A stretch of 64,000 bases of DNA. It comes from Chloroflexi bacterium HGW-Chloroflexi-2. GTDB taxonomy: Bacteria > Chloroflexota > Anaerolineae > Anaerolineales > Anaerolineaceae. The notes below the pieces were generated by a model. It searched no databases. It saw only the letters and a program-made list of their open reading frames with translations, and was not told the DNA's origin. Numbering within the stretch: position 1 is the stretch's first letter; every line of letters starts with the position of its first letter. The position numbers and the translations under genes were made by a program. The stretch spans positions 186,001 through 250,000 of the forward strand of contig PHBY01000004.1 of the NCBI GenBank assembly GCA_002840735.1, read 5' to 3'. Positions 1-64,000 of the stretch are shown here, piece by piece.

Positions 1-1
1 C

Positions 2-259
2 ACTGTCCTATCAATGAATCCAGAAATCCTCGTTCTGGATGAACCAACAGCAGGTTTGGATCCGCGAGGTAGGCGTGAGATAATAGGATTATTATTAAAT
101 TTACCTCAAACGTTGATTGTTGCGACCCACGATCTTGATCTTGTTGAAAAATTATTGAATCGGGTACTGATAATTTCCAGCGGTCAAATCGTAGTGGATG
201 GGGAAGCAAAAACCATTCTTAAAAATAAAGATTTACTGGAAAAACATGGATTGTTTTAG
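2..259 (+). CDS. ECF/ABC transporter ATPase (CbiO/LarO-like), C-terminal part
   Basis: The reading frame is already open at base 2, so the N-terminus with Walker A lies outside the window. What remains starts just after the ABC signature and contains Walker B with the D-loop (LVLDEPTAGLDP) and the H-loop His (ATHDLDLV). It ends in the short tail (GQIVVDGEAKTILKN..LLEKHGLF) typical of cobalt/nickel ECF ATPases. Such ATPases energise uptake of Co2+, Ni2+ or biotin-type substrates with a T component and an S component, none of which is visible. The gene converges on the sugar-acid operon that holds a nickel-dependent LarA-family enzyme, so nickel is an attractive substrate, but that is inference from proximity. 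No clear terminator follows. Confidence 0.85.
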   Translation, partial: TVLSMNPEILVLDEPTAGLDPRGRREIIGLLLNLPQTLIVATHDLDLVEKLLNRVLIISSGQIVVDGEAKTILKNKDLLEKHGLF

Positions 260-291
260 CATCAATCGTTGGTCCACTGCCTGAAAATTTT

Positions 292-387
292 TTATCCTTG
301 ACTTTGAATCAGAGCGAAAAGAATCGATACAATCACACTACTTCCACCAATGGTAATTGCTATCAAGGTTGATATTCTTTGTCGCAT
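292..387 (-). CDS. possible 31-residue single-span membrane peptide
   Basis: A short minus-strand frame begins with ATG at 387, preceded by a good ribosome binding site (AGGAG, about 6 bases upstream), and stops at 292. The peptide begins MRQRIST, followed by a hydrophobic stretch of about 20 residues (LIAITIGGSSVIVSILFALI) and a short polar end (QSQG). It could be a one-span membrane micro-protein. A weak minus-strand promoter (TTGATC...TATGAT) lies about 50 bases upstream. It sits downstream of the terminator of the large operon, so it would need its own promoter. No homologue is recognised; chance occurrence is possible. Confidence 0.3.
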   Translation of the reverse strand: MRQRISTLIAITIGGSSVIVSILFALIQSQG

Positions 388-460
388 TTTTATCTCCTAC
401 ACTAAGTCGAAGCGTTCTGAGTGAAAATCATAATTTTTTAATTTTGAGATCAATTTGCTT

Positions 461-487
461 AAGAAAAAACCTGGACTTGCCAGGTTT
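461..487 (-). terminator. Rho-independent terminator of the inositol/hexuronate operon
   Basis: Read on the minus strand, an 8-bp perfect stem AAACCTGG/CCAGGTTT (467-487) with a 5-base loop is followed directly by a T-run (TTTTTTC). It lies 30 bases beyond the stop of the last operon gene at 517. Confidence 0.85.
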
Positions 488-516
488 GAAATTCAGGAAA
501 GAAAAAATTGATAAGA

Positions 517-1326
517 CTATTGTATTACTTTTTGCAGATGTAAGATGCAGTTCTGGGCTGCTGTATCCACATCGGGATAGGGGAGAAATTCTCCTGAGAT
601 AAATCCAGTATATCCGGTGTCGCGTAAGGATGTGATGATCGCTCCAAAATCCAGATGACCTCCGCCAGGGTACCAACGATTTGAATCAGCTACATGGAAA
701 TGAAAGATCCGCTTGCCGCATTTTTGAATACTTTCCTCAATCTGCGGTTCCTCAATATTCATGTGAAATGTATCCAATAACAGACCGAAATTGTCTGAAT
801 TGACTTCCGAGATTAGATCCATACCCTGTGTAACGTTGTTGATTAATGAGGTTTCATAACGGTTGATGGGTTCAAGAGCCAGGCGCACATTATAATCTTT
901 CGCTGCAGAAGTGCATTGTTGTAATGCTTCACGAAGCCAATCCATTGCCTGTGGATGACTGATACCAGGTTTTAAGATACCTCTTACCAGACCGATGATG
1001 ACGACAGCATGCAATTTTTCTGCGATGGGAATGTGACTTTGAATGCGTTGAATGGCAGCTTTACGAATGTCAGGATGCGGATCAGTAAAGGATAAACCTT
1101 CTTCACCCCAGGCCTGTCCAGTGCCAATGGCAGGAACTATCAGGTTATATTTATGCAGAATTATTTCTAATTCCATCATATCAACCAGTTTCGGATCCCG
1201 GATAGCAAGCTCTACTCCGTTGTAGCCATATCGAGCGATTTTTGCCAGATTAGCGTCCAATTCACCCGAATAGGTGGCTGCCTGAAATTTTGTTTGTTGT
1301 GTGGTATATACGATTGATAAATTCAT
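517..1326 (-). CDS. iolO: Sugar isomerase/epimerase TIM-barrel protein, probable 5-keto-L-gluconate epimerase (IolO-like)
   Basis: The 269-residue protein has the xylose-isomerase-like TIM-barrel layout: an early GYNGVELAIRDP strand-helix, a central LALEPINRYET strand with the metal-binding Glu, LLLDTFHMNIEEP with Asp and His ligands, HFHVADSNRWYPGGGHLDFG, and a final ISGEFLP with Glu. These are the usual metal and substrate positions of ketose 3-epimerases. In Thermotoga maritima a protein of this family (IolO) epimerises 5-keto-L-gluconate to D-tagaturonate after IolG, IolM and IolN, and all three of those are encoded upstream here. The product name therefore rests on family plus context. 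It is the last gene of the operon, after a strong intergenic hairpin and before a Rho-independent terminator. Hydroxypyruvate isomerase-like activity is the main alternative. Confidence 0.8.
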   Translation of the reverse strand: MNLSIVYTTQQTKFQAATYSGELDANLAKIARYGYNGVELAIRDPKLVDMMELEIILHKYNLIVPAIGTGQAWGEEGLSFTDPHPDIRKAAIQRIQSHIPIAEKLHAVVIIGLVRGILKPGISHPQAMDWLREALQQCTSAAKDYNVRLALEPINRYETSLINNVTQGMDLISEVNSDNFGLLLDTFHMNIEEPQIEESIQKCGKRIFHFHVADSNRWYPGGGHLDFGAIITSLRDTGYTGFISGEFLPYPDVDTAAQNCILHLQKVIQ

Positions 1327-1340
1327 TTTTACTTTCTAGC

Positions 1341-1375
1341 CGGGTATCAACCACTTTGATTGTGGTTGATACCCG
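1341..1375 (-). repeat. 14-bp perfect inverted repeat in the iolM-iolO spacer
   Basis: CGGGTATCAACCAC and its exact complement flank a 7-base loop. On the minus strand the hairpin ends 14 bases before the iolO start codon and is not followed by a T-run, so it is not a classic terminator. It may stabilise or process the mRNA or mask the weak iolO ribosome binding site. Confidence 0.7.
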
Positions 1376-1394
1376 TTATTCTTGAGGGAGGATC

Positions 1395-2588
1395 TCAGGC
1401 TACGTAAGTAATTTTTACTTCTGAACGATCCGTTTGCAAGCGAATGATGTTCTCAGGTAGTTCTTCCAGAGTGATTTTTTTGGTGCTCATGGGGGTCATG
1501 TCCATGCCGGAGGCCATACATTCGATGACACGTGGGAACGTTCCATGCCCAGAGTGTCCCTGTGCACCAATGATCTGGGCACGACGCACCTGTAATACTT
1601 CACCCATTACAGGCATTTTAGCCTCTGCGCGCGCAGTAACAACGATCTTACTGTTCAAAGTACGGCCTTCCCATACCACCCGTTCAATGCCTGGGTAAAC
1701 CACTTCCGGTAACCCAGTGGCTTCCATGAATAAGTCAGCACCCATCCCATGGGTGATTTCTAAAACACGATCAGCGAAATCTTCTTTGAGGGGGTTGATA
1801 TGAAAATCTGCACCCAGTTTCAATGCCATCTTGGCACGGACTTCTTCTGTCTCAGAGATGATAACCTGAGAAGCACCCGCACGTTTTAAGATAGCACAGG
1901 CCGCGATACCAACCGGTCCTGCTCCGAGAATGACAACCCGATCACCCGGGCGAATACCACCACCACGTTCGATGACTGCATTGTAAGCCACACAGGTTGG
2001 TTCAATCAGACTTCCAGCCACAAATAGGTCCTGCCCAACATACCTTGCTTTTAATGGTTCCAGACTCCAGACAGTTCTCGAGGGGACGACCAGGTATTTG
2101 GCATAGGCTCCATTGACATTAAAGCCAATTTCATCCAGGCGCTCACAATGGTTGGGATAGCCTTCGGCGCAGGGTTTACACATGCCACACCACAGCATTT
2201 CCTCGGTTGTGACTGGCTCGCCCCCCTTGAAGGGCTTGTTGGTGTATTTATCAAAAGCTTTCTTGCCAGCGGATACAACCACGCCGGAAAGCTCATGTCC
2301 TAAGATGCTAGGAAAACCCGTCAATCCTGGATAGAAAATATAGCCATCTTCGGTCGCTTGAGACATATGAACATCAGAGCCACATATACCACAGGCTTTC
2401 ACCTCAATCAAAACTTCATCATCGCCCGGCGTGGGAATATCATATTCACGAATTTCAAAGCGTGGATTGCGCCAGATCTGACTGCCCAGATAAGTCTGGC
2501 GACCTTCTATATCTTTTGCTCCTAATTTGAAACCTGGTTTGGGATCCCAATCGGCAACCAGGGTGACGCCTTTCATTTTACCGTTCAT
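1395..2588 (-). CDS. iolM: Zinc-dependent dehydrogenase, probable scyllo-inosose 3-dehydrogenase (IolM-like)
   Basis: A medium-chain zinc alcohol dehydrogenase of 397 residues. The catalytic zinc site is seen in CGICGSDVH and GHELSG, the structural zinc Cys set in WCGMCKPCAEGYPNHC, and the NAD-binding GxGxxG in VVILGAGPVGIAA. It is longer than common sorbitol or threonine dehydrogenases because of an N-terminal extension and an insert around DKYTNKPFKGGEPV, features shared with the Thermotoga IolM branch that oxidises scyllo-inosose to a diketo-inositol. The ATG at 2588 is preferred: AGGAG lies 6 bases upstream, while the in-frame TTG just before it is too close. iolN is directly upstream and iolO downstream, which supports the assignment. 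Confidence 0.8.
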   Translation of the reverse strand: MNGKMKGVTLVADWDPKPGFKLGAKDIEGRQTYLGSQIWRNPRFEIREYDIPTPGDDEVLIEVKACGICGSDVHMSQATEDGYIFYPGLTGFPSILGHELSGVVVSAGKKAFDKYTNKPFKGGEPVTTEEMLWCGMCKPCAEGYPNHCERLDEIGFNVNGAYAKYLVVPSRTVWSLEPLKARYVGQDLFVAGSLIEPTCVAYNAVIERGGGIRPGDRVVILGAGPVGIAACAILKRAGASQVIISETEEVRAKMALKLGADFHINPLKEDFADRVLEITHGMGADLFMEATGLPEVVYPGIERVVWEGRTLNSKIVVTARAEAKMPVMGEVLQVRRAQIIGAQGHSGHGTFPRVIECMASGMDMTPMSTKKITLEELPENIIRLQTDRSEVKITYVA

Positions 2589-2619
2589 CAATTACTCCTT
2601 TGTTGAAATATTCTAGTAA

Positions 2620-3744
2620 TTAGACTTCTGTCCCCTGACCAATGCGGGGGATACCATAAACAGGTTTCCAACCCTTACTGAGCGGTTCGCGCAGGTAGGG
2701 TTCCATTTCTTTTTCGGTGCGTAAGGTGACTTCCTCAACGGGAGGAACAGTACCTGCCGGGAATGCTTCCAGAACATCATCATGCCAGAGGGTGAGGTAC
2801 TTTAATATGGCAGCCATGGGACGTTTTCCTTTTTCTGCGGTGCCGGATTTGGCTTTGCCAACGACGCCTTCTGGTGTCGCGGCAATCTCGATTGCAAAGT
2901 GACCTTCACCTTCTGACCAGCGGCTGGGTCGTCCATATGGATCGACTGATTTATCAAAATGTCCTTCTGGCAGATAGGCTTTCCCTTCTGTATCCACCGC
3001 ATAATTCATATCCACCATTTCGGGATGCAGTAACAGGCTTAATGATGTTTCAGATTCATCGGCATGCACGAAATTGGTATCCATTTTGCCACCACGTTCC
3101 ACCGGACGGAAGAATTCACGCACACCGCGATGCCAATCGATGACACGGAAGATGCCGGGTAGTTGATAGCGTTTCTGGAATTCCTGAATGGCAGATTCCA
3201 GCACCCAAAGTTGTCCATGATTGTTGACGATTAATTGCTTGCGGAAACCATCATTCCATAATCCCAACATCACATCAATCATCATCTCGCGTACTACATG
3301 TTCTCGCACAATGACGGTACCTGGCATGCCTAAATGGTGATAGGGATGCGCGCCATAATTCAATGGAGGAAGTGCCAGGTTAACCGGCGCACCGCGTTTC
3401 GCTGTGAAGCGTCGCACACCTTCAACAATCGCGCTTACGTATAAGGTGTCCGCTGCACTGGGCAGATGTTGTCCGTGTAATTCGGTACAACCAACAGGAA
3501 TGAAAACAATGTCATTCTTCTTGCGATTCTCTTCTACCTGCCAACGGGTTGTAGTCTGAATATATGAACCAGGTTTTGCCCATTCCACCGGTGATGGCAC
3601 TCCATAATCTGCCAAAATAGCGTCGATTTGTGCGTCGCTGGATTCCCAAACTTCTTTCTTTAATCTTCCAACACCATTGTCTTCAAAAAACAAATCGGGT
3701 TGGTCTGATGATAAATATCCTACTGGTACTTTTTTGTCACTCAT
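2620..3744 (-). CDS. iolN: Creatininase-family hydrolase, probable 3-dehydro-scyllo-inosose hydrolase (IolN-like)
   Basis: The 374-residue protein carries the creatininase metal motif GCTELHGQHLPSAADT at residues 85-100 (Glu88, His90, Asp99). It also has VNNHGQLW and HADESETSLSLLLHPE, where family members place further zinc ligands. It is over 100 residues longer than typical creatininases, with extra N- and C-terminal segments, as in the Thermotoga protein that opens the ring of diketo-inositol to 5-keto-L-gluconate. Of two ATGs, that at 3744 has GGAG at 7-base spacing, and the one at 3750 overlaps that site. Position between a glycolate-oxidase-like pair and iolM in the operon supports a carbocycle hydrolase over creatinine turnover. 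Confidence 0.8.
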   Translation of the reverse strand: MSDKKVPVGYLSSDQPDLFFEDNGVGRLKKEVWESSDAQIDAILADYGVPSPVEWAKPGSYIQTTTRWQVEENRKKNDIVFIPVGCTELHGQHLPSAADTLYVSAIVEGVRRFTAKRGAPVNLALPPLNYGAHPYHHLGMPGTVIVREHVVREMMIDVMLGLWNDGFRKQLIVNNHGQLWVLESAIQEFQKRYQLPGIFRVIDWHRGVREFFRPVERGGKMDTNFVHADESETSLSLLLHPEMVDMNYAVDTEGKAYLPEGHFDKSVDPYGRPSRWSEGEGHFAIEIAATPEGVVGKAKSGTAEKGKRPMAAILKYLTLWHDDVLEAFPAGTVPPVEEVTLRTEKEMEPYLREPLSKGWKPVYGIPRIGQGTEV

Positions 3745-3776
3745 AATCATTCTCCTTTTTTATTTTTTTAATGTGA

Positions 3777-5156
3777 TTAATCTGGTATTACTTTTCCAGG
3801 GTTTAAAATATTTAACGGATCCAAAACCTGTTTAATTTTCTTTTGGATTCCGACTGAAACTTCTCCGAGGGCTTTTTCCATATATGGACGTTTCAGCGTT
3901 CCAACACCATGTTCACCCGAGAGTGTCCCGCCTAATGCGAGAGCAACTTCGAACTCTTCTGCCACCATCAATTCCACCGTTTTCATTTGTTCGGGATCTC
4001 GTTTGTCGAACAGAATATTGGGATGCAGATTCCCATCCCCAGCATGACCAAAAATCACGATGGGTAAACCATACTTTTGACTGATGGCTTTCAAACGTTT
4101 TACAGCCTCGGGAATGGCACTGCGCGGAACTGTGATATCCTCACCCAGTTTATTGGGGGATAAACGGGCTAAGGAAGGGGATATCGAGCGGCGGGCTTTC
4201 CAAAGGTTTGCCCTTTCGCTTTCATCTGTTGCCAGTGAAATTTTTGTTGCTCCGGTTTTCTCACAGATTTTAGATATGGATTCAATTTCCTGTGTTGTTG
4301 TCTCCAGTTCAACCCCATCTGACTCGATCAACAAGAAAGCCGCAACATCTTTTGGCAAACCGATATGCATGGCTTCTTCAATACAATGGATGGCTGTCTG
4401 ATCCATCAATTCTAACGTCGCTGGAACAATACCAGCCAATAATATCTCATTGACAGTCTTACTGGCGTCTTCGATATTGGAAAATTCAACCAGAGCCGTA
4501 CGAGCATATTTGGGTTTGGCGGTTAATTTAAGCAGTGCTTCAGTGATGATGCCCAGGGTGCCTTCTGAACCTGTGAATAAAGATTTCAGGTCATAACCAA
4601 CTACATCTTTGATGACTTTTCCACCCGTTTTGAGAATACTGCCGTCTGCCAGAACCACTGTTAATCCGAGCACATAATCTCCTGTTACACCATATTTCAA
4701 GCAGCGAGGTCCACCAGCATTACAGGCGATGTTTCCTCCAATGGTGGAGTGTCGGATACTGGAAGGATCAGGCGGATAAAATAATCCATTTTTTTCGACA
4801 TGTGTCTGTAAATCGGCGGTGACAATCCCTGCTTCGACGTGCACAATCGCATTTTCAAGATCTAATTCAACGACCTTATCCATGCGAGTCATAACCAATG
4901 CAATGCCGCCGCTAAATGGAACAGAGGCAGCTGCTAATCCTGAAGCCATCCCACGCGTGACAATCGGAATCCGTTCTTTGGCTGCCAGTTTCACTACCTG
5001 ACTGACCTGATCGGTGCTCTCTGGTAAGACCACAACATCCGGATTGCATTCTTCAAAGGTGCCATCGTAACTATACACAGCCAGATCTTCCGGGGAGGTC
5101 AGCACACCTTTTTTACCAACAATCTTTACCAATTGCGTGACTATTTGTTGGTCCAT
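3777..5156 (-). CDS. FAD-linked 2-hydroxyacid oxidase/dehydrogenase subunit (GlcD/LldD2 type)
   Basis: The 459 residues match the FAD_binding_4 plus FAD-oxidase C-terminal architecture. The PCMH-type FAD domain is in the first 220 residues (PIVTRGMASGLAAASVPFSGGI; PPDPSSIRHSTIGGNIACNAGG), and the C-terminal substrate domain has FGHAGDGNLHPNIL and LSGEHGVGTLK. Family members oxidise glycolate, D-lactate or related 2-hydroxyacids and pass electrons to a partner FeS protein. That partner is encoded just upstream, and the two genes overlap by one base (TAATG), so they are probably translated as a unit. In this operon the substrate may be a sugar acid or a 2- or 3-carbon by-product; the sequence does not decide. 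No glcE gene is present. Confidence 0.85.
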   Translation of the reverse strand: MDQQIVTQLVKIVGKKGVLTSPEDLAVYSYDGTFEECNPDVVVLPESTDQVSQVVKLAAKERIPIVTRGMASGLAAASVPFSGGIALVMTRMDKVVELDLENAIVHVEAGIVTADLQTHVEKNGLFYPPDPSSIRHSTIGGNIACNAGGPRCLKYGVTGDYVLGLTVVLADGSILKTGGKVIKDVVGYDLKSLFTGSEGTLGIITEALLKLTAKPKYARTALVEFSNIEDASKTVNEILLAGIVPATLELMDQTAIHCIEEAMHIGLPKDVAAFLLIESDGVELETTTQEIESISKICEKTGATKISLATDESERANLWKARRSISPSLARLSPNKLGEDITVPRSAIPEAVKRLKAISQKYGLPIVIFGHAGDGNLHPNILFDKRDPEQMKTVELMVAEEFEVALALGGTLSGEHGVGTLKRPYMEKALGEVSVGIQKKIKQVLDPLNILNPGKVIPD

Positions 5157-6442
5157 TATTCTTCCTTATCCTGTGATTTGTAAGCTTGATCTAATAATTG
5201 AATAGGATGCATCACCTTGATGTTCAACCCTTCTCTTTGGATACCGGTCATCAACTGCATCTGGCAGCCAGGACAACCTGAAGCGATGATTTCAGCACCA
5301 GTTGATTTTAAATTCTCCATTTTTCGATCCAGGACATGTGTGGAAGTCTCATAATGGGTGATCAATTGACTGCCTGCTGATCCACAACACCAATCTGCTT
5401 CCGGCATTTCGACATACTCAACACCATCAATCATCTGCATTAATGCTCTTGGCTCCTTCCAGACATTCTGAGCGCGGCGCAAATGGCAGGGATCGTGATA
5501 AGTGATGCGGGCATCGAATTTGCCGCTTGGTTTTTCCAATGGAATGGCCATCAGGAATTCACTGATATCATGTATCTTGTTGCTGAAATTGCGTGCTTTT
5601 TCTGACCAGACCGGGTCATTTTCCAGAATATCACCGTATTCTCTGAGTTTGGACCCGCAGGTAGCGCAATCGGTAACAATCACATCCAATTCTTCTCTTT
5701 CAAAAATCTCAATGTTGACTTTGGCATGTTCGATGACCAGATCCTGACGTCCATATCCAGCAGCTGGCATGCCACAACAGACGGTTTCCTTCGGGGTGAT
5801 AACCGTACAGCCATTGCGATTGAGCACACGCACTGTTGCAGCGCTTTCCTCGGAGAACATGAGACTTTGAGCACAACCCAGGAAGAATCCCACCCGGTAT
5901 TTACTCTCATTCGTGGAGTGAGAAATCAAAGGTAACGCTTTACGCAGTGGCTTTTTGGGCTGTTTGGGCAACATGCTTTCTAAATCTCTTAATTGCTCAG
6001 GGAACAATTTATTGATTCTCAGCTTATGTACCAACCAACGCAAACCCAAATTTTCATACACTCGTAAGGGCCAGGTGACCAATTCCAAATGATCAGGGTT
6101 GGCAATAACTTTTCCAAACAGGGTGTTTTTCCAACCTGTTGGTTTTACTTGCTCAGCTACATGTCGCATTTCCATAGCGATATCTGCCGGTTTTATGCCG
6201 ACCGGACAGATATCATTACAGGCAAGACAATCAAGACAGGAATACATCTGTTCAACCAGGTTCGGTGAGAGGATTAATTCATCTTCCAGACTTTTGCGGG
6301 CTAATGCTACCCGACCACGTGGTGAATCCGTTTCGTTTTTGTATTCACGGTAAGTAGGGCAAACCGCCAGACATAACCCGCAGCGGATGCAATTCAGATA
6401 TACATTTTCATTTGGAATCTTGATGATTTTATCGAAGGGCAT
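5156..6442 (-). CDS. (Fe-S)-binding electron-transfer subunit (GlcF type)
   Basis: The product has two [4Fe-4S] motifs near the N-terminus (CIRCGLCLAVCP and CLDCLACNDICPVG). Two CCG domains follow, marked by CCGMPAAGYG in the middle and CCGSAGSQLI near the C-terminus, with CHLRRAQ and SGCPGCQMQ. This is the glycolate-oxidase FeS subunit or heterodisulfide-reductase D-like layout, taking electrons from the FAD subunit encoded next to it and passing them to quinones or other carriers at the membrane face. A start at the ATG 6442 (MPFDKII) is chosen because GGAAA lies about 8 bases upstream; a TTG at 6475 has no visible ribosome binding site. Its own stop overlaps the start of the GlcD gene. Confidence 0.85.
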   Translation of the reverse strand: MPFDKIIKIPNENVYLNCIRCGLCLAVCPTYREYKNETDSPRGRVALARKSLEDELILSPNLVEQMYSCLDCLACNDICPVGIKPADIAMEMRHVAEQVKPTGWKNTLFGKVIANPDHLELVTWPLRVYENLGLRWLVHKLRINKLFPEQLRDLESMLPKQPKKPLRKALPLISHSTNESKYRVGFFLGCAQSLMFSEESAATVRVLNRNGCTVITPKETVCCGMPAAGYGRQDLVIEHAKVNIEIFEREELDVIVTDCATCGSKLREYGDILENDPVWSEKARNFSNKIHDISEFLMAIPLEKPSGKFDARITYHDPCHLRRAQNVWKEPRALMQMIDGVEYVEMPEADWCCGSAGSQLITHYETSTHVLDRKMENLKSTGAEIIASGCPGCQMQLMTGIQREGLNIKVMHPIQLLDQAYKSQDKEE

Positions 6443-6485
6443 AAATCGTTTTCCGTTCAAGCGATGAAAATTCAATCATAAATCA

Positions 6486-7499
6486 TCAACCAATTTCACT
6501 AATCTTTACGGGTCGGTTTTCATGAAATGATTTCCAGGCTGCATAACCCAGAACAACGGCTTTACGACCATCATCTCCGGTGGTGGGAGTCGGGAGATCT
6601 TCACGCACACACTCAACAAATTGGCGTACTTCTTCTACATAGCAGGGGGCGTAGCGTTGCATGAAGAAAAACGGTAATCGACTGGCTGCAAAGCCTGAGG
6701 TATTTCCGGTTGTCACCGTATTTTCCATCTCATTATCGGCTTTTGCCATGCCATTCAGGCAGAACACTTCCAGTCTTTGATCGTAGCCATAAACCGCCTG
6801 CCGGCTATTATCGATGGCTCCAATCGTTCCGTTTGCAAATTTGAGTGTCACAATGTTTGTGTCAATATCGCCAAAGGAATTGAGCTCGGGATCAATCATG
6901 ACATCTCCAATGGCATAAACTTCGTCAACCTCACCAATCTGGAAGCGTGCCATATCGAAGTCATGGATGGTCATATCCAGAAACATTCCGCCAGACACTT
7001 TCAAAAACTCTTTGCTCGGTAATTCCGGATCGCGATTCGTAATCCGCAGGATGGATGGTCTTCCGATCTGTCCAGAGTGGACAATTTCACGCACCTTCTG
7101 AAAACTTTTATCAAATCGGCGATTAAATCCAACCTGCAATTTGACACTAGCTTTTTCCACAGCTGATAATGCTTCATCAATTCGGTCCAGCTCCAAAGCA
7201 AGAGGTTTTTCACAGAAAATGTGTTTTCCAGCTTTAGCGCTGTCCATGATGATGTCCGCATGGGTGTTGGTGCTGGTAGCTATCAGTACTGCTTCAATTT
7301 CATTATCCTGTAATAATTCATGATAATCCTTAACTACCCGCTGAATACCAAGTTCATCAGCTACCTGTTGGGCTACTTCCAGGCGAATATCGCAAATGGC
7401 TACAAGATTCGCTTCGGGTATATTTCGTACCAGATTGGCAACATGCACACTACCCATGCGACCTGTTCCAATTACAGCAATATTTACTTTACGTTTCAT
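6486..7499 (-). CDS. iolG: Gfo/Idh/MocA oxidoreductase, probable myo-inositol 2-dehydrogenase (IolG-like)
   Basis: The 337 residues show the N-terminal Rossmann motif GTGRMGSVHVANL and the family EKP motif (FCEKPLALELD), the catalytic Lys region of inositol dehydrogenases. A central GGMFLDMTIHDFDMARF, with the conserved Asp and His of the active site, follows. myo-Inositol dehydrogenase oxidises myo-inositol to scyllo-inosose with NAD, the first step of the pathway completed by iolM, iolN and iolO downstream. The start has AAAAGGATC 7 bases upstream. Related sugar or inositol dehydrogenases (D-chiro- or scyllo-inositol) are possible alternatives, but the pathway context favours IolG. Confidence 0.85.
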   Translation of the reverse strand: MKRKVNIAVIGTGRMGSVHVANLVRNIPEANLVAICDIRLEVAQQVADELGIQRVVKDYHELLQDNEIEAVLIATSTNTHADIIMDSAKAGKHIFCEKPLALELDRIDEALSAVEKASVKLQVGFNRRFDKSFQKVREIVHSGQIGRPSILRITNRDPELPSKEFLKVSGGMFLDMTIHDFDMARFQIGEVDEVYAIGDVMIDPELNSFGDIDTNIVTLKFANGTIGAIDNSRQAVYGYDQRLEVFCLNGMAKADNEMENTVTTGNTSGFAASRLPFFFMQRYAPCYVEEVRQFVECVREDLPTPTTGDDGRKAVVLGYAAWKSFHENRPVKISEIG

Positions 7500-7520
7500 A
7501 GTTTTTGATCCTTTTGGGGA

Positions 7521-7607
7521 GATGGTGGTAATTTTTTTGAAAGCAATATTTTAATGATTTATTGAGTTGAAATTTCTTGTTATCCTTATATTACCTTAAC
7601 CACCATC
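7521..7607 (-). repeat. Imperfect inverted repeat in the iolG leader
   Basis: GATGGTGGTA (7521-7530) pairs with TAACCACCATC (7597-7607) with one bulged base across about 66 bases. It fills most of the 131-base spacer before iolG. It could fold the leader or be a remnant; no known riboswitch consensus was recognised. Confidence 0.3.
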
Positions 7608-7630
7608 TTCCGATTCAAAAATAAGGAGAG

Positions 7631-8674
7631 TTAAGGTTTCATTATGATCTTCATGGCCTTCTTTGGAATTCTCTGCAGGGTTTTCATATCCAGGCCAAGA
7701 TTCTCAAAAGCATTGATGCCATCCTCCAGTGATATTACTTTGGTGAAGAAATTGTCCATATCGATGCGATTTTCCCGGAAGATACGAATTGAAGGCACCA
7801 TGGTGTTCTGGCCTAAATACAGACCGATTATCTTGGTTGCCCAACGGGTAATCTCGTTCGGGACAACTTGAGCGGTAATGCTTGAATCCATCCCAAATGG
7901 TAACAGTTTTCCACCAGGGGTAACGCAATTTAATGCCTGTTCAAAACCATTTCCAGTGGCTTCGATCACGATATCTGCTTTGCGACCATAGGTAAATTCA
8001 GAAATCATTGTCGGAATATCCACTTCATTTGGATTCCAGACCGTGTGGCCACATTTTTTGGCAACTTCAATACGATACGGATCAATCTCAGTGACTGCAT
8101 ATTTCACAGCAATGTTTTTGCAGAATTGAGCGAATAAATAACCGATGGGACCGAAACCGATGACCAGGGCATAGTCATAAGGTAACATCTGGAGATGATT
8201 CATGCCATTAATGACGGTAGCCAGCGTTTCAACCTGGGTTCCTAACACATCATCAATCAAATCCGGAACCACAAAACATTGTTTTTCAGGAACAAGACAG
8301 TATTCAGCATATCCACCATCACGCATGACACCCAATGCGCTGGTTTTGATGTCTACACATTGGCTGGTGAGACCCATGCGGCAGAAGTCACAAAAACCAC
8401 AGCGGATATTATTGTCTACAGCAACCCGGTCTCCAACCTTTAGGTGATCTACATGCGAACCAATTTCGACGACTTCACCACAAAATTCATGCCCAAGAAC
8501 CGTATCTGGTTTAAAGTGATGCTTTCCTTCGACGATCTTGACATCACTGCCACAAATTCCTACCGCTTTAATTTTCAACAAAACATCATCCGGGTTTTTT
8601 ACCTGTGGAATTAGGCGATCCTCAAAAACGAGTTTTCCAACATCCTTCATTACGAGCGCTTTCATTTTTGCCAT
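7631..8674 (-). CDS. Zinc-dependent sugar/polyol dehydrogenase of the sorbitol/threonine dehydrogenase type
   Basis: The 347-residue medium-chain dehydrogenase has CGICGSDVK and GHEFCGEVV for the catalytic zinc, CGFCDFCRMGLTSQC for the structural zinc, and VIGFGPIGYLFAQ for NAD(P). It is distinct from iolM in the same operon: shorter and without the IolM inserts. The true start is the ATG at 8674, with AAAGGAG 7 bases upstream; a longer in-frame version would run through the operator palindrome. That operator sits immediately before the ribosome binding site, so the gene probably begins an internally controlled transcript within the operon. Its substrate (a polyol, an inositol isomer, or a uronate or aldonate) cannot be read from sequence. 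Confidence 0.8.
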   Translation of the reverse strand: MAKMKALVMKDVGKLVFEDRLIPQVKNPDDVLLKIKAVGICGSDVKIVEGKHHFKPDTVLGHEFCGEVVEIGSHVDHLKVGDRVAVDNNIRCGFCDFCRMGLTSQCVDIKTSALGVMRDGGYAEYCLVPEKQCFVVPDLIDDVLGTQVETLATVINGMNHLQMLPYDYALVIGFGPIGYLFAQFCKNIAVKYAVTEIDPYRIEVAKKCGHTVWNPNEVDIPTMISEFTYGRKADIVIEATGNGFEQALNCVTPGGKLLPFGMDSSITAQVVPNEITRWATKIIGLYLGQNTMVPSIRIFRENRIDMDNFFTKVISLEDGINAFENLGLDMKTLQRIPKKAMKIIMKP

Positions 8675-8692
8675 TTCTTGACTCCTTTGTCG

Positions 8693-8706
8693 TGCACACG
8701 TGTGCA
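8693..8706. promoter_or_regulatory. Operator palindrome TGCACACGTGTGCA, internal site
   Basis: A perfect 14-bp palindrome lies 18 bases before the dehydrogenase start codon and directly upstream of its ribosome binding site. The same core recurs before the LacI-family regulator gene at 15929-15944. An even-length, CG-centred palindrome is typical of LacI-family operators. Confidence 0.8.
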
Positions 8707-8755
8707 TGAATAATTAAAAAATAGAACAATTCCGAAATTTATAAGCTATTACTTA

Positions 8756-9841
8756 TTATCTTTGTATGCGTGCAGAACCTCCTTTAGCAAAGGCTTTGAC
8801 CTGGTCTATGGTTGCCATGGTGGTATCCCCTGGAAATGTGGTTAGCAAAGCACCATGTGCCCAGCCTAAATTGACAGCATCCTGCTCGGATTCTCCAGAT
8901 AATAAGCCGTAGAAAAATCCAGATGCAAAGCCATCACCACCACCCACACGATCATAGACATTTAATTCGCATGTGGGGGATTGATAGGTCATTCCATCAA
9001 TCCAGGCTACTGCTCCCCAGCTATGATGGTTGGTGGAATGAACTTCTCGTAAAGTCGTAGCAATAATTTTTATCTGTGGAAACAAATTCACTGTTTCGTT
9101 AATCATTCCAAAAAAGACAGCCGGGTCTAATTTGGATTTGGCTGTTACCTGAGGACCTTTGATTCCCAACCCCAACTGCAGATCTTCTTCATTCCCAACC
9201 AAAACATCAACGTATTTCATTATGCGGCGGATGACTGATTGAGCTTTTTTCTGACCTCCCCAGATATTCCATAATTTAGCTCGATAATTCAGGTCAAAGG
9301 AAACAACAGCTCCAGATTCTTTTGCTGCCTGCATGCCTTCGATGATCACCTCACCGGTTGTTTCGGATAAAGCAGCAAAAATTCCGCCACTATGGAACCA
9401 ACGAACTCCGCCAGCAAAAATTTCTTTCCAGTTAAAGTCACTTGGTTTTAACTGAGCTGCAGCTTCATTACAACGATTGTAAAAAACTACAGGTGCTCGT
9501 ACCCCATATCCTCGATCACTATACACGGTTGCCATATTAGGACCATTGACCCCATTATGTTTGAATTCTTTATAAAATGGTCTGACGCCCATTGCTTTGA
9601 CGCGTTCTGCAATCAAATCTCCAATCGGATAGTCAACCATGGCAGTGGCGATACCTGTCTTAAGATGGAAACAATCTGCTAAATTAGCAGCACAATTGAA
9701 TTCCCCCCCGCTGACATGAATCTGGCATTGGGTTGCTTTTCGGAAAGGGACGATCCCCGGGTCGAGTCGATGAACAAGTGCTCCCAATGAAACAAAATCT
9801 AATTCTGCTTTTTCCTGGATATTCAAACCGTATTGTATCAT
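8756..9841 (-). CDS. kdgK: PfkB-family sugar-acid kinase, KDG-kinase-like
   Basis: A 361-residue ribokinase-fold kinase. The N-terminal substrate region has SGGEFNCAANLADCF, and the C-terminal PfkB signature is DRVGGGDGFASGFFYGLL, with catalytic Asp in GGGD. KDG kinases phosphorylate 2-keto-3-deoxygluconate for the Entner-Doudoroff aldolase; the protein is some 30-50 residues longer than many of them. The start at 9841 has GGGAGAG 7 bases upstream and overlaps the gnd stop (TAATG), indicating coupling. Because no mannonate dehydratase and no gluconate kinase lie in the window, the substrate could instead be an aldonate such as gluconate; that is inference. Confidence 0.7.
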   Translation of the reverse strand: MIQYGLNIQEKAELDFVSLGALVHRLDPGIVPFRKATQCQIHVSGGEFNCAANLADCFHLKTGIATAMVDYPIGDLIAERVKAMGVRPFYKEFKHNGVNGPNMATVYSDRGYGVRAPVVFYNRCNEAAAQLKPSDFNWKEIFAGGVRWFHSGGIFAALSETTGEVIIEGMQAAKESGAVVSFDLNYRAKLWNIWGGQKKAQSVIRRIMKYVDVLVGNEEDLQLGLGIKGPQVTAKSKLDPAVFFGMINETVNLFPQIKIIATTLREVHSTNHHSWGAVAWIDGMTYQSPTCELNVYDRVGGGDGFASGFFYGLLSGESEQDAVNLGWAHGALLTTFPGDTTMATIDQVKAFAKGGSARIQR

Positions 9842-11259
9842 TATTGCTCTCCCTCTTTCCATTGTGTATGAAAAACACCATCCTGATCTACTCGACGATA
9901 GGTATGTGCGCCAAAATAATCTCGCTGTGCTTGAGTAAGATTGGCTGGCAGTCGTTCGCTACGATATGCATCGAAATAAGCCAATGATCCACTCAAGGCC
10001 GGAACAGAAATTCCCATATTGATGGCAGTTTTTATTACAAACCGCAAATCATCCTGTCGTGTTTCAATAGCCTGCCGGAAATACACATCTAACATCAGAT
10101 TTTGTAAATCTGGTTCTCTCTGATAGGCTGCCATAATCTCGGTCAATAAGCTTGCGCGTATAATACAACCTGCGCGCCAGATTTTTGCGATCTCTGATAA
10201 ATTGAGATTGTAATCATATTCTTTTGAAGCCAACCGCAACAGACCCATTCCCTGAGTATAGGAAATGATCTTGCTGGCGAATAATGCATTCTCTGCAGCC
10301 TCGATAAGCCGTTCTTTCTCGCCGGTAAATCGATGTTCAGGACCACCAAGCACCTGAGAAGCGATTACGCGTTCCGTTTTTAAGGCTGAAATGGTGCGTC
10401 CAACTAATGCTGCGTGGATAGTGGGAATTGGTGCCCCTAAATCCAGTGCATTCTGGCTGGTCCACTTGCCAGTACCTTTTTGTTGCGCTTCGTCCAGGAT
10501 CAAATCAACCACATGGTTTCCAGTCTCTGGATCAATTTTATTAAAAATATCAGCTGTGATCTCAATCAGGTAGGATTTGAGAACACCCTGGTTCCAGCGA
10601 GAAAATATCTCATGTAATTCCTGGTTCGTCAATCCGAGACCACGATGAAGAATATCGTAAATCTCAGCAATTAATTGCATATCACCATATTCAATGCCAT
10701 TGTGAACCATTTTGACATAGTGACCTGCTCCTCTGGGCCCCATATATTCAACACAGGGTTGTCCATCTTCTGCTTTGGCAGCGATGGCATAAAAGATGGG
10801 GGCAAGGGCATGCCAGGCTTCTAATTGTCCACCAGGCATGATGGCAGGTCCCCATTTGGCTCCTTCTTCACCGCCAGAAACACCTGCACCAACAAAATTA
10901 ATCCCATCTGATTCCAATTCTTTTGTACGTCGTTCTGTATCCATGAAGAAGGAATTACCACCATCGATCAGAATATCACCTTTCTCAAGGTGGGGTTTGA
11001 TTTGATGAATGGCTGAATCGACAGGTTTTCCTGCTGGCACCATCATCAAAATGCGCCTTGGTTTTTCCAGCACTTCAATCATGGATGGAATATTCTCCAA
11101 AGAAATAATTTCTTTCCCTTTGCCTTCACCTGCAAGAAAAGCATCTGTTTTGGCTTTATCGAGGTCAAACCCTGCGACAGGAAAACCATTGCGCTCCATA
11201 TTGAGCGCTAAATTCTGTCCCATAACCCCTAAACCGACAATACCAATTTTATATTTCAT
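9841..11259 (-). CDS. gnd: 6-phosphogluconate dehydrogenase, decarboxylating
   Basis: The 472-residue length is that of full-size long-form 6-phosphogluconate dehydrogenase. The N-terminus holds the NADP motif GLGVMGQNLALNME. Residues near 125 hold GAGVSGGEEGAKWGP, followed by YMGPRGAGHYVKMVHNGIEYGDMQLI with the catalytic Lys and Asn and the family signature (ILDEAQQKGTGKWT). The enzyme oxidises 6-phosphogluconate to ribulose 5-phosphate and CO2 with NADP. Finding it inside an inositol/uronate operon, next to a LarA-family epimerase, points to a gluconate-to-pentose-phosphate exit in addition to the usual KDG route. AAGGTG at 7 bases sets the start. Confidence 0.95.
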   Translation of the reverse strand: MKYKIGIVGLGVMGQNLALNMERNGFPVAGFDLDKAKTDAFLAGEGKGKEIISLENIPSMIEVLEKPRRILMMVPAGKPVDSAIHQIKPHLEKGDILIDGGNSFFMDTERRTKELESDGINFVGAGVSGGEEGAKWGPAIMPGGQLEAWHALAPIFYAIAAKAEDGQPCVEYMGPRGAGHYVKMVHNGIEYGDMQLIAEIYDILHRGLGLTNQELHEIFSRWNQGVLKSYLIEITADIFNKIDPETGNHVVDLILDEAQQKGTGKWTSQNALDLGAPIPTIHAALVGRTISALKTERVIASQVLGGPEHRFTGEKERLIEAAENALFASKIISYTQGMGLLRLASKEYDYNLNLSEIAKIWRAGCIIRASLLTEIMAAYQREPDLQNLMLDVYFRQAIETRQDDLRFVIKTAINMGISVPALSGSLAYFDAYRSERLPANLTQAQRDYFGAHTYRRVDQDGVFHTQWKEGEQ

Positions 11260-11262
11260 GTC

Positions 11263-12543
11263 TCACCTTTTCTTCTTTTGTGGTTTGATCGTAGCATTCT
11301 TGAGGCGGTAAAGCATTTCACCAGCTCTGGGTACGACCAAAAATCCTTCATCTTCTCTGTTCATCCACTCTTCGGGGTTGAAAGAAGAAGGATCAAGATA
11401 ACCAAGACCAATCCGCTGGCAACGCTCTTCTGGGATACCGGTGGCTAAGGTTACTTTTATTCTTGGGGATTCCATTTGAGTTTCTGCATCAAAACTTCCT
11501 AATCCTCGCAAATGTGTGGAATGAGCTAAAACTCCCCATGGATATTGTTTATATTTATCCCATTGTTTTACGAAGAAATCCCGGCAATGATATCCAACTT
11601 CATCCAGAATCTGTCCATGGGTATAACTGACCTCATCTATATGTGGAGCGTAGATAATTACTTCGCCATCATCAGCGATTACCGGTTCCATTTTGTACAT
11701 TCCCTTGGCGGCTGTCCACATATCGTCGTATAGGGAGGGCATGATCGAAATTACTTTTTGATATGGTTGATCTACATAGATGATATGGGTTTGAGAGGAA
11801 AGTTGTGCAGCTGTTTGCCAGGCTTCTTGTGCAGACCCATAATACAGACCATTGGTCCCTGTATGCGTTAGCACCAGGCTGAAACAGGTCACAGGACGAT
11901 CAATGAATGATGCCGCGCGATCAATAATGGCGCGTACCGGGGTGTAGCCTGCACCAATAATTTCGAAATTCGTGATTAATGCGCCTAACCAGTGGGTGAA
12001 GTTGATAATCTCTGCACCGGCAATACCCGGAAAGAAGTATTTATTACCGCCAGAGAAACCGACGACCTCATGCGGAAATACAGGCCCACAGATCATAATG
12101 TGGTCATAATCCTCGATCATTTTGTTCAAACGAACAGGAACATCCATTTCCAATATGCCATTACTGATCTGACTTATTTCTGAAGCTGGAATTATCCCGA
12201 TTTGTGAAAATGTGGATGGTTGGTCCCAACGATGGTTAAATATGGTGCTGGTCCCAACCTTACCATTTATCACCTGTCTTCCCGTTAACTTACTTAATTG
12301 TGCATCTGTCATTGGTTGGTGTGTACCCAACGCCACCAGATAATCCAGTTTTGAAACTCTCTGACCTAAATATTTTTCGAACAGATCAAATATCAACGGC
12401 ATGGGCATCGTACGGGTTCCATCCGGAATCAATACTAATACCTGTTTTCCATCCAGATCTGTGGAATTCAATGACTCTTCAACGATCTGGCTGATTTCTG
12501 TATTGGTTAATTGAGACAATGGACTGCCTTTACCGATCACCAT
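11263..12543 (-). CDS. LarA-family nickel-pincer racemase/epimerase, candidate aldonate 2-epimerase
   Basis: The 426-residue DUF2088/LarA homologue keeps the nickel-pincer residues of lactate racemase. In HEVVGFSGGNK, His158 and Lys168 are ten residues apart, as H174 and K184 are in L. plantarum LarA. His184 sits 16 residues on, like the Ni ligand H200, and His104 is in the NHRWD segment. The DGTRTMP and ALGTHQP motifs are also typical. The cofactor needs LarB, LarC and LarE, which are not in the window. LarA relatives include a D-gluconate 2-epimerase (gluconate to mannonate). With fructuronate reductase upstream and gnd downstream, that reaction fits here; lactate racemisation is the alternative. 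GGAG at 7 bases selects the ATG at 12543. Confidence 0.75.
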   Translation of the reverse strand: MVIGKGSPLSQLTNTEISQIVEESLNSTDLDGKQVLVLIPDGTRTMPMPLIFDLFEKYLGQRVSKLDYLVALGTHQPMTDAQLSKLTGRQVINGKVGTSTIFNHRWDQPSTFSQIGIIPASEISQISNGILEMDVPVRLNKMIEDYDHIMICGPVFPHEVVGFSGGNKYFFPGIAGAEIINFTHWLGALITNFEIIGAGYTPVRAIIDRAASFIDRPVTCFSLVLTHTGTNGLYYGSAQEAWQTAAQLSSQTHIIYVDQPYQKVISIMPSLYDDMWTAAKGMYKMEPVIADDGEVIIYAPHIDEVSYTHGQILDEVGYHCRDFFVKQWDKYKQYPWGVLAHSTHLRGLGSFDAETQMESPRIKVTLATGIPEERCQRIGLGYLDPSSFNPEEWMNREDEGFLVVPRAGEMLYRLKNATIKPQKKKR

Positions 12544-12545
12544 AA

Positions 12546-13388
12546 TCAAACTCCACTGAATGCTGAAAATCCACCATCAATCGGGACGACAATCCCGGTA
12601 ACGAATGCAGATGCTGGTGATACCAACCACAGGACAGTTCCTACCAGATCATCTGGAGTGCCAAATCGTCCCATAGGGGTGTGTTGGATGATGGTTTGAC
12701 CTCTGGCTGTTAATTCCCCGGTTTCCTTATCGGTTAACAAGAATCTGTTTTGTTCTGTCAGGAAAAAACCAGGCGCAATCGCATTTACCCGAATAGCAGG
12801 GGAATATTCCTGCGCCATATGGACTGCCAGCCATTGGGTGAAATTACTGACACCAGCTTTTGCTGCCGAGTAAGCCGGAATTCGTGTAAGGGGACGAAAT
12901 GCATTCATCGAGGAGATGTTCAAAATGATACCACTTCCCTGTTCTGCCATCATTTTTGCAAACACCTGGGTGGGCAAAATGGTGCCGAGCATATTGAGAT
13001 CGAAAACCCAACGAAATGCATCTGCTGGCAGATCGAAAAATTTCAAATCCTGGTTGGTGGTTGCCTGAGGTTTATTCCCTCCAGCACCATTGATCAAAAT
13101 ATCCACCTGACCAAACTCAGCGATCACTTCACCAGCCACCGCTTCCATATTGGCTTTATCCAATACATTACAACCAAAGCCAGATGCAAGCCCTCCATTT
13201 GATTGTATTTTTGCAGCCAGGTCCTGAGCAGCTTTTTCATTTAAATCCAGTATCGCTACACTGGCACCAGCTTCAGCCAATGCTTTACATAAGGCAGCGC
13301 ATAAAACGCCAGCCCCTCCGGTCACTACGGCAACTTGATGGCTTAATTTTTTTTGGTTACTTTGTAAATCATTCATTTTTGGACTCAT
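12546..13388 (-). CDS. uxuB: SDR-family oxidoreductase, probable D-fructuronate reductase (UxuB/YjmF type)
   Basis: A 280-residue classical short-chain dehydrogenase. The nucleotide motif TGGAGVLCAALCKAL is near residue 22. Other features are LINGAGGNKPQAT, the catalytic Ser in NISSMNAF, and YSAAKAG with the Tyr-x3-Lys pair, followed by NAIAPGFFLTEQNR. Several SDRs of this length, with the GGNKPQAT region and the LLTDKETGELTARGQ insertion, act as D-mannonate oxidoreductases and reduce fructuronate to mannonate. UxaE encoded just upstream would deliver fructuronate. The LarA-like gene begins two bases after the stop. A gluconate 5-dehydrogenase-like role is possible. Confidence 0.75.
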   Translation of the reverse strand: MSPKMNDLQSNQKKLSHQVAVVTGGAGVLCAALCKALAEAGASVAILDLNEKAAQDLAAKIQSNGGLASGFGCNVLDKANMEAVAGEVIAEFGQVDILINGAGGNKPQATTNQDLKFFDLPADAFRWVFDLNMLGTILPTQVFAKMMAEQGSGIILNISSMNAFRPLTRIPAYSAAKAGVSNFTQWLAVHMAQEYSPAIRVNAIAPGFFLTEQNRFLLTDKETGELTARGQTIIQHTPMGRFGTPDDLVGTVLWLVSPASAFVTGIVVPIDGGFSAFSGV

Positions 13389-13394
13389 TTCTAT

Positions 13395-14879
13395 TCATTC
13401 ATTCACAACAAAAGGTGGGAGGTGGCGCAGAAAATGTTTTTCAATGTTCTCAACATATACTTCTGGGTTTTCCTTCAGTAATCTTATCAGACGGTCAAAA
13501 AATTGGAAACTACCATCAGATGCTTTTTCTTTCAACACCGAACCAAACGTGACATGCAAAATCTCACGTGCATCAAAATTATCCAATAATCCAGTCAAAT
13601 GATCAACATCAGAAGCAATTGGAGCGCGGGAAAGCTGGGCTGAAACATGATAGCTAACTTTGTCGACCTCATATCGATTCCGGCAAAATTCATAAATTTC
13701 CTTGAAAAAATCAGAATTGAGGGTAGCAATTGTTCTTAAGGCTTCCAGATAGCTGGTACCAGCAGTTTTAAGATGAACGAGACCTCTGGTAGCCTGAGCT
13801 GCAATTTTATAAATACTGAATTTATCTGATCCGGAATGCAGGCTGATTTTATACGGACCAAATACGCGAGCAATGGCGGCATGACCTTTGATATCCTGTT
13901 CAAAATCCACCAGATCACCGATGTAGTCAACACCTTTTTCAAACCTCCCAACAAATCGCGGCGCAAGGCTGACCCATTGGACACCCAGGCGTCTTAGTTC
14001 GCTGGCGATGTATGCATGCTCAGCATGGGTTGTGGGGTTATCTGTTTCATCAACAGAGACTTCTAATTCAACGGTTCTCGCTCCTGCATTTTTTATTAAA
14101 TGTTGGTACATTTGATAAACATGCCAGATCGCTCTTCCATATTTCACCATCGCCTTTAATAAGGTTTTCTCGTCAAACGTTAAGCTCAGATGTTCGGCAG
14201 TGATGATTTGATTCAGGAGACCAGAATGTTCCATGTGTAACTCGGTAGGTAGATCTCTGGCGTATTCCCGTAGACTTTTCAAATCAGCATCTTCCGCCCG
14301 GTTATCTACAAATTCTCCAGGGTCAATGGTGAAAAAAGAATATCCAGCGTTAAGACAAACGTCGATATCACCGGTTGTCTTCAAATGATCCGCATCCGCT
14401 CCATAATTATCACGCCAATTTTCCTGGAAAACGCCCCACATGGCATCATCGATCACCTGCTGAGGAGTGCGACCTGTGCGAGTATTTTCCCGAATGGATT
14501 GTTGCGTGAAAATCGGGGCAATTTTCCCGTTCATTTTTCGGATGGCACGCACATGTCCGGGGGTTGCCAGACCTAATCGATCTCCCATACCCGCGGAGGT
14601 TTTAAGACCCAGAGTGATAGGTTTTAACCATGGTAATTGTGTTCGAAGTGCTGCGGCATTTTCTGATGTTAAACAGGCTGAAACCAAAGTTTCTTTTCCG
14701 TGACGGGATCTTTCACCATCAAATAATGTCAAACGAAAATCATCCTGGTCAGCCTGAACCATTAACCGTAATCCATCAGGGGTTTTCGCGAGGCTGTATA
14801 TTATCCGATCCATGGTGACTACTGATTGGTGGATGAGTTGTGATCCTTGATTAATTTCATTTATCGTGGTGTTATACAT
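13395..14879 (-). CDS. uxaE: D-tagaturonate 3-epimerase family protein (UxaE)
   Basis: The 494-residue protein resembles the UxaE tagaturonate epimerases first described in Thermotoga. Recognisable segments are LGLKTSAGMGDRLGLATPGH, FTQQSIRENTRTGRTPQQVIDDAM, GYSFFTIDPGEF, VELEVSVDETDNPTT, SLHSGSDKFSIY and FHVTFGSVL-like HVTFGSVLKEK. The His, Asp and Glu residues are spread as in a metal-dependent TIM-barrel epimerase. The enzyme would convert D-tagaturonate, made by IolO or by UxaC from galacturonate, to D-fructuronate for the SDR reductase downstream. The start has AAAGGAC 6 bases upstream, and the gene follows the LacI-family regulator by 9 bases. Confidence 0.85.
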   Translation of the reverse strand: MYNTTINEINQGSQLIHQSVVTMDRIIYSLAKTPDGLRLMVQADQDDFRLTLFDGERSRHGKETLVSACLTSENAAALRTQLPWLKPITLGLKTSAGMGDRLGLATPGHVRAIRKMNGKIAPIFTQQSIRENTRTGRTPQQVIDDAMWGVFQENWRDNYGADADHLKTTGDIDVCLNAGYSFFTIDPGEFVDNRAEDADLKSLREYARDLPTELHMEHSGLLNQIITAEHLSLTFDEKTLLKAMVKYGRAIWHVYQMYQHLIKNAGARTVELEVSVDETDNPTTHAEHAYIASELRRLGVQWVSLAPRFVGRFEKGVDYIGDLVDFEQDIKGHAAIARVFGPYKISLHSGSDKFSIYKIAAQATRGLVHLKTAGTSYLEALRTIATLNSDFFKEIYEFCRNRYEVDKVSYHVSAQLSRAPIASDVDHLTGLLDNFDAREILHVTFGSVLKEKASDGSFQFFDRLIRLLKENPEVYVENIEKHFLRHLPPFVVNE

Positions 14880-14888
14880 GATTGTCCT

Positions 14889-15917
14889 TTATTCATTTGG
14901 TAGAGGTACGGAAGTGGAGCTTCGAACCAGCAAGCTACCTTTTAATACTTTTTCTTTATGCGTGTTGTTTTGGTTTTCAATTTTATTCCCGAGCAATGCC
15001 AACAATAATTGAGCCGACTCATTGCCAATGGAGTATTTAGGCTGATCCAATGTTGTGAGTGGGGGGCTGGTATATGCTGAAAAAGTGATATTGTCAAAAC
15101 CTGTGACGGAAAGATCTTCAGGTACCCGTAAACATGCTTGTCTGCAAGCGTGTAAAAAACCAATGGCAAGCATGTCATTAAAGCACATGATCGCTGTAGG
15201 ACGATCAGATAAATTCATAAAATAATGAAGGCTTTCTTTTCCTAATTCTGGTTCACTGCCTTCCACTTCATAAATATAAGCCGGATTGATTTTTACACCA
15301 GCTTTACACATTTCCTTTTTGAACCCGTTTAACCGGTCCAGAGATGTTCGGCCTGATTTAGAATTTCCTAAATAAGCAATTTTCGTGTGTCCGAGCGCTA
15401 GTAGATGTTCTGTTAGTTGCTGGCTTCCATCCACATCATCATGATAGATAGAATAATTAAAATTTTCATTGGCTTTGTAATTCACAACAACTACCGGGAA
15501 TCCATTTGCCAGCAATTGGCGACCTTTATCGGCACTGAACGAAGATGAACAGATGATGACACCATCGGTCCTTTGTTCCATCATGGTTTGAACAATGTTT
15601 TGTTCCCGAATTGGATCATATTGAGAAGCCGCGATGAATAGGCTATAACCTGCTTGTTGGGCAGCATCTTCGATTCCGAATAGTATTTCCGAGAAAAAAG
15701 GATCATCAATACTATTAACGATGACGCCTATCACCTTGGTCTGGTTCGTTTTCAAAGATCGTGCTGCTGCACTGGGTTGGTATCCCATTTCCCGGGCGAC
15801 TTTCCGAATTCGGGTGGTGGTTGCCTCAGAAATCAAAGAATTTCCGCCCAATGCCCGTGAGACGGTTGAGTGGGAAACGCCTGTTATTCTTGCGATGTCT
15901 TTGATTGTAATAGCCAT
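14889..15917 (-). CDS. LacI-family transcriptional regulator of the inositol/hexuronate operon
   Basis: The 342 residues begin with a textbook LacI helix-turn-helix and hinge (ITIKDIARITGVSHSTVSRAL, then AREMGYQPSAAARSLKTNQT). A periplasmic-binding-protein-like effector domain follows (IGVIVNSIDDPFF, TDGVIICSS, HDDVDGSQQLTEHLLALGH, PTAIMCFNDMLAIGF, LSVTGFDN, LTTLDQP). The gene is first in the operon and has the palindrome CTGCACACGTGTGCAG between its promoter and ribosome binding site, so autoregulation is likely. A second copy of the core lies inside the operon at 8693. The inducer is unknown; inositol or a keto acid or uronate of the pathway is the natural guess. Confidence 0.9.
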   Translation of the reverse strand: MAITIKDIARITGVSHSTVSRALGGNSLISEATTTRIRKVAREMGYQPSAAARSLKTNQTKVIGVIVNSIDDPFFSEILFGIEDAAQQAGYSLFIAASQYDPIREQNIVQTMMEQRTDGVIICSSSFSADKGRQLLANGFPVVVVNYKANENFNYSIYHDDVDGSQQLTEHLLALGHTKIAYLGNSKSGRTSLDRLNGFKKEMCKAGVKINPAYIYEVEGSEPELGKESLHYFMNLSDRPTAIMCFNDMLAIGFLHACRQACLRVPEDLSVTGFDNITFSAYTSPPLTTLDQPKYSIGNESAQLLLALLGNKIENQNNTHKEKVLKGSLLVRSSTSVPLPNE

Positions 15918-15928
15918 GGGAAGACCTT

Positions 15929-15944
15929 CTGCACACGTGTGCAG
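15929..15944. promoter_or_regulatory. Operator palindrome CTGCACACGTGTGCAG before the LacI-family gene
   Basis: A perfect 16-bp palindrome with its nearer end 11 bases upstream of the regulator start codon, just downstream of the inferred transcription start. A repressor bound here would block elongation or initiation of the whole minus-strand operon. Confidence 0.85.
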
Positions 15945-15955
15945 TTGCTTTTAAT

Positions 15956-15984
15956 AGTTTATACCAACCTTCTTGAAAAATCAA
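15956..15984 (-). promoter_or_regulatory. Putative promoter of the LacI/inositol operon
   Basis: On the minus strand, TTGATT (15984-15979) and TAAACT (15961-15956) are 17 bases apart; an overlapping TATAAA at 15-base spacing is an alternative -10. The operator lies immediately downstream. Confidence 0.45.
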
Positions 15985-16054
15985 CTGTTTGATAGTAATT
16001 ATTTCCTATGAGTAGATTGAAGAAAAAACAGAAGATTTATTTGTGATAAAATTA

Positions 16055-16071
16055 TTAACAAAATGTTAACA
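16055..16071 (+). promoter_or_regulatory. Pho-box-like direct repeat TTAACA-N5-TTAACA
   Basis: Two exact TTAACA hexamers are 11 bp apart (one helical turn), the arrangement bound by PhoP in Bacillus. They stand about 117 bases upstream of the DUF47-PiT-PiT phosphate operon, which gives the site a plausible role in phosphate-starvation control. Whether a PhoP or PhoB homologue exists is not visible. Confidence 0.5.
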
Positions 16072-16187
16072 AAATTAGAGGGTTCATTAGTTATTCCCTC
16101 ATTTATCATCTTGAGACCTTAACCAAATACCTTGATTGAGAGTGCCTCTTAGGTATTTCTTGATCTATTTAGAAAATCGGAGGAAAC

Positions 16188-16808
16188 ATGTTAAAAATAT
16201 TTAGAAAACGAAGAAATGTTTTTATAAAATTAATCCACGAACAGTCATCTTTGACACTGGAAGGTATGGATCTCCTCAAAAAATATCTCTCTCATCCGGA
16301 TGAAAATCTTGCAGATCAACTCACAGCTAAGGAGAAAGAAGCAGATGAGTCACGACGAATTTTGATTGATGAACTCAATCGCACCTTTATCACTCCATTT
16401 GATCGCGAGGATATTTTTGCTCTTTCAAGAGCTATTGATGATGTTCTGGATTATGCCTATAGTACCATGACGGAGATCGTTATTTTTAAGGTTGAACCGA
16501 CGGAATTCATGGTGCGAATTTGTTCTTTATTGCGTGATGCTTCTTTTGAAATACTTAAAGCAGTTGAATGTCTTCAAGAACATCCTGGTGTGGCTGCTGA
16601 ACACGCTCAACGTGCCAAAGCCCTTGAAAACCGTGTGGAGACAGTTTATCGCGAAGCACTGGCAGATATGTTCCAGGAGACAGAAGATATTAAAACACTG
16701 GTTAAGATGATGAAATATCGTGAGGTTTATCGCCATTTGAGTAATGCTGCTGACCGAGGTGATGAAGCTGCTAACGTTCTGGCAGATATTATTGTAAAGA
16801 CAACATAG
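16188..16808 (+). CDS. DUF47/PhoU-like regulator of phosphate transport
   Basis: The 206-residue all-helical protein matches the DUF47 (PhoU_div) family: an N-terminal MLKIFRKRRNVFIKLIHEQS, a central ITPFDREDIFALSRAIDDVLDY (the characteristic D-R-E-D-I motif), and a C-terminal helical pair. Members lie next to PiT phosphate permeases and are thought to restrain or tune them. Here two PiT genes follow, the first after 5 bases. GGAGG about 4 bases before the ATG sets the start. The upstream Pho-box-like repeat suggests phosphate control of the operon. Confidence 0.9.
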   Translation: MLKIFRKRRNVFIKLIHEQSSLTLEGMDLLKKYLSHPDENLADQLTAKEKEADESRRILIDELNRTFITPFDREDIFALSRAIDDVLDYAYSTMTEIVIFKVEPTEFMVRICSLLRDASFEILKAVECLQEHPGVAAEHAQRAKALENRVETVYREALADMFQETEDIKTLVKMMKYREVYRHLSNAADRGDEAANVLADIIVKTT

Positions 16809-16813
16809 TTAAT

Positions 16814-17818
16814 ATGGAAATATTATTAATCATTCTTGTGATTCTGGCCTTAGTTTTTGATTTTCTGAATGGTGTTCATGATTCCAGCAATGTTGTGGCT
16901 ACCATGATCTCATCCCGTGCTATTCCACCCCGGATTGCTTTAATGATGACTGCGGTGTCAAATTTTCTAGGACCATTTATATTTGGTGTGGCTGTTGCAA
17001 CTACGATTGGAAATGACATAGTATCTGCTGATCATATTAATCTTTTGGTGTTAGTAGCAGCCTGTGTAAGCGCCATTATCTGGAATGTTCTGACCTGGAT
17101 TTTAGGCATTCCCAGCAGTTCTTCACATGCGATTATTGGGGGATTGGTCGGTGCTGTGATAATGGCTGCAGGTTATAAAGTCATTATGATGGAAGGTATT
17201 ATCAAAGTGCTTATTGCTTTATTTGCTTCCCCCATCATCGGTTTTATCGCTGGTATGCTGATTGCAAACATCGTTTATCTGTCTTCGTGGAACGCTTCAC
17301 CTAAAATCAATGGTGTTTTCAAAAAAATGCAAATCATCACTTCCATCGGTTTATCTTTGAGTCATGGAACCAACGACGCCCAAAAAACCATGGGTATCAT
17401 CACCCTTGGGTTAGTCATTGCAGGTGTTCAATCAACATTCGAAGTACCTTTATGGGTAATCGTAGCCTGTGCTTCCGCAATTGGATTAGGAACAGCAGTT
17501 GGCGGATGGCAATTAATTAAAACACTTGGTTCAAAATTTTATAAAATACGTCCTGTGCACGGTTTTGCATCGCAGGCAACATCAGCCATCGTAATTCTGA
17601 CGGCATCCTTGTTAGGTGGTCCAGTCAGCACTACCCAGGTGGTCAGTTCATCCATCATGGGTGTCGGGGCAGCTGAACGAATGAGCAAAGTACGCTGGGG
17701 TGTGGCCGGTGAAATCGTAACTGCCTGGATCATCACCATTCCGGCAACGATGGCGGCCGGAGCTGGTTGTTACTGGTTATTTGATAAAGCGATGCCTTTA
17801 ATCATGAATTTATTCTAA
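16814..17818 (+). CDS. pitA: Inorganic phosphate transporter, PiT family, copy 1
   Basis: The 334-residue, roughly ten-span protein has the two internal PiT signatures: FDFLNGVHDSSNVVATMISSR at the N-terminus and LSLSHGTNDAQKTMGIITLG after residue 180. GIPSSSSHAIIGGL and GGPVSTTQVVSSSIMG are the paired GxPxSxxH-type loops. PiT proteins move metal-phosphate with H+ or Na+ at low affinity. It follows the DUF47 gene by 5 bases with little visible ribosome binding site, suggesting coupling, and is followed by a second copy of identical length. Confidence 0.95.
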   Translation: MEILLIILVILALVFDFLNGVHDSSNVVATMISSRAIPPRIALMMTAVSNFLGPFIFGVAVATTIGNDIVSADHINLLVLVAACVSAIIWNVLTWILGIPSSSSHAIIGGLVGAVIMAAGYKVIMMEGIIKVLIALFASPIIGFIAGMLIANIVYLSSWNASPKINGVFKKMQIITSIGLSLSHGTNDAQKTMGIITLGLVIAGVQSTFEVPLWVIVACASAIGLGTAVGGWQLIKTLGSKFYKIRPVHGFASQATSAIVILTASLLGGPVSTTQVVSSSIMGVGAAERMSKVRWGVAGEIVTAWIITIPATMAAGAGCYWLFDKAMPLIMNLF

Positions 17819-17847
17819 GATTTACACTTTACAATTCAGAAGGGCTC

Positions 17848-18852
17848 ATGACTTCACCATTACTCATATTAATTGCTCTTGCTATTGTTTTTGATTTTTT
17901 GAATGGGGTTCATGATTCAAGCAATATTGTTGCTACCATGATCTCATCCAGAGCAATTCAACCCCGGGTTGCGCTTGCAATGACAGCCGTCGCTGAGTTT
18001 TCTGGTCCATTCATATTCGGTGTTGCAGTTGCTAACACAATCGGATCTGAAATCGTTGACCCAATTTTCTTAAATATTGGGATTATTATTGCTGCTTTAG
18101 TCAGCGCAATCATTTGGAATGTTATGACCTGGCTATTGGGGATCCCAAGCAGTTCATCCCACGCATTGATCGGTGGACTGATTGGTGCTGTGGCGGTAGG
18201 TGCAGGTTTTAAGGCAATCCAGATGGCCGGTGTGACAAAAGTCCTCATCGTTCTGTTTATCTCACCAATTATCGGCCTTTTTGCTGGGATGTTGGTAGCC
18301 AATCTGATATTTATGCTTTCCTGGAAGGCAACGCCGAAAGTAAATGGATTGTTCAAACGACTTCAGATTATCACATCCCTAGGATTGGCACTCAGCCATG
18401 GTACCAATGATGCACAAAAAACGATGGGGATCATCACCCTGGGTTTACTCATTAGCGGTAGAATATCGACTTTTGAAGTGCCTTTCTGGGTGATCGTAAT
18501 TTGTGCCGGTGCAATTGCTCTGGGAACTTCGGTGGGTGGTTGGCAGTTAATTCGCACGTTAGGCGCAAAGTTTTATAAGATCAGGCCAATTCATGGGTTT
18601 GCTTCTCAGGCGACCTCAGCTGCCGTAATCCTGACAGCATCTCTCATCGGCGGGCCTGTCTCGACAACACAGGTGGTGAGCACAGCTATCATGGGTGTGG
18701 GAGCTGCTGAACGGCTCAGCAAAGTACATTGGGGTGTAGCTGGAGAAATCCTTACTGCCTGGATTATTACTATTCCAGCTACCGCATTATTAGGTGGTTT
18801 TTTGTATTGGTTTTTGAGTTCACCATTCCAGTCATTTTTAAAGCTGTTCTAG
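17848..18852 (+). CDS. pitA: Inorganic phosphate transporter, PiT family, copy 2
   Basis: Also 334 residues and clearly a tandem paralogue of the preceding gene: the same signatures (FDFLNGVHDSSNIVATMISSR, LALSHGTNDAQKTMGIITLG, GIPSSSSHALIGGL, GGPVSTTQVVSTAIMG) and nearly the same loop lengths. Differences concentrate in hydrophobic positions and at the N- and C-terminal ends, so the copies diverged under constraint and did not arise by a very recent duplication. It has its own good ribosome binding site (GAAGG). The pair may differ in affinity or counter-ion. Confidence 0.95.
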   Translation: MTSPLLILIALAIVFDFLNGVHDSSNIVATMISSRAIQPRVALAMTAVAEFSGPFIFGVAVANTIGSEIVDPIFLNIGIIIAALVSAIIWNVMTWLLGIPSSSSHALIGGLIGAVAVGAGFKAIQMAGVTKVLIVLFISPIIGLFAGMLVANLIFMLSWKATPKVNGLFKRLQIITSLGLALSHGTNDAQKTMGIITLGLLISGRISTFEVPFWVIVICAGAIALGTSVGGWQLIRTLGAKFYKIRPIHGFASQATSAAVILTASLIGGPVSTTQVVSTAIMGVGAAERLSKVHWGVAGEILTAWIITIPATALLGGFLYWFLSSPFQSFLKLF

Positions 18853-18863
18853 AAAGGTGTTTT

Positions 18864-19760
18864 ATGTCTACTATAAAGAAAAAATATGATGTTATTTATG
18901 CAGGTAATTTCACCAAGGACACTATCATAACGCCGGATGGGATCAGAGTGGTGGATGGCGGTGGCATGAATTACGCGGCCAATGTTGGAACCAGGTTGGG
19001 AATCAAAGCAGCAGTTATCACACGGCTGGCAAAAGAGGATCAACATGTAGTGGATGCCATTCAGTCAGCTGGTATTGATTGTTTTCCTTATTACTCAGAT
19101 TTTTCCACTTTAATGACTTTGGAATATAAAACTCGGGATGTCGATAAGCGAAACCTGTATATCAAATCCATAGCTGGCACAATCCTTCCTGATTATCTTG
19201 AAAAATTCCAGGCAAAAGCAATTGCTGTCAGCCCCAGTTTACGTGGCGAAGTAGAACCAGATTTCTTCTCAACATTACGGAGACGAACAGATGCGCTCCT
19301 GGCAGTAGATATTCAAGGTTTTGTGCGTGTTTTGAGAGACGAGACATTGGTTTATGAATCCTGGCCAGCGATGCCTGAAGTATTGAAGAACATTGATATT
19401 CTAAAATCAGATGCAGTTGAAGCGGAGTATTTGACCGGTGAAAAAGATATTGAAAAGGCAGCTGCAGTTTACACAGGGATGGGTGTAAAAGAGATTGTAT
19501 TAACCCATTCCGATGGGGTGTTGATTTATGTAGACGGTGAATGTCACCATTTTCAATTTCATGCTATCTCCATGGCGGGTAGAAGTGGCCGGGGAGATAC
19601 CTGTATGGGCTCTTATGTAGCGAAACGCATTAGTTTACCACCTCGTGAGGCTGGTAAATGGGCAGCTGCTGCTACCAGCTTGAAGCTAGAAAGAGTTGGT
19701 GTCTTCAATCGTCCGATCAGTGAAGTAGAAGCCTTTATTGATCGGTATTACTCAAAGTAA
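18864..19760 (+). CDS. PfkB-family carbohydrate kinase of unknown substrate
   Basis: 298 residues starting at ATG 18864, which has AGAAAGG upstream; a longer frame upstream only overlaps the PiT gene. It shows the ribokinase fold: DVIYAGNFTKDTI, DGGGMNYAANVGTRLG as the substrate lid region, and the C-terminal catalytic motif AGRSGRGDTCMGSYV with Asp in GRGD. The GRGDT form is found in some inositol and nucleoside kinases of the PfkB family, and an inositol operon is nearby, so inositol kinase is one option. Placement 11 bases after a phosphate transporter suggests co-transcription. The substrate is not established. Confidence 0.8.
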   Translation: MSTIKKKYDVIYAGNFTKDTIITPDGIRVVDGGGMNYAANVGTRLGIKAAVITRLAKEDQHVVDAIQSAGIDCFPYYSDFSTLMTLEYKTRDVDKRNLYIKSIAGTILPDYLEKFQAKAIAVSPSLRGEVEPDFFSTLRRRTDALLAVDIQGFVRVLRDETLVYESWPAMPEVLKNIDILKSDAVEAEYLTGEKDIEKAAAVYTGMGVKEIVLTHSDGVLIYVDGECHHFQFHAISMAGRSGRGDTCMGSYVAKRISLPPREAGKWAAAATSLKLERVGVFNRPISEVEAFIDRYYSK

Positions 19761-19773
19761 ATGATCGTTTTAT

Positions 19774-20601
19774 ATGTCAGATCTTGCATTCCAGCGTAGG
19801 AAAACAATTGAGAATTATCCAGAAATTTGGGAACGGATAATCTTCGAATGGAAATCCAATCAGGAAGATTGTTTTTGGTTGACTTATTCAGCCAATTATC
19901 TATTGAATACGGCAGGGGTTAAATGGGCAATTGATCCATATTCACTCTTTACGCGTATTGGCAGGGGAGAGCCACCTGTATTTTCTCAGGATCTTCGTTC
20001 TTTACAGCTGGTTGTTTTAACACACAGCCATTCAGATCACCTTGATTTAAATCTCATAGCGGCTATTCAAGATTTACCTATACACTGGGTCATTCCTGAA
20101 TTCTTGTTGGCGAAAGTCTTTGCTTTTATTGATCTTCCCTCCGAAAAAATCATTGTACCTCAGCCGGGAAACACACTACGCATAGATAATCTCAAGTTAA
20201 CTCCATTTGATGGATTACATATTCATGGAGAACATGGGGTGCCAGCCATGGGTTATCTGGCTGAATTCTCCAAAAAACGCTGGTTGTTCCCAGGCGATAC
20301 CCGCGATTTTGATTTTTCCAAATTGCCTGATTTTGGTGAGCTGGATGGTGTGATTGGGCATCTCTGGTTGGGGAAATCTGAAGCATTGGAGTACAGACCA
20401 TCAAAGTTGGAAGAATTTTGTAATTTCTTCTCTCAATTTATAACAAAACAACTTGTCATCACGCATTTACGCGAATATGGTAGAGAACCGAATGAATTGT
20501 GGGATTTGCATCATCTTCAACTGGTTCGAACGCATATTCTTGAAATAAAACCCGAACTAAGTGTTGCTGCAGTTCTAATGGGAGAGAGCATTCATTTGTA
20601 A
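19774..20601 (+). CDS. MBL-fold metal-dependent hydrolase
   Basis: The 275-residue metallo-beta-lactamase-fold protein has the metal motif THSHSDHLD near residue 87, a later His in DGLHIHGEHG, the bridging Asp in LFPGDTRDFDF and a C-terminal LVITHLREYG. It resembles UlaG-like or RomA-like MBL proteins that hydrolyse lactones or phosphodiesters, but no specific substrate can be named. It closes the DUF47-PiT-PiT-kinase operon, 13 bases after the kinase. The start at 19774 has a weak ribosome binding site, consistent with coupling. Confidence 0.75.
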   Translation: MSDLAFQRRKTIENYPEIWERIIFEWKSNQEDCFWLTYSANYLLNTAGVKWAIDPYSLFTRIGRGEPPVFSQDLRSLQLVVLTHSHSDHLDLNLIAAIQDLPIHWVIPEFLLAKVFAFIDLPSEKIIVPQPGNTLRIDNLKLTPFDGLHIHGEHGVPAMGYLAEFSKKRWLFPGDTRDFDFSKLPDFGELDGVIGHLWLGKSEALEYRPSKLEEFCNFFSQFITKQLVITHLREYGREPNELWDLHHLQLVRTHILEIKPELSVAAVLMGESIHL

Positions 20602-20760
20602 TTCCAAATAGATTCAGTAAAAATGTAAAAATTCTTGCAACTTTCATTGTATAACAATTATCCTACTGCATCTTGGCAGAACAAAGCAAATAAAACCATA
20701 GATAAAATTTTGGAAATTTTCTAAACCTCTGCGATAATAAAGATTTGAAAGGATAGATTT

Positions 20761-22185
20761 ATGCATGCAGATCGTTTTTTTTCAGCTGATCCGACTATCA
20801 GAAAATTAGCACGAAATCTTTATCTTTCTGTGAAAAATCAACCAATTTTTGCTCCACATGGGCATGTTGATCCAGCTTTATTTTCAGACCCTAATGCTCG
20901 ATTTGGAAATCCTGTGGATTTGTTCATCCGACCAGACCATTATGTCATCAGGACTCTATATTCAAATGGTATTCCATTGCAAAAAATAGGTATCTCGCCG
21001 ACGGATCAAAAGGTGGAATATGATCCCCGAGAAGTGTGGGAATTGTTTTGCAGCCAGTTTCACCTTTTCAGAGCTACTCCTTCAGGTGTATGGCTAACTA
21101 CTTCTTTGAGTGATGTTTTTGATATCGAGCAAAAATTGTCAAAGGAGAACGCTGGCATTACCTATGAGATTCTGACAGAAAAACTCTCAACTGAAGAATA
21201 CTCCCCCAGAAACTTGTTTGATAAATTTAATATAGAATTGCTTGCCACAACTGATTCGGCTGCTGATTTCCTGCCGCACCATCAGAAGATCCAGATATCA
21301 AATTGGAAAAGAAAAATTGTCCCTACGTTTCGTTTAGATTCTCTCGTTCATTTATCCAATCCTGGATGGATCGAAGAGATCAAACGTTTGGCAGCAAATT
21401 CAAATATCGAAATCAACAACTTCAATACATTCATTCAGGCTCTGGAAAGTAGAAGAATTGCATTTCAAAGGTTAGGTGCGACTGCAACTGATTTTTCAGC
21501 AGAATCAGCATATACAGAAGAATTATCCCCTCATCAGGTTGACGAGATTTTTCAACGAGCTCTTAAAGGTCGGGTGGATCAGCAAGATGCATCTCAATTT
21601 GTGGCTCATATGCTCATGGAAATGGCCAGGATGAGTGCCGAGGATGGAATGGTCATGCAGTTTCATGCAGGGATTATTCGCAACCATAATACAGCTCTCT
21701 TCCAGCAATTCGGCCTTGATATCGGGGGAGATATCCCGGTCATTGTTGAATTTACACGGAATTTAAGACCTCTTCTGAGAAGGTTTGGTAATCATCCCAA
21801 TTTTAAATTAATTCTCTTCACCCTGGATGAATCAACCTATACGCGTGAATTGGCACCACTGGCAGGTCATTATCCTGCACTGCGATTAGGTCCACCCTGG
21901 TGGTTTAATGACAGCCTGAATGGGATAGAACGTTACCTGAACCAGGTGATGGAAACTGCCGGAATTTATAAAACGGCCGGGTTTAATGATGATACCCGTG
22001 GTTTTTGTTCCATACCAGCCCGGCATGACCTATGGCGGAGACAAGCAGCAAACTGGTTGGCAGGCTTACTGGCGCGCCATGTGATTGATGAAGAAGATGC
22101 AAACCAGATGATGTATGAATTGTGTATCGGTTTGGCTAGAAAAGCTTATAACACGGAAAGTAACGAAGATGGCAACCCAGTATAA
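20761..22185 (+). CDS. uxaC: Glucuronate/galacturonate isomerase
   Basis: The 474-residue protein has the uronate isomerase layout: PHGHVDPALF with metal ligands His33 and His35, PDHYVIRTLYSNGIP, MVMQFHAGIIRNHN in the middle, the KLILFTLDESTY region, and FNDDTRGFCSIPARHDLWRR near the end. UxaC isomerises D-glucuronate to D-fructuronate and D-galacturonate to D-tagaturonate. It therefore enters the pathway of the minus-strand operon at the UxaE or UxuB step. It has its own promoter region (160 bases of non-coding DNA upstream) and AAAGGA as ribosome binding site. No copy of the LacI-type operator was seen before it. Confidence 0.95.
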   Translation: MHADRFFSADPTIRKLARNLYLSVKNQPIFAPHGHVDPALFSDPNARFGNPVDLFIRPDHYVIRTLYSNGIPLQKIGISPTDQKVEYDPREVWELFCSQFHLFRATPSGVWLTTSLSDVFDIEQKLSKENAGITYEILTEKLSTEEYSPRNLFDKFNIELLATTDSAADFLPHHQKIQISNWKRKIVPTFRLDSLVHLSNPGWIEEIKRLAANSNIEINNFNTFIQALESRRIAFQRLGATATDFSAESAYTEELSPHQVDEIFQRALKGRVDQQDASQFVAHMLMEMARMSAEDGMVMQFHAGIIRNHNTALFQQFGLDIGGDIPVIVEFTRNLRPLLRRFGNHPNFKLILFTLDESTYTRELAPLAGHYPALRLGPPWWFNDSLNGIERYLNQVMETAGIYKTAGFNDDTRGFCSIPARHDLWRRQAANWLAGLLARHVIDEEDANQMMYELCIGLARKAYNTESNEDGNPV

Positions 22186-22780
22186 TGATCTTAAGAATGA
22201 AAAAGCTTTCTACCTGAGTTTCGATGGATCCCCCAATCCACCTGCTACCGATAGGCTTTTGAATTGCCTGGCTCAGGATGGTATTAAGGCGACATTTTTT
22301 ATGGAAGGTCGTCGTCTGGAAACGGAGGCAGACTGTGCTCGCAGGGTTCAGGCAGCCGGTCACGAGATTGGTAATCACTCATATAACCATCCGGAATTTG
22401 ACAAGATACCGATTCAGGAATGTATTAGAGAAGTAGAACAAACTCAGGCGATCATTCATAAAGAGTTAGGCTTTTATCCAAAACTTTTACGTCCACCAGT
22501 AGGTAAGTTAACCAAAGAAGTGGAAGATGTTTTTCTCACCAGAGGGTTTGATATCGTTCTTTGGAGTTTCAGCGTTCGAGATTGGGAAGGACCAGATGCG
22601 AAATCAGTTGCCAACCGAATACTTTCACAGTCAGTGCCAGGTGCGATTATTGCGTTGCACGATAAGACTCAATGGTTGATTGAGATTTTGGATGTTATTG
22701 TTCCACAATTAAAATTGGATGGTTTTCAATTTCGAAAAATAACTGAAAGTGGAAAAAAAGGTATTATTCAATTTGGATAA
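22169..22780 (+). CDS. NodB-like polysaccharide deacetylase family protein with altered motif 1
   Basis: 203 residues from ATG 22169, overlapping the end of uxaC by 17 bases, with GGAAAG upstream. NodB-type motifs are present: FYLSFDGSPNPP (motif 1, usually TFDDGPNP), HEIGNHSYNHPEF (motif 2 with both His ligands), LRPPVGK (motif 3), WSFSVRDWEGPDA (motif 4) and IIALHD (motif 5). In motif 1 the second Asp, a metal ligand, is replaced by Gly, so metal binding or activity may differ from the norm. No signal peptide is seen, so it is probably cytoplasmic, unusual for a peptidoglycan or chitin deacetylase. Translational coupling to uxaC suggests a sugar-related role. Confidence 0.75.
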   Translation: MATQYNDLKNEKAFYLSFDGSPNPPATDRLLNCLAQDGIKATFFMEGRRLETEADCARRVQAAGHEIGNHSYNHPEFDKIPIQECIREVEQTQAIIHKELGFYPKLLRPPVGKLTKEVEDVFLTRGFDIVLWSFSVRDWEGPDAKSVANRILSQSVPGAIIALHDKTQWLIEILDVIVPQLKLDGFQFRKITESGKKGIIQFG

Positions 22781-23038
22781 TCGTGTAAAGTGTCATTTAC
22801 CTTTTAGAATTTGTCTGTAAACTACAATTGACTTTATTTCGATTAAGTGCTTTAATATTTAAGTAATACTTAATATCTCCTAAAATCCTTCAAATCACCT
22901 TTCTTTCAAAAATTTAAACGCCTTTTCGCTATACTAGTAGTAATTGCAGAATTCCTTGAACTATTAACATCGTTGACAATTTAGGCTTTTTCTCATTCTT
23001 TTTCAAATTAAATATCGTTTACTTTATGGAGATATCGT

Positions 23039-24562
23039 ATGATGTCAGAAGAAATCTTTTTATCATTTAGAAACATCCGAAAAAGTTTTCCTGGGGTGGT
23101 AGCGCTAGATGATATCAGCCTTGATATTTATAAAGGTCAGATACATGCCTTACTGGGTGAAAATGGTGCTGGGAAATCGACATTAATGAACGTCCTGTAT
23201 GGACTTTATCACCAGGATAGTGGTGAGATTTTTCTTTCTGGTGAAAAGTATGAACACAATACACCGAAAAATGCAATTCGACATGGGGTCGGGATGATAC
23301 ATCAACACTTTATGTTGATTCCTAACTTTACTGTGTTGGAAAATATAATTCTAGGCCAACCATCTCCCAAACCTCCCAAACTTGAAAAAGAGTACTTTCG
23401 GAATGAGATTTTGAAAGTCGCCAAAAAATTTGGGATTACTGTCGATCTTGATTTACTGGTTGAAGAAATCAGCGTAGGGATGCAACAAAAAATTGAAATT
23501 CTAAAGGCATTATACAAAGGCGCTGAGCTTCTCATACTGGATGAACCAACATCAGTTTTGACACCTCAGGAAAGTCAAGAATTATTTAAAATGCTTACGG
23601 AGCTAAATAAAAAAGGAACGACAATTATTTTTATTTCTCATAAATTGAAAGAAGTAATGCAAATAAGCGACAATATCTCCGTATTACGAGATGGTAAACT
23701 AATTGCAACAGTGAAAAAATCTGAAACAACACCACATGAGCTCTCGCGATTAATGGTGGGTCGCGAAATTATCACACAATATGATAAAGCAGAAGCGAAA
23801 ACTGGCGAAGATATTTTGATATTAGATGCTATTACATTAGAAGATCATCATAATCAACACAGACACCTACTAAAAAATGTATCCTTCAAAGTCAGTCAGG
23901 GCGAAATTGTTGGCATCGCCGGGGTGGACGAGAATGGTCAGAAAGAACTGGCAGAGATTATCAGTGGTTTGAGAAAACCAACCTCAGGGAAAATCAGCAT
24001 GTTTGGGAAGGATGTCACGCATTGTACCACCCGTCAATTGATTGAGATGGGTATGTCGTATATTCCTGCGGATCGAAGAAATCAGGGACTGGTGTTGGAT
24101 TTTAAAATTTCGGAAAATGCAATTCTTGAAACACATTATCAAAAACCATTTACAAAAGGTCTTTCGTTACAGAGAAAGGTGATTGATAAATTTGCGAATG
24201 AATTAATTCAGGAATATGATGTGCGGACACCTTCCATTAATGTGCCTGTGAAAAATTTGTCTGGTGGAAATCAGCAAAAAGTTATTGTTGGTAGAGAGTT
24301 TATGAAAAAAAATCACTTTTTACTGGTTATGCAACCAACCTGGGGATTAGATGTTGGGGCAATCGAGTATGTCCATCAGAAATTGTTAGAAGCACGTGAA
24401 AAAGGTGTGACAATTTTGTTAATTTCGACAGATCTGGAAGAAGTACGAAAATTATCAGATCGAATATTAGTGATTTATGAGGGTGAAATTGTAGGTGAGG
24501 TAGATTCTTCTACCGATATAGAGGAAATTGGCTTATTGATGGCCGGCTCTCATAAACATTAA
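23039..24562 (+). CDS. BMP/nucleoside-type ABC importer, double ATPase subunit
   Basis: 507 residues with two fused ABC domains, as in YufO/NupA and RbsA relatives. The first has Walker A GENGAGKST, the signature ISVGMQQK and Walker B LLILDEPTSVLTP. The second has the usual degenerate Walker A of this family (GVDENGQKE), signature LSGGNQQK and LLVMQPTWGLDVGA. It powers uptake with the lipoprotein and two permeases encoded downstream. GGAG at 7 bases sets the start. Upstream, 258 bases are non-coding and AT-rich with short palindromes; no purine riboswitch was recognised. Confidence 0.95.
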   Translation: MMSEEIFLSFRNIRKSFPGVVALDDISLDIYKGQIHALLGENGAGKSTLMNVLYGLYHQDSGEIFLSGEKYEHNTPKNAIRHGVGMIHQHFMLIPNFTVLENIILGQPSPKPPKLEKEYFRNEILKVAKKFGITVDLDLLVEEISVGMQQKIEILKALYKGAELLILDEPTSVLTPQESQELFKMLTELNKKGTTIIFISHKLKEVMQISDNISVLRDGKLIATVKKSETTPHELSRLMVGREIITQYDKAEAKTGEDILILDAITLEDHHNQHRHLLKNVSFKVSQGEIVGIAGVDENGQKELAEIISGLRKPTSGKISMFGKDVTHCTTRQLIEMGMSYIPADRRNQGLVLDFKISENAILETHYQKPFTKGLSLQRKVIDKFANELIQEYDVRTPSINVPVKNLSGGNQQKVIVGREFMKKNHFLLVMQPTWGLDVGAIEYVHQKLLEAREKGVTILLISTDLEEVRKLSDRILVIYEGEIVGEVDSSTDIEEIGLLMAGSHKH

Positions 24563-24648
24563 TTTAAAAGGAGGTGCTGCAAAGAAAAGCGATCAATCTA
24601 ATAAAAAACTGTTGTAAAAATCAAATTACCCAATTTTGAGGAGAAACC

Positions 24649-25704
24649 ATGAAGAAAATTAGTTTATTAATGATGTTTGTTTTGTTGGTTAGTGTGTTAG
24701 CTGCCTGCGCACCAGCTGCCGAACCCCCTGTTGCTGAAGAACCGGTGGCTGAGGAACCAGCAGCTGAAGAACCAGTAGTTGAAGAGCCTGCTGTGGAAAA
24801 ACCACTTCGTGTGGCGATGATTTTCAATACAACCATCAAGGATGGCGGTTATGCCCAGGCTGGTTATGAAGCATTGATGGCTTTAAAAGAAAAATACAAT
24901 CTCGAAGTCAGCTTTCAGGAAAGTGTGGGTGATGCTACTGTAAAAGATGTTCTGCGTAGTTATGCGGCAGACGATTACGATCTTGTTTATGCACACGAGC
25001 TTTATTTCACCGATGCTGTGAATGAGGTTGCTCCAGAATTTCCAGATGTTAAATTTGGTGTGACTGGCTACATGGCAGGTTCCCCGAATGTGGTTGCCCT
25101 GGATGCTACCAACTGGGAAGGCGTTTATCTAGCTGGTGTTGTCGCTGGGATGCTGACCGAGACCAATAAAATTGCTATGGTGACTGTATCGCAATCTCCC
25201 ATTGCACTCAAAATGGTCAATGCCATGTATAAGGGCGCATTGACACAAAATCCTGATGTTGAAATTTTGCATCTGTTCACAGGCAGCTTTGATGATGTTG
25301 TCAAAGCCAAAGAAATGGCTACTGCAGCCATCAAAGATGGCGCTGACATTGTTTACGGAAACGCTGGTATGGGTACCGTTGGTGCGATTGAAGCAGCTAA
25401 AGAAAATAACACTTTCGCCATTGGTTCATCTGTGGACCGCAATTCATTAGCACCAGAACTCGTTTTGACCAGTAATATCCTCGATAGTGGGCGGTATATT
25501 ACGATTGCCGTTGAAGGAATGATCAATGCTGATCTTGAATGGGGTCAGGTTTATGTACTGGGTGTTAAAGATGGTGTTGAATTTCTTGCCCCGTTCAATA
25601 ATGCAGTTCCACAAGAAGTGAAGGACGCAGTTGAACAAGCAACCCAGGATATGATTGATGGTAAGGTCGAACCCCCTCCATCCGATAAATATATGTGGGA
25701 ATAA
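24649..25704 (+). CDS. BMP-family substrate-binding lipoprotein
   Basis: 351 residues: a lipoprotein signal with lipobox VLAAC (Cys20), a low-complexity tether of repeated AEEPV units to about residue 52, then the BMP/PnrA fold (RVAMIFNTTIKDGGYAQAGYEAL, VYAHELYFTDAVNEVAPEFPD, FGVTGYMAGSPNVVALD, GAIEAAKE, GSSVDRNSLAPELVLTSNI). BMP proteins usually bind purine nucleosides or related heterocycles on the outer face of the membrane. The neighbouring cyclohydrolase and deaminase genes suggest a heterocyclic ligand. The gene is followed by a hairpin that could raise its expression over the permeases. Confidence 0.95.
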   Translation: MKKISLLMMFVLLVSVLAACAPAAEPPVAEEPVAEEPAAEEPVVEEPAVEKPLRVAMIFNTTIKDGGYAQAGYEALMALKEKYNLEVSFQESVGDATVKDVLRSYAADDYDLVYAHELYFTDAVNEVAPEFPDVKFGVTGYMAGSPNVVALDATNWEGVYLAGVVAGMLTETNKIAMVTVSQSPIALKMVNAMYKGALTQNPDVEILHLFTGSFDDVVKAKEMATAAIKDGADIVYGNAGMGTVGAIEAAKENNTFAIGSSVDRNSLAPELVLTSNILDSGRYITIAVEGMINADLEWGQVYVLGVKDGVEFLAPFNNAVPQEVKDAVEQATQDMIDGKVEPPPSDKYMWE

Positions 25705-25714
25705 CCGATTATTA

Positions 25715-25756
25715 ACCCCTCGATAAGAATATCGAGGGGTATCCCTCCTTTTTTTG
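25715..25756 (+). terminator. Intercistronic hairpin with T-run after the binding-protein gene
   Basis: An 11-bp perfect stem ACCCCTCGATA/TATCGAGGGGT with a 4-base loop is followed after 8 bases by TTTTTTT. In mid-operon it most likely acts as a partial terminator or mRNA-stabilising 3' end, giving more binding protein than permease. Confidence 0.8.
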
Positions 25757-25776
25757 AGTATGTACTAGGAAAAAAT

Positions 25777-26886
25777 ATGAGTGAATTATCCACCACAAGC
25801 AACTCTCCATTACCGATCAAAGAGCGGATCATCCTGTTTGCCAGAAACAATATGGGATTAATTTCTACATTGATATCGATTTTGGCTATCGGTCTAGCTT
25901 TGCTGATCGGAGGAATTTTAATTGCAATTGCTGGAATTAACCCCTGGGAGGCGATTACCTATTTAATCAAAGGATCGTTTGGAAATCGCTATGGTTTTGG
26001 CGAAACCCTAACGCGCTTTGTTCCGCTTTTATTTTGTAGTTTGAGTTTTGCCATTGCCCATAAGTCAGGGTTTTTTAATGTGGGTGCAGAAGGTCAACTT
26101 TTAATGGGGGCTGTAGGGGCAGTTCTGGTAGGTGCCTATATTGATGGATTACATCCAGTGCTTCATGTTTTACTTTGCATAATCGCTGGGATTATTTTCG
26201 GGGCAGTTTGGGCTGGGATTGCTGGTTTTCTTAAAATATTCCTTAGTTCTGACGAATTGATTAATACGATGATGTTGAATTATGTAGCCATCTTATTGGT
26301 TGATTATCTGATCCATGGGCCAATTAAACCACCAGAAAGCTATTTATATGTGTCGGCTACAATTTTGCCCAGCGCAAAATTACCGATTATATTATCCAAA
26401 TCACCATTGCATCTTGGATTTATTATTTCTTTACTGGTAACTGCTGCAGTGTTTTATTTAATTTATCGAACACCGATTGGGTATCAAATGCGTGCCGTTG
26501 GTGCAAACCGTAGGGCAGCTTCCTATGCTGGTATTAACATTGTTTGGGCTACGATTGTTGCGTTAATTACTACCGGCGGATTGGCGGGTATGGGTGGCGC
26601 AATGGAATTGATGGGCACCCAATTTAAGATTGTCAATGGGTTTTCTGCAGGTTATGGTTTTGATGGCATAGGCGTTGCTGTAATGGGACGTTACAATCCT
26701 ATCGGCATTCTACTTGCTGCATTGTTGTTTGCCGTGATCAGGGTAGGCATGGGAGCGATGCAACGTGGAGCGGGAGTGCCATTCCCATTGTTAAATGTAA
26801 TTCAAGGTCTGATTATTGTTTTTGTCATCGCCAGTGGTTATCTGACGAACAAATTATCCGAAACCGTGATTGGAGGTAGAGCATAA
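25777..26886 (+). CDS. BMP/nucleoside-type ABC permease 1
   Basis: A 369-residue membrane protein of the YufP/NupB type with about ten spans. It has KSGFFNVGAEGQLLMGAVGAV, the SSDELINTMMLNYVA loop and MRAVGANRRAASYAGINI, all characteristic of this BPD_transp_2 branch. It pairs with the permease encoded next; the two genes overlap (TAATG), so the heterodimer subunits are probably translated together. Confidence 0.93.
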   Translation: MSELSTTSNSPLPIKERIILFARNNMGLISTLISILAIGLALLIGGILIAIAGINPWEAITYLIKGSFGNRYGFGETLTRFVPLLFCSLSFAIAHKSGFFNVGAEGQLLMGAVGAVLVGAYIDGLHPVLHVLLCIIAGIIFGAVWAGIAGFLKIFLSSDELINTMMLNYVAILLVDYLIHGPIKPPESYLYVSATILPSAKLPIILSKSPLHLGFIISLLVTAAVFYLIYRTPIGYQMRAVGANRRAASYAGINIVWATIVALITTGGLAGMGGAMELMGTQFKIVNGFSAGYGFDGIGVAVMGRYNPIGILLAALLFAVIRVGMGAMQRGAGVPFPLLNVIQGLIIVFVIASGYLTNKLSETVIGGRA

Positions 26887-27815
26887 TGGATGCTGCCTGG
26901 ATGACAACAATTGTGACCTGGTTAACCATGTCAATACGCATGTCAATACCGCTTTTATTTCCAAGCCTTGGAGGGCTGATTTCCCAAAAAGCTGGTGTAT
27001 TTAATTTTGGATTAGAAGGCATGATGCTTTGCGGGGCATATTTCGGGTATTATGGATCGTATGTTACCGGAAGCCCGTGGATTGGTTTATTACTTGGAAT
27101 GATTTCCGGTGGTTTATTGGGTTTACTTCTGGCTTTTACATCCATTCATTTACGAGTCAGTCAGCTGGTGACCGGACTGGGAATTGGTGTTTTCAGTTTA
27201 GGAATAACAGGATATCTTTTCCGATTGATAGGTATCAGTACTGCGACTTCTGCTGCAACATTATTTAGCAACGTAAATTTTGGCGAATTGAGTTCCATTC
27301 CCATCTTTGGTGAAATTTTTCTTTCACATAATTGGATGGTATATGCTGGATTTGTGCTGGTGATTCTAATTGCCTGGTTTTTCTTTCACACTACACCTGG
27401 ATTGAATTTCCGCGCTGTGGGAGAAAATCCCCAGGTAGCGGACACGGCTGGTGTCAATGTGATTGTGAATCGTTATCTGGCAGTGGTGGTCAGTGGTATA
27501 TTGGCTTCTATGGGCGGGGCATTTTTAACCCTGACTCAAACGGCGTATTTCACCGAAAACATTTCTGCAGGTAGAGGTTGGATAGCGATTTCAGCGATTG
27601 TTTTAGGAAAATTTAATCCCTGGGGAGTGTTGTTAGCATGCCTGTTATTTGGCGCAGCTGACGCAGCTCAAATGCAAATACAGGTAATGAATCTGGGTAT
27701 TCCATACCAATTTTTGTTGATGACGCCATATATTCTGGCAATGCTGGCAATGGTTGGATTCGTTGGTAAAGTGAGGTCACCAGCAGCCATGGGTAAACCA
27801 TACGTAAAACATTAA
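26886..27815 (+). CDS. BMP/nucleoside-type ABC permease 2
   Basis: A 309-residue protein of the YufQ/NupC type. It has about eight spans and motifs parallel to its partner (SQKAGVFNFGLEGMMLCGAYFGYYG, VTGLGIGVFSLG, FRAVGENPQVADTAGVNV, GRGWIAISAIVLGKFNPWG). It shares one base with the preceding stop codon (TAATG). The next gene, the Mch-like cyclohydrolase, starts 61 bases later with its own strong ribosome binding site. Confidence 0.93.
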   Translation: MDAAWMTTIVTWLTMSIRMSIPLLFPSLGGLISQKAGVFNFGLEGMMLCGAYFGYYGSYVTGSPWIGLLLGMISGGLLGLLLAFTSIHLRVSQLVTGLGIGVFSLGITGYLFRLIGISTATSAATLFSNVNFGELSSIPIFGEIFLSHNWMVYAGFVLVILIAWFFFHTTPGLNFRAVGENPQVADTAGVNVIVNRYLAVVVSGILASMGGAFLTLTQTAYFTENISAGRGWIAISAIVLGKFNPWGVLLACLLFGAADAAQMQIQVMNLGIPYQFLLMTPYILAMLAMVGFVGKVRSPAAMGKPYVKH

Positions 27816-27876
27816 TTTAAAAATTCTTGAAACCTTTAGACTATTACTAATTAAATAAAAATCGACTGGAGGATCA

Positions 27877-28842
27877 ATGTTTAGTATCAATCAACAAGCC
27901 GTCAAAATCGTCAAGGAAAAAATTCTACCCTTCGTAGAACAACTGAACTGTAGAGTGGTTCATTTAAAAAACGGAGCAACCGTTGTTGATATGGGTGTAG
28001 AAGCACCGGGCGGTTTTCAAGCCGGAAAGTTATTGGTGGAAGCTACCATCGGTGGCATGGGGCATGTTGATTTTGGACAATTTCATTTAGGTGAATTGCA
28101 TTTTTCATCGATTGATGTCTACATCGACCGACCCGTTGAAGCTACTTTATCTTCACAATTTTCTGGATGGAAGATGCCTGGAAAGGACATCCCGGGTTAT
28201 ATCAATCCGATTGGTTCTGGTCCTGCTCGCGCAATAGCCAGGAATGATATATTTTCGCAATCCTGGCATTATCAGGACATCCATCATGAAACTGTATTTG
28301 CAGCTCAAACTCAGGAAGTTCCTGATGAAAGTATTGCAGAGCTGGTGGCAGAAGCCTGTAAAATCAGACCGGAAAATGTTTATATTTTAGCGACAAAAAC
28401 TGCCAGTTTAACCGGATCCATTCAAGTTTGTTCACGTACCGTCGAAGCATCCGTTTGGCGGCTATACAGAAAGGGATTTGATATAGCAAAAATTATCAGT
28501 GGGATGGGCACCTGTCCAATTGCTCCACCGATAAAAGATGAACTGCTGGCTATGGATCGCGTCAATACTGCTTTACTGTATGGGGTCACAGTTCGCTATG
28601 TGGTGGATTGTTCTGATGAAGAAATATTGTCGGTTGTAAATGAAGCTCCTTTCAGTGCTTCTCGACGTTTTGGCGAACGATTCATCGACATTTTTGAAGA
28701 AGGACACCGGGATTTCTATGTGGTTGATAAAGATATTCACACCGTCGCCCGTTACGAATTTATGAATTACAACACTGGCAATATGTTCAGTGGAGGTATT
28801 TTACGAGAGGATATGATTAAAGAATCCTTTTACCGGAAATAG
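27877..28842 (+). CDS. mch: Mch-like methenyltetrahydromethanopterin cyclohydrolase
   Basis: 321 residues, the normal length for Mch. It carries the family hallmarks MGVEAPGGFQAGKLLVEATIGGMG near residue 40, PIGSGPARA (residues 111-119), TASLTGSIQVCSRTVEASVWRLY and GMGTCPIAPPIKDE. Mch interconverts N5,N10-methenyl- and N5-formyl-tetrahydromethanopterin in methanogens and methylotrophs. This enzyme is unexpected beside a BMP importer and a deaminase in a probable Chloroflexota genome, and Mer-like and AcsE/MtrH-like genes lie on the opposite strand a few kb away. It may act on a tetrahydrofolate- or methanopterin-type carrier, or on an imported heterocycle with a similar ring. TGGAGG sets the start. 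Confidence 0.85.
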   Translation: MFSINQQAVKIVKEKILPFVEQLNCRVVHLKNGATVVDMGVEAPGGFQAGKLLVEATIGGMGHVDFGQFHLGELHFSSIDVYIDRPVEATLSSQFSGWKMPGKDIPGYINPIGSGPARAIARNDIFSQSWHYQDIHHETVFAAQTQEVPDESIAELVAEACKIRPENVYILATKTASLTGSIQVCSRTVEASVWRLYRKGFDIAKIISGMGTCPIAPPIKDELLAMDRVNTALLYGVTVRYVVDCSDEEILSVVNEAPFSASRRFGERFIDIFEEGHRDFYVVDKDIHTVARYEFMNYNTGNMFSGGILREDMIKESFYRK

Positions 28843-28846
28843 AACA

Positions 28847-30244
28847 TTGGCAAGGAACATGAAAAATAAATTCGACATAATTATTCAAAATGCAAAGATC
28901 GTAGATGTTAATACCCATCTACTGAGTGATGAATCAGTTATCATTGTTGATAAAGGTGTCATCCAAAAGATCGGAACTATGGAATTATTGGAAACATCCG
29001 AGGCAACCAGAATCTGGGATGCAGAAGAGAAATTAATCCTTCCTGGCTTTATAAATACTCACTGCCACCTTTTCCAAACTTTCATGCGCGGTTTGGGTAA
29101 AGACCTGACCTTCATCAAATGGATGAATAACTCTGTAAGACTGATGATGCCTAATCTGGACGAAGAAGCTATATATCTGGCTGCAATGGTGGGATGCATG
29201 GAAGCGATTAAATCTGGTAACACAACCCTGGTCGATTTCATGTATGCACATGTCAAACCGCATTATGCTGATTACGTCTTGAAAGCATTTGATGATTGCG
29301 GTATTCGAGGTGTGCTGGCAAGAGGAATGACAGATGTCGAGCGCTTACCGGGCAGCCCGGTAAAACCAGCATCTTATGCCACCGCTGCTGATAGTCTGGC
29401 GGAGGTCGATCGATCTAGAGGTATGTATCTTGACCACCCACGAATCAGTTTTGCTGTGGCTCCCAGCGTGATCTGGGGCATGACAGCTGATGGGTTGAAA
29501 GAAATCGCAGCTTATGCCGAAATAAAAGGCATGATTGTAACCATGCACATTCTCGAAACTGTTGACGATGATCAATTCAGTCTCGATAAATACGGAAAGA
29601 CAACCATGCGCGTCCTGGAGGATGTGGGTATATTGGACACAGATTTTCTGGGTGTGCATGCCATTCGGGTATCGGAGGATGATCTGGCCTTATTTAAGAA
29701 GTATCAGACAAGAATTTCATATAACCCTCTGGCAAATATGATCCTGGGTTCAGGTGTCGCACCAATTGTTGACTTTACAAAACATGGGATAAATATCAGC
29801 CTTGGTACTGATGGTGCAGCCAGCAATGACAGTCAAAACTTGATTGAAGTGATGAAAGCGGGTGCTTTATTGCAGAAAGTACACAATCATGATTCTGCAG
29901 CCTTATCAGCCTGGGAAATCTTTTCTATGGCAACCGACCAGGGGGCAGCATGTATTAATATGCAGGATCAAATCGGCTCATTGACCGTGGGAAAAAAAGC
30001 TGATCTGATAGCGGTTGATTTCCAAAAACCGAACACAACCCCCAGTTATGATCCAATTGCCAGTCTGGTGTATTCCGGCAATAGTGAGAACATCGCCATG
30101 GCTATGGTAGAAGGTGAAATCATTTTTGATCATTGTCTTTTTATCAAATTCGATGAAAAAGAAATTCTTTCCAGGGCACAACAAAAAGCGGAAGAAATCT
30201 ACCGCTTTTCGATGGAAAAGAATAATTTTGTCCGAGATGTCTGA
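28847..30244 (+). CDS. COG0402 amidohydrolase/aminohydrolase (pterin, purine or cytosine-type deaminase)
   Basis: 465 residues with the metal-dependent deaminase pattern. THCHLFQTFMRGL holds His72 and His74 of strand 1; further ligands are His in VTMHILE and in FLGVHAIRV, then LGTDGAASNDSQNL with the catalytic Asp. The NDSQN and HLFQT wording is shared with guanine, 8-oxoguanine, hydroxyatrazine and pterin deaminases. The start may be the TTG at 28847 (GGAAA 8 bases upstream) or the ATG at 28859, whose AAGGA is only 2 bases away; I keep the TTG. It follows mch by 4 bases and ends one base from the stop of the convergent operon. Pterin deaminase is attractive given Mch but unproven. Confidence 0.85.
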   Translation: MARNMKNKFDIIIQNAKIVDVNTHLLSDESVIIVDKGVIQKIGTMELLETSEATRIWDAEEKLILPGFINTHCHLFQTFMRGLGKDLTFIKWMNNSVRLMMPNLDEEAIYLAAMVGCMEAIKSGNTTLVDFMYAHVKPHYADYVLKAFDDCGIRGVLARGMTDVERLPGSPVKPASYATAADSLAEVDRSRGMYLDHPRISFAVAPSVIWGMTADGLKEIAAYAEIKGMIVTMHILETVDDDQFSLDKYGKTTMRVLEDVGILDTDFLGVHAIRVSEDDLALFKKYQTRISYNPLANMILGSGVAPIVDFTKHGINISLGTDGAASNDSQNLIEVMKAGALLQKVHNHDSAALSAWEIFSMATDQGAACINMQDQIGSLTVGKKADLIAVDFQKPNTTPSYDPIASLVYSGNSENIAMAMVEGEIIFDHCLFIKFDEKEILSRAQQKAEEIYRFSMEKNNFVRDV

Positions 30245-30245
30245 A

Positions 30246-31466
30246 CTAATCAGGCATCTCGTTTTCATCCGATTTCGATGATTTGACACGATAAACCGTA
30301 TCCGCCTGAGTCATGGTTCTTTCAGGTGCAAATGGGCTGATATCGATCAGATCGCAATAACCTTTATCGATTAATTGTGTGACTATTTCACCAGCGATAG
30401 GTGAATTAACTATTGCTGACCGGAATGAAGCAGCCAGGATCAACCCTTTCAGGTCATCAACCGGGCCTAACAAGGGCATGCCATCCTCTGTGTAGGTAGT
30501 TGGAGCGGTCCAGGTGCGGATGATCTTTGCCTTTCTCAGGACCGGGAAAAAACGTATGGCAATGGTTGACATCGCTTTTGGTGCGACATGACTGATTTTT
30601 CCATCAAGCACTTCACCTGGCCGATCAGCCTGGGCAATTAAGAAATTACCTTCCGGAGTTTGGGATAAAACCATTACCGTTAATTCAGCATCTTCTGGCC
30701 CGTTAATTTCCATCTCAATATGGTCAGCAGAAGTAACGATTGAATTGATCTGCAAGTCTGAGAAACGCTCAGTAACCATGGCAGATGCTCGGAAGGTATG
30801 AATGTTCCAGTTGTGAGCGATCATTTCACCCAATTTACGTGTCCAGGCGGCTGTAGCCAGAACAATGGATCCTGAATAAAATGTTCCTTGGTTTGTTTCG
30901 ACCCCGATAATTCTTCCGCTTTGAATTAATAATTTCCTTACTTCGGTATAGGTATGTAAAGAAAGACCCTGCTGATTTGCTTTTCGCAGAAACGCCCACA
31001 TTAACAAAAATGGGTTGGCTTGCCCCTGATAGGATGCATAGGTGGCACCAAATAAACCATCCGGGCTTACTGCTGGCTCAATTTCTATCACTCTTTCAGG
31101 AGGGATAAACTCATACGGAATTCCGGCTTTTGATAAAATGCTGGCACGTTCAATCGAATTCATCCATTGTGATTCAGAACTCAATAATCTTAACGAAGCA
31201 ATTCGTCTGAAACCAATGGACATGCCTAATTCATCTTCCAATGTATCAAACCGTTTATAGCTTTTTAAGACCATTGGGATGCTGTGCTTAATCTCGACAT
31301 CATTGGATTGCACCATGCCAAAATTCGCACCAGAAGCGCCGGATCCAACATGTTTTTGTTCGATCAATGCGACAGAATACCCAGCTTTTGTCAAATGATA
31401 AGCAATGGAACAACCAACAACCCCAGCGCCTACAATGATCACATCAAATGTGTTCGTTGTTTTCAT
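30246..31466 (-). CDS. DadA/HcnC-like FAD-dependent amine oxidoreductase
   Basis: 406 residues of the DAO family: N-terminal FAD motif VIIVGAGVVGCSIAYHL, SGASGANFGMVQS, VLATAAWTRKLGEM in the middle and the C-terminal RTWTAPTTYTEDGMPLLGP typical of HcnC, sarcosine oxidase beta and opine oxidase beta subunits. Such subunits oxidise secondary amines. Its start overlaps the stop of the 50-residue FAD-motif protein (ATGA), and the HcnA-like [2Fe-2S] protein is upstream, so the three resemble an hcnABC-type complex. It is the last gene of the minus arm. Confidence 0.88.
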   Translation of the reverse strand: MKTTNTFDVIIVGAGVVGCSIAYHLTKAGYSVALIEQKHVGSGASGANFGMVQSNDVEIKHSIPMVLKSYKRFDTLEDELGMSIGFRRIASLRLLSSESQWMNSIERASILSKAGIPYEFIPPERVIEIEPAVSPDGLFGATYASYQGQANPFLLMWAFLRKANQQGLSLHTYTEVRKLLIQSGRIIGVETNQGTFYSGSIVLATAAWTRKLGEMIAHNWNIHTFRASAMVTERFSDLQINSIVTSADHIEMEINGPEDAELTVMVLSQTPEGNFLIAQADRPGEVLDGKISHVAPKAMSTIAIRFFPVLRKAKIIRTWTAPTTYTEDGMPLLGPVDDLKGLILAASFRSAIVNSPIAGEIVTQLIDKGYCDLIDISPFAPERTMTQADTVYRVKSSKSDENEMPD

Positions 31467-31615
31467 GGAAGTACCTCATACGTTTTAAAATATTGTCCAC
31501 CTGCGGAAGGTTGGATATCTATCAGTGTTACTTCCAATCCTAATTCCGAAGCGATTTTTGCAGCCTGGATACCACCAGGGCCGGCACCGATCACGATTAA
31601 TTCAGTCTGTTCCAT
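31463..31615 (-). CDS. 50-residue HcnB-like FAD/NAD Rossmann mini-protein
   Basis: The frame opens at ATG 31615, which overlaps the stop of the [2Fe-2S] gene (TAATG), and closes with a TGA overlapping the start of the DadA-like gene (ATGA). It begins MEQTELIVIGAGPGGIQAAK and continues with ASELGLEVTLIDIQPSAGGQY. This is the first beta-alpha-beta dinucleotide-binding unit of HcnB or OoxA proteins, which normally run to about 450 residues. The rest of HcnB is missing, but the frame is clean and coupled on both sides. It may be a functional mini-subunit or a decayed remnant kept for translational coupling. Confidence 0.75.
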   Translation of the reverse strand: MEQTELIVIGAGPGGIQAAKIASELGLEVTLIDIQPSAGGQYFKTYEVLP

Positions 31616-31920
31616 TATGATTGCACCTCAATGTCGGTGGAGATAATCATACCATCCGCGACTGGTGTTTGACACGCCCGTATGTTGTGATCTCCAATCA
31701 CCTTCACAAGACATTCACAACATATTCCTATATTGCAATAACTGCCAGATGCTTTTCCGGTTTGGTGCTTCCTTTGAAAAACTCGAATGCCTTCACAATG
31801 CAGAATAGTGGAGACCAATTCGCCTTCATAAGCGAAAATCGGTTTCTGATTAACTGTTATTTGAATTTGCTTTGCTTGTTGGAGTTTTCGACCATACCCC
31901 GGTTTATTTTCGATACGCAT
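31615..31920 (-). CDS. HcnA/SoxA-N-like [2Fe-2S] ferredoxin-domain protein
   Basis: 101 residues from ATG 31920. It has the plant-type ferredoxin pattern of HcnA and sarcosine oxidase alpha N-domains: ITVNQKPIFAYEGELVSTIL, then Cys62-x4-Cys67-x2-Cys70 with a final Cys83 in RACQTPV. These proteins relay electrons between the FAD-binding subunits of amine-oxidising complexes. An upstream TTG at 32001 would overlap the methyltransferase gene by 52 bases and has no ribosome binding site, so the shorter form is preferred. Its stop overlaps the start of the mini-protein gene. Confidence 0.85.
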   Translation of the reverse strand: MRIENKPGYGRKLQQAKQIQITVNQKPIFAYEGELVSTILHCEGIRVFQRKHQTGKASGSYCNIGICCECLVKVIGDHNIRACQTPVADGMIISTDIEVQS

Positions 31921-31949
31921 AAAGCCTGCTTTGATATTCTTGATGAACG

Positions 31950-32816
31950 TTATTGTTGACGTTGATGAGAGTTGCGATAATGCTTGAGGAATCTTTTGCA
32001 ATCAGGATCACGCTCTGTGAGCATATCCATTGCTCGTACACTGGAGATTAATCCTTGGATACCTGGATTGATGAAGGCTGCATCTAATCCCCAGGATAAA
32101 GCTCCCAGCAAATAAGCCAGATGGATGGGATCACGCATGGGCATATTACTACCTGCATTACCAATGCCTAATTGGGAAGTGATTCCCATTTCGCTCAATA
32201 ATGCAATAGTCTCCAGGGTGATGCGAAATGAATTATTTTGTAACAAAGCCACTGGCATACAGATTGCATCGATGACTATATCTTCTTTAGGAATACCAAA
32301 TTCCAAACAGGTATCGATTATTTTCTTTGCTGCTGCCATCCTTTCCTCAACAGTCATGGGTACACCTGATCCGGACAAACCGGTTGGCATGCCCGCCACG
32401 ACAGCATGATATTTTTTAGCTATTGGCAGTAGGGTTTCCAATAATTCCTGTTCAGCTGTAACAGTCCAGATGATGGATTTATAAGGAGATAATTCTGCCA
32501 GGGCAGCCTCGATGGCCTCTGCATTTCTTGTGTCCAAACCGACCGGCATTTTAGTTTCTTCATGGATGGATTTTGCCAATTTGGGTAACAGGTTGACTTC
32601 ATCGATCTCTGGATGTGTGATTAATATGGCAGTCATATCAGCACCTGATGATTTTCCCCATTTAGCCAGTTCGAGAAAATAATCAATATTTCCTTTGCTG
32701 ATCGGTTCGATGATTGAATCAGGCTTGTTAATCACATGCAATTGATCATTGATTAACATAGCAGGATGCCCCTTACCGAATGTTAGTTTACCGTTAGTGG
32801 AAGTTAGTTGAGTCAT
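31950..32816 (-). CDS. AcsE/MtrH-like pterin-dependent methyltransferase (DHPS-fold)
   Basis: The 288-residue TIM-barrel protein resembles methyltetrahydrofolate:corrinoid methyltransferases. It shows GADMTAILI after the second strand, VGLDTRNAEAIEAALA (Asp-x-x-Asn pterin region), LLPIAKKYHAVVAGMPTG, GIPKEDIVIDAICMPV, TSQLGIGNAGSNMP and GLDAAFINPG. Family members move a methyl group between tetrahydrofolate or tetrahydromethanopterin and a corrinoid protein. No corrinoid-binding protein is encoded in the window, so the partner is unknown. Positioned between the Mer-like and HcnA-like genes, it ties the amine-oxidising complex to C1-pterin chemistry. Confidence 0.8.
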   Translation of the reverse strand: MTQLTSTNGKLTFGKGHPAMLINDQLHVINKPDSIIEPISKGNIDYFLELAKWGKSSGADMTAILITHPEIDEVNLLPKLAKSIHEETKMPVGLDTRNAEAIEAALAELSPYKSIIWTVTAEQELLETLLPIAKKYHAVVAGMPTGLSGSGVPMTVEERMAAAKKIIDTCLEFGIPKEDIVIDAICMPVALLQNNSFRITLETIALLSEMGITSQLGIGNAGSNMPMRDPIHLAYLLGALSWGLDAAFINPGIQGLISSVRAMDMLTERDPDCKRFLKHYRNSHQRQQ

Positions 32817-32885
32817 GGTTGCTTTTCTGTATTGAATAATTTAAGTCGTTGATAAAAGTTCAATCAATAATTTATTAAAACTTTA

Positions 32886-33836
32886 TTATGCGCTTTCTTT
32901 TACGATAGAATATACATCCGACAACATGCTGATGTTCTTTTGTAAATCGCCAGTGGTTATATTTAAAACAAACATATCCAATTTATGATCATTTTTCAAT
33001 TGGTTTAGGATGAGGGAACATTCTGATGGTGAGCCAGCGACTTTGTATCGTTTGATCATGTCTTTTGTAATTAATTTAGCAACTGCATCAGTACCACCAG
33101 TATCCAAAGCTGATTTGAGTTGACCAATTTCATGCTGATTAAGAAATCCACTTAGTTGTCTTTCTGGGGTATCTTTTAATACATAAGGAAACAGATGGGT
33201 TGCATCTTCAATCATTTGTTCTGTGTAAGCGATTCGGTCCATATAGATCCTTAGTGGATGATTTTCGAATTGATCAACCAATTCTACTGCCGGTCCAATA
33301 TCAGATTTCACCATCAACAACACACCATCAGCCATGCGTCCAGCCAGTTTGAGCATTTGCTCTCCTCGAGCAGCAATCCAGATCGGGATATTTTGGGATG
33401 GTAATTCCATTTTTGCATTCTTAAGAGAAAAAAATTCTCCCTCAAAATCGAATGATTCGCCGGACCATATTCTTCTGCATATGTTGATACTATCCTTGAC
33501 CACTTTTAAAGGTTTTTCGCGTTGAATCATGAAAGTATCCATCACAATGGAACCACCAGCTACCAAAACAAGGATAGCTCTTCCATTGCTGCCTTGATTC
33601 AGGGTGGCAGTTGCAATCGCTGTAACGGCCGGGTGACGAGTATATCCATTTGTAACCGGTCCGAGAAATATCTTATGGGTTTCATGTGCTGCCAGACCTA
33701 GAGTTACCCAAACATCCGGGGTCATTCCCTCATCTGCAACAAGGCAATATTCATATCCGATGGATTCTGCGGCCTTAATAATCTCTATGATCTCGGATAA
33801 TGGCATTATGGGAATTATATTGATACCCATTTTCAT
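32886..33836 (-). CDS. LLM-class flavin/F420-dependent oxidoreductase, Mer-like
   Basis: The 316-residue luciferase-like monooxygenase fold most resembles methylenetetrahydromethanopterin reductase (Mer). Matching segments are INIIPIMPLSEIIEIIKAAESIGYEYCLVADE, IFLGPVTNGYTRHPAVTAIATATL, GRAILVLVAG, NIPIWIAARGEQMLKLAGRMADGVLL. Mer reduces methylene- to methyl-tetrahydromethanopterin with F420H2; the flavin-dependent relatives act otherwise. With an Mch homologue in the convergent operon, a Mer-type role is suggested, but LLM families are wide and specificity is unsure. An AGGA lies about 12 bases before the first ATG, a rather long spacing. Confidence 0.8.
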   Translation of the reverse strand: MKMGINIIPIMPLSEIIEIIKAAESIGYEYCLVADEGMTPDVWVTLGLAAHETHKIFLGPVTNGYTRHPAVTAIATATLNQGSNGRAILVLVAGGSIVMDTFMIQREKPLKVVKDSINICRRIWSGESFDFEGEFFSLKNAKMELPSQNIPIWIAARGEQMLKLAGRMADGVLLMVKSDIGPAVELVDQFENHPLRIYMDRIAYTEQMIEDATHLFPYVLKDTPERQLSGFLNQHEIGQLKSALDTGGTDAVAKLITKDMIKRYKVAGSPSECSLILNQLKNDHKLDMFVLNITTGDLQKNISMLSDVYSIVKESA

Positions 33837-33977
33837 AATATTTTTGCTTCCTTTAATGGAAATATGTAGTGATATGTGATGTAGAAAAACCAGGATAAAG
33901 AAATTAAAACATACAGGTCTATAATAGTCAAACTAAAAATAGATTAAGAAATGCTGTAAATATAATGAAGTGATACT

Positions 33978-35126
33978 TTACTTAAAAAATCTTTTGGGAG
34001 AATATGGTTCAAGGAAATCTGATGCCAAATTATGACTTTGAGATAAAACATGATCAACAATTTGTCTTGAAAAAATGGGTATTGTTGGTATGGCTAAATG
34101 GAAAGCAGATGCGATATAAAGATTTTCTACTTGTGGTAACCAACCAATGATGGGTTGATAATCTTTTGAAAAAGGACTGGGTGCCGACCACGTGCGTATC
34201 ATTCTAATGTTATTCAAAGTCGGAAAGAACTCCTTCATTTTTTGGTTTATTGCAGGCATTCCCCAGGCACTGCTGGTTCGTTTGATTTTATTAACTGGTT
34301 GAATTGCGTTTGATATTAATAAGCAACCATTGATATGTTGACCCAAACCCAGTGTAACACTTTTCTTTTCCCCGTGGACGGAATCATAAAACCCATTGGT
34401 CCCGATGTGGTGATGAAGAATTTCAGGTAGTGGTTCACTTACCATAGCTTCAGCCTTGGTGAAGAATAGAGGCAAGTCCACGCCAACTTTGTGGGTTAAC
34501 GATCTTGACCATGCTCCAGTGGCTAAAATAAAATATTTTCCGTAATAGGATTGCGTTCTCGTTTTTACTCCCACCAGCTTATTATCTTCAGTGATGAAAT
34601 GTTCCACCTTCGAAAAACATTTGATGACAGCACCTAACTTTTTGGCTGATTTGAAATAGCCCCAACCGAACTTAAACGGATTAAGGTGGCCTTCTTCGGC
34701 AAGAATTGACCCGACGCAATTTCCAGAATTCAAGAAAGGTTCAATTTCCTTAATTTTTTCCGGTTTTACAATTTCAGCGTAGAGGCCTAAATCTCTCATC
34801 CAGGCAATTTTCTCGAGATGAGATGCTAATTGTTCTTCGGAATCGTAAAGTGTTAGATGTCCAGGTAAATTCCACTCTAAATCGATTTCTAATTCATCAC
34901 CCAAAGAGGGTAACTCCGAATATCCTTGATAAACTATTCTTAAATATTCTTGTGTTTCACTATCAAATATTTGTGCTCGACCAGCACAGGCGGAAGATGT
35001 GCCACTACAAATGTGTTTGCTTTCGAGTAATAACGTGTCGATTTTTGCTTTTGCGAAATGATAAGCAATCGCACAACCAGCAAATCCTCCACCGATAATG
35101 ATGACATCGAATGTATTATTTTTCAT
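33978..35126 (-). CDS. Second DadA-like FAD-dependent oxidoreductase
   Basis: 382 residues of the DAO family with VIIIGGGFAGCAIAYHFAKA at the N-terminus, CSGTSSACAGRAQIFDSE, ILATGAWSRSL and the C-terminal RTWSAPSPFSKDYQPIIG. It parallels the gene at 30246 (the same RTW-SAP/TAP region), so both may be catalytic subunits for related amines. The gene is separated by 141 bases from the Mer-like gene downstream and by 12 bases from the polytopic membrane protein gene upstream, so its operon membership is not certain. Confidence 0.85.
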   Translation of the reverse strand: MKNNTFDVIIIGGGFAGCAIAYHFAKAKIDTLLLESKHICSGTSSACAGRAQIFDSETQEYLRIVYQGYSELPSLGDELEIDLEWNLPGHLTLYDSEEQLASHLEKIAWMRDLGLYAEIVKPEKIKEIEPFLNSGNCVGSILAEEGHLNPFKFGWGYFKSAKKLGAVIKCFSKVEHFITEDNKLVGVKTRTQSYYGKYFILATGAWSRSLTHKVGVDLPLFFTKAEAMVSEPLPEILHHHIGTNGFYDSVHGEKKSVTLGLGQHINGCLLISNAIQPVNKIKRTSSAWGMPAINQKMKEFFPTLNNIRMIRTWSAPSPFSKDYQPIIGWLPQVENLYIASAFHLAIPTIPIFSRQIVDHVLSQSHNLASDFLEPYSPKRFFK

Positions 35127-35138
35127 TTTGCTGGTTTT

Positions 35139-36626
35139 TCATTCACATTTTGAAAATATGATTGATTGATCGTCCTCATAAAAATCACAAAAATTAGAAG
35201 TGCCTTTTATTTCATCAATAAGCTTCTTTTGCGAGGTTTTATCTAACATTATTGTGCCAACATCTTCTTCCTTAAGTTTTTCAAACCAGCCTGCTTCTGC
35301 ATTAGTTATGGAGAGATAATTTTCCCAATGTTGAAACGAATAAATATGAAATCTTGTGTCAATCCACACCGGTCGTTCTGGCAATGCGTAAATTAAAAAG
35401 CTACCATAAATGTAATCATTGAAAATCGGTTCTGGAAGATCAGGATGTGCTTTGAGCCATTTTACTGCATCAACCGGTGTGTCTTTTAATATCACATCGG
35501 GTGATTGCTTCCACCAATTTTCTCGAATTCCAGGTAGCAGACTCAGGGGGAGGAGGGTTAAGATAACCAGAATTGTGATGTTAAAAGGGATCAATTGAAA
35601 TTTAAATGCATTTGTATTTTTTTTCAATATACCTTGCATTAACCAGCAAGAAAAAATTAGTAATAATGCCAGGAACCAGATTACGTAGCGAACACCTGAA
35701 AGTGCCATCCAGCCAAAACCCAGTAACCAGATCCATTCATAAGGTCTTAATTTCTTGGTTGAATATGCTACCATAGGGATGAAAGCAAGTAACCACATGA
35801 AAAATAAATTCATTTGCCAGCCAGCATTAACAGGTGGTTTCCATTCCTGACTGAATTGTATTCCGGAAGCCTGAATAAATTGGCCTGTTTCCAACCAGAG
35901 CATTGGTCCACGGGGATTAATAAAAGTTGCTAAAAAAGCTAATGCCATCACAAAAAAGAATTTTTTATTTCTTTGGAAGAATAAAAAAAATGGTCCTGCA
36001 AGGAAAAATAAGATAATTACAGAACCATGCAAGTTTGCCCAAAGCAATGCAATCGGTATTAACCAGTAATATTTATTTGAAAATTCATTAGTTTGATTAT
36101 TTTCTTTTAAATATTCATCGTCAAATTCATTGTCTGATTTTTCTTTGTTACCAAAGGTTGTGGAAAATAAATATAAAGCAAAACCAAACAAAGGATACAC
36201 AAACATTTGCGGGCGAACAGCCCAATTATTTGCACCTGCCAATGCGCACACCAGCGTTAATAAAGTAGCAAGCCATCCTGGTGCCCCTTTTTTTATACAG
36301 ATTATCCATAAAAAGGTATAAAAAGCAGATATGAAAAGTCCACGGGCAAAGACGACTGCTGTTAAATCTCCGAGTTGATGTAGAACAAATAATATTACTG
36401 CTGACAACCACATCGGATAAGAAACAGGTTGTCCAAAAACTGTACTGCTGTAAGTATCGACTAAAGGTATATTGGTTGTAGTTACGATGTCCTGTCCCAG
36501 GCGCAAATACCACCAAAAATCGTTTGGTAACACTGGGAGTAAGAATGAAATAGAAAGAATGATGAGTAATAGAAGACCCAACCATGGTAAATTGGTGAGG
36601 ATTCTTGAGTGCTTTGAAGGGAGCAT
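35139..36626 (-). CDS. Polytopic membrane protein, glycosyltransferase-like (GT-C type architecture)
   Basis: 495 residues with about eleven hydrophobic spans and a soluble C-terminal domain of about 110 residues (from VKWLKAHPDLPEPIFNDYIYGSF to the end). The layout is common in bacterial membrane proteins related to oligosaccharyl or GT39-type glycosyltransferases: an N-terminal span, an acidic loop (LRLGQDIVTT..PLVDTYSST), then many spans. In this annotation I do not assign a substrate. It is adjacent to the second DadA-like gene by 12 bases but shows no obvious functional link to it. Confidence 0.6.
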   Translation of the reverse strand: MLPSKHSRILTNLPWLGLLLLIILSISFLLPVLPNDFWWYLRLGQDIVTTTNIPLVDTYSSTVFGQPVSYPMWLSAVILFVLHQLGDLTAVVFARGLFISAFYTFLWIICIKKGAPGWLATLLTLVCALAGANNWAVRPQMFVYPLFGFALYLFSTTFGNKEKSDNEFDDEYLKENNQTNEFSNKYYWLIPIALLWANLHGSVIILFFLAGPFFLFFQRNKKFFFVMALAFLATFINPRGPMLWLETGQFIQASGIQFSQEWKPPVNAGWQMNLFFMWLLAFIPMVAYSTKKLRPYEWIWLLGFGWMALSGVRYVIWFLALLLIFSCWLMQGILKKNTNAFKFQLIPFNITILVILTLLPLSLLPGIRENWWKQSPDVILKDTPVDAVKWLKAHPDLPEPIFNDYIYGSFLIYALPERPVWIDTRFHIYSFQHWENYLSITNAEAGWFEKLKEEDVGTIMLDKTSQKKLIDEIKGTSNFCDFYEDDQSIIFSKCE

Positions 36627-36733
36627 ATAGTAATTTTATCCGAGTTTTTAAATTAAATCTTTCAACTCCACTTTCTGTTTCACATAATTGATGCTACTAA
36701 AGGTTTAATTTTTCTGTTTCTTAAATCAATATT

Positions 36734-36767
36734 CACATAATCCTGAAAGTGGATTAAGGATTATGTG
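36734..36767. terminator. Hairpin downstream of the repeat-protein gene
   Basis: An 11-bp perfect stem CACATAATCCT/AGGATTATGTG with a 12-base loop lies 22 bases beyond the stop of the repeat protein (minus strand) and about 110 bases upstream of the membrane-protein gene. No clear T-run follows on the minus strand, so termination is likely but not certain. Confidence 0.45.
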
Positions 36768-36789
36768 GATTATTGGTAAAAATTAGATT

Positions 36790-37812
36790 TTAGGGATAGG
36801 TATTATTCCAGAACCAGTTGTAGGCATAGTAACCACCACTGGTTGCTTCCAGGCGAATGGCGATGCGATCCAATCCCTTCAAAGCTGCAGGAATATCATA
36901 GGTTAAGGTTAATGCTCCACCATCAACAGAATCTGTTGTGGTGACCAGGGTTCCACCAATACCCGCGGTTCCGTACTTTCCCATCAGGACTTTGAATTCA
37001 ACATCTTTCGGGAAATTATTCGTTTTGATGGTGACCGTAGAATCCTCAACAACAGCATTGATTAAGAAAGTTGGGATACCAGTATAGCCAGAGATGACAG
37101 GAACGGTAGGATTGGTCGCATCACTATCATTGTTCCAGAACCAATTGAAGGCGTAATATCCACCACTGGTTGCTTCCAATCGAATAGCGATTCGATCCAA
37201 ACCTTTCAGTGCTGCAGGGATGTCATAGGTCAATGTAAGCACACCACCATCTCCAGAATTGGTTGTGGTTACCAATGTGCCTCCAATTCCTTTTGTTCCA
37301 TATTGTCCCATTAAGACCTTGAAATCCACATTTTTGGGGAAGTTGTTGGTTTTGATGGTGACTTTAGCATCTTCTTCGACACTGACAATACTAAAGGTTG
37401 GAATTCCAGAGTAACCTGGGGTAGTACCACTGCTGACTTCACTGGTGTTATTCCAGAACCAGTTGTAGGCGTAATATCCACCACTGGTTGCTTCCAGACG
37501 GATGGCAATTCTGTCCAAACCCTTCAGTTCCGCAGGTACATTATATGTCAGAGTCAAGGTGCCACCATCACCAGAATCAGTTGTGGTTACAACAACACCA
37601 CCAATTCCTTTGGTACCATATTCCCCCATGGTCACCTTAAAATCAATATCCTTTGGGAAATCATAGGTTTTGATGGTTACTTTTGAATCTTCAACCACAC
37701 TAACGATGCTGAATGTGGGTATGGTAGAAGCTTGAACATTATGTGCTGATTGTGGTACAAAAGCCACCACCAGAACCAGTAACAATAAAAATGGGATAAA
37801 TAAACGTTTCAT
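36790..37812 (-). CDS. Secreted protein with three tandem ~106-residue repeats
   Basis: 340 residues from ATG 37812 (AAGGAG 6 bases upstream; a longer start overlaps that site). A signal peptide (MKRLFIPFLLLLVLVVAFVPQSAHNVQA) is followed by three near-identical units at residues 31-136, 137-245 and 246-340. Each begins IPTF, contains KVTIKT.(N/Y)(N/D)FPK and a GTKGIGG-like loop, and ends with LKGLDRIAIRLEATSGGYY and a YNWFWNN motif. The units look like beta-sandwich domains and are presumably surface-exposed or released. No function is recognised. The repeats differ mainly in the linkers, suggesting recent duplication. Confidence 0.85.
   Translation of the reverse strand: MKRLFIPFLLLLVLVVAFVPQSAHNVQASTIPTFSIVSVVEDSKVTIKTYDFPKDIDFKVTMGEYGTKGIGGVVVTTTDSGDGGTLTLTYNVPAELKGLDRIAIRLEATSGGYYAYNWFWNNTSEVSSGTTPGYSGIPTFSIVSVEEDAKVTIKTNNFPKNVDFKVLMGQYGTKGIGGTLVTTTNSGDGGVLTLTYDIPAALKGLDRIAIRLEATSGGYYAFNWFWNNDSDATNPTVPVISGYTGIPTFLINAVVEDSTVTIKTNNFPKDVEFKVLMGKYGTAGIGGTLVTTTDSVDGGALTLTYDIPAALKGLDRIAIRLEATSGGYYAYNWFWNNTYP
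36793..37722 (-). repeat. Three tandem coding repeats of 285-327 bp
   Basis: Units at 37405-37722, 37078-37404 and 36793-37077 encode the three domains of the secreted repeat protein. Nucleotide conservation is high in the LKGLDRIAIRLEATSGGYY block, which could allow recombination to change repeat number. Confidence 0.85.
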
Positions 37813-38070
37813 AAGATTCTCCTTCATTCGTTTCCATCCCTTAGGATTGATCAGGGATGCATAGAATAGATGTTATTCAATTGAAAAAAGTTCCCAAAAT
37901 TCTTACCTTTCCTCTATCATTCAGTGTACTGACTTGTGACTTGGTTTTCAAGTTTTTTATAATCCATTATTCATAAAACCAGAAAATCCCGTTCTTGAAT
38001 TGATTATTTTCTAAAATTTCCTATACTAAAAATAACAAAAAGAGATTATTGATTCTTTTAAGAGGAAAAT

Positions 38071-38820
38071 ATGGATAAAAGCAAACCTGGATTAAGGATT
38101 CAAAGTTTTGATGATGAATTTCACCATACTGAAAAAGATCCCCATAAAAAAGAGTGGAATTTATCAGAAATTATCCTGGGTGGGCAGGATGGTCTGGTGA
38201 ATGTTTTAGGGGTGATTTTAGGCGTTGCAGCAGCGACCAGTGACGTTAGGGTTGTGATGGTGGCTGGCTTGGCTGCCACTTTTGCGGAATCCATTTCGAT
38301 GGGTGCTGTTGCCTACACTTCCACCTTAGCGACTGCTGATTTTTATGAGAGTGAACGTGAACGCGAATACCGGCATATCCAGAGTGTGCCCAATTTGGAA
38401 AAAGATGAAATTCGAAAAATTTATCAAGCCAAAGGATTTCAGGGTAATCTGTTAACCAGAATTGTGGATACAATAACGGCAAATGAAGATGTTTGGGTGG
38501 CTGTTATGATGGCAGAAGAACATAAATTGACACCGGCTGATAGAAGTACGGCTCTAAAATCCGCTATTATTGTAGGAATTTCGGCCATCATTGGATCGGT
38601 TATCCCCTTAATCCCATTTACATTTTTGTCTATTGGCTGGAGTATGATTGCATCCGTTATTCTAACCAGTATCGTCTTGTTTATTGTTGGTGCTTATAAA
38701 GCACATGTAACGATAGGAAAACCAGTAAGAAGTGGATTTGAAATTGCTCTTATAGGAACAGTATCTGCATTAGCAGGTTATGTTGTGGGAGCATTATTAA
38801 AGGTGCCCGCTACACCCTGA
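38071..38820 (+). CDS. VIT1/CCC1-family transporter (iron/manganese)
   Basis: 249 residues with five predicted spans. The family signature is present: WNLSEIILGGQDGLVNVLGVILGVAAAT, then LAATFAESISMGAVAYTST and a cytoplasmic loop with DFYESEREREYRH and EEHKLTP, rich in acidic residues as in the metal-binding domain of VIT1. Such proteins move Fe2+ or Mn2+ across the membrane, usually for storage or detoxification. AGAGGA precedes the ATG. The gene stands alone with 258 bases of non-coding DNA upstream. Confidence 0.88.
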   Translation: MDKSKPGLRIQSFDDEFHHTEKDPHKKEWNLSEIILGGQDGLVNVLGVILGVAAATSDVRVVMVAGLAATFAESISMGAVAYTSTLATADFYESEREREYRHIQSVPNLEKDEIRKIYQAKGFQGNLLTRIVDTITANEDVWVAVMMAEEHKLTPADRSTALKSAIIVGISAIIGSVIPLIPFTFLSIGWSMIASVILTSIVLFIVGAYKAHVTIGKPVRSGFEIALIGTVSALAGYVVGALLKVPATP

Positions 38821-38895
38821 TCAAGTAGACTTATGTTTTTTGTTGTAATCAATGGTTTATTTTGATAAACTGAGAATATAGTAAAGGAGGATAAA

Positions 38896-39147
38896 ATGGG
38901 TTTATTTACCTGGATCATTGTTGGCGCAATTGCTGGCTGGTTGGCTGGAAAGGTCATGAAGGGGAGAGGATTTGGTCTGCTAGGTAATATAGTGATTGGT
39001 GTAATTGGCGCATTGGTTGGAGGATGGTTAGCCGGATCACTTTTAAATATTTCTAATGCGATCAGTGGATTCAACCTGCAAACAATTCTTGTTGCCTTCC
39101 TGGGCTCCGTGGTTGTTTTGTTCATAGCCAAGTTGTTTAGGAGGTAA
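38896..39147 (+). CDS. GlsB/YeaQ/YmgE-family small membrane protein
   Basis: 83 residues with three hydrophobic spans and the family glycine pattern (WIIVGAIAGWLAGKVMKGRGFGLLGNIVIGVIGALVGGWL). Members are stress-associated membrane proteins of unknown biochemical role. It has a strong ribosome binding site (AAAGGAGG) and is followed by a clear Rho-independent terminator, so it forms its own unit or the end of one with the VIT gene. Confidence 0.92.
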   Translation: MGLFTWIIVGAIAGWLAGKVMKGRGFGLLGNIVIGVIGALVGGWLAGSLLNISNAISGFNLQTILVAFLGSVVVLFIAKLFRR

Positions 39148-39182
39148 AATCGATTCTTTGATTAGATCAGATATCAAAAATT

Positions 39183-39220
39183 AAAACAACACCAAATTTA
39201 TAAACGGTGTTGTTTTTTTA
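39183..39220 (+). terminator. Rho-independent terminator after the GlsB-family gene
   Basis: Stem AAAACAACACC/GGTGTTGTTTT of 11 bp with a 12-base loop, followed by a T-run. The complementary A-run upstream makes it potentially bidirectional. Confidence 0.85.
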
Positions 39221-39348
39221 ACTTTCTACTGTGTTTTGATATTTTATTCTTCAATTTGTAACCCTGATTATCAGGCAAAATTAATCTTACAAAAACTGAA
39301 TTATAATTATCCGATATTTCTGTATCATATTTTACAATCTGATCACTA

Positions 39349-39726
39349 ATGAACAATAATTTCAACTCAAACTCATTTTTCAAAACCATAAGGAACCTGC
39401 AATCTTTATCATTTGTAAAAGCTACAGCCTGGGTAATTTTGGGAATAAGCAGTATGTTTTCGACGAGTGATCTGACATCTGCTCAAAACGAAGAATTATG
39501 GTTTTCGACATTATCGAGATTTGGGCTTGCAATCGCCTTCTTATTGGGTGGACTATTTTTACAAAAAAACCATGACAAAAACATTTATTTACTTTTGATT
39601 GTAGTGCTGATTGACTTAGTTGTTAGTCTTCAAAAACCTATCGGTCTTTTTGATAGCTTAATGATATCGTTTGACATTGTATTTTACTGGATTATTTTTA
39701 ATTATCTGAAAAAAGCAAAATTGTAA
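39349..39726 (+). CDS. Small membrane protein of unknown function
   Basis: 125 residues with four likely spans (around residues 25-36, 54-67, 79-91 and 103-118) and a polar, Asn-rich N-terminus. No family is recognised and the ribosome binding site is poor. It ends 62 bases before the MFS transporter gene and could be co-transcribed with it. The gene call rests on length and hydrophobic pattern only. Confidence 0.55.
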   Translation: MNNNFNSNSFFKTIRNLQSLSFVKATAWVILGISSMFSTSDLTSAQNEELWFSTLSRFGLAIAFLLGGLFLQKNHDKNIYLLLIVVLIDLVVSLQKPIGLFDSLMISFDIVFYWIIFNYLKKAKL

Positions 39727-39788
39727 TCATCTGGATTCTTTCTTTGTGTAAACAATCCACCCTCATCGAAACATTGGAGATCTAAATC

Positions 39789-41297
39789 TTGTCTCAAAAA
39801 AGAATCAATATCATCACAGCAGGGGTCATTCTAAGCTTATTTCTTGCATCAATGGAAGGAACAGTCGTGGCAACAGCCATGCCGTCGATTGTTGCTCAGT
39901 TAGGTGGTTTATCCATCTATAGTTGGGTTTTTGCAATCTACATGCTGGCTTCAACAACAACCGTCCCGATCTATGGAAAAGTTTCGGATATATTTGGCAG
40001 GAAAAAAGTCTTTACCTTTTCAATGGGGCTGTTTTTATTTGGATCAGTATTATGTGGTCTGGCTACGTCCATGGAAACCTTGATTTTATTTAGAGCGATT
40101 CAGGGGATGGGGGCAGGTGGTGTTTTACCTATGGCACTAACAGTGATTGGCGAATTGTTCAGTGTTGAAAAAAGAGCAAAAATGCAGGGTTTAATTTCCA
40201 GTGTTTGGGGACTTTCATCGGTGATTGGTCCACTTATTGGTGGTTTGATGGTAGATCAATTTTCCTGGGAATGGGTGTTTTTCATCAACCTGGTTCCAGG
40301 AACACTGGCAATCATTTTCGTTTGGTTTGCATGGATTGAAGATAAGAATATCTCAAAGAAAAAAGTGAAAATGGATGTTCCCGGAGTCGTACTGCTTACG
40401 GTGGGGGTATTAAGCTTATTATTAGGTCTAAATGGATTGGAAAATTCTTCCAGTTTATTCTTTATCATCATAGCGATAATTTTATTGAGCGTTTTGGTCT
40501 TTATTGAGAAAAAAGCACAAGATCCAATATTGCCATTGAAATTGTTTGGAAACCGGCTCTTTCTTGTGGCATTTTTACATGGAATTTTGGCTGGTTGGGC
40601 TATGTTCGGTAGCCTATCCTATATCCCATTATTTGTTCAGGCTGTTATTGGTACGTCTGCAACACAGGCAGGATTATCTTTAACCCCAATGTCCCTCATG
40701 TGGGCCCTTACCAGCATTATAGGTGGACGACTGATGATTAAATTGAATTTCCGGTTACTGGCAATCATTGGTATGGTATTGTTAGTAATTGGAAGTCTTC
40801 TATTAACAACGATTGGATTAGACACATCTCAACTCGCAATTATGATTTATACATCCTTTATGGGAATAGGTATGGGATTAACCATTCCCGTTTTTATGAT
40901 CATTATTCAAACCACTGTCCCCAGGAATGTGCTCGGGACAGCCACCTCCACCATTCAGTTCAGTCGAAACATTGGTGGAACAATCGGAGTGAGTGTTCTG
41001 GGGATATTTCTGAGCAGTAGATTATCCAGGTTATTGATTGAATCCGGGTTTGACTTCAGTACGATTTCATTGAGTAGTCTCATAAATCAAACACAAGGTA
41101 CTGAAGCAGCGTTTTCTGAACCACTCAGAATCGCTTTAAGTACATCAATGGCAAATATGTTTTATATAGCGCTTGGGGCTGCTGTATTAGGTTTTCTTGT
41201 GGTTTTATTTACACCAAAAGGTGTGATCACTCAATTAACTTCTTCGCCATCAGAGAAAAAATTAGAAATAGTAAAAGTGAAAGAATTATCCGGATAA
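39789..41297 (+). CDS. MFS multidrug exporter of the DHA2 (EmrB/QacA) type
   Basis: 502 residues with fourteen predicted spans. Motif C-like and DHA2 features are visible: LFLASMEGTVVATAMPSIVAQLGG, motif A YGKVSDIFGRKKVF, FRAIQGMGAGGVLPMALTVIGELF and WGLSSVIGPLIGGLMVDQFSWEWVFFINLVPG. Such pumps expel toxic organic compounds using the proton gradient. The start is a TTG at 39789 with GGAGA 8 bases upstream; no ATG start occurs in that region. The next gene is a GntR-type regulator beyond a 327-base gap. Confidence 0.92.
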   Translation: MSQKRINIITAGVILSLFLASMEGTVVATAMPSIVAQLGGLSIYSWVFAIYMLASTTTVPIYGKVSDIFGRKKVFTFSMGLFLFGSVLCGLATSMETLILFRAIQGMGAGGVLPMALTVIGELFSVEKRAKMQGLISSVWGLSSVIGPLIGGLMVDQFSWEWVFFINLVPGTLAIIFVWFAWIEDKNISKKKVKMDVPGVVLLTVGVLSLLLGLNGLENSSSLFFIIIAIILLSVLVFIEKKAQDPILPLKLFGNRLFLVAFLHGILAGWAMFGSLSYIPLFVQAVIGTSATQAGLSLTPMSLMWALTSIIGGRLMIKLNFRLLAIIGMVLLVIGSLLLTTIGLDTSQLAIMIYTSFMGIGMGLTIPVFMIIIQTTVPRNVLGTATSTIQFSRNIGGTIGVSVLGIFLSSRLSRLLIESGFDFSTISLSSLINQTQGTEAAFSEPLRIALSTSMANMFYIALGAAVLGFLVVLFTPKGVITQLTSSPSEKKLEIVKVKELSG

Positions 41298-41624
41298 AAG
41301 GAAATCATCTGAATGGTCAGAACAATATGATCAGATAGCAAATACCTGCAAAAATGGATCAACCGGGATGTTAATACCTGATCAATGCTAATTAACCTTA
41401 ACTACGATTGCATCTGAGTATTATAAGGATTTGCTTAGCATTAAAACCGCGGAACCTGTTACAACAATATATATTACCAAATCCAATTGTTCAAGAGATT
41501 AAGGAAATAATATTTGTCACTATAATAAATATTAGTGACAAATAAGGATTCCATTTTTGGTGTTTATTTATTTATCATATTTGATTTTTAATTCTTTACC
41601 AAATAATGAAAAAGGAGATGATCA
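41298..41624. other. Intergenic region between the MFS gene and the GntR-type regulator
   Basis: 327 bases, AT-rich, with no convincing gene. Its only clear structure is the large inverted repeat at 41511-41544; a ribosome binding site for the regulator (AAAGGAG) lies at the end. Confidence 0.6.
41511..41544. promoter_or_regulatory. Inverted repeat TATTTGTCACTA-N10-TAGTGACAAATA, probable operator
   Basis: 12-bp perfect arms separated by 10 bases lie 80 bases upstream of the GntR-type regulator gene. The GTCAC...GTGAC core resembles a dimer-binding site of a helix-turn-helix regulator, so autoregulation is plausible. Confidence 0.6.
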
Positions 41625-42728
41625 ATGGAGGAATTACACCTCTATCTTCAAATCGCTGAGTCAATTCGCAGAGATATTTTGGGGGGGAAGTTGAATCCTG
41701 GAGACAAATTGCCCTCTGTCAGAGCATTAAGCCAGCAATGGGGGTGTACTCAAGGCACAGTACAACGTGCTTATCACGAACTATCGCAACAAGGAATATT
41801 GGATAGTCGTGCAGGCAAAGGAACGATTGTGCGTGGAAATCTTAGTCAGGCGCAACGCAATAAGGATACTGTAATTCGTCGGGCGACATTGGTGAATCGC
41901 TCAGAAGAATTTCTTTTGGAAGCTTTATCGATGGGATACAATCTTGAAGAAATTCAGAATTCTATCAACATCGCCATGGATCGTTGGAAATTAGCGGATA
42001 TTCAAGATCAAAACTATATAAAAAAGACGATCAAATTTATTGGAAGTCATGATCCATTGTTCAACTCAATTTCGACAAGATTTTCTGAAATTTTTCCTGG
42101 TTTTGGATTAAAGGTCAGATTTTCAGGCAGTTTGGGTGGTTTGAAAGCTCTCAAACAACATCAATCTGATATTTCCGGTTGTCACTTGTGGGATTCTGAA
42201 AGCAACTCATACAATGTAGAAGATGTTAAGAAAATTTTTTCAGGTGAGAAAATGGTTTTATTAACCCTGGCTCATCGACGTTTGGGATTAATTCTTCCGC
42301 CTGACAATCCTCAAAAAATTTCTTCCATTGCCGATGTCATTCAAAATCGAGTTCGATTCGGCAATCGTCAACCTGGGGCTGGCACCAGGGTCTGGTTTGA
42401 TATGATGTTAATAAAGAAGGGCATCTCACCTGATCAGGTAAATGGGTATGATCAAGAGTATTTCACGCATTCGGAAATCGGACGAGCTATTGCTGATGGC
42501 AGCGTTGGGGCTGGAGTGGGTCTGGAATCCGTAGCTGTGGCTTATGGTTTGGATTTTGTATTCTTGACACTTGAAAGGTATGATCTGGTTTTTTATCACG
42601 ATCAAATTAAAGAGGAACCATTTAACCTATTAATACAATGGTTTCAACATGCTGAGGGTAAAAAATTTATTAAACAGTTCCCTGGTTATGATAATACTGA
42701 AACGGGGAAGATCCAGTTTTCAATGTAA
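41625..42728 (+). CDS. GntR-type regulator with C-terminal periplasmic-binding-like ligand domain
   Basis: 367 residues. The first 75 are a GntR winged helix (IAESIRRDILGGKLNPGDKLPSVRALSQQWGCTQGTVQRAYHELSQQGIL). After a linker, residues from about 140 form a PBP-like domain (IKFIGSHDPLFNSIS, LKVRFSGSLGGLKALKQHQSDISGCHL, FGNRQPGAGTRVWFDMML, AIADGSVGAGVGLESVA) of the kind fused to molybdate- or substrate-responsive HTH proteins. It probably senses a small ligand and controls itself and the VOC gene downstream. AAAGGAG precedes the start. Confidence 0.88.
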   Translation: MEELHLYLQIAESIRRDILGGKLNPGDKLPSVRALSQQWGCTQGTVQRAYHELSQQGILDSRAGKGTIVRGNLSQAQRNKDTVIRRATLVNRSEEFLLEALSMGYNLEEIQNSINIAMDRWKLADIQDQNYIKKTIKFIGSHDPLFNSISTRFSEIFPGFGLKVRFSGSLGGLKALKQHQSDISGCHLWDSESNSYNVEDVKKIFSGEKMVLLTLAHRRLGLILPPDNPQKISSIADVIQNRVRFGNRQPGAGTRVWFDMMLIKKGISPDQVNGYDQEYFTHSEIGRAIADGSVGAGVGLESVAVAYGLDFVFLTLERYDLVFYHDQIKEEPFNLLIQWFQHAEGKKFIKQFPGYDNTETGKIQFSM

Positions 42729-42760
42729 AAATTAATGTCGACAGATATAAGGAGTAGGAG

Positions 42761-43165
42761 ATAAAAGCTGGTTTTGGCCATATCCAATTCAATGTTGATC
42801 TTAAAAACTTTAATTTCTATCATGAGTTGTTAACCTTTTTGGGTTGGCAGATTTTGCACCAAAGTGATAATATGTTGGGATGTGGGTATTTGGATGGTTC
42901 CAGTCTCTGGTTCACCAATCCAATCCGTCAGGTTGAAAATGATTATGATGGATCAGGAATGAACCATATTGCGTTTCAAACAGAATCAATAACCGATGTA
43001 GATGAAACAGTAACATTTTTAATAGCCAAGAACATTCCTGCTTTGTTTGATACACCCCGCCACAGACCTGAATTCAGCGATGGTCCGGATGATACGTACT
43101 ACCAGGTCATGTTTGAAACGCCAGATAAGATTTTAATGGAAATTGTCTATATTGGTCCAAAGTAA
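42761..43165 (+). CDS. VOC-family (glyoxalase-fold) protein with apparent ATA start
   Basis: The frame that encodes a complete VOC domain begins at ATA 42761 (AAAGCTGGTTTTGGCCAT...), six bases after AAGGAG, and an in-frame TAG stands just upstream. The encoded N-terminus KAGFGHIQFNVDLKNFNFYHELL supplies the first strand, a possible metal-ligand His and the FYHELL helix that VOC proteins need. The first conventional start (TTG 42827) would remove these. The remainder has LGWQILHQSDN, MNHIAFQTESITDVD and MFETPDKILMEIVYI. It is therefore either initiated at AUA or a recent ATG-to-ATA mutation. Function (lyase, dioxygenase or resistance) is unknown. Confidence 0.6.
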   Translation: MKAGFGHIQFNVDLKNFNFYHELLTFLGWQILHQSDNMLGCGYLDGSSLWFTNPIRQVENDYDGSGMNHIAFQTESITDVDETVTFLIAKNIPALFDTPRHRPEFSDGPDDTYYQVMFETPDKILMEIVYIGPK

Positions 43166-43185
43166 ATTTCCAATAAAACAAGATC

Positions 43186-43216
43186 AAGCCTGATCCGGAA
43201 AAAACAGACCAGGCTT
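43186..43216. terminator. Weak bidirectional hairpin between convergent genes
   Basis: AAGCCTG/CAGGCTT, a 7-bp stem with a 17-base loop, lies between the convergent VOC and alpha-2-macroglobulin genes. It could end either transcript, but T-runs are short. Confidence 0.35.
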
Positions 43217-43236
43217 AAGTTTGTTAAGATGAAGGT

Positions 43237-46200
43237 TTACTCAACAATCACAATATCACTCTGACCCCTTCCGAAAACTTCGGGTGAATACATTTCTTCA
43301 GCTTTGGCTGGTGGAACGACAAATGCACCAGGCATGGTTGCCCGGGCGTAGTAAGTATACTCATAGACACCATCCCATAAAAGACTTGTGAATACCTCTA
43401 CGCGTGAATCACGCATATTTTGATGTTGGTACCATTGATTCCACCAAAGGAAGCTTCTGGTTTCATTTGGGCTTGAAGGAAGGCTTTCACTGACAGCCAG
43501 ATTGGGGTTTATGATTTCCAAACCTGCTGGCAAAGGATCGACCAGAGCGACATGATAACGCCGGTTATCAGCAACCATGGTGAGTTTTACTTTTACACGA
43601 ACACCTGCTTTGATATGCCAGAACCCATCTTCATCTAACCAGACATCGTTAGGATCATCGACTGCTTCGTAGACTCTTTGGACAACAAAACCCATATCGA
43701 GAGGATCAAGTTGGAGATCTGTTGGTGCATACCGCAAACCTAATCGATAATATAATCTACCGATTCCGTCTTTGGACAAGATAATATTCTCTGAATCATT
43801 TTCTCCAATAATGTCGATTAAGTTTTGCATTGGAACCATGGTCTGATAACGATTAGTAGAGTAACCACTGAAAGTGCTCTCGGCTGCATAAATATCACCT
43901 AACCATATTCTGGCAATGAATTCAGGCTCTTCGGATTCATAGGTATCAAAGTAATGATCCATGGCCAAAAGTACGAAAACATTTTCCTGGGTATTATCCC
44001 AACGACCTTTGGTCCGGTTTGCCTGCAATCCAGTAATAATCTTTGGGATTAAATCTGAATCAGGATTGTCTGCGATCATTGCATCCAACAACAGTGCATC
44101 TGTACGGCGATTGGAGTGTAGTAATACGTAATCATCATCTGCATAGCTATTGAAGAAATTGGCAGCGCCAGCAGTTTCAACCACCTGGTTTCCAACATGT
44201 CTGCGAATAGCCTGAACGGTGCTTTCATATTGGGAGTCCTGAAGTAAAACTTGCCAGATCCAGGCGATTGCATCCAATGGTAGTGCTTCTATTCCTTGAT
44301 CATCAACCAATGCTTTGGCTTTCTTCGCATCCAGGTCATCCATGCGCATGCGAACGTAAAGAGCATAGGCGCTGATTGTCTGTTTGGCTTTCAAGCTGTA
44401 CCATGCGGGATAGTATTGTTCGATGTTTTGGAGATAAGTAAGCACATTTCCCCAAACCTGGTCATTTACTTCGAATCCCATCTCTTTCGCCCGTTGTAAT
44501 GCATGGGCAACATGCACAGTATGGAAAGGTATTGATTCATACCCCTTTGACCAGTAAGGGAATCCTCCATCCCAATTTTGTAATTTCGATAAACCTTCTA
44601 AATCCATCTGGTTAGATTCTTCCATTTCCTCGGGAGAAGGGAGACCTTCCGCATTAAAGGCTGAAAGAACATCTTTGAGGGCAGCAATCGCCATGATTCT
44701 GGAAGCCATTTGAGCACTACTATTGAAAGGATAGTCAATCAAATACAGAACTGCGTCTGAGAGGCTATGTAATGCTGTGGAAGAAGTTGTTATCTCCAAT
44801 CCACCAAACTGAGGGTAAACATCTTCGGGGGATAATATCGGTTGCGCTATGGCTCCCGCATCATCCAGGACGCCATAAGTCGCAAAAGCTTCTGTGGTGG
44901 AGGGTGTATACACCGGGAGAGAAATTTGCGCAGCATCTGATACCGAACCAGAAACAGCAGCAACCTGTAGGTACGCATTCCCAGCCATGATTGTCTTTCC
45001 GGGGAAACGGATTTCAATGCGATTGTTTGCTGGAACTGTCACACGCATTCCCTGGTCCTGTGTTAATTCAAGATTACTTGCTTCAACAACGACTTCGGCA
45101 ATCAATTCTTCATCCGTCTGGTTTTGAAGTACAACAGGGATTTCAAACTGATCTCCAAAATTCAGGAATCTTGACATGGATGGTCTTACCATTAGTGGTA
45201 ATCGGGCAGTGATGTTCGCTTCACTACTGCCAAACATTTTTCCACCAGGGTCAGCAGCTACGACCATGATACGATAACGGGTTAAATTATCTGGTAGTTT
45301 ATATTGAACAGTGACTTTACCTGCAGCGTTTGTTGTTTCTTCCGGTGAAAAAATGGCCAGGGGATTGAAATCTGCACGAACGGTAATCTCTGATTCCACC
45401 GATGAACTTTCTTGCTCAGTAGATTCCAACATCGGTTGGGCTGCCATTGCTGGTTCTTCCATGGCTCCTCCACGACCCATATCCATTGTCGTTCCATCAG
45501 TAATCGACTTGTTTACTGTTTGGGTTGCCATTACCTGAGGAAGATCACTGGCCAGTGTGCTGGGGTCAACAAGAAGGATATTTGCTCTTGTGTATGTGCT
45601 GGATACATCCGAATATCTTTGAGCATAAAACACAGATATGGGATCGACTAATTTATATTGTGTTAACGCCAGGATGGCTTCATCAACTACGACCAATGCC
45701 ACTTCTGCATTTGGTATTGGGAGTCCATTTTGATCGTTGACGGTAATTTCAATTTTGGAACGTTCTCCCGGAGACAACAACAATTGTTCAGGATCGATAC
45801 CGACCACAAGCGTTCGACTGGCGGGGGGGATTTCCAGATTGAGGGATCCAGTGGCAAAGGCAGGTCTGGGGGGAATATTCTCAAGTTTTTCTCCCTGATC
45901 ATTTATCCTTGGTGAGGTACCGTTCAAATCCACCTGAATATTGATATTGGGAATCTGTGATTCTTTGATCGGAATCTGCAGCGTGACGGTTGATTCTTCC
46001 ATTTTGAATGGTTCAGAATACAATATTCCACTTCTGCTGACAGTCAGTAAACCTTCCGCAGGATAGAATGGTGATTGAACCAGGATGTTAGCTGTATCAC
46101 CCGGTTGATAATTTTCTTTATCAGGAATCAATGTGATCTGTTCCTGTTCAATATCCCTGGATGGTGGCAGATCGCCACCACTGACCCAGCGATCAAACTG

Positions 46201-49200
46201 GCTATAATTTTTCCTGCCTTTTTCATCCGTAACGGTTGCCTTGATTTGATATTTGCCACCCAATGGTGTCTCAAAACTACATTGAACCGGTTCTTCTTTG
46301 GAATTTGCCTGACAGGATTGAATGTTTTCAAAAATTTCTATCCATTCACCTTTTTGATATTTCCAAACGATTCTTCCAGCAGTTACATCAATGGATTGAT
46401 TTGGGACAGCATTGCCATCCAGATCAGTCACAATCAGATCAATTGTCAAGGGTTCGTTTCTCTCTACAAAATATTTCTCGCTCCGCAATCCTACATATAT
46501 ATCAGCGGGGTGAACCATCAGAGTCGTAGACCCAGCCCATGCCTGACGATTGACATCCATCACAACTGCTTCAGCTACAATGCTTTGTGGTCGGGTTTCG
46601 TCTTTGGCTTCAAAATCCATTTGGAGATAATGATTTCCACTGGCATCAGTTTTTCCGGTAAATGTTTGACCTGGAACACTGGATTCAAAGCCCCATTCAT
46701 TCCCCATGTAGAAATCCATTCTATACCTCGACCACCAGGGTTCCCAAATTCCGAAGGAAAAATCTGACCAGTTTGGTGGTTGATAATTGGTTGGATTGGT
46801 GCGTATGGTCCAGGTTACATCAGCATTTGGTAATGCTCCACCAGCGTAATAGGCTGCTTCTACAGCGACAACAGCACTTCCATCTGCATAGTAGGGTCCT
46901 ACCGTTTCATTTCTGGTAAGAACCTCAAATTCGGGTCTTCTGAACTCCTGGATTTGGAAACTATGATAGAAGTCTCTGTTATCGACATTGCCAGAATAAC
47001 CACTTACTGTAAATTGGATATTGGCTGAACCGAGATTGACTCGTTCCGGGATCGAAAATGATAAATCAAAACCGCCATTTTCATTAATAGTGGTTGTCTG
47101 GTTGAGTAATTCATTCCCTTGAGAATCATATAAACGATAATTTAATTGCTCCAACGAGTTTCCTGGCAGTGAAACATCTCCATTTTGTTTACCACCAATT
47201 TTCCGAATCCATCCCTTGAGGTGGACTTCTTCACCTGGTTTATACATAGCTCGGTCATCAAAAACATACCAACGTAGCATATCATTGACTGATCTTGGCA
47301 TCCAGCCAGTCTCTGACCAATAACTTTCATTCGATGGTAATAAGGCAATATCATCACCGCTGGTTGCAGTCAGACCTAAGATTCCTTCAGCCGGTAATTC
47401 GAATTCTGCTATCCCATAGGTATCAGTTTTTTGCGATTTTCCATTGTTGAGGGATTGAATATCAATACCTTTGAGAGATTCCCCAGTTTTTAAATCAGTG
47501 GCCCAGGCAACCAGAGAAGTGTGATCCACAAAGGCATCCAATCCAATTTGAGTCACCTGCACCCAAACCTGTATCCATTGATAGGGACGTTCTTCCTCAA
47601 AGAAACCTTTTGGTGGTTTCACGATGACAATAAAGTGTCCAAAATCACCTTCCATTATGGAATCGATATCAATCTTAATTTCACTGAGCACATCATCTTT
47701 GGTTTTGAGATTTAAAATCTGGTTGAATGCTAATCTTCCGGGAGGTTCAACCTGGGGATCGGTCTGATAGAACTCTCTGAGGTATTTCTGGTATCCCGAC
47801 CAATCTTCAGGTTCTACCGCGTAAATCTTTACATCCAATTTGGAATAGTTGATTGTGTAAAGTGATAATTCTGGTTTCTGACTGTATGGATCGATGGTAA
47901 TAAAATTCTTTTGAGGGCCAACCAATATGGGTTCCGCTTTTCCAATGGAAATACTGATTCGTTCCTCGCGTTCTAAGGTCTGACCAAAGATATCTTGAAT
48001 CTCAGGAGCTAAAGTGATTTTATAAGTGGTTCTTCCCTGGGTCGCACCTTGAATTGAAATTGTGTTTCCAATCACTGAAATGGTTGCTCCTGGAAGCTCG
48101 GGAGTAATGGTGATGTACGATTCATCGAATAATTCTTCATTCAATGGATTATTGAATCGGATGTAAAGGGGCGATAGTGGAGGACAATCATTCCCATACC
48201 AGGAACAACCATATTCTTCAATTCTCAATTGCGGGTAAGTCTGAAATTGGAAGGATTGCACAGTCTGGGTGGTTAATGTCCCTTCTGCGGAAGGTGTTCC
48301 AGGACCAATATCAATATTGATGTTCGCATCTTTCGGTAGAGATTCAACTGCCTTAATGGCAATCCAACGTTCAGCTGGATAATTTTCAATCAGGCTGGCG
48401 ACAGCTTCATCCTCTTCTATTTCTTTTTCCGTAGCTAATCTAAGATCGAAGGGTTTACCATCTGCAGTTAATTGGATCGTGTCCAGAACTGATTGTTTTT
48501 CAATCCTTTGGTCAAAGCCAATAAAAATTACCGGTTCTAATGGTTGAGGACCAGAAGATGGGTAAGAAGATAGAAGGGTTGGGGTTGGTGTCTGAAAAGT
48601 CCAGGTCACAGCTTCTGAAAGCTCATTGCCATTAATCGATGTGGTACCATCGGGAACAGTCACCCTGTATTCGGTAGCCATAGGTAATCGATCGATCTCA
48701 TCGGAGTCGAATTCAAACGTTAATGTTTTTGTTCCAATCCAACGCCAGGTACCTGAAATCGCTGGGACGATTTGAACGGGGATTTCTTCCTGAGAGAGTT
48801 GCGCCAATGTACCCAAGGGAACCATTGGTTGATTAAAAGTGATACTGATAAACGGAGCCATCGGAATTTCACCTTCAGGTGAATAACGCAGAACTTCCAA
48901 AGGGCCTTCTTCAATTTCTGCTGGCTGAGATTCATTGGTTAAGATTGGGAATGGTTGGTCTATTGTCTCTCCTGGTCGTGGAGGGGGCAATACTTCCGCA
49001 GGAATATTAAATTCTGATTGAAGATCTTTCATCGGCGGTAAATCAGGTAGCCTCGCTAATATTGCAGAAATTTCTTTTTCCGTTAGAGGTTCTCCAACCA
49101 CAATGGGGAGATCTTCTGGTGGTTTATAATCGGTTTTTCCCTCACTTAATGTGATAGAAAAATCGTCTTCACCATTTTCATCATTAACAAGTAAATTCAT

Positions 49201-49365
49201 TGTTTTACCTTCTGAAACGATTGAAGTTGAATTCCCATTTGTATTATTGTTGACAGGTGTGGGAATTGCATCATTAATTAATCCACATCCCATCGTAAAT
49301 ATCATGATCATGGAAACAGATAATTTTTTTAGATAACCAATTTTGGTGAGTTTAAATTTAAACAT
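43237..49365 (-). CDS. Alpha-2-macroglobulin family lipoprotein without thioester
   Basis: 2042 residues from ATG 49365 (AGGGAG 6 bases upstream). The signal ends in a lipobox (TMGC, Cys27). Large beta-domain arrays follow: Ig-like segments near residues 150-460, MG domains with AMYKPGEEVHLKGWIRK, a bait-like stretch rich in Gly, Glu, Met and Ser near residue 1300, and the A2M domain TNAAGKVTVQYKLPDNLTRYRIM. At residue 1545, where thioester macroglobulins have CxEQ, this one reads YPFNSSAQMASR, so it lacks the Cys and Glu. The terpenoid-toroid fold is recognisable afterwards. Bacterial homologues are thought to trap invading proteases in the cell envelope. It is anchored to the membrane, not secreted. 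Confidence 0.9.
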   Translation of the reverse strand: MFKFKLTKIGYLKKLSVSMIMIFTMGCGLINDAIPTPVNNNTNGNSTSIVSEGKTMNLLVNDENGEDDFSITLSEGKTDYKPPEDLPIVVGEPLTEKEISAILARLPDLPPMKDLQSEFNIPAEVLPPPRPGETIDQPFPILTNESQPAEIEEGPLEVLRYSPEGEIPMAPFISITFNQPMVPLGTLAQLSQEEIPVQIVPAISGTWRWIGTKTLTFEFDSDEIDRLPMATEYRVTVPDGTTSINGNELSEAVTWTFQTPTPTLLSSYPSSGPQPLEPVIFIGFDQRIEKQSVLDTIQLTADGKPFDLRLATEKEIEEDEAVASLIENYPAERWIAIKAVESLPKDANINIDIGPGTPSAEGTLTTQTVQSFQFQTYPQLRIEEYGCSWYGNDCPPLSPLYIRFNNPLNEELFDESYITITPELPGATISVIGNTISIQGATQGRTTYKITLAPEIQDIFGQTLEREERISISIGKAEPILVGPQKNFITIDPYSQKPELSLYTINYSKLDVKIYAVEPEDWSGYQKYLREFYQTDPQVEPPGRLAFNQILNLKTKDDVLSEIKIDIDSIMEGDFGHFIVIVKPPKGFFEEERPYQWIQVWVQVTQIGLDAFVDHTSLVAWATDLKTGESLKGIDIQSLNNGKSQKTDTYGIAEFELPAEGILGLTATSGDDIALLPSNESYWSETGWMPRSVNDMLRWYVFDDRAMYKPGEEVHLKGWIRKIGGKQNGDVSLPGNSLEQLNYRLYDSQGNELLNQTTTINENGGFDLSFSIPERVNLGSANIQFTVSGYSGNVDNRDFYHSFQIQEFRRPEFEVLTRNETVGPYYADGSAVVAVEAAYYAGGALPNADVTWTIRTNPTNYQPPNWSDFSFGIWEPWWSRYRMDFYMGNEWGFESSVPGQTFTGKTDASGNHYLQMDFEAKDETRPQSIVAEAVVMDVNRQAWAGSTTLMVHPADIYVGLRSEKYFVERNEPLTIDLIVTDLDGNAVPNQSIDVTAGRIVWKYQKGEWIEIFENIQSCQANSKEEPVQCSFETPLGGKYQIKATVTDEKGRKNYSQFDRWVSGGDLPPSRDIEQEQITLIPDKENYQPGDTANILVQSPFYPAEGLLTVSRSGILYSEPFKMEESTVTLQIPIKESQIPNINIQVDLNGTSPRINDQGEKLENIPPRPAFATGSLNLEIPPASRTLVVGIDPEQLLLSPGERSKIEITVNDQNGLPIPNAEVALVVVDEAILALTQYKLVDPISVFYAQRYSDVSSTYTRANILLVDPSTLASDLPQVMATQTVNKSITDGTTMDMGRGGAMEEPAMAAQPMLESTEQESSSVESEITVRADFNPLAIFSPEETTNAAGKVTVQYKLPDNLTRYRIMVVAADPGGKMFGSSEANITARLPLMVRPSMSRFLNFGDQFEIPVVLQNQTDEELIAEVVVEASNLELTQDQGMRVTVPANNRIEIRFPGKTIMAGNAYLQVAAVSGSVSDAAQISLPVYTPSTTEAFATYGVLDDAGAIAQPILSPEDVYPQFGGLEITTSSTALHSLSDAVLYLIDYPFNSSAQMASRIMAIAALKDVLSAFNAEGLPSPEEMEESNQMDLEGLSKLQNWDGGFPYWSKGYESIPFHTVHVAHALQRAKEMGFEVNDQVWGNVLTYLQNIEQYYPAWYSLKAKQTISAYALYVRMRMDDLDAKKAKALVDDQGIEALPLDAIAWIWQVLLQDSQYESTVQAIRRHVGNQVVETAGAANFFNSYADDDYVLLHSNRRTDALLLDAMIADNPDSDLIPKIITGLQANRTKGRWDNTQENVFVLLAMDHYFDTYESEEPEFIARIWLGDIYAAESTFSGYSTNRYQTMVPMQNLIDIIGENDSENIILSKDGIGRLYYRLGLRYAPTDLQLDPLDMGFVVQRVYEAVDDPNDVWLDEDGFWHIKAGVRVKVKLTMVADNRRYHVALVDPLPAGLEIINPNLAVSESLPSSPNETRSFLWWNQWYQHQNMRDSRVEVFTSLLWDGVYEYTYYARATMPGAFVVPPAKAEEMYSPEVFGRGQSDIVIVE

Positions 49366-49545
49366 AATATCTCCCTCTCCGATTCTCATTTTAAGTATTG
49401 ACGATAAAACAAGTCATTTTGTTCCTGATAGCATATGGATTGGGTTAGATGACATACCTCATGCTTGTGTTTAATTAATCCATTTCTAACTTGATGGCAT
49501 CGTCTTTGATCTATAATTAAGAAAACTAATTATCCAGGAGAAACA

Positions 49546-50613
49546 ATGTCTCATCTGTTTGAACCGATAAAAATTGGAGAAGTAACTTTCCGAAACCGTG
49601 TTGGTGTGTCACCTATGTGTCAATATTGTTATCAGGATGGGTTTTCAAATGAATGGCAGGTTGTTCATTTAGGTGCCAGAGCAATGGGTGGTGTTGGTTT
49701 TGTCATTTCAGAAGCAACAGCTATCGTCCCCGAAGGTAGAATTTCACCCCATGATTTGGGAATCTGGTCTGATGACCACATAGAAGCCCTCTCCAAGGTA
49801 ACTACATTTATCAAATCTCAAGGAGCAGTTGCGGGTATTCAGCTGGCTCACGCTGGCCGAAAAGCCTGTACACATCGCCCGTGGGATGGCGGAATCCCCA
49901 TTCAGAAAGATCATCCAGAGTGGTGGCAGGTAGTGGGAGCAAGTCCTATAGCGTTCAATGAAAAGTATCAAACACCTCACGAACTTTCTATCAAAGAAAT
50001 CCATGCGATTGAAGATAAATTTGTAAAAGCAGCTCTTCGAAGCCTGGATGCAGGTTTCAACTTACTCGAGATTCATGCTGCTCATGGTTATTTGTTGCAT
50101 TCATTTTATTCACCTAAATCCAACCAACGTACAGATGAATATGGCGGTAGTTTTGAAAACAGGATCAGATTTCTTTTAGAAACAGTCCAGAAAATTAGAA
50201 GCGTATGGCCAGAGCGACTACCATTATTTGTAAGAATTTCTGGAACAGAATGGATGGTTGATGGTTGGAATGTGGATGATTCAATTCGACTGGCTGAAAT
50301 TCTAAAAAGTGAAGGTGTAGATGTCATTGATTGTTCTTCAGGTGGGAATATTCCAGGGGTAAGAATCCCATTAGTGCCAGGGTATCAGGTACCTTTGTCT
50401 GAAGAAATTCGAAAAAATTCAGGTATCAAAACAGCTACGGTTGGGTTGATCACAGATCCTGAGCTTGCGAATGAAATTATACAGGAAGGTGCAGCTGATT
50501 TTGTTTTATTAGGTCGTGAATTATTGCGAAATCCATTCTGGTCCATAGACGCTGCCAGAAAGTTAGGTTATCCATCACCTGTTCCACCTCAATATCTGAG
50601 AGCGTACAAATAA
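49546..50613 (+). CDS. NADH:flavin oxidoreductase/old-yellow-enzyme family (YqjM type)
   Basis: The 355-residue TIM-barrel protein has the OYE features VTFRNRVGVSPMCQYC, IQLAHAGRKA, EIHAAHGYLLHSFYSPKSNQRTDEYGGSFENRIRF, DVIDCSSGGNIPGV and FVLLGRELLRNPFW. FMN-dependent OYEs reduce activated alkenes such as enoates and nitro compounds using NAD(P)H. The SPMCQY Cys of the YqjM group is present. AGGAG precedes the start and Pgm follows after 22 bases. The physiological substrate is unknown. Confidence 0.93.
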   Translation: MSHLFEPIKIGEVTFRNRVGVSPMCQYCYQDGFSNEWQVVHLGARAMGGVGFVISEATAIVPEGRISPHDLGIWSDDHIEALSKVTTFIKSQGAVAGIQLAHAGRKACTHRPWDGGIPIQKDHPEWWQVVGASPIAFNEKYQTPHELSIKEIHAIEDKFVKAALRSLDAGFNLLEIHAAHGYLLHSFYSPKSNQRTDEYGGSFENRIRFLLETVQKIRSVWPERLPLFVRISGTEWMVDGWNVDDSIRLAEILKSEGVDVIDCSSGGNIPGVRIPLVPGYQVPLSEEIRKNSGIKTATVGLITDPELANEIIQEGAADFVLLGRELLRNPFWSIDAARKLGYPSPVPPQYLRAYK

Positions 50614-50635
50614 CTTCAATGAGAAAGAAGGTCTT

Positions 50636-52282
50636 ATGTCAATCCATCCTTTAGCCGGAAAACAAGCACCACATGAAATTTTGGTAAATATTCCACGTTT
50701 GGTGGCAGATTATTATCAATACCAACCTGATCCACAAACCCCAGGGCAACTAATTTCATTTGGTACATCCGGTCATCGGGGGACATCAAGTGAAAAAACA
50801 ATTAATGAGGATCACATTCTAGCTGTTACCCAGGCATTATGTGAGTACCGGCAACAAAATGGATACGATGGAGCGTTGTTTATCGGGAAGGATACCCATG
50901 CGTTATCTGAACCTGCATTATTAACAGCGATTGAGGTTCTGTCCGCAAATGAGGTCCAGGTTCGTTATCAGGATGGGATGGGTTATACCCCAACCCCCGT
51001 TATTTCTCATGCGATTCTGAGGGATAATCAAAACAAGAAATCCCATCTATCGGATGGTGTTGTGATAACCCCCTCCCACAATCCACCAGGAGATGGAGGG
51101 TTTAAGTACAATCCACCATCTGGTGGGCCAGCCGGACCGGAAATTACCAGCGTTATTCAAAAGAGAGCAAATCAAATCCTGCAGAATAATTTACGGGATG
51201 TAAAAAGGATGACGATTGAAAAGGCATTGCGCTCAAATGATGTTAAGAGTCATGATTTCATTCATCCTTACGTCGAAGATTTACAGAATGTTGTCAATTT
51301 GCTGATTGTCAAAAATAAAGGTTTGAAAATCGGTGTTGATCCCATGGGGGGAGCAGCCATCGAATATTGGGACATAATTGCTGATTATTATGGGCTGAAT
51401 TTAGAAGTGGTTAACTGCGATCTTGATCCACGCTTCAGCTTTATGAGGCTTGACCATGACGGAAAAATCCGGATGGATTGTTCATCTCCTTTTGCGATGG
51501 CAGGATTAATTGGCTTGAAAGACCAATATGACATCGCGTTTGGCAATGATCCGGATGTGGATCGCCATGGAATTGTTACGCCATCCGGTGGATTAATGAA
51601 TCCAAACCATTACCTGGCAGTCGCTATCTGGTATTTATTCCAGAGTAGGGATCAATGGCGAGCGGATGCCTGTATCGGTAAAACGATGGTATCCAGTTCG
51701 ATGATCGATCGGGTGGCGAATGCATTAAATATGGAATTGGCAGAAGTCCCGGTTGGATTTAAGTGGTTTGTGGATGGTTTATTGGATGGTTCATTTGGAT
51801 TTGGAGGAGAGGAAAGTGCCGGTGCTTCATTTTTAAGGTTTAATGGGCAAACCTGGACAACAGATAAAGATGGCATCATCCTCAATTTGCTGGCAGCGGA
51901 GATTCTGGCTACGACAGGAAAAGATCCCCATCAAATGTACGTTGATTTAACCAAACAATTTGGAAACCCGATTTACGAACGGATGGATGCGCCTGCTGAT
52001 CCTGTCCAGAAGAAAATTCTGAGTAATTTGAACCCTGAGAATGTCAAAGCCGCCGAATTAGCTGGAGAAAAAATTCTGCAGAAATTAACCAGAGCACCTT
52101 ATAACAATGCGCCAATTGGTGGATTAAAAGTTGTGACTGAAAATGGCTGGTTTGCTGCCCGTCCATCCGGGACTGAGAATATTTACAAGATATATGCCGA
52201 GAGTTTCATCAGTGAAAATCACTTGAAACAAATCCAAAGTGAAGCTCAGGAAATTGTCAGTAACGCCTTTAGCCTTGGATAA
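50636..52282 (+). CDS. pgm: Phosphoglucomutase (alpha-D-glucose-phosphate specific)
   Basis: 548 residues, the size of the E. coli Pgm class. The N-terminal LISFGTSGHRGTS, the catalytic Ser147 in VVITPSHNPPGDGGFKYNPPSGGPA, the metal loop FGNDPDVDRHG and the substrate motif GGEESAGASFLR are all present. A phosphate-binding RPSGTENIYKIYAES is near the C-terminus. The enzyme interconverts glucose 1- and 6-phosphate. GAAGG precedes the start, and the OYE gene upstream is probably co-transcribed. Confidence 0.97.
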   Translation: MSIHPLAGKQAPHEILVNIPRLVADYYQYQPDPQTPGQLISFGTSGHRGTSSEKTINEDHILAVTQALCEYRQQNGYDGALFIGKDTHALSEPALLTAIEVLSANEVQVRYQDGMGYTPTPVISHAILRDNQNKKSHLSDGVVITPSHNPPGDGGFKYNPPSGGPAGPEITSVIQKRANQILQNNLRDVKRMTIEKALRSNDVKSHDFIHPYVEDLQNVVNLLIVKNKGLKIGVDPMGGAAIEYWDIIADYYGLNLEVVNCDLDPRFSFMRLDHDGKIRMDCSSPFAMAGLIGLKDQYDIAFGNDPDVDRHGIVTPSGGLMNPNHYLAVAIWYLFQSRDQWRADACIGKTMVSSSMIDRVANALNMELAEVPVGFKWFVDGLLDGSFGFGGEESAGASFLRFNGQTWTTDKDGIILNLLAAEILATTGKDPHQMYVDLTKQFGNPIYERMDAPADPVQKKILSNLNPENVKAAELAGEKILQKLTRAPYNNAPIGGLKVVTENGWFAARPSGTENIYKIYAESFISENHLKQIQSEAQEIVSNAFSLG

Positions 52283-52372
52283 TGGGAGGTTGGGATGATT
52301 GAGTTGTCAGTCAGTTTAGTTAATTACGTTACAATGCAGACAAATTTCGGTTTATAAATTTAGGAGTGGAAA

Positions 52373-53140
52373 ATGTTGTTGTGTATTGATATTGGGAACA
52401 CGAATATTAAGTTAGGTCTTTTCAGGAATGATGAAATGGTGCAAAGATGGAGAATTTCTACAGATCGCACCAATCTGGCTGATGAATACGGTGTTCTGAT
52501 TGGAGATTTATTTGAAACCAGAGGATTATCCATTCATGAAATCACAGGGTGTGCGATCTCATCGGTGGTTCCCAGCCTGACACAGGAATTTATAGAAATG
52601 TCAGAAAAATATTTTCTTTTATCACCGACCATTTATGGACCAGAAGTGAATATCGGGATGAAAATTAACACCGATTACCCATCAGAAGTGGGACATGATT
52701 TGATTATGAATGCGCTGGCTGCAAGGAAATTATACGGAAAACCAGTCATCATTGTTGGTTTTGGAACAGCAACCTCATTTGTGGCAGTCTCTGAATCTGG
52801 AAACCTCGAAGGTGTAGCGATTGGACCAGGTGTTGTTTCAAGTTCAGAATCACTCTTCCGAGGAGCATCTACTTTACCGCGTGTCGCTCTAGCGCATCCA
52901 CAGGTCGCCATTGGCAAAAATACGATTCAATCCATGCGATCTGGCATAGTTTACGGATTTGTAGGTATGGTTAAAGAAGTAGTAACCAGAATGAAAAAAG
53001 AGATGTCTGGTAACCCCAAAGTTATTGCAACCGGTGGTGTGGCTGCTCTCATCGCACCTGAATGTGATGAGATTGATATTATTCAAACCAATCTAGCTTT
53101 GTTAGGCTTGAAAGAGATGTTTGAACTCAGTCAACAATAA
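52373..53140 (+). CDS. coaX: Type III pantothenate kinase
   Basis: 255 residues with the ASKHA-type motifs of CoaX: DIGNTNIKLGLF at the N-terminus (phosphate 1), SSVVPSLTQEF, YPSEVGHDLIMNALAARKLYG, IIVGFGTATSFVAV with the phosphate-2 loop, and GVAIGPGVVSSSESLF. It phosphorylates pantothenate in the first step of coenzyme A synthesis and is insensitive to CoA feedback, unlike CoaA. AGGAG is 7 bases before the ATG. It converges on degV with 14 bases between stops. Confidence 0.97.
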   Translation: MLLCIDIGNTNIKLGLFRNDEMVQRWRISTDRTNLADEYGVLIGDLFETRGLSIHEITGCAISSVVPSLTQEFIEMSEKYFLLSPTIYGPEVNIGMKINTDYPSEVGHDLIMNALAARKLYGKPVIIVGFGTATSFVAVSESGNLEGVAIGPGVVSSSESLFRGASTLPRVALAHPQVAIGKNTIQSMRSGIVYGFVGMVKEVVTRMKKEMSGNPKVIATGGVAALIAPECDEIDIIQTNLALLGLKEMFELSQQ

Positions 53141-53154
53141 TAATCAAAATTTAA

Positions 53155-54012
53155 TTAGGAATCTTCGGTTAGTATCACAAATCCGATGACACCTGAACCA
53201 GCATGAACTGATAGACCGGCGGTGAACTCCGCAAAGATTGGATTTGAAGGACAAGGAATTACAGTACATAGTTCCTGAAACAGGTTTTTTGCCCCCGTCA
53301 AATTATTCACATGAAAAAATCCAATCTGGTCAATCTTTTTATCCCCAACAGATTCAATAGCTAAATCAATCAAGCGTTTTTGTGCTTTTTTCATTGTCCG
53401 AATCTTTTCCAATAAATCTAATTTTCCATCCTGAACGGAAAGAATTGGTTTGATATCCAAAGTGTCTGCCAACCCCGCAGCTAATTTACTGACTCTTCCA
53501 CCCAAAGCAAGGTATTTCAATGTAGGTAAGGCGGCATAGACATGCAGGTTGTTTTTAACACGCCCAATATCTTCTAAAATTTCATCTTTGGAGACGCCAT
53601 TTTGTGCTGCTTCTGCAGCTCTCAGAACTATCAGTCCTTGTGCTAAAGAGAGTTGCAAAGAATCGACAACGGTAATGTCTCTCTCAGAAAATTGTTCCCT
53701 TGCTGTTAACGCAGCTTGATATGTTGCACTCACTTTACTCGAAACACAGATACAAATGATCACATCATAACCGTTATCAAACGCATTTTGATAGGCTTTC
53801 TCAAATGCAGATGGGGGAGGTGCTGAAGTAGTGGGTAATTTATTTGTTTGATCAATGATTTCAAACAGAATGGCATCATTGATATCAAGGCCGGTTGTGT
53901 AAATCGACTCTCCAAAATGAATGGTAATTGGCACCTGAGTGATATTGAATTGTGCGGCGATATCAACCGGCAAACTTGAATCAGTATCGGTTATGATGGA
54001 TATTTTTGTCAT
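53155..54012 (-). CDS. degV: DegV-family fatty-acid-binding protein
   Basis: 285 residues with the DegV start (ISIITDTDSSLP), the PTTSAPPPSAFEKAY loop that holds the fatty-acid carboxylate, VVDSLQLSLAQGLIV, YLALGGRVSKLAAGLADTLDIKPIL and the C-terminal AGSGVIGFVIL. DegV/FakB proteins bind fatty acids and present them to the FakA kinase; FakA is not visible here. GGAG precedes the start. Confidence 0.93.
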   Translation of the reverse strand: MTKISIITDTDSSLPVDIAAQFNITQVPITIHFGESIYTTGLDINDAILFEIIDQTNKLPTTSAPPPSAFEKAYQNAFDNGYDVIICICVSSKVSATYQAALTAREQFSERDITVVDSLQLSLAQGLIVLRAAEAAQNGVSKDEILEDIGRVKNNLHVYAALPTLKYLALGGRVSKLAAGLADTLDIKPILSVQDGKLDLLEKIRTMKKAQKRLIDLAIESVGDKKIDQIGFFHVNNLTGAKNLFQELCTVIPCPSNPIFAEFTAGLSVHAGSGVIGFVILTEDS

Positions 54013-54181
54013 GCTTCTCCAATTTTTTTCAGTTTTCTACTGTTAACACCAAAAACCTGATATTGGTTCACAAAGGTTTGAGATATTTTTTTCAGAACTA
54101 TGATGAGTCGTCGTATTTTTTTCCTCTACGCTACTTGACTGCTAAATCCTGATTTGTTGATTATGCATAAATAAAACAGAA

Positions 54182-55858
54182 TCAACTAAATTGACTAATT
54201 TTCGCCCAGCTATCTTTCAAGCTGACAGTTCGATTGAAGACCAGGGAATTTTGGGTTGAGTCAAGATCAGTGCAGAAGTATCCCTGTCTCTCAAACTGGA
54301 AGCGATCTCCTGAAAGTGAGTTTTTCAGGGATGGCTCAACTTTACAGCTATTAAGAATTGTCAATGAATCAGGATTGAGATTATCCAGGAAGGTTTTTCC
54401 TTCTTCTGTATTATCCGGGTCAGGCGTATTAAATAAGCGATCGTACAGACGAATTTCGGCTTCGAGTGCGTGTTGGGCAGATACCCAATGAATGGTACCT
54501 TTTACCTTTCTGCCATCTGGCGAATAACCGCCTCGGGTTTCAGGATCGTACGTGCAATGCACTTCAAGAATTTCACCATTATCGTCTTTCACGATGTGAG
54601 TGCATTTGACATAATAACCATATCTCAAACGAACTTCATTGCCAGGTGAGAGACGAAAATATTTTTTCGGTGGGTTTTCCATAAAGTCGTCTTTCTCGAT
54701 AAAAAGAACTTTTGAAAACGGTACCAATCGTTTACCTGCGGAGTCATCCTCTGGATTGTTGATGGCTTCCAGTTGTTCGACCTGGTCCTCAGGATAATTA
54801 TCAATGATCAACTTTAAAGGATTCAAAACTGCCATTACGCGATTGGCGGACACATTCAGATTATCACGGACGCAGTGTTCCAGCAAAGAAATATCCACAA
54901 CACTCTCATTTTTTGCTACTCCAACCTTGTCGATGAAGTCGCGAATCGCCTCGGAAGTAAAACCTCTTCGTCGCATTCCACACAGAGTGGGCATGCGTGG
55001 ATCATCCCAGCCGTTCACCAATTTATTATCTACCATCAATTTGAGGAAACGTTTGCTCAGGATGGTATAGGATATGTTCAATCTGGAAAATTCTAATTGG
55101 CGGGGGTGAAAAATGCCTAATTTTTCTACAAACCAATCATATAATGGTCGATGGGCCTCATAAGCCAGATCACATAAGGAATGGGTGATCCCTTCAATGG
55201 AATCAGATTGACCATGTGCAAAATCATACATCGGATAAATGCACCATTTATCCCCGGTGCGATGATGGGATGCGTGCAGAATTCGATACATGACAGGATC
55301 ACGCATGTTGATATTTCCAGATGTCATGTCAATTTTTGCTCTTAGCACACGTGCACCATCCGGAAATTCTCCATTTCGCATCCGTCTGAAGAGATCCAGA
55401 TTTTCATCTACGGAACGATCCCGATAAGGACTGTTTTTGCCTGGTTCGGTAAGGGTCCCGCGATACTGTCGAATTTCTTCTGGAGATAAATCATCTACAT
55501 AAGCATCACCTTGAAGAATCAATTGCTCTGCCCATTGATACAATTGTTCAAAATAATCCGAAGCATAATACTCTCTGTTATCCCAATCGAAACCTAACCA
55601 ACGAATGTCTTCTTTGATGGCGTCTACGTATTCCGTATCTTCCTTGACCGGATTTGTGTCATCATATCGTAAATTCGTTTTGCCCCCAAAAGCTTGCGCC
55701 ATGCCGAAATCTATGCAGATTGCTTTGGCGTGGCCGATATGCAGGTATCCATTTGGTTCTGGTGGAAACCTTGTATGAACTGTCGTGAAGCGACCGGATT
55801 TCAGATCTTCTTCAATAGCTTCTTTTATGAAATTTGTATTTTCATATATTTCAGGCAT
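54182..55858 (-). CDS. glnS: Glutaminyl-tRNA synthetase
   Basis: 558 residues, class I. The HIGH motif is in [16 protein letters not shown] (His40), NLRYDDTNP follows, and the KMSKS-equivalent is [10 protein letters not shown]. The C-terminal beta-barrels are recognisable ([57 protein letters not shown]). It attaches glutamine to tRNA-Gln, so this organism need not rely solely on the transamidation route. GGAG is 6 bases before the ATG. Upstream, no T-box was recognised. Confidence 0.97.
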
Positions 55859-55959
55859 ATGTATCTCCAGAAAAAAGTAATGTGATAAATTCTAATCGCC
55901 TTTAAGTATTGGCGCAACCTGAGAATTATTGCTTGAATGGGCTGAAATCAGAATCAATA

Positions 55960-55985
55960 AATCCCCTCGTCAGAAAGAGGGGATT
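55960..55985 (-). terminator. Hairpin terminator of the membrane/haem cluster
   Basis: AATCCCCTC/GAGGGGATT, a 9-bp stem with an 8-base loop, lies about 26 bases beyond the last gene of the minus-strand cluster. On the minus strand it is followed by a T-rich stretch, though not a perfect run. Confidence 0.65.
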
Positions 55986-56011
55986 AGGGAAATTGTCTTT
56001 ATCAGAGTGAA

Positions 56012-56314
56012 TCAATCAGAATTTATCAAAGTGATTTTTTTCCTATGCAGGAACATAAATCTTTTCCCTGTTGGAAAAATCAAAGTGAAAATACCTGTTA
56101 CCAGAAGTAAGATGCCAATTACTTTCATTTGAGTTGGCCAGGCATTGGCCCAATTCTGACCAACTTCTTTAAAAATATGTGTCGATGCACCCCATAAGGG
56201 AGCAATCAGGACAGCAATTCCACAAAGAAGAAGGGTGAAAGCAGCAGCGGTTCTAAGGAGCAATCGCTGCCATTTTTGGGCCGAAAATTTTCTGCTTCGT
56301 TTTAGCCATTGCAA
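56012..56314 (-). CDS. Small two-span membrane protein
   Basis: 100 residues with a basic N-terminus and two hydrophobic spans (about residues 22-42 and 64-82), the second ending in basic residues. The start appears to be a TTG at 56314 because a TGA lies in frame just before; GAGGAG is only 2 bases upstream, and a TTG 16 codons later is an alternative. It is the last gene of the cluster with the CtaB-like and HxH-motif proteins. No family is recognised. Confidence 0.55.
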   Translation of the reverse strand: MQWLKRSRKFSAQKWQRLLLRTAAAFTLLLCGIAVLIAPLWGASTHIFKEVGQNWANAWPTQMKVIGILLLVTGIFTLIFPTGKRFMFLHRKKITLINSD

Positions 56315-56345
56315 TTCTCCTCAATAATTTTTAATCAACCACATT

Positions 56346-57203
56346 TCAAACCACCATAAGTACCATGGCACTTAACATATACAAGGAAGCGTACTTGAAT
56401 AAACCAAAATTAAGTTTTTGGGATGGTCTGATCAAGCTCATCATTGCCAGGAAAATTAAGCCAAATGAAAGCACAATCAGTAATCGTAAGTAACCGATTG
56501 TCATTCCAATGCCAATTGCAGCCAGACCGATTGTTACGGCTGTTAAAACGCTGGAAATTGCAATCATCAATCGTGTAAATGAAAAACTATACCGACTGGG
56601 GAAGGTTGGAATCCCAGCAGCTTGATAGTCATCATAATATCGCATGGAGAAGGTCATTATATGTGTAGGAATCCAAAACAGAATACCGATTGCCAGCAAT
56701 AATCCAACCCAATCAATGTACCCCACTGCCAGGGTTCTTCCAGCCAGGATAGGCATCCCCCCAGCTAATCCTCCCCAGATGATAGACCAGCAAGTCCTTC
56801 TTTTTAACCAGATTGTGTAAATCAGCACATCAAAGAAGATCCCAAGAAATACAATCAGTCCATAGAGTGGATTGATGAGCAGTGCAAATCCCACTCCCAG
56901 AATGGACAAGATAACTCCCAGGTTTAGAACTTCTCTCGACGAAACGATACCTGATGCCAATGGCCTGTAGCAGGTTCGTTTCATTTTTGCATCAATATCG
57001 CGGTCATACCACATATTTAGGACGGTGCTACCACTAATTGACAGAAAGAGACTCACAGCTATCTCTGTTAACAATGGGATATTGAAAACCGGACATTTGA
57101 AACTCATGAACCCTGCTAAACCGGTTGCTAATAGCAAACCGGTTTGCAGGCTCTTGATCAACTTCCAATAGAGGGAGATTCTTTCTATAATTATTTTACA
57201 CAT
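56346..57203 (-). CDS. ctaB: UbiA-family prenyltransferase, CtaB/CyoE (haem O synthase)-like
   Basis: 285 residues, about nine spans. The first Asp motif NMWYDRDIDAKMKRTCYRPL and the second YYDDYQAAGIPTFP are those of protohaem IX farnesyltransferase. That enzyme farnesylates haem B to haem O for oxidases. It is close to standard length. Its start overlaps the end of the FGE-like gene by 13 bases, and the membrane protein with HxH motifs is two genes upstream, so it may supply a modified haem to that protein. Other UbiA activities are less likely given the motifs. Confidence 0.85.
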   Translation of the reverse strand: MCKIIIERISLYWKLIKSLQTGLLLATGLAGFMSFKCPVFNIPLLTEIAVSLFLSISGSTVLNMWYDRDIDAKMKRTCYRPLASGIVSSREVLNLGVILSILGVGFALLINPLYGLIVFLGIFFDVLIYTIWLKRRTCWSIIWGGLAGGMPILAGRTLAVGYIDWVGLLLAIGILFWIPTHIMTFSMRYYDDYQAAGIPTFPSRYSFSFTRLMIAISSVLTAVTIGLAAIGIGMTIGYLRLLIVLSFGLIFLAMMSLIRPSQKLNFGLFKYASLYMLSAMVLMVV

Positions 57204-58087
57204 CGAAAACCAAAACCTGAGCTGGTGTATGTTGGGATTGAACTATTTCGTACCCAGATGCGTAAGTAATTCTCATACACATCTTTACTTCCACCGCGTA
57301 GATAGCGGTAATGTTGTTCTTCATAAACATTAGAAGTCCATTCCCATACATTTCCGGCCATATCATAAATCCCGTACGGACTTGGGGAGTCTAATGTTAC
57401 ATAACCATCATATGTTTTTCCATTGTAAAATCCAACTGGAGTCGTGCGAGAACCAAAGGAACTCATGTCTTCGAATGGATCCCGGCTGGTAATCAGGTTG
57501 GCATTGTTACGTGCAATTGTTTCACCCCAGGGATATGGGCGTGTATCTTCACTACCTCTGGCTGCTTTTTCCCATTCTAATTCAGTAGGCAAGCGCCAAT
57601 CGTAATATTCGCAATATGCTTTTGCACCAAACCAGGAAACCATCGTGACGGGATGATTCGCCCAGGTTGGTTGAGCAGTGAAAATTTGGCCATCATAGTC
57701 AAGCCGTAACATAGGGTCGTCCAATGGAATATGTATATAATTTCCAGCTGGAATTTCTTCTTCATGCCTTCCATCATGAAATTCATCACCGGGATAATAT
57801 CCAATTACTTTATTCTCTTCAATTTTAATATAACCATCCTTCATAGCTTCGTTTAAGTATTCAGCAAATTGTTGATTGGTAACATGGGTAACCATCATTT
57901 CATAATCGTAATCAATTGTTGTTTCAAAGTTGAATTGTCCAGAGAAAAACGCTCCCATAGGGATAAAGGCCCATGTATTCGGTTCAATTCCCGTATCATA
58001 GACTGGAGCAGGTGCATTTATGTCGACAGGTTTACAGGCAGTCAGGATGATAATAAAGGATATCAGGAGTAGAGTCAATTTTTTCAT
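57191..58087 (-). CDS. FGE-sulfatase-fold lipoprotein (NirV/SUMF1-like) without catalytic cysteines
   Basis: 298 residues. A lipobox (ILTAC, Cys18) anchors it outside the membrane. The formylglycine-enzyme-like fold is seen in NTWAFIPMGAFFSG, HPVTMVSWFGAKAYCEYYDWRLPTELEWEKAARG, YDMAGNVWEWTSNVYEE, YLRGGSKDVYENYLRIWVRNS and SGFGFRCVK. The Cys pair of true formylglycine-generating enzymes is absent, so it is more likely a NirV-like or binding protein. NirV-type proteins often accompany nitrite/NO-reducing enzymes. GGAGG 7 bases upstream, and the TAATG overlap with the upstream gene, support coupling. Confidence 0.8.
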   Translation of the reverse strand: MKKLTLLLISFIIILTACKPVDINAPAPVYDTGIEPNTWAFIPMGAFFSGQFNFETTIDYDYEMMVTHVTNQQFAEYLNEAMKDGYIKIEENKVIGYYPGDEFHDGRHEEEIPAGNYIHIPLDDPMLRLDYDGQIFTAQPTWANHPVTMVSWFGAKAYCEYYDWRLPTELEWEKAARGSEDTRPYPWGETIARNNANLITSRDPFEDMSSFGSRTTPVGFYNGKTYDGYVTLDSPSPYGIYDMAGNVWEWTSNVYEEQHYRYLRGGSKDVYENYLRIWVRNSSIPTYTSSGFGFRCVK

Positions 58088-59568
58088 TATTTTTCCTCCA
58101 CATAGGACTCTAATTTTTCATGCACTTCTTGTGACCACCTGCCATTCTTTTTAAATAGGTCTATCAATCGCCATACCATCAGTGCTGCGAGAGCAAGCAA
58201 AACAACAACCAAGCCAATATCCCCAAGAAGGTTTGTGATATTGACAACAGGTTGTTGGTATGCTTCCTCGACAAATAAACGTTTCAATTCGTAAACGGTC
58301 ACTGCGCCAAAGGCCAGGTCAGAAAAAATAATAATGGACCAACCAAACCATTGTCTTGATTTTCCCTTTAACCCTGCTAAATCAGCATAATACAAAAGCA
58401 AAATTGTGGCTGTCAGGGTAGCGAGGATATGCCAGTGACCAGTCAGAATCAGTTTTTCATCCATAAATGGCCAATTACGGAATATTTCATCCAGTTTTAC
58501 TGCAACAAAAATTCCGATAAAACTGACAGTGAAATTCATAAAAACCATCTGCCAGGTTACACCAAACTTTATTGGATCTCTTACAAGAGCAGTTAACCCC
58601 TGGAAAAAGTTACCTTTTTTCAATCCTTTTTCCGCAAGGCCAGTTTTTATAAGTTTGTCCCAGGAATAAATAACGAGCAGCAATGCGCCCAGCATAGCAA
58701 TTGTTGAGCCACCGTATATAACTGTATGTGCAATTCCTTCAAAAGGAACAACCAACCAGGTTCCCATTGACAATACAATAGACCCAATGATGAATAATGG
58801 CATGGCGATTGTGTGGAGAATGCCTTTAAAATCCATATATCTACAAATGATCAAGGCACAAGCAATTGCGATGAGTGCCAACATGATATGCAGGTGTCCA
58901 ATGATTGATTTTTGCAGTGTGGTCTTGATTGGTTCTCGGACAACATTTTCTGCCAGAAAGGTAAAGAACCCATTTCCGTAGAATGAACCAGGAATCGCAC
59001 CAAATAAAGCGGAAGCCAGGGTTACAATGGATACAGAGAAGAATGCGACTCGCTCCAGATCATAACCGGACTTGGAATGGGCATAGGCAGTGTTTTTCAC
59101 TTTGTATTCATTCCTCCATGGCCATAATGCGTATGCCAGTAGACAGCCGGCGAAGAAAATCAGTGTCAATCCTGCGATGTAAATGCCATGCATGATCCAA
59201 CTGGTCCCCCAATAAGCGAAGGGGAGTCCACCAATGATGGCAGCCAGATATCCAAATGTGATTGTGCTGTTTATTTGCACTCGTTGATTTTCTTTCATGG
59301 CAACTAAATCTGTGATCATGTATGTTTCAATAGCGATAACTGCCATCGCGATGGTGTGATACAGAATAATCACACGTCCTTCTCTTTCAGCTTCGACCAG
59401 ATCAATGCCAAAAGTTTTCACAATAACTGTTTTGACACCCAGATCAGCCATTGGTCCGGATAATGATCCAAAGAATGCAGAGATCAACGCACAAAGTGCA
59501 ATAGCAACCAGTATCAATCCTTTTGTTGAAGTAAAGAGATAATTAAATCGGGTTTTGAAAGCCTGCAT
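58087..59568 (-). CDS. Polytopic membrane protein with HxH motifs, possible haem protein
   Basis: 493 residues and about twelve spans. Histidines occur inside or next to spans at 71 (LYHTIAMAV), 127 (IMHGIY), 225 and 227 (GHLHIML), 252 (LHTIAMP), 281 (AHTVIYG), 378 and 380 (GHWHILAT). Paired HxH and intramembrane His residues are what haem-copper oxidase or NO reductase large subunits use, but the canonical HPEVY and double His of those enzymes are not found. I therefore call it an unassigned, possibly haem-binding protein distantly like that superfamily. It leads the FGE-like/CtaB-like operon. TTAAC-N4-GTTAA at 59646 may be a third regulator site. Confidence 0.65.
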   Translation of the reverse strand: MQAFKTRFNYLFTSTKGLILVAIALCALISAFFGSLSGPMADLGVKTVIVKTFGIDLVEAEREGRVIILYHTIAMAVIAIETYMITDLVAMKENQRVQINSTITFGYLAAIIGGLPFAYWGTSWIMHGIYIAGLTLIFFAGCLLAYALWPWRNEYKVKNTAYAHSKSGYDLERVAFFSVSIVTLASALFGAIPGSFYGNGFFTFLAENVVREPIKTTLQKSIIGHLHIMLALIAIACALIICRYMDFKGILHTIAMPLFIIGSIVLSMGTWLVVPFEGIAHTVIYGGSTIAMLGALLLVIYSWDKLIKTGLAEKGLKKGNFFQGLTALVRDPIKFGVTWQMVFMNFTVSFIGIFVAVKLDEIFRNWPFMDEKLILTGHWHILATLTATILLLYYADLAGLKGKSRQWFGWSIIIFSDLAFGAVTVYELKRLFVEEAYQQPVVNITNLLGDIGLVVVLLALAALMVWRLIDLFKKNGRWSQEVHEKLESYVEEK

Positions 59569-59820
59569 TGATGCTCCTTCAGAAAAAATTTATAAATTTT
59601 ATTGTGTAATTTTGCACATATTAGCACGTTGATGATTGAAAGTCATTAACAAAAGTTAATATCTGCGCGATATCGATTGAATATTCTTATTGCAGAGATA
59701 ACTTTAGAATTGTCATAATAAAACAGTAAGGTGAGAATTGCTTGCGTTATGATGCTTTTCATTCTCACCTCTATGATCATTAATTTTTATTTTAAAATGC
59801 TTGATGAATGAACGGAATTT

Positions 59821-60597
59821 TCAATCAACAGCATTCGTCCATTTTTGCCATAAATTCGGGATGACAAGAATTACGACCATCGCCAGGCTGGCAATGGGGG
59901 CTAGTGTAAATAATGAGAAGCGACCCAGCTCCTGTGCCGTAATGACTGCTAATGGAATTCCAACAATCAACTCTGTTACTCCTGCTAATAAACCAACGGG
60001 TACCATCCAGTTTTTAGGTTTTGTTAAAATACCAAATGTAACAACAGCCCAGCCAATCATTGCCACCCAATGGAGACTGACGACCAGGTAAAATATCGGG
60101 GTTCCTACAGTGATAATTCGACTGGTGCTGGATACACCATTCATGAAGCAGAAAATGTAAGTAACGCCAGTTCCCAACCCCAATAATATTCTACTCCACG
60201 AGATTTCTCCAACTTTCCAAAGGAAAACAAAGTAGAACAGGATATAAGGGAAAAACAACATGAAATAAACAGGCGGTAAGCTGGCTGCCATGAAAGGTAT
60301 ATTAATAAAGAAGCTGGCTAACAACGCTAAAACGATCCCAATGACTGAGAGGTTATATGCCCAGTTTTTCTTTACAAAAAAGCCATAGGCACTGACCAGG
60401 AAAAAGGCAGAAGCCAAAAATCCCACATCACCCAAACCAGGATGAATGTATTTCAATAAAATCTCACATCCTGGTTCAGCAGATTCGGCAGACATGCCTG
60501 CAATATACCACTGGAAAAACAGAACAAAATGACCGACGATACCGATGATAGCGGCGATGAGCGCCATTACTCCACCTAACACATTGTTTTTTTTCAT
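59821..60597 (-). CDS. Multi-span membrane protein of unknown function
   Basis: 258 residues from ATG 60597, which has GGAGG 5 bases upstream; an earlier in-frame ATG overlaps that site. Seven or eight spans are predicted, with a conserved-looking loop GCEILLKYIHPGLGDVG and histidines near spans (GHFVLFFQ, LHWVAMIGW). No family is recognised. A TTGAC-N4-AGCAA site lies 61 bases upstream of the start, which links it to the CRP/FNR-type regulator and the neighbouring haem-related genes. Confidence 0.7.
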   Translation of the reverse strand: MKKNNVLGGVMALIAAIIGIVGHFVLFFQWYIAGMSAESAEPGCEILLKYIHPGLGDVGFLASAFFLVSAYGFFVKKNWAYNLSVIGIVLALLASFFINIPFMAASLPPVYFMLFFPYILFYFVFLWKVGEISWSRILLGLGTGVTYIFCFMNGVSSTSRIITVGTPIFYLVVSLHWVAMIGWAVVTFGILTKPKNWMVPVGLLAGVTELIVGIPLAVITAQELGRFSLFTLAPIASLAMVVILVIPNLWQKWTNAVD

Positions 60598-60657
60598 TTT
60601 TACCTCCATAAATCTTTAATCTCTTGTAATAAATATCACAAATATCAGTTTACAACT

Positions 60658-60671
60658 TTGACTTAAAGCAA
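60658..60671 (-). promoter_or_regulatory. CRP/FNR-family site TTGAC-TTAA-AGCAA
   Basis: Half-sites TTGAC and GCAA with a 4-base gap match the TTGAY-N4-RTCAA pattern of FNR/DNR-type regulators in spacing, with one mismatch in the right half. It lies 61 bases before the membrane-protein start. The same sequence, one base different, recurs at 61157. Confidence 0.6.
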
Positions 60672-60690
60672 ATAGCATAAGGCTTCGCTA

Positions 60691-61092
60691 TTATTCGTCA
60701 GTCATGTGGCAAGAATTGCATCCTTTGTAATAGGCTGTGTTGTTGTGGGCAGCTACATAAATGATTGTGTTCGACTCAACAGTAAAGTTGCAATTATCCA
60801 AAAAATTAGATTTATCTTCCCATTCATAGATTTCAATATCACAACCTACGTAGACCAATCCTTCCAGATGGTTATTGCACAATTGACCTGAAACTAAATG
60901 GTCAAAATCTTTTATTTTTAACTTAATTTCAATTTGTTGTGGATTGAGCTGGTTTTCTGTTATCGATGGAAATGGATTGGATCGTTCTCGATAGGTGATC
61001 ATTCCAGGCGTACACAAAGAACGCGCATCCACGCAGCCGCTTAATTGGACAATGAAAAAAAGTGTAAAGATGAGAAGTATTTTATTTTTCAT
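60691..61092 (-). CDS. Lipoprotein with a C-terminal CxxCH haem-binding motif
   Basis: 133 residues. Signal and lipobox (QLSGC, Cys20), then a beta-rich domain of about 100 residues containing IEIKLKIKDFDHLVSG and VGCDIEIYEW, and a final GCNSCHMTDE where Cys125, Cys128 and His129 form a c-type haem motif. Having the haem motif at the extreme C-terminus is unlike normal cytochromes c, where it is near the N-terminus. It would need the cytochrome c maturation system. AAGGA precedes the start, and the regulatory site at 61157 lies 65 bases upstream. Confidence 0.75.
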   Translation of the reverse strand: MKNKILLIFTLFFIVQLSGCVDARSLCTPGMITYRERSNPFPSITENQLNPQQIEIKLKIKDFDHLVSGQLCNNHLEGLVYVGCDIEIYEWEDKSNFLDNCNFTVESNTIIYVAAHNNTAYYKGCNSCHMTDE

Positions 61093-61156
61093 AAGATTTC
61101 CTTAATGGGAAAAGATTGAATAATAAAGTTTGTAATAGATTTCACATATTAATTCT

Positions 61157-61170
61157 TTGACTTAACGCAA
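61157..61170. promoter_or_regulatory. CRP/FNR-family site TTGAC-TTAA-CGCAA
   Basis: Nearly identical to the site at 60658 (CTTTGACTTAAnGCAAAT in both). It lies midway between the divergent CxxCH lipoprotein and regulator genes, 65 and 64 bases from their starts, so one site could serve both promoters. Confidence 0.6.
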
Positions 61171-61233
61171 ATCGAGGAAATGACTTCCGTTAGAAAAAAT
61201 CATTTTCTGCTATAGTTAATCGAGGAGAATTTA

Positions 61234-61917
61234 ATGAAAGAAACAGCAATGTTATTTGACCAAAACCCGGTGTTCTCTGTCTTGTCAGATGATAAAAAAG
61301 ATCTTGTTAAGAACCAGGCAATCTTCAAAAGATATGCTAAAGGAGAGTTTCTCATCATTGATGGGGATATCTGGCCTTACTTGTTTTTAATTGTTAAAGG
61401 AAGTATTCATGCATTAAAGAGTTCGGTGGAAGGTCGCAACCTGGTCGTAACGACTTTTAATGAAGGTGACATTTTTTGGGGACTTGCATTTTTCTATGAA
61501 GCGATGCCAATGCCTGTTTCCCTGGAAGTTGTTGAGAATACCACCATCATGCTTTGGTCAGCTGATAGTCTCATACCGATACTGAAAAGTGAAGGTGCAG
61601 CAGCGTGGGAATTATCACGTTTAATGGTGTATAAAATGCTGCGGGCAAGTGAAATTCTGGAAGAGATGACTTTTCAACCTGTCGCCGGGAGATTGGCAAA
61701 ATTATTGATGGATACTGTCCGTGATCAACACAATGGCCCGATAACCAGAAGTTTAACCCTGGATGAAATGGCTGCCAGAATTGGTTCAACCAGAGAGATG
61801 GTTTGTCGTTTCCTGCATCGTTTTGCAGATGATGGAATAATTGATATCACCCGCACAGAATTCCGTGTGATGGATTCTAATAAATTGGCAAAAGTTGCTA
61901 CGAATTCTAAAGGATGA
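61234..61917 (+). CDS. CRP/FNR-family transcriptional regulator
   Basis: 227 residues. The N-terminal cyclic-nucleotide-binding-like beta barrel is seen in FLIIDGDIWPYLFLIVKGSIHALK and FNEGDIFWGLAFF, and the C-terminal Crp-type helix-turn-helix in SLTLDEMAARIGSTREMVCRFLHRFADDGII. No N-terminal Cys cluster exists, so it is not an FNR-type [4Fe-4S] sensor; it could be DNR-, CooA- or CRP-like and sense NO, CO or a small molecule. GAGGAG is 5 bases before the ATG. It is divergent from the haem-related cluster and its probable sites lie there. Confidence 0.9.
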   Translation: MKETAMLFDQNPVFSVLSDDKKDLVKNQAIFKRYAKGEFLIIDGDIWPYLFLIVKGSIHALKSSVEGRNLVVTTFNEGDIFWGLAFFYEAMPMPVSLEVVENTTIMLWSADSLIPILKSEGAAAWELSRLMVYKMLRASEILEEMTFQPVAGRLAKLLMDTVRDQHNGPITRSLTLDEMAARIGSTREMVCRFLHRFADDGIIDITRTEFRVMDSNKLAKVATNSKG

Positions 61918-62065
61918 TAAATCTCTGTTTATATCGATTGATGAATTTGAATTATTCTTTTTCATAAAGCAAGTTTTTTAAAATTGATGGTATATCAAGG
62001 AAAATCTACCAGGGTTCTGATGACAAATATTATTGAGATGTTGGTACATTTTGGCAAGTATCATT

Positions 62066-62071
62066 TATAAT
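62066..62071 (+). promoter_or_regulatory. TATAAT -10 box of pstS, possibly leaderless
   Basis: A consensus TATAAT lies only 7 bases before the pstS ATG, which would place the transcription start at or next to the A of the start codon. No ribosome binding site is visible. The -35 is poor (TTGGTA at 19-base spacing). Confidence 0.45.
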
Positions 62072-62078
62072 TTTTAGC

Positions 62079-62975
62079 ATGCGAAAAGTTTTTTCTTATA
62101 TTTTTATTGTTTTGTTCTTTTCAATTCTTTTATTGTCTGGATGTCAAAAAAGTAATAATGGGAATCAATCGGCTGATCAAAATGTGACAGATTATTATTA
62201 TCTGGAAAATAAAGGGTCTGACACGATGGTTAACCTGGCATTGTATTGGGCAGAGGAATATCAAAAGCTCCATCCTGAAGTTCGAATTTCCGTTACAGGT
62301 GGAGGCAGTGGGACCGGAATTTCTTCACTCATTAATAATACGGTCGACCTGGCAAATGCATCCCGACAAATCAAATTGGAAGAGATAGAAAGTGCAAATA
62401 AAAATGGGGTGGACCCGATTGAATACGTTGTGGCAAGAGATGCAATTGCTGTGATTGTTCATCCTGATAATCCTATCAATAGGTTAACCTTGCAGGAAAT
62501 TTCAGATATTTACACCGGAAAAATTGAAAACTGGATTCAATTAGGGGGTGAAGATAGACCCATTGTACGCCTTTCCAGGGAAACAAATTCCGGAACCCAT
62601 GTCTACTTTCTTGAAGAAGTGATCCGCCTGGGAAATTCCGAGGATAAGACAATTTTCTCTGCGAACACATTATTACTACCTTCATCTGAAGGGATTATTG
62701 CGGAAGTTCGGGCAAATCGTAACGCAATTGGTTATGATGGATTGGGCTATATCACTGAAGAGGTGAAAGTGCTTGGCATTGCCAGAGAAGAAGGATTAGA
62801 TTATATATTTCCCTCATTAAGCACAGTGAATGACAATCTTTATGCCATTTCCAGAAATTTATACATCTATGCTCCTGGAACACCACCAACATTTGTAAAA
62901 GCATATCTTGATTGGATAATGACATCTGAAGGGCAGAAAATTGTTACTGATTTGGGTTTCATTCCGGTTAAATAA
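62079..62975 (+). CDS. pstS: Phosphate ABC transporter, substrate-binding lipoprotein
   Basis: 298 residues. A lipobox (LLSGC, Cys22) anchors the protein. The PstS-like fold has YYLENKGSDTMVNLALYWAEEYQ, VTGGGSGTGISSLINNTVDLANASRQI, IENWIQLGGEDRPIVRLSRETNSGTHVYF and AIGYDGLGYITEEVKVL, with the usual phosphate-binding Ser, Thr, Asp and Arg positions. It delivers phosphate to PstCA, encoded next. It differs from PiT, a lower-affinity system also present in this window. No good ribosome binding site is seen. Confidence 0.95.
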   Translation: MRKVFSYIFIVLFFSILLLSGCQKSNNGNQSADQNVTDYYYLENKGSDTMVNLALYWAEEYQKLHPEVRISVTGGGSGTGISSLINNTVDLANASRQIKLEEIESANKNGVDPIEYVVARDAIAVIVHPDNPINRLTLQEISDIYTGKIENWIQLGGEDRPIVRLSRETNSGTHVYFLEEVIRLGNSEDKTIFSANTLLLPSSEGIIAEVRANRNAIGYDGLGYITEEVKVLGIAREEGLDYIFPSLSTVNDNLYAISRNLYIYAPGTPPTFVKAYLDWIMTSEGQKIVTDLGFIPVK

Positions 62976-62983
62976 GGAAAAAT

Positions 62984-63883
62984 ATGAAGGAAAATCAAAC
63001 CAGGAATTTTGAAAAAGTAATTACCCGAACCATTCAATTTTCGGGGTATTCTTCCATCCTGTTTGTCTTACTTATTTTATTTTTTCTATTGTCAGAAGGA
63101 ACCCCTGCACTTTTTGATGTACCATTATCACAATTATTCTCCGAACGATGGTATCCCATTGAGGGTTATTATGGGATCCTTCCATTAATCTTGGGTTCTC
63201 TGGTCGTCACGCTGGGAGCATCGTTAATTGCGGTTCCATTTGGTATTCTGACAGCAGTTTTCATTGCTGAAATTGCCCCAAAATGGCTGCAGGAAATCAT
63301 GAAACCGCTGGTTGAATTATTGGCAGGTTTGCCAAGTGTCGTTTTGGGCTTTTTAGGTATTCTGGTAGTTTCGCCTTTTCTGCGTGACACATTGAATTTA
63401 CCTACCGGGCTTACAGCTCTGACAGGATCCTTATTGTTGGGTGGCATCGCCATCCCTACCATTGTTTCCATATCTGAAGATGCGCTCAATAATGTGCCGG
63501 ATTCGTATCGGCACGGCTCACTGGCTTTAGGATTGACTCGCTGGCAGACGATCTGGGGTGTAACAGTACCGGCTGCCAAATCGGGAATTCTGATGGCAGT
63601 TATGTTAGGTGTAGGAAGAACCATAGGAGAAACAATGACTGTCATGATGGTCACCGGAAATGCTCCCATTCTACCAACATCATTACAGGCATTGTTTATG
63701 CCCATTCGAACAATGACTGCCACAATCGCTTCAGAAATGGGGGAGGTAGCCACGGGCAGCCCGCATTATCATGTATTGTTTTTCATTGGTATAGTTCTAT
63801 TTTTATTCACCTTGCTGGTAAATGTAATAGCATCCAACATCAGTTCCCGGAAATTAAAACGATCTGAGAGGATCTTATCCTGA
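62984..63883 (+). CDS. pstC: Phosphate ABC transporter permease
   Basis: 299 residues with six spans. The PstC features PLSQLFSERWYPIEGYYGILPLILGSLVVTL, LAGLPSVVLGFLGIL, LNNVPDSYRHGSLALGLTRWQTIWGVTVP (EAA loop) and GVGRTIGETMTVMMVTGNAP are present. It forms the channel with PstA. It begins 8 bases after pstS with AAGGAAAA as ribosome binding site. Confidence 0.95.
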   Translation: MKENQTRNFEKVITRTIQFSGYSSILFVLLILFFLLSEGTPALFDVPLSQLFSERWYPIEGYYGILPLILGSLVVTLGASLIAVPFGILTAVFIAEIAPKWLQEIMKPLVELLAGLPSVVLGFLGILVVSPFLRDTLNLPTGLTALTGSLLLGGIAIPTIVSISEDALNNVPDSYRHGSLALGLTRWQTIWGVTVPAAKSGILMAVMLGVGRTIGETMTVMMVTGNAPILPTSLQALFMPIRTMTATIASEMGEVATGSPHYHVLFFIGIVLFLFTLLVNVIASNISSRKLKRSERILS

Positions 63884-63891
63884 GAGAATTT

Positions 63892-64000
63892 ATGCAGACT
63901 GCAAAGAAATCAAATGTTTTGAAACAATTACGCATTGAAAAACTGGGCTTTTCGGTGTTAACGATATTATCGATTGCAACAGTCATCCCAATCATTGCCG
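63892..64000 (+). CDS. pstA: Phosphate ABC transporter permease PstA, N-terminal part
   Basis: The frame opens at ATG 63892, 8 bases after pstC, and runs off the window. The first 36 residues (MQTAKKSNVLKQLRIEKLGF, then a hydrophobic span SVLTILSIATVIPIIA) fit the PstA N-terminus. Position in the pst operon supports the call; the sequence alone is too short to prove it. Confidence 0.8.
   Translation, partial: MQTAKKSNVLKQLRIEKLGFSVLTILSIATVIPIIA

Follow-up and report, generated by a model that had tools for sequence, protein, structure and literature searches.

Why should a bacterium of the Chloroflexota, where H4MPT is unexpected, carry a full-length Mch gene beside an importer and a deaminase? 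Mch is used in metagenomes as a marker of H4MPT-based C1 metabolism. The gene in question lies in Chloroflexi bacterium HGW-Chloroflexi-2 (GCA_002840735.1, contig PHBY01000004.1, positions 186,001 to 250,000), and the whole 64 kb stretch analysed is called the window here. An initial annotation had suggested a pathway that imports a pterin, purine or N-methyl heterocycle, deaminates or demethylates it and moves C1 units on a pterin carrier, Mch, Mer and MtrH being known to act on methylene, methenyl and methyl groups of H4MPT. All the genes it named were found in place, in two convergent operons downstream of a BMP-type ABC importer (23039-27815), and the occurrence of Mch where H4MPT is unexpected was borne out.

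The BMP/PnrA importer set is complete: a double ATPase (23039..24562), a substrate-binding lipoprotein (24649..25704; PF02608, 167.8 bits) and two permeases (25777..26886 and 26886..27815), the ATPase being 81-97% identical to its neighbour in the related contigs L006-L011 and both permease ORFs being kept there. The Mch gene (27877..28842; PF02289, 333.9 bits) follows on the same plus strand and, 4 bases after it, the gene of a COG0402 amidohydrolase/deaminase (28847..30244; PF01979, 207.6 bits). The minus strand encodes a Mer-like LLM protein (32886..33836; PF00296, 157.5 bits), an AcsE/MtrH-like protein of pterin-binding fold (31950..32816; PF00809, 32.6 bits), an HcnA-like [2Fe-2S] protein (31615..31926, alternative start 32001; PF13510, 72.2 bits), a 50-codon hcnB remnant (31463..31615) and DAO1, an FAD amine oxidase of the HcnC/sarcosine oxidase beta type (30246..31466; PF01266, 203.5 bits). 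To this first description we add a NodB-like hydrolase of the polysaccharide-deacetylase family preceding the importer (22166..22780, plus strand, alternative start 22115; PF01522, 94.3 bits) and a second FAD amine oxidase, DAO2, in the minus-strand operon (33978..35126; PF01266, 172.5 bits), which is kept in L007 and L008. Because the order importer, Mch, COG0402 is preserved in 6/6 related Chloroflexota contigs (L006-L011), the gene arrangement is not due to chance. The island itself contains no regulator gene, the closest being a GntR-like ORF at 41625-42728; proteins resembling GntR or LacI by eye occur in many of the stretches around related Mch genes described below.

Like known Mch (TIGR03120; PDB 1qlm and 4gvq), the window protein aligned over its whole length (residues 3-318 of 321) and exceeded the equivalog cut-off (270.6 versus 228.8). 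Despite passing this NCBI cut-off, it seems, from its clade and residues, to be unlike the Mch that serves H4MPT-based C1 metabolism. A tree of 74 Mch proteins placed it with 50 others, from Chloroflexota and Bacillota, in an orphan clade separate from the canonical proteins (51 versus 23 rows, support 100/100); an earlier tree gave the same split (36 versus 17 rows, 100/99), and in both it fell outside the group of archaeal and methylotroph Mch. The trees omit five short paralogues and the fragments of L087 and L088; they also omit the Mch proteins of L067 and L085, which were located by tblastn and not by ORF picking. L067 is classed as canonical and L085, L087 and L088 as orphan through similarity or neighbours, not tree position. 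Some genomes hold several Mch paralogues, and five keep both types. A search for a short paralogue in plasmids gave no match.

Arg183 and Glu186 (A. fulgidus numbering throughout), which we take to be the catalytic residues of Mch and the latter of which differs between the sequences of PDB 4gvr and 4gvq, are both present in the window protein, as in 53/53 rows of our first alignment. Across the larger alignment Arg183 was found in 74/74 rows, including 51/51 orphan ones, while residue 186 was Glu in 45/51 and Asp in 6/51 orphan rows, and Ala in one canonical row (L122). Two other positions separated the groups. Residue 140 is Glu in 23/23 canonical but Gln in 51/51 orphan rows, and residue 280 is Phe in 23/23 canonical rows but His, Asp or Asn in the orphan ones; the window protein has Gln140 and His280, together with Asp120. 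This rule, noticed on 53 rows, was also true for all 21 rows added afterwards; it is an observation from the present alignment, not a published criterion, and a literature search for a paper on Mch active-site residues found none. Predicted structures of the window Mch and LLM proteins were poor (mean pLDDT 40.1 and 54.4).

In the surroundings of the window Mch, the importer and the deaminase replace the H4MPT genes that we searched for: Ftr, FwdA, MtdB, RimK, Fae and RFAP gave no match within the 64 kb. With six gene families searched, H4MPT genes lay near 19/22 canonical but 0/45 orphan Mch loci, the queries having come from L090, L091, L093 and L128, which partly match themselves. Conversely, a BMP or ECF importer lay near 30/45 orphan loci (28/43 once L087 and L088, both with importer genes, are removed) versus 2/22 canonical ones. 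These and all other neighbour counts are minimum values for both groups: the control loci L089, L092 and L093 span only ~9 kb and other controls 8-19 kb, and several orphan stretches are also cut at contig ends. Fisher p values overstate independence because loci and rows share descent. Recurrent in orphan loci were deaminases (a COG0402 protein in 19/45), NodB-like hydrolases (10/45 of the fetched stretches, versus 0/22 canonical) and 2-oxoacid-dehydrogenase parts. The names SDR, GntR, LacI, lipoate ligase, Mo-hydroxylase and YgeW-like were assigned by eye. Profile scans covered one or a few members of each further recurrent family, BLAST joined the remainder to them, and an LLM gene seen in L009 lies outside the counts. 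The conserved neighbourhood with importer and deaminase that had been anticipated thus exists, in both Chloroflexota and Bacillota.

With neighbourhood, clade and residues all against it, an H4MPT C1 pathway in the window was rejected. The import and deamination of a pterin or purine still seems to us the best idea, and our tentative explanation, to which we would give a little less than an even chance, is that this island belongs to a family whose members serve the import and degradation of a nitrogen ring compound, most likely a pteridine of the pterin or folate type. We infer its substrate, step order and individual activities as follows. The BMP-type importer would take up the ring compound and the COG0402 enzyme would remove its exocyclic amino group. 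The Mch-like enzyme, with Arg183 and Glu186 kept and Gln in place of Glu at residue 140, which may touch the pyrimidine ring, would hydrolyse one of the cyclic C-N bonds once the ring is reduced and probably deaminated (2-oxo). Cleavage of a C-N bond in the side chain would fall to the DAO/HcnA amine oxidases, and the Mer-like and AcsE-like proteins may share this ring compound as their substrate. The side-chain tools would differ elsewhere, other islands encoding FolB, SDR plus 2-oxoacid dehydrogenase, AOR or M20 amidohydrolase.

Besides the separate clade with its 140/280 rule and the contrasting neighbourhoods, this reading is favoured by the gathering of four pterin-linked families (Mch, Mer-like, AcsE-like and FolB). 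FolB adjoins an orphan Mch pair in four genomes, each of which has a second FolB elsewhere, and the copy of L082 exceeds both the Pfam and NCBIfam cut-offs. FolD was found in 19/19 orphan-Mch genomes tested, so that the equivalent of the Mch reaction on folate already has its enzyme, and the GntR/LacI-like proteins of many stretches also fit. An M20 amidohydrolase accompanies the COG0402 gene in L084 and L085 (the L085 protein was scanned), and we take carboxypeptidase G to be an M20 peptidase. These islands therein resemble folate breakdown in a soil bacterium, which, in the available part of its description, uses two enzymes, carboxypeptidase G and a pterin deaminase (Variovorax F1, Arad3529; PMC9513972); no Mch, importer island or ring-opening step is described in that part. 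Against a pteridine stand the scarcity of FolB (only 4/45 orphan and also 2/22 canonical loci) and of M20 (2 orphan loci), the broken hcnB of the window genome and the lack of a regulator inside the window island. The importer and deaminase are equivocal too: the nearest PDB chains of the BMP protein are 7x0r 'Lbp' and the atrazine-binding protein 6pi5. The COG0402 protein reached the cut-off of none of the 25 NCBIfam models shown and is nearest to MTA/SAH deaminase and atrazine chlorohydrolase; it is a superfamily member with a putative role as a pterin deaminase of the Arad3529 type.

A true C1 pathway whose carrier is H4F or an unknown reduced pterin in place of H4MPT comes close to the initial idea and is unlikely, but has to be weighed. 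An imported amine would donate N-methyl or methylene groups to the carrier, and the Mch-, Mer- and AcsE-like proteins would process them; the genes of these proteins, with those for amine oxidases, lie together in the window, L007 and L008. The retention of Arg183 and Glu186 in orphan Mch and a CofE-type F420 ligase in the window genome (PF01996, 244.2 bits; the cof search covered CofE only) would suit such a role. The AcsE/MtrH-like protein shares the pterin-binding fold and keeps Asp75, Asp160 and Asn199, but has Trp at Asn96, these four being presumably the pterin-site residues of AcsE/MtrH; it scores below the family cut-off (NF005719, 144.6 versus 259), and no corrinoid protein was noticed nearby. 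Asn96 is retained in the AcsE-like copies of L070/L071, which favours the C1 pathway. The Mer-like protein has Mer (F420-dependent methylene-H4MPT reductase, PDB 8qpl) as its top-scoring LLM family and among its PDB relatives, but remains below the cut-off (PRK02271, 168.4 versus 276) and has Asn for Glu6 and Gly for Asp96. Both residues are missing in 11/11 orphan-locus copies compared (position 178, unmappable on the alignment, was excluded), and the available part of a Mer study describes Glu6 as catalytic, Asp96 as contacting the pyrimidine, and a Glu6Gln change as leaving 0.4% of kcat (PMC11094777). Further points against C1 transfer are FolD in all 19 genomes tested, the importer and deaminase, for which a C1 cycle has no obvious use, and the majority of orphan loci, whose fetched stretches show neither a Mer-like nor an AcsE-like gene. 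Of the initial proposal, the conserved neighbourhood and the Arg183/Glu186 pair of Mch stand, while the LLM protein lacks active-site residues and the passage of C1 units through methylene, methenyl and methyl states on an H4MPT-like carrier is not supported.

The HcnABC-like oxidoreductase is represented by adjacent HcnA- and HcnC-like genes, as in HcnABC and heterotetrameric sarcosine oxidase, and the best PDB match of DAO1 is 1y56 chain B, named sarcosine oxidase; but the three-subunit set is incomplete. Only the N-terminal FAD-binding segment of hcnB is left, matching its L008 counterpart over residues 3-46 of the latter at 61% identity, whereas L007 and L008 have long hcnB ORFs (506 and 471 aa). 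A homologue 43% identical to that of L008 lies elsewhere in the window genome (C16:70344). Also unlike those enzymes, no GcvT-type domain was detected by Pfam in the three proteins scanned.

Purine catabolism, perhaps of an N7-methylpurine, is likewise improbable to about the same degree. Here a nucleoside-type importer and a guanine-type deaminase would be followed by Mch-like opening of the imidazolium ring to a formamide, removed by the NodB-like hydrolase. BMP importers are mainly nucleoside importers, and the COG0402 membership of the deaminase, the NodB homologues, a RibD_C-like protein in 3 loci, xanthine dehydrogenase-like (Mo-hydroxylase) subunits recognised by eye in four orphan loci (L011, L078, L123 and L125) and a YgeW-like carbamoyltransferase, also by eye, in two (L123 and L127) point towards purines, the last two also counting against pteridines. 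Yet the FolB, AcsE-like and Mer-like neighbours fit poorly, the score of the COG0402 protein stays far short of the cut-offs for guanine deaminase and SsnA, and neither allantoinase, formiminotransferase nor xanthine amidohydrolase was recognised by eye, a minority of ORFs having been profile-scanned.

That H4MPT or a precursor is scavenged from methanogens and used with an adapted Mch we consider very improbable. It would agree with the ECF importer genes that adjoin a Ftr/Fwd/Mch cluster in L128, and with RFAP synthase, for which no match was found in the window genome (G000) at E 10, a negative that is weak in this phylum: G403 and G404 (equated with G849 and G832, respectively, on 100% identical genes) have Ftr/Fwd-type clusters yet no RFAP hit above cut-off. 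In the Bacillota sample RFAP synthase was present in 9/11 canonical-Mch versus 0/14 orphan-only genomes, the canonical-side G529 and G560 also being without it; as a clean marker it is usable there but fails in Chloroflexota. Against scavenging, residues 140 and 280 of orphan Mch match none of the 23 canonical rows, Ftr, FwdA and MtdB gave no match near the 45 orphan loci, and five genomes hold both Mch types. A mis-sorted or contaminating archaeal gene in the MAG, as might be suspected from the presence of Mch in only 2/400 sampled Chloroflexota (the window genome among the two), was rejected as next to impossible, since independent contigs share the gene order (six further MAG contigs), Mch occurs in 13/147 genomes of the family (four of the 13, G000 and G938-G940, were not refetched, and a fragment on G849:C68 was left out), and the contig that holds the window is 314 kb long, GC being even throughout the island.

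Returning to pteridine degradation, a bolder and rather doubtful extension is that the orphan Mch clade constitutes a new enzyme family, a cyclohydrolase that would open the ring of deaminated (2-oxo) reduced pterins. Around this enzyme would be built modular islands for anaerobic pteridine degradation, which would exchange their side-chain tools (FolB, SDR plus acyl-lipoyl dehydrogenase, amine oxidase or M20 amidohydrolase) according to the pterin. If true, this would provide steps that are so far missing once folate and pterins have been deaminated. Were the islands to degrade pteridines, the carbon and nitrogen of folate and pterins would have an anaerobic route, for which two enzymes are named in the available part of PMC9513972, and an archaeal-type C1 enzyme would have been turned to catabolism. 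Counting an orphan-clade Mch as a methane-pathway marker could mislead, as the window protein passes the standard cut-off; residue 140 (Glu or Gln) together with Phe280 provides a simple separation of the two clades.

The Mch of the window (27877-28842) falls into a clade apart from the characterised H4MPT enzymes. A tree of 53 Mch proteins split into 36 orphan sequences, including that of the window, and 17 canonical ones with support of 100/99, and the addition of 21 rows gave 51 versus 23 (100/100). The canonical group comprised two PDB enzymes, a haloarchaeal protein, methylotroph-type plasmid copies, and copies from Bacillota and Anaerolineaceae. Stretches of 19 kb (less where the contig ended) were fetched around Mch genes, with five plasmid loci added as controls. 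Matches to Ftr, FwdA, MtdB, RimK, Fae or RFAP synthase were present near 19/22 canonical loci (all except L066, L077 and the haloarchaeal L089) versus none of 45 orphan loci from 27 genomes. Conversely, an importer accompanied 30 of the 45 orphan loci versus two canonical ones. As five genomes (G642, G903, G834, G832 (= G404) and G849 (= G403)) hold both kinds, orphan Mch is not a simple replacement of the canonical form. Very probably, this Mch clade stands apart, outside H4MPT gene clusters and tied to import islands; no such clade or island appeared in the titles or abstract openings of the literature matches listed, among which subscription journals are thinly covered. Two canonical-side Mch genes stand alone (L066:9220-10200 and L077:9286-10257), in loci free of H4MPT neighbours and genomes with no RFAP synthase match, and that of L077 adjoins a BMP importer. 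Elsewhere in the window's family, a canonical Ftr/Fwd/Mch cluster adjoins ECF importer genes (L128:12576-17000), which would fit uptake of a pterin cofactor or of its precursor.

Every gene that the initial annotation had named for the island was found in the window, whose genome measures 4.1 Mb (completeness 99.87%, contamination 2.54%) and whose closest named contigs are Anaerolineaceae MAGs. The window Mch aligns to its Pfam model from end to end (333.9 bits) and, at 270.6, clears the 228.8 threshold of NCBI's equivalog model. It ends 4 bases before COG0402, which is separated by 1 base from the convergent minus-strand operon, ordered DAO2 (an FAD amine oxidase), Mer-like LLM, AcsE-like, HcnA-like, hcnB remnant and DAO1. 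The remnant, of 50 codons, aligns to residues 3-46 of a long L008 protein. A single scan of named genomes with window-Mch patterns, which reaches close relatives only, returned seven relatives at 76-95% identity. Six, all Chloroflexota, retained the order importer, Mch, COG0402; in the seventh, a Clostridia MAG (L012), Mch adjoins a DAO gene, an ECF transporter, HcnA-/HcnB-like genes and a COG0402 gene. Mch occurred in 2/400 sampled Chloroflexota genomes, the window genome included, in 13/147 of the window's family (at most five copies per genome) and in 25/398 of L012's phylum, here named Bacillota.

Among other neighbours, COG0402 (19/45 orphan versus 1/22 canonical loci), 2-oxoacid-dehydrogenase E1 parts and SDR (each 16 versus 0), FMN-reductase-like proteins (11 versus 0) and NodB (10 versus 0) were counted, as were LLM (9 versus 1), AcsE-like and DAO (each 7 versus 0), AOR (6 versus 0), FolB (4 versus 2) and M20 (2 versus 0); none of these last six alone differed significantly between the two sets of loci. 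In three stretches, a stand-alone lipoyl-domain protein (L110:11121-11366, L123:8193-8438, L125:10970-11203) and E1 alpha/beta genes lie beside orphan Mch, a layout that recalls the glycine cleavage system; no acyltransferase E2 was noticed alongside.

The importers, together with GntR- and LacI-like regulators recognized by eye in many fetched stretches (none inside the window island), point to inducible import and breakdown systems. Taken together, the presence of Mch and FolB and of Mer-like and AcsE-like proteins suggests pteridine substrates. COG0402, M20 and an amine-cutting oxidase would suit deamination of folate, cleavage of its amide and splitting at C9-N10. Passages of PMC9513972 describe folate breakdown by carboxypeptidase G and pterin deaminase, and term the origin of lumazine-6-carboxylate and aminobenzoyl-glutamate elusive. 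By eye, four orphan loci carry Mo-hydroxylase-like subunits and two carry a YgeW-like carbamoyltransferase, which suggests purines instead. Pteridine breakdown nevertheless ranks first among the readings, if tentatively. The FolB of L082 exceeds its equivalog cut-off (98.4 versus 72.15), and each of the four FolB-island genomes carries a second, higher-scoring FolB elsewhere; a FolB search of the window genome, G019, G401 and G402 found none.

Arg183 and Glu186 (A. fulgidus numbering) were present in all 53 rows of the first Mch set. In the larger set, Arg183 was kept in 74/74 rows, while position 186 was Asp in 6/51 orphan rows and Ala in one canonical row (L122). Two positions separated the clades completely: 140 (Glu in 23/23 canonical versus Gln in 51/51 orphan rows) and 280 (Phe in 23/23 versus His, Asp or Asn in 51/51). 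Position 120 was Asp in 50/51 orphan rows. In E. coli MTHFR, according to a passage of PMC11094777, an Asp holds pterin N3 and the amino group; by analogy, if residue 140 is a pterin contact, its change from acid to amide is what we would expect were oxygen to replace the exocyclic amino group.

The window LLM scores best against Mer, at 168.4 bits versus 84.7 for the best family other than Mer, but has Asn at Mer Glu6 and Gly at Asp96; Glu6Gln leaves 0.4% of kcat in Mer (a passage of PMC11094777). Neither Glu6 nor Asp96 occurs in any of 11 orphan-locus LLM copies. The AcsE-like protein retains three of four residues that we take to form the pterin site; Asn96 is replaced by Trp in three Chloroflexota copies and by Asp in two from Bacillota, whereas two further Bacillota copies, several kb away from Mch, retain it. 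With these altered sites, both proteins look, from sequence, like relatives redirected to another substrate. In five loci, the full-length orphan Mch lies next to a shorter paralogue (240-271 residues; L030:14669-15388, L031:10965-11720, L080:8725-9537, L081:8561-9337, L082:9897-10700). Because each of these five lacks at least one member of the catalytic pair Arg183/Glu186, short and long Mch may perhaps form a two-subunit enzyme.

RFAP synthase scored above cut-off in 9/11 Bacillota genomes with canonical Mch versus 0/14 with orphan Mch only. Neither the window genome nor any of eight relatives gave such a score, and the test is weaker in Chloroflexota because two relatives with Ftr/Fwd-type clusters also had no match above cut-off; these clusters lie at L109 and L120 (G832/G404 and G849/G403, of the window's family). 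FolD, which normally handles the equivalent of the Mch step on folate, was present in all 19 orphan-Mch genomes tested, out of 27, and the window genome has a CofE-type F420 ligase. Elsewhere in the window, we noted by eye a creatininase-family protein inside a sugar-acid catabolism cluster (2620-3750), a tandem pair of similar permeases of Pit phosphate type downstream of a PhoU-like gene (16814-18852), and a 2050-residue ORF of alpha-2-macroglobulin type (43237-49389).
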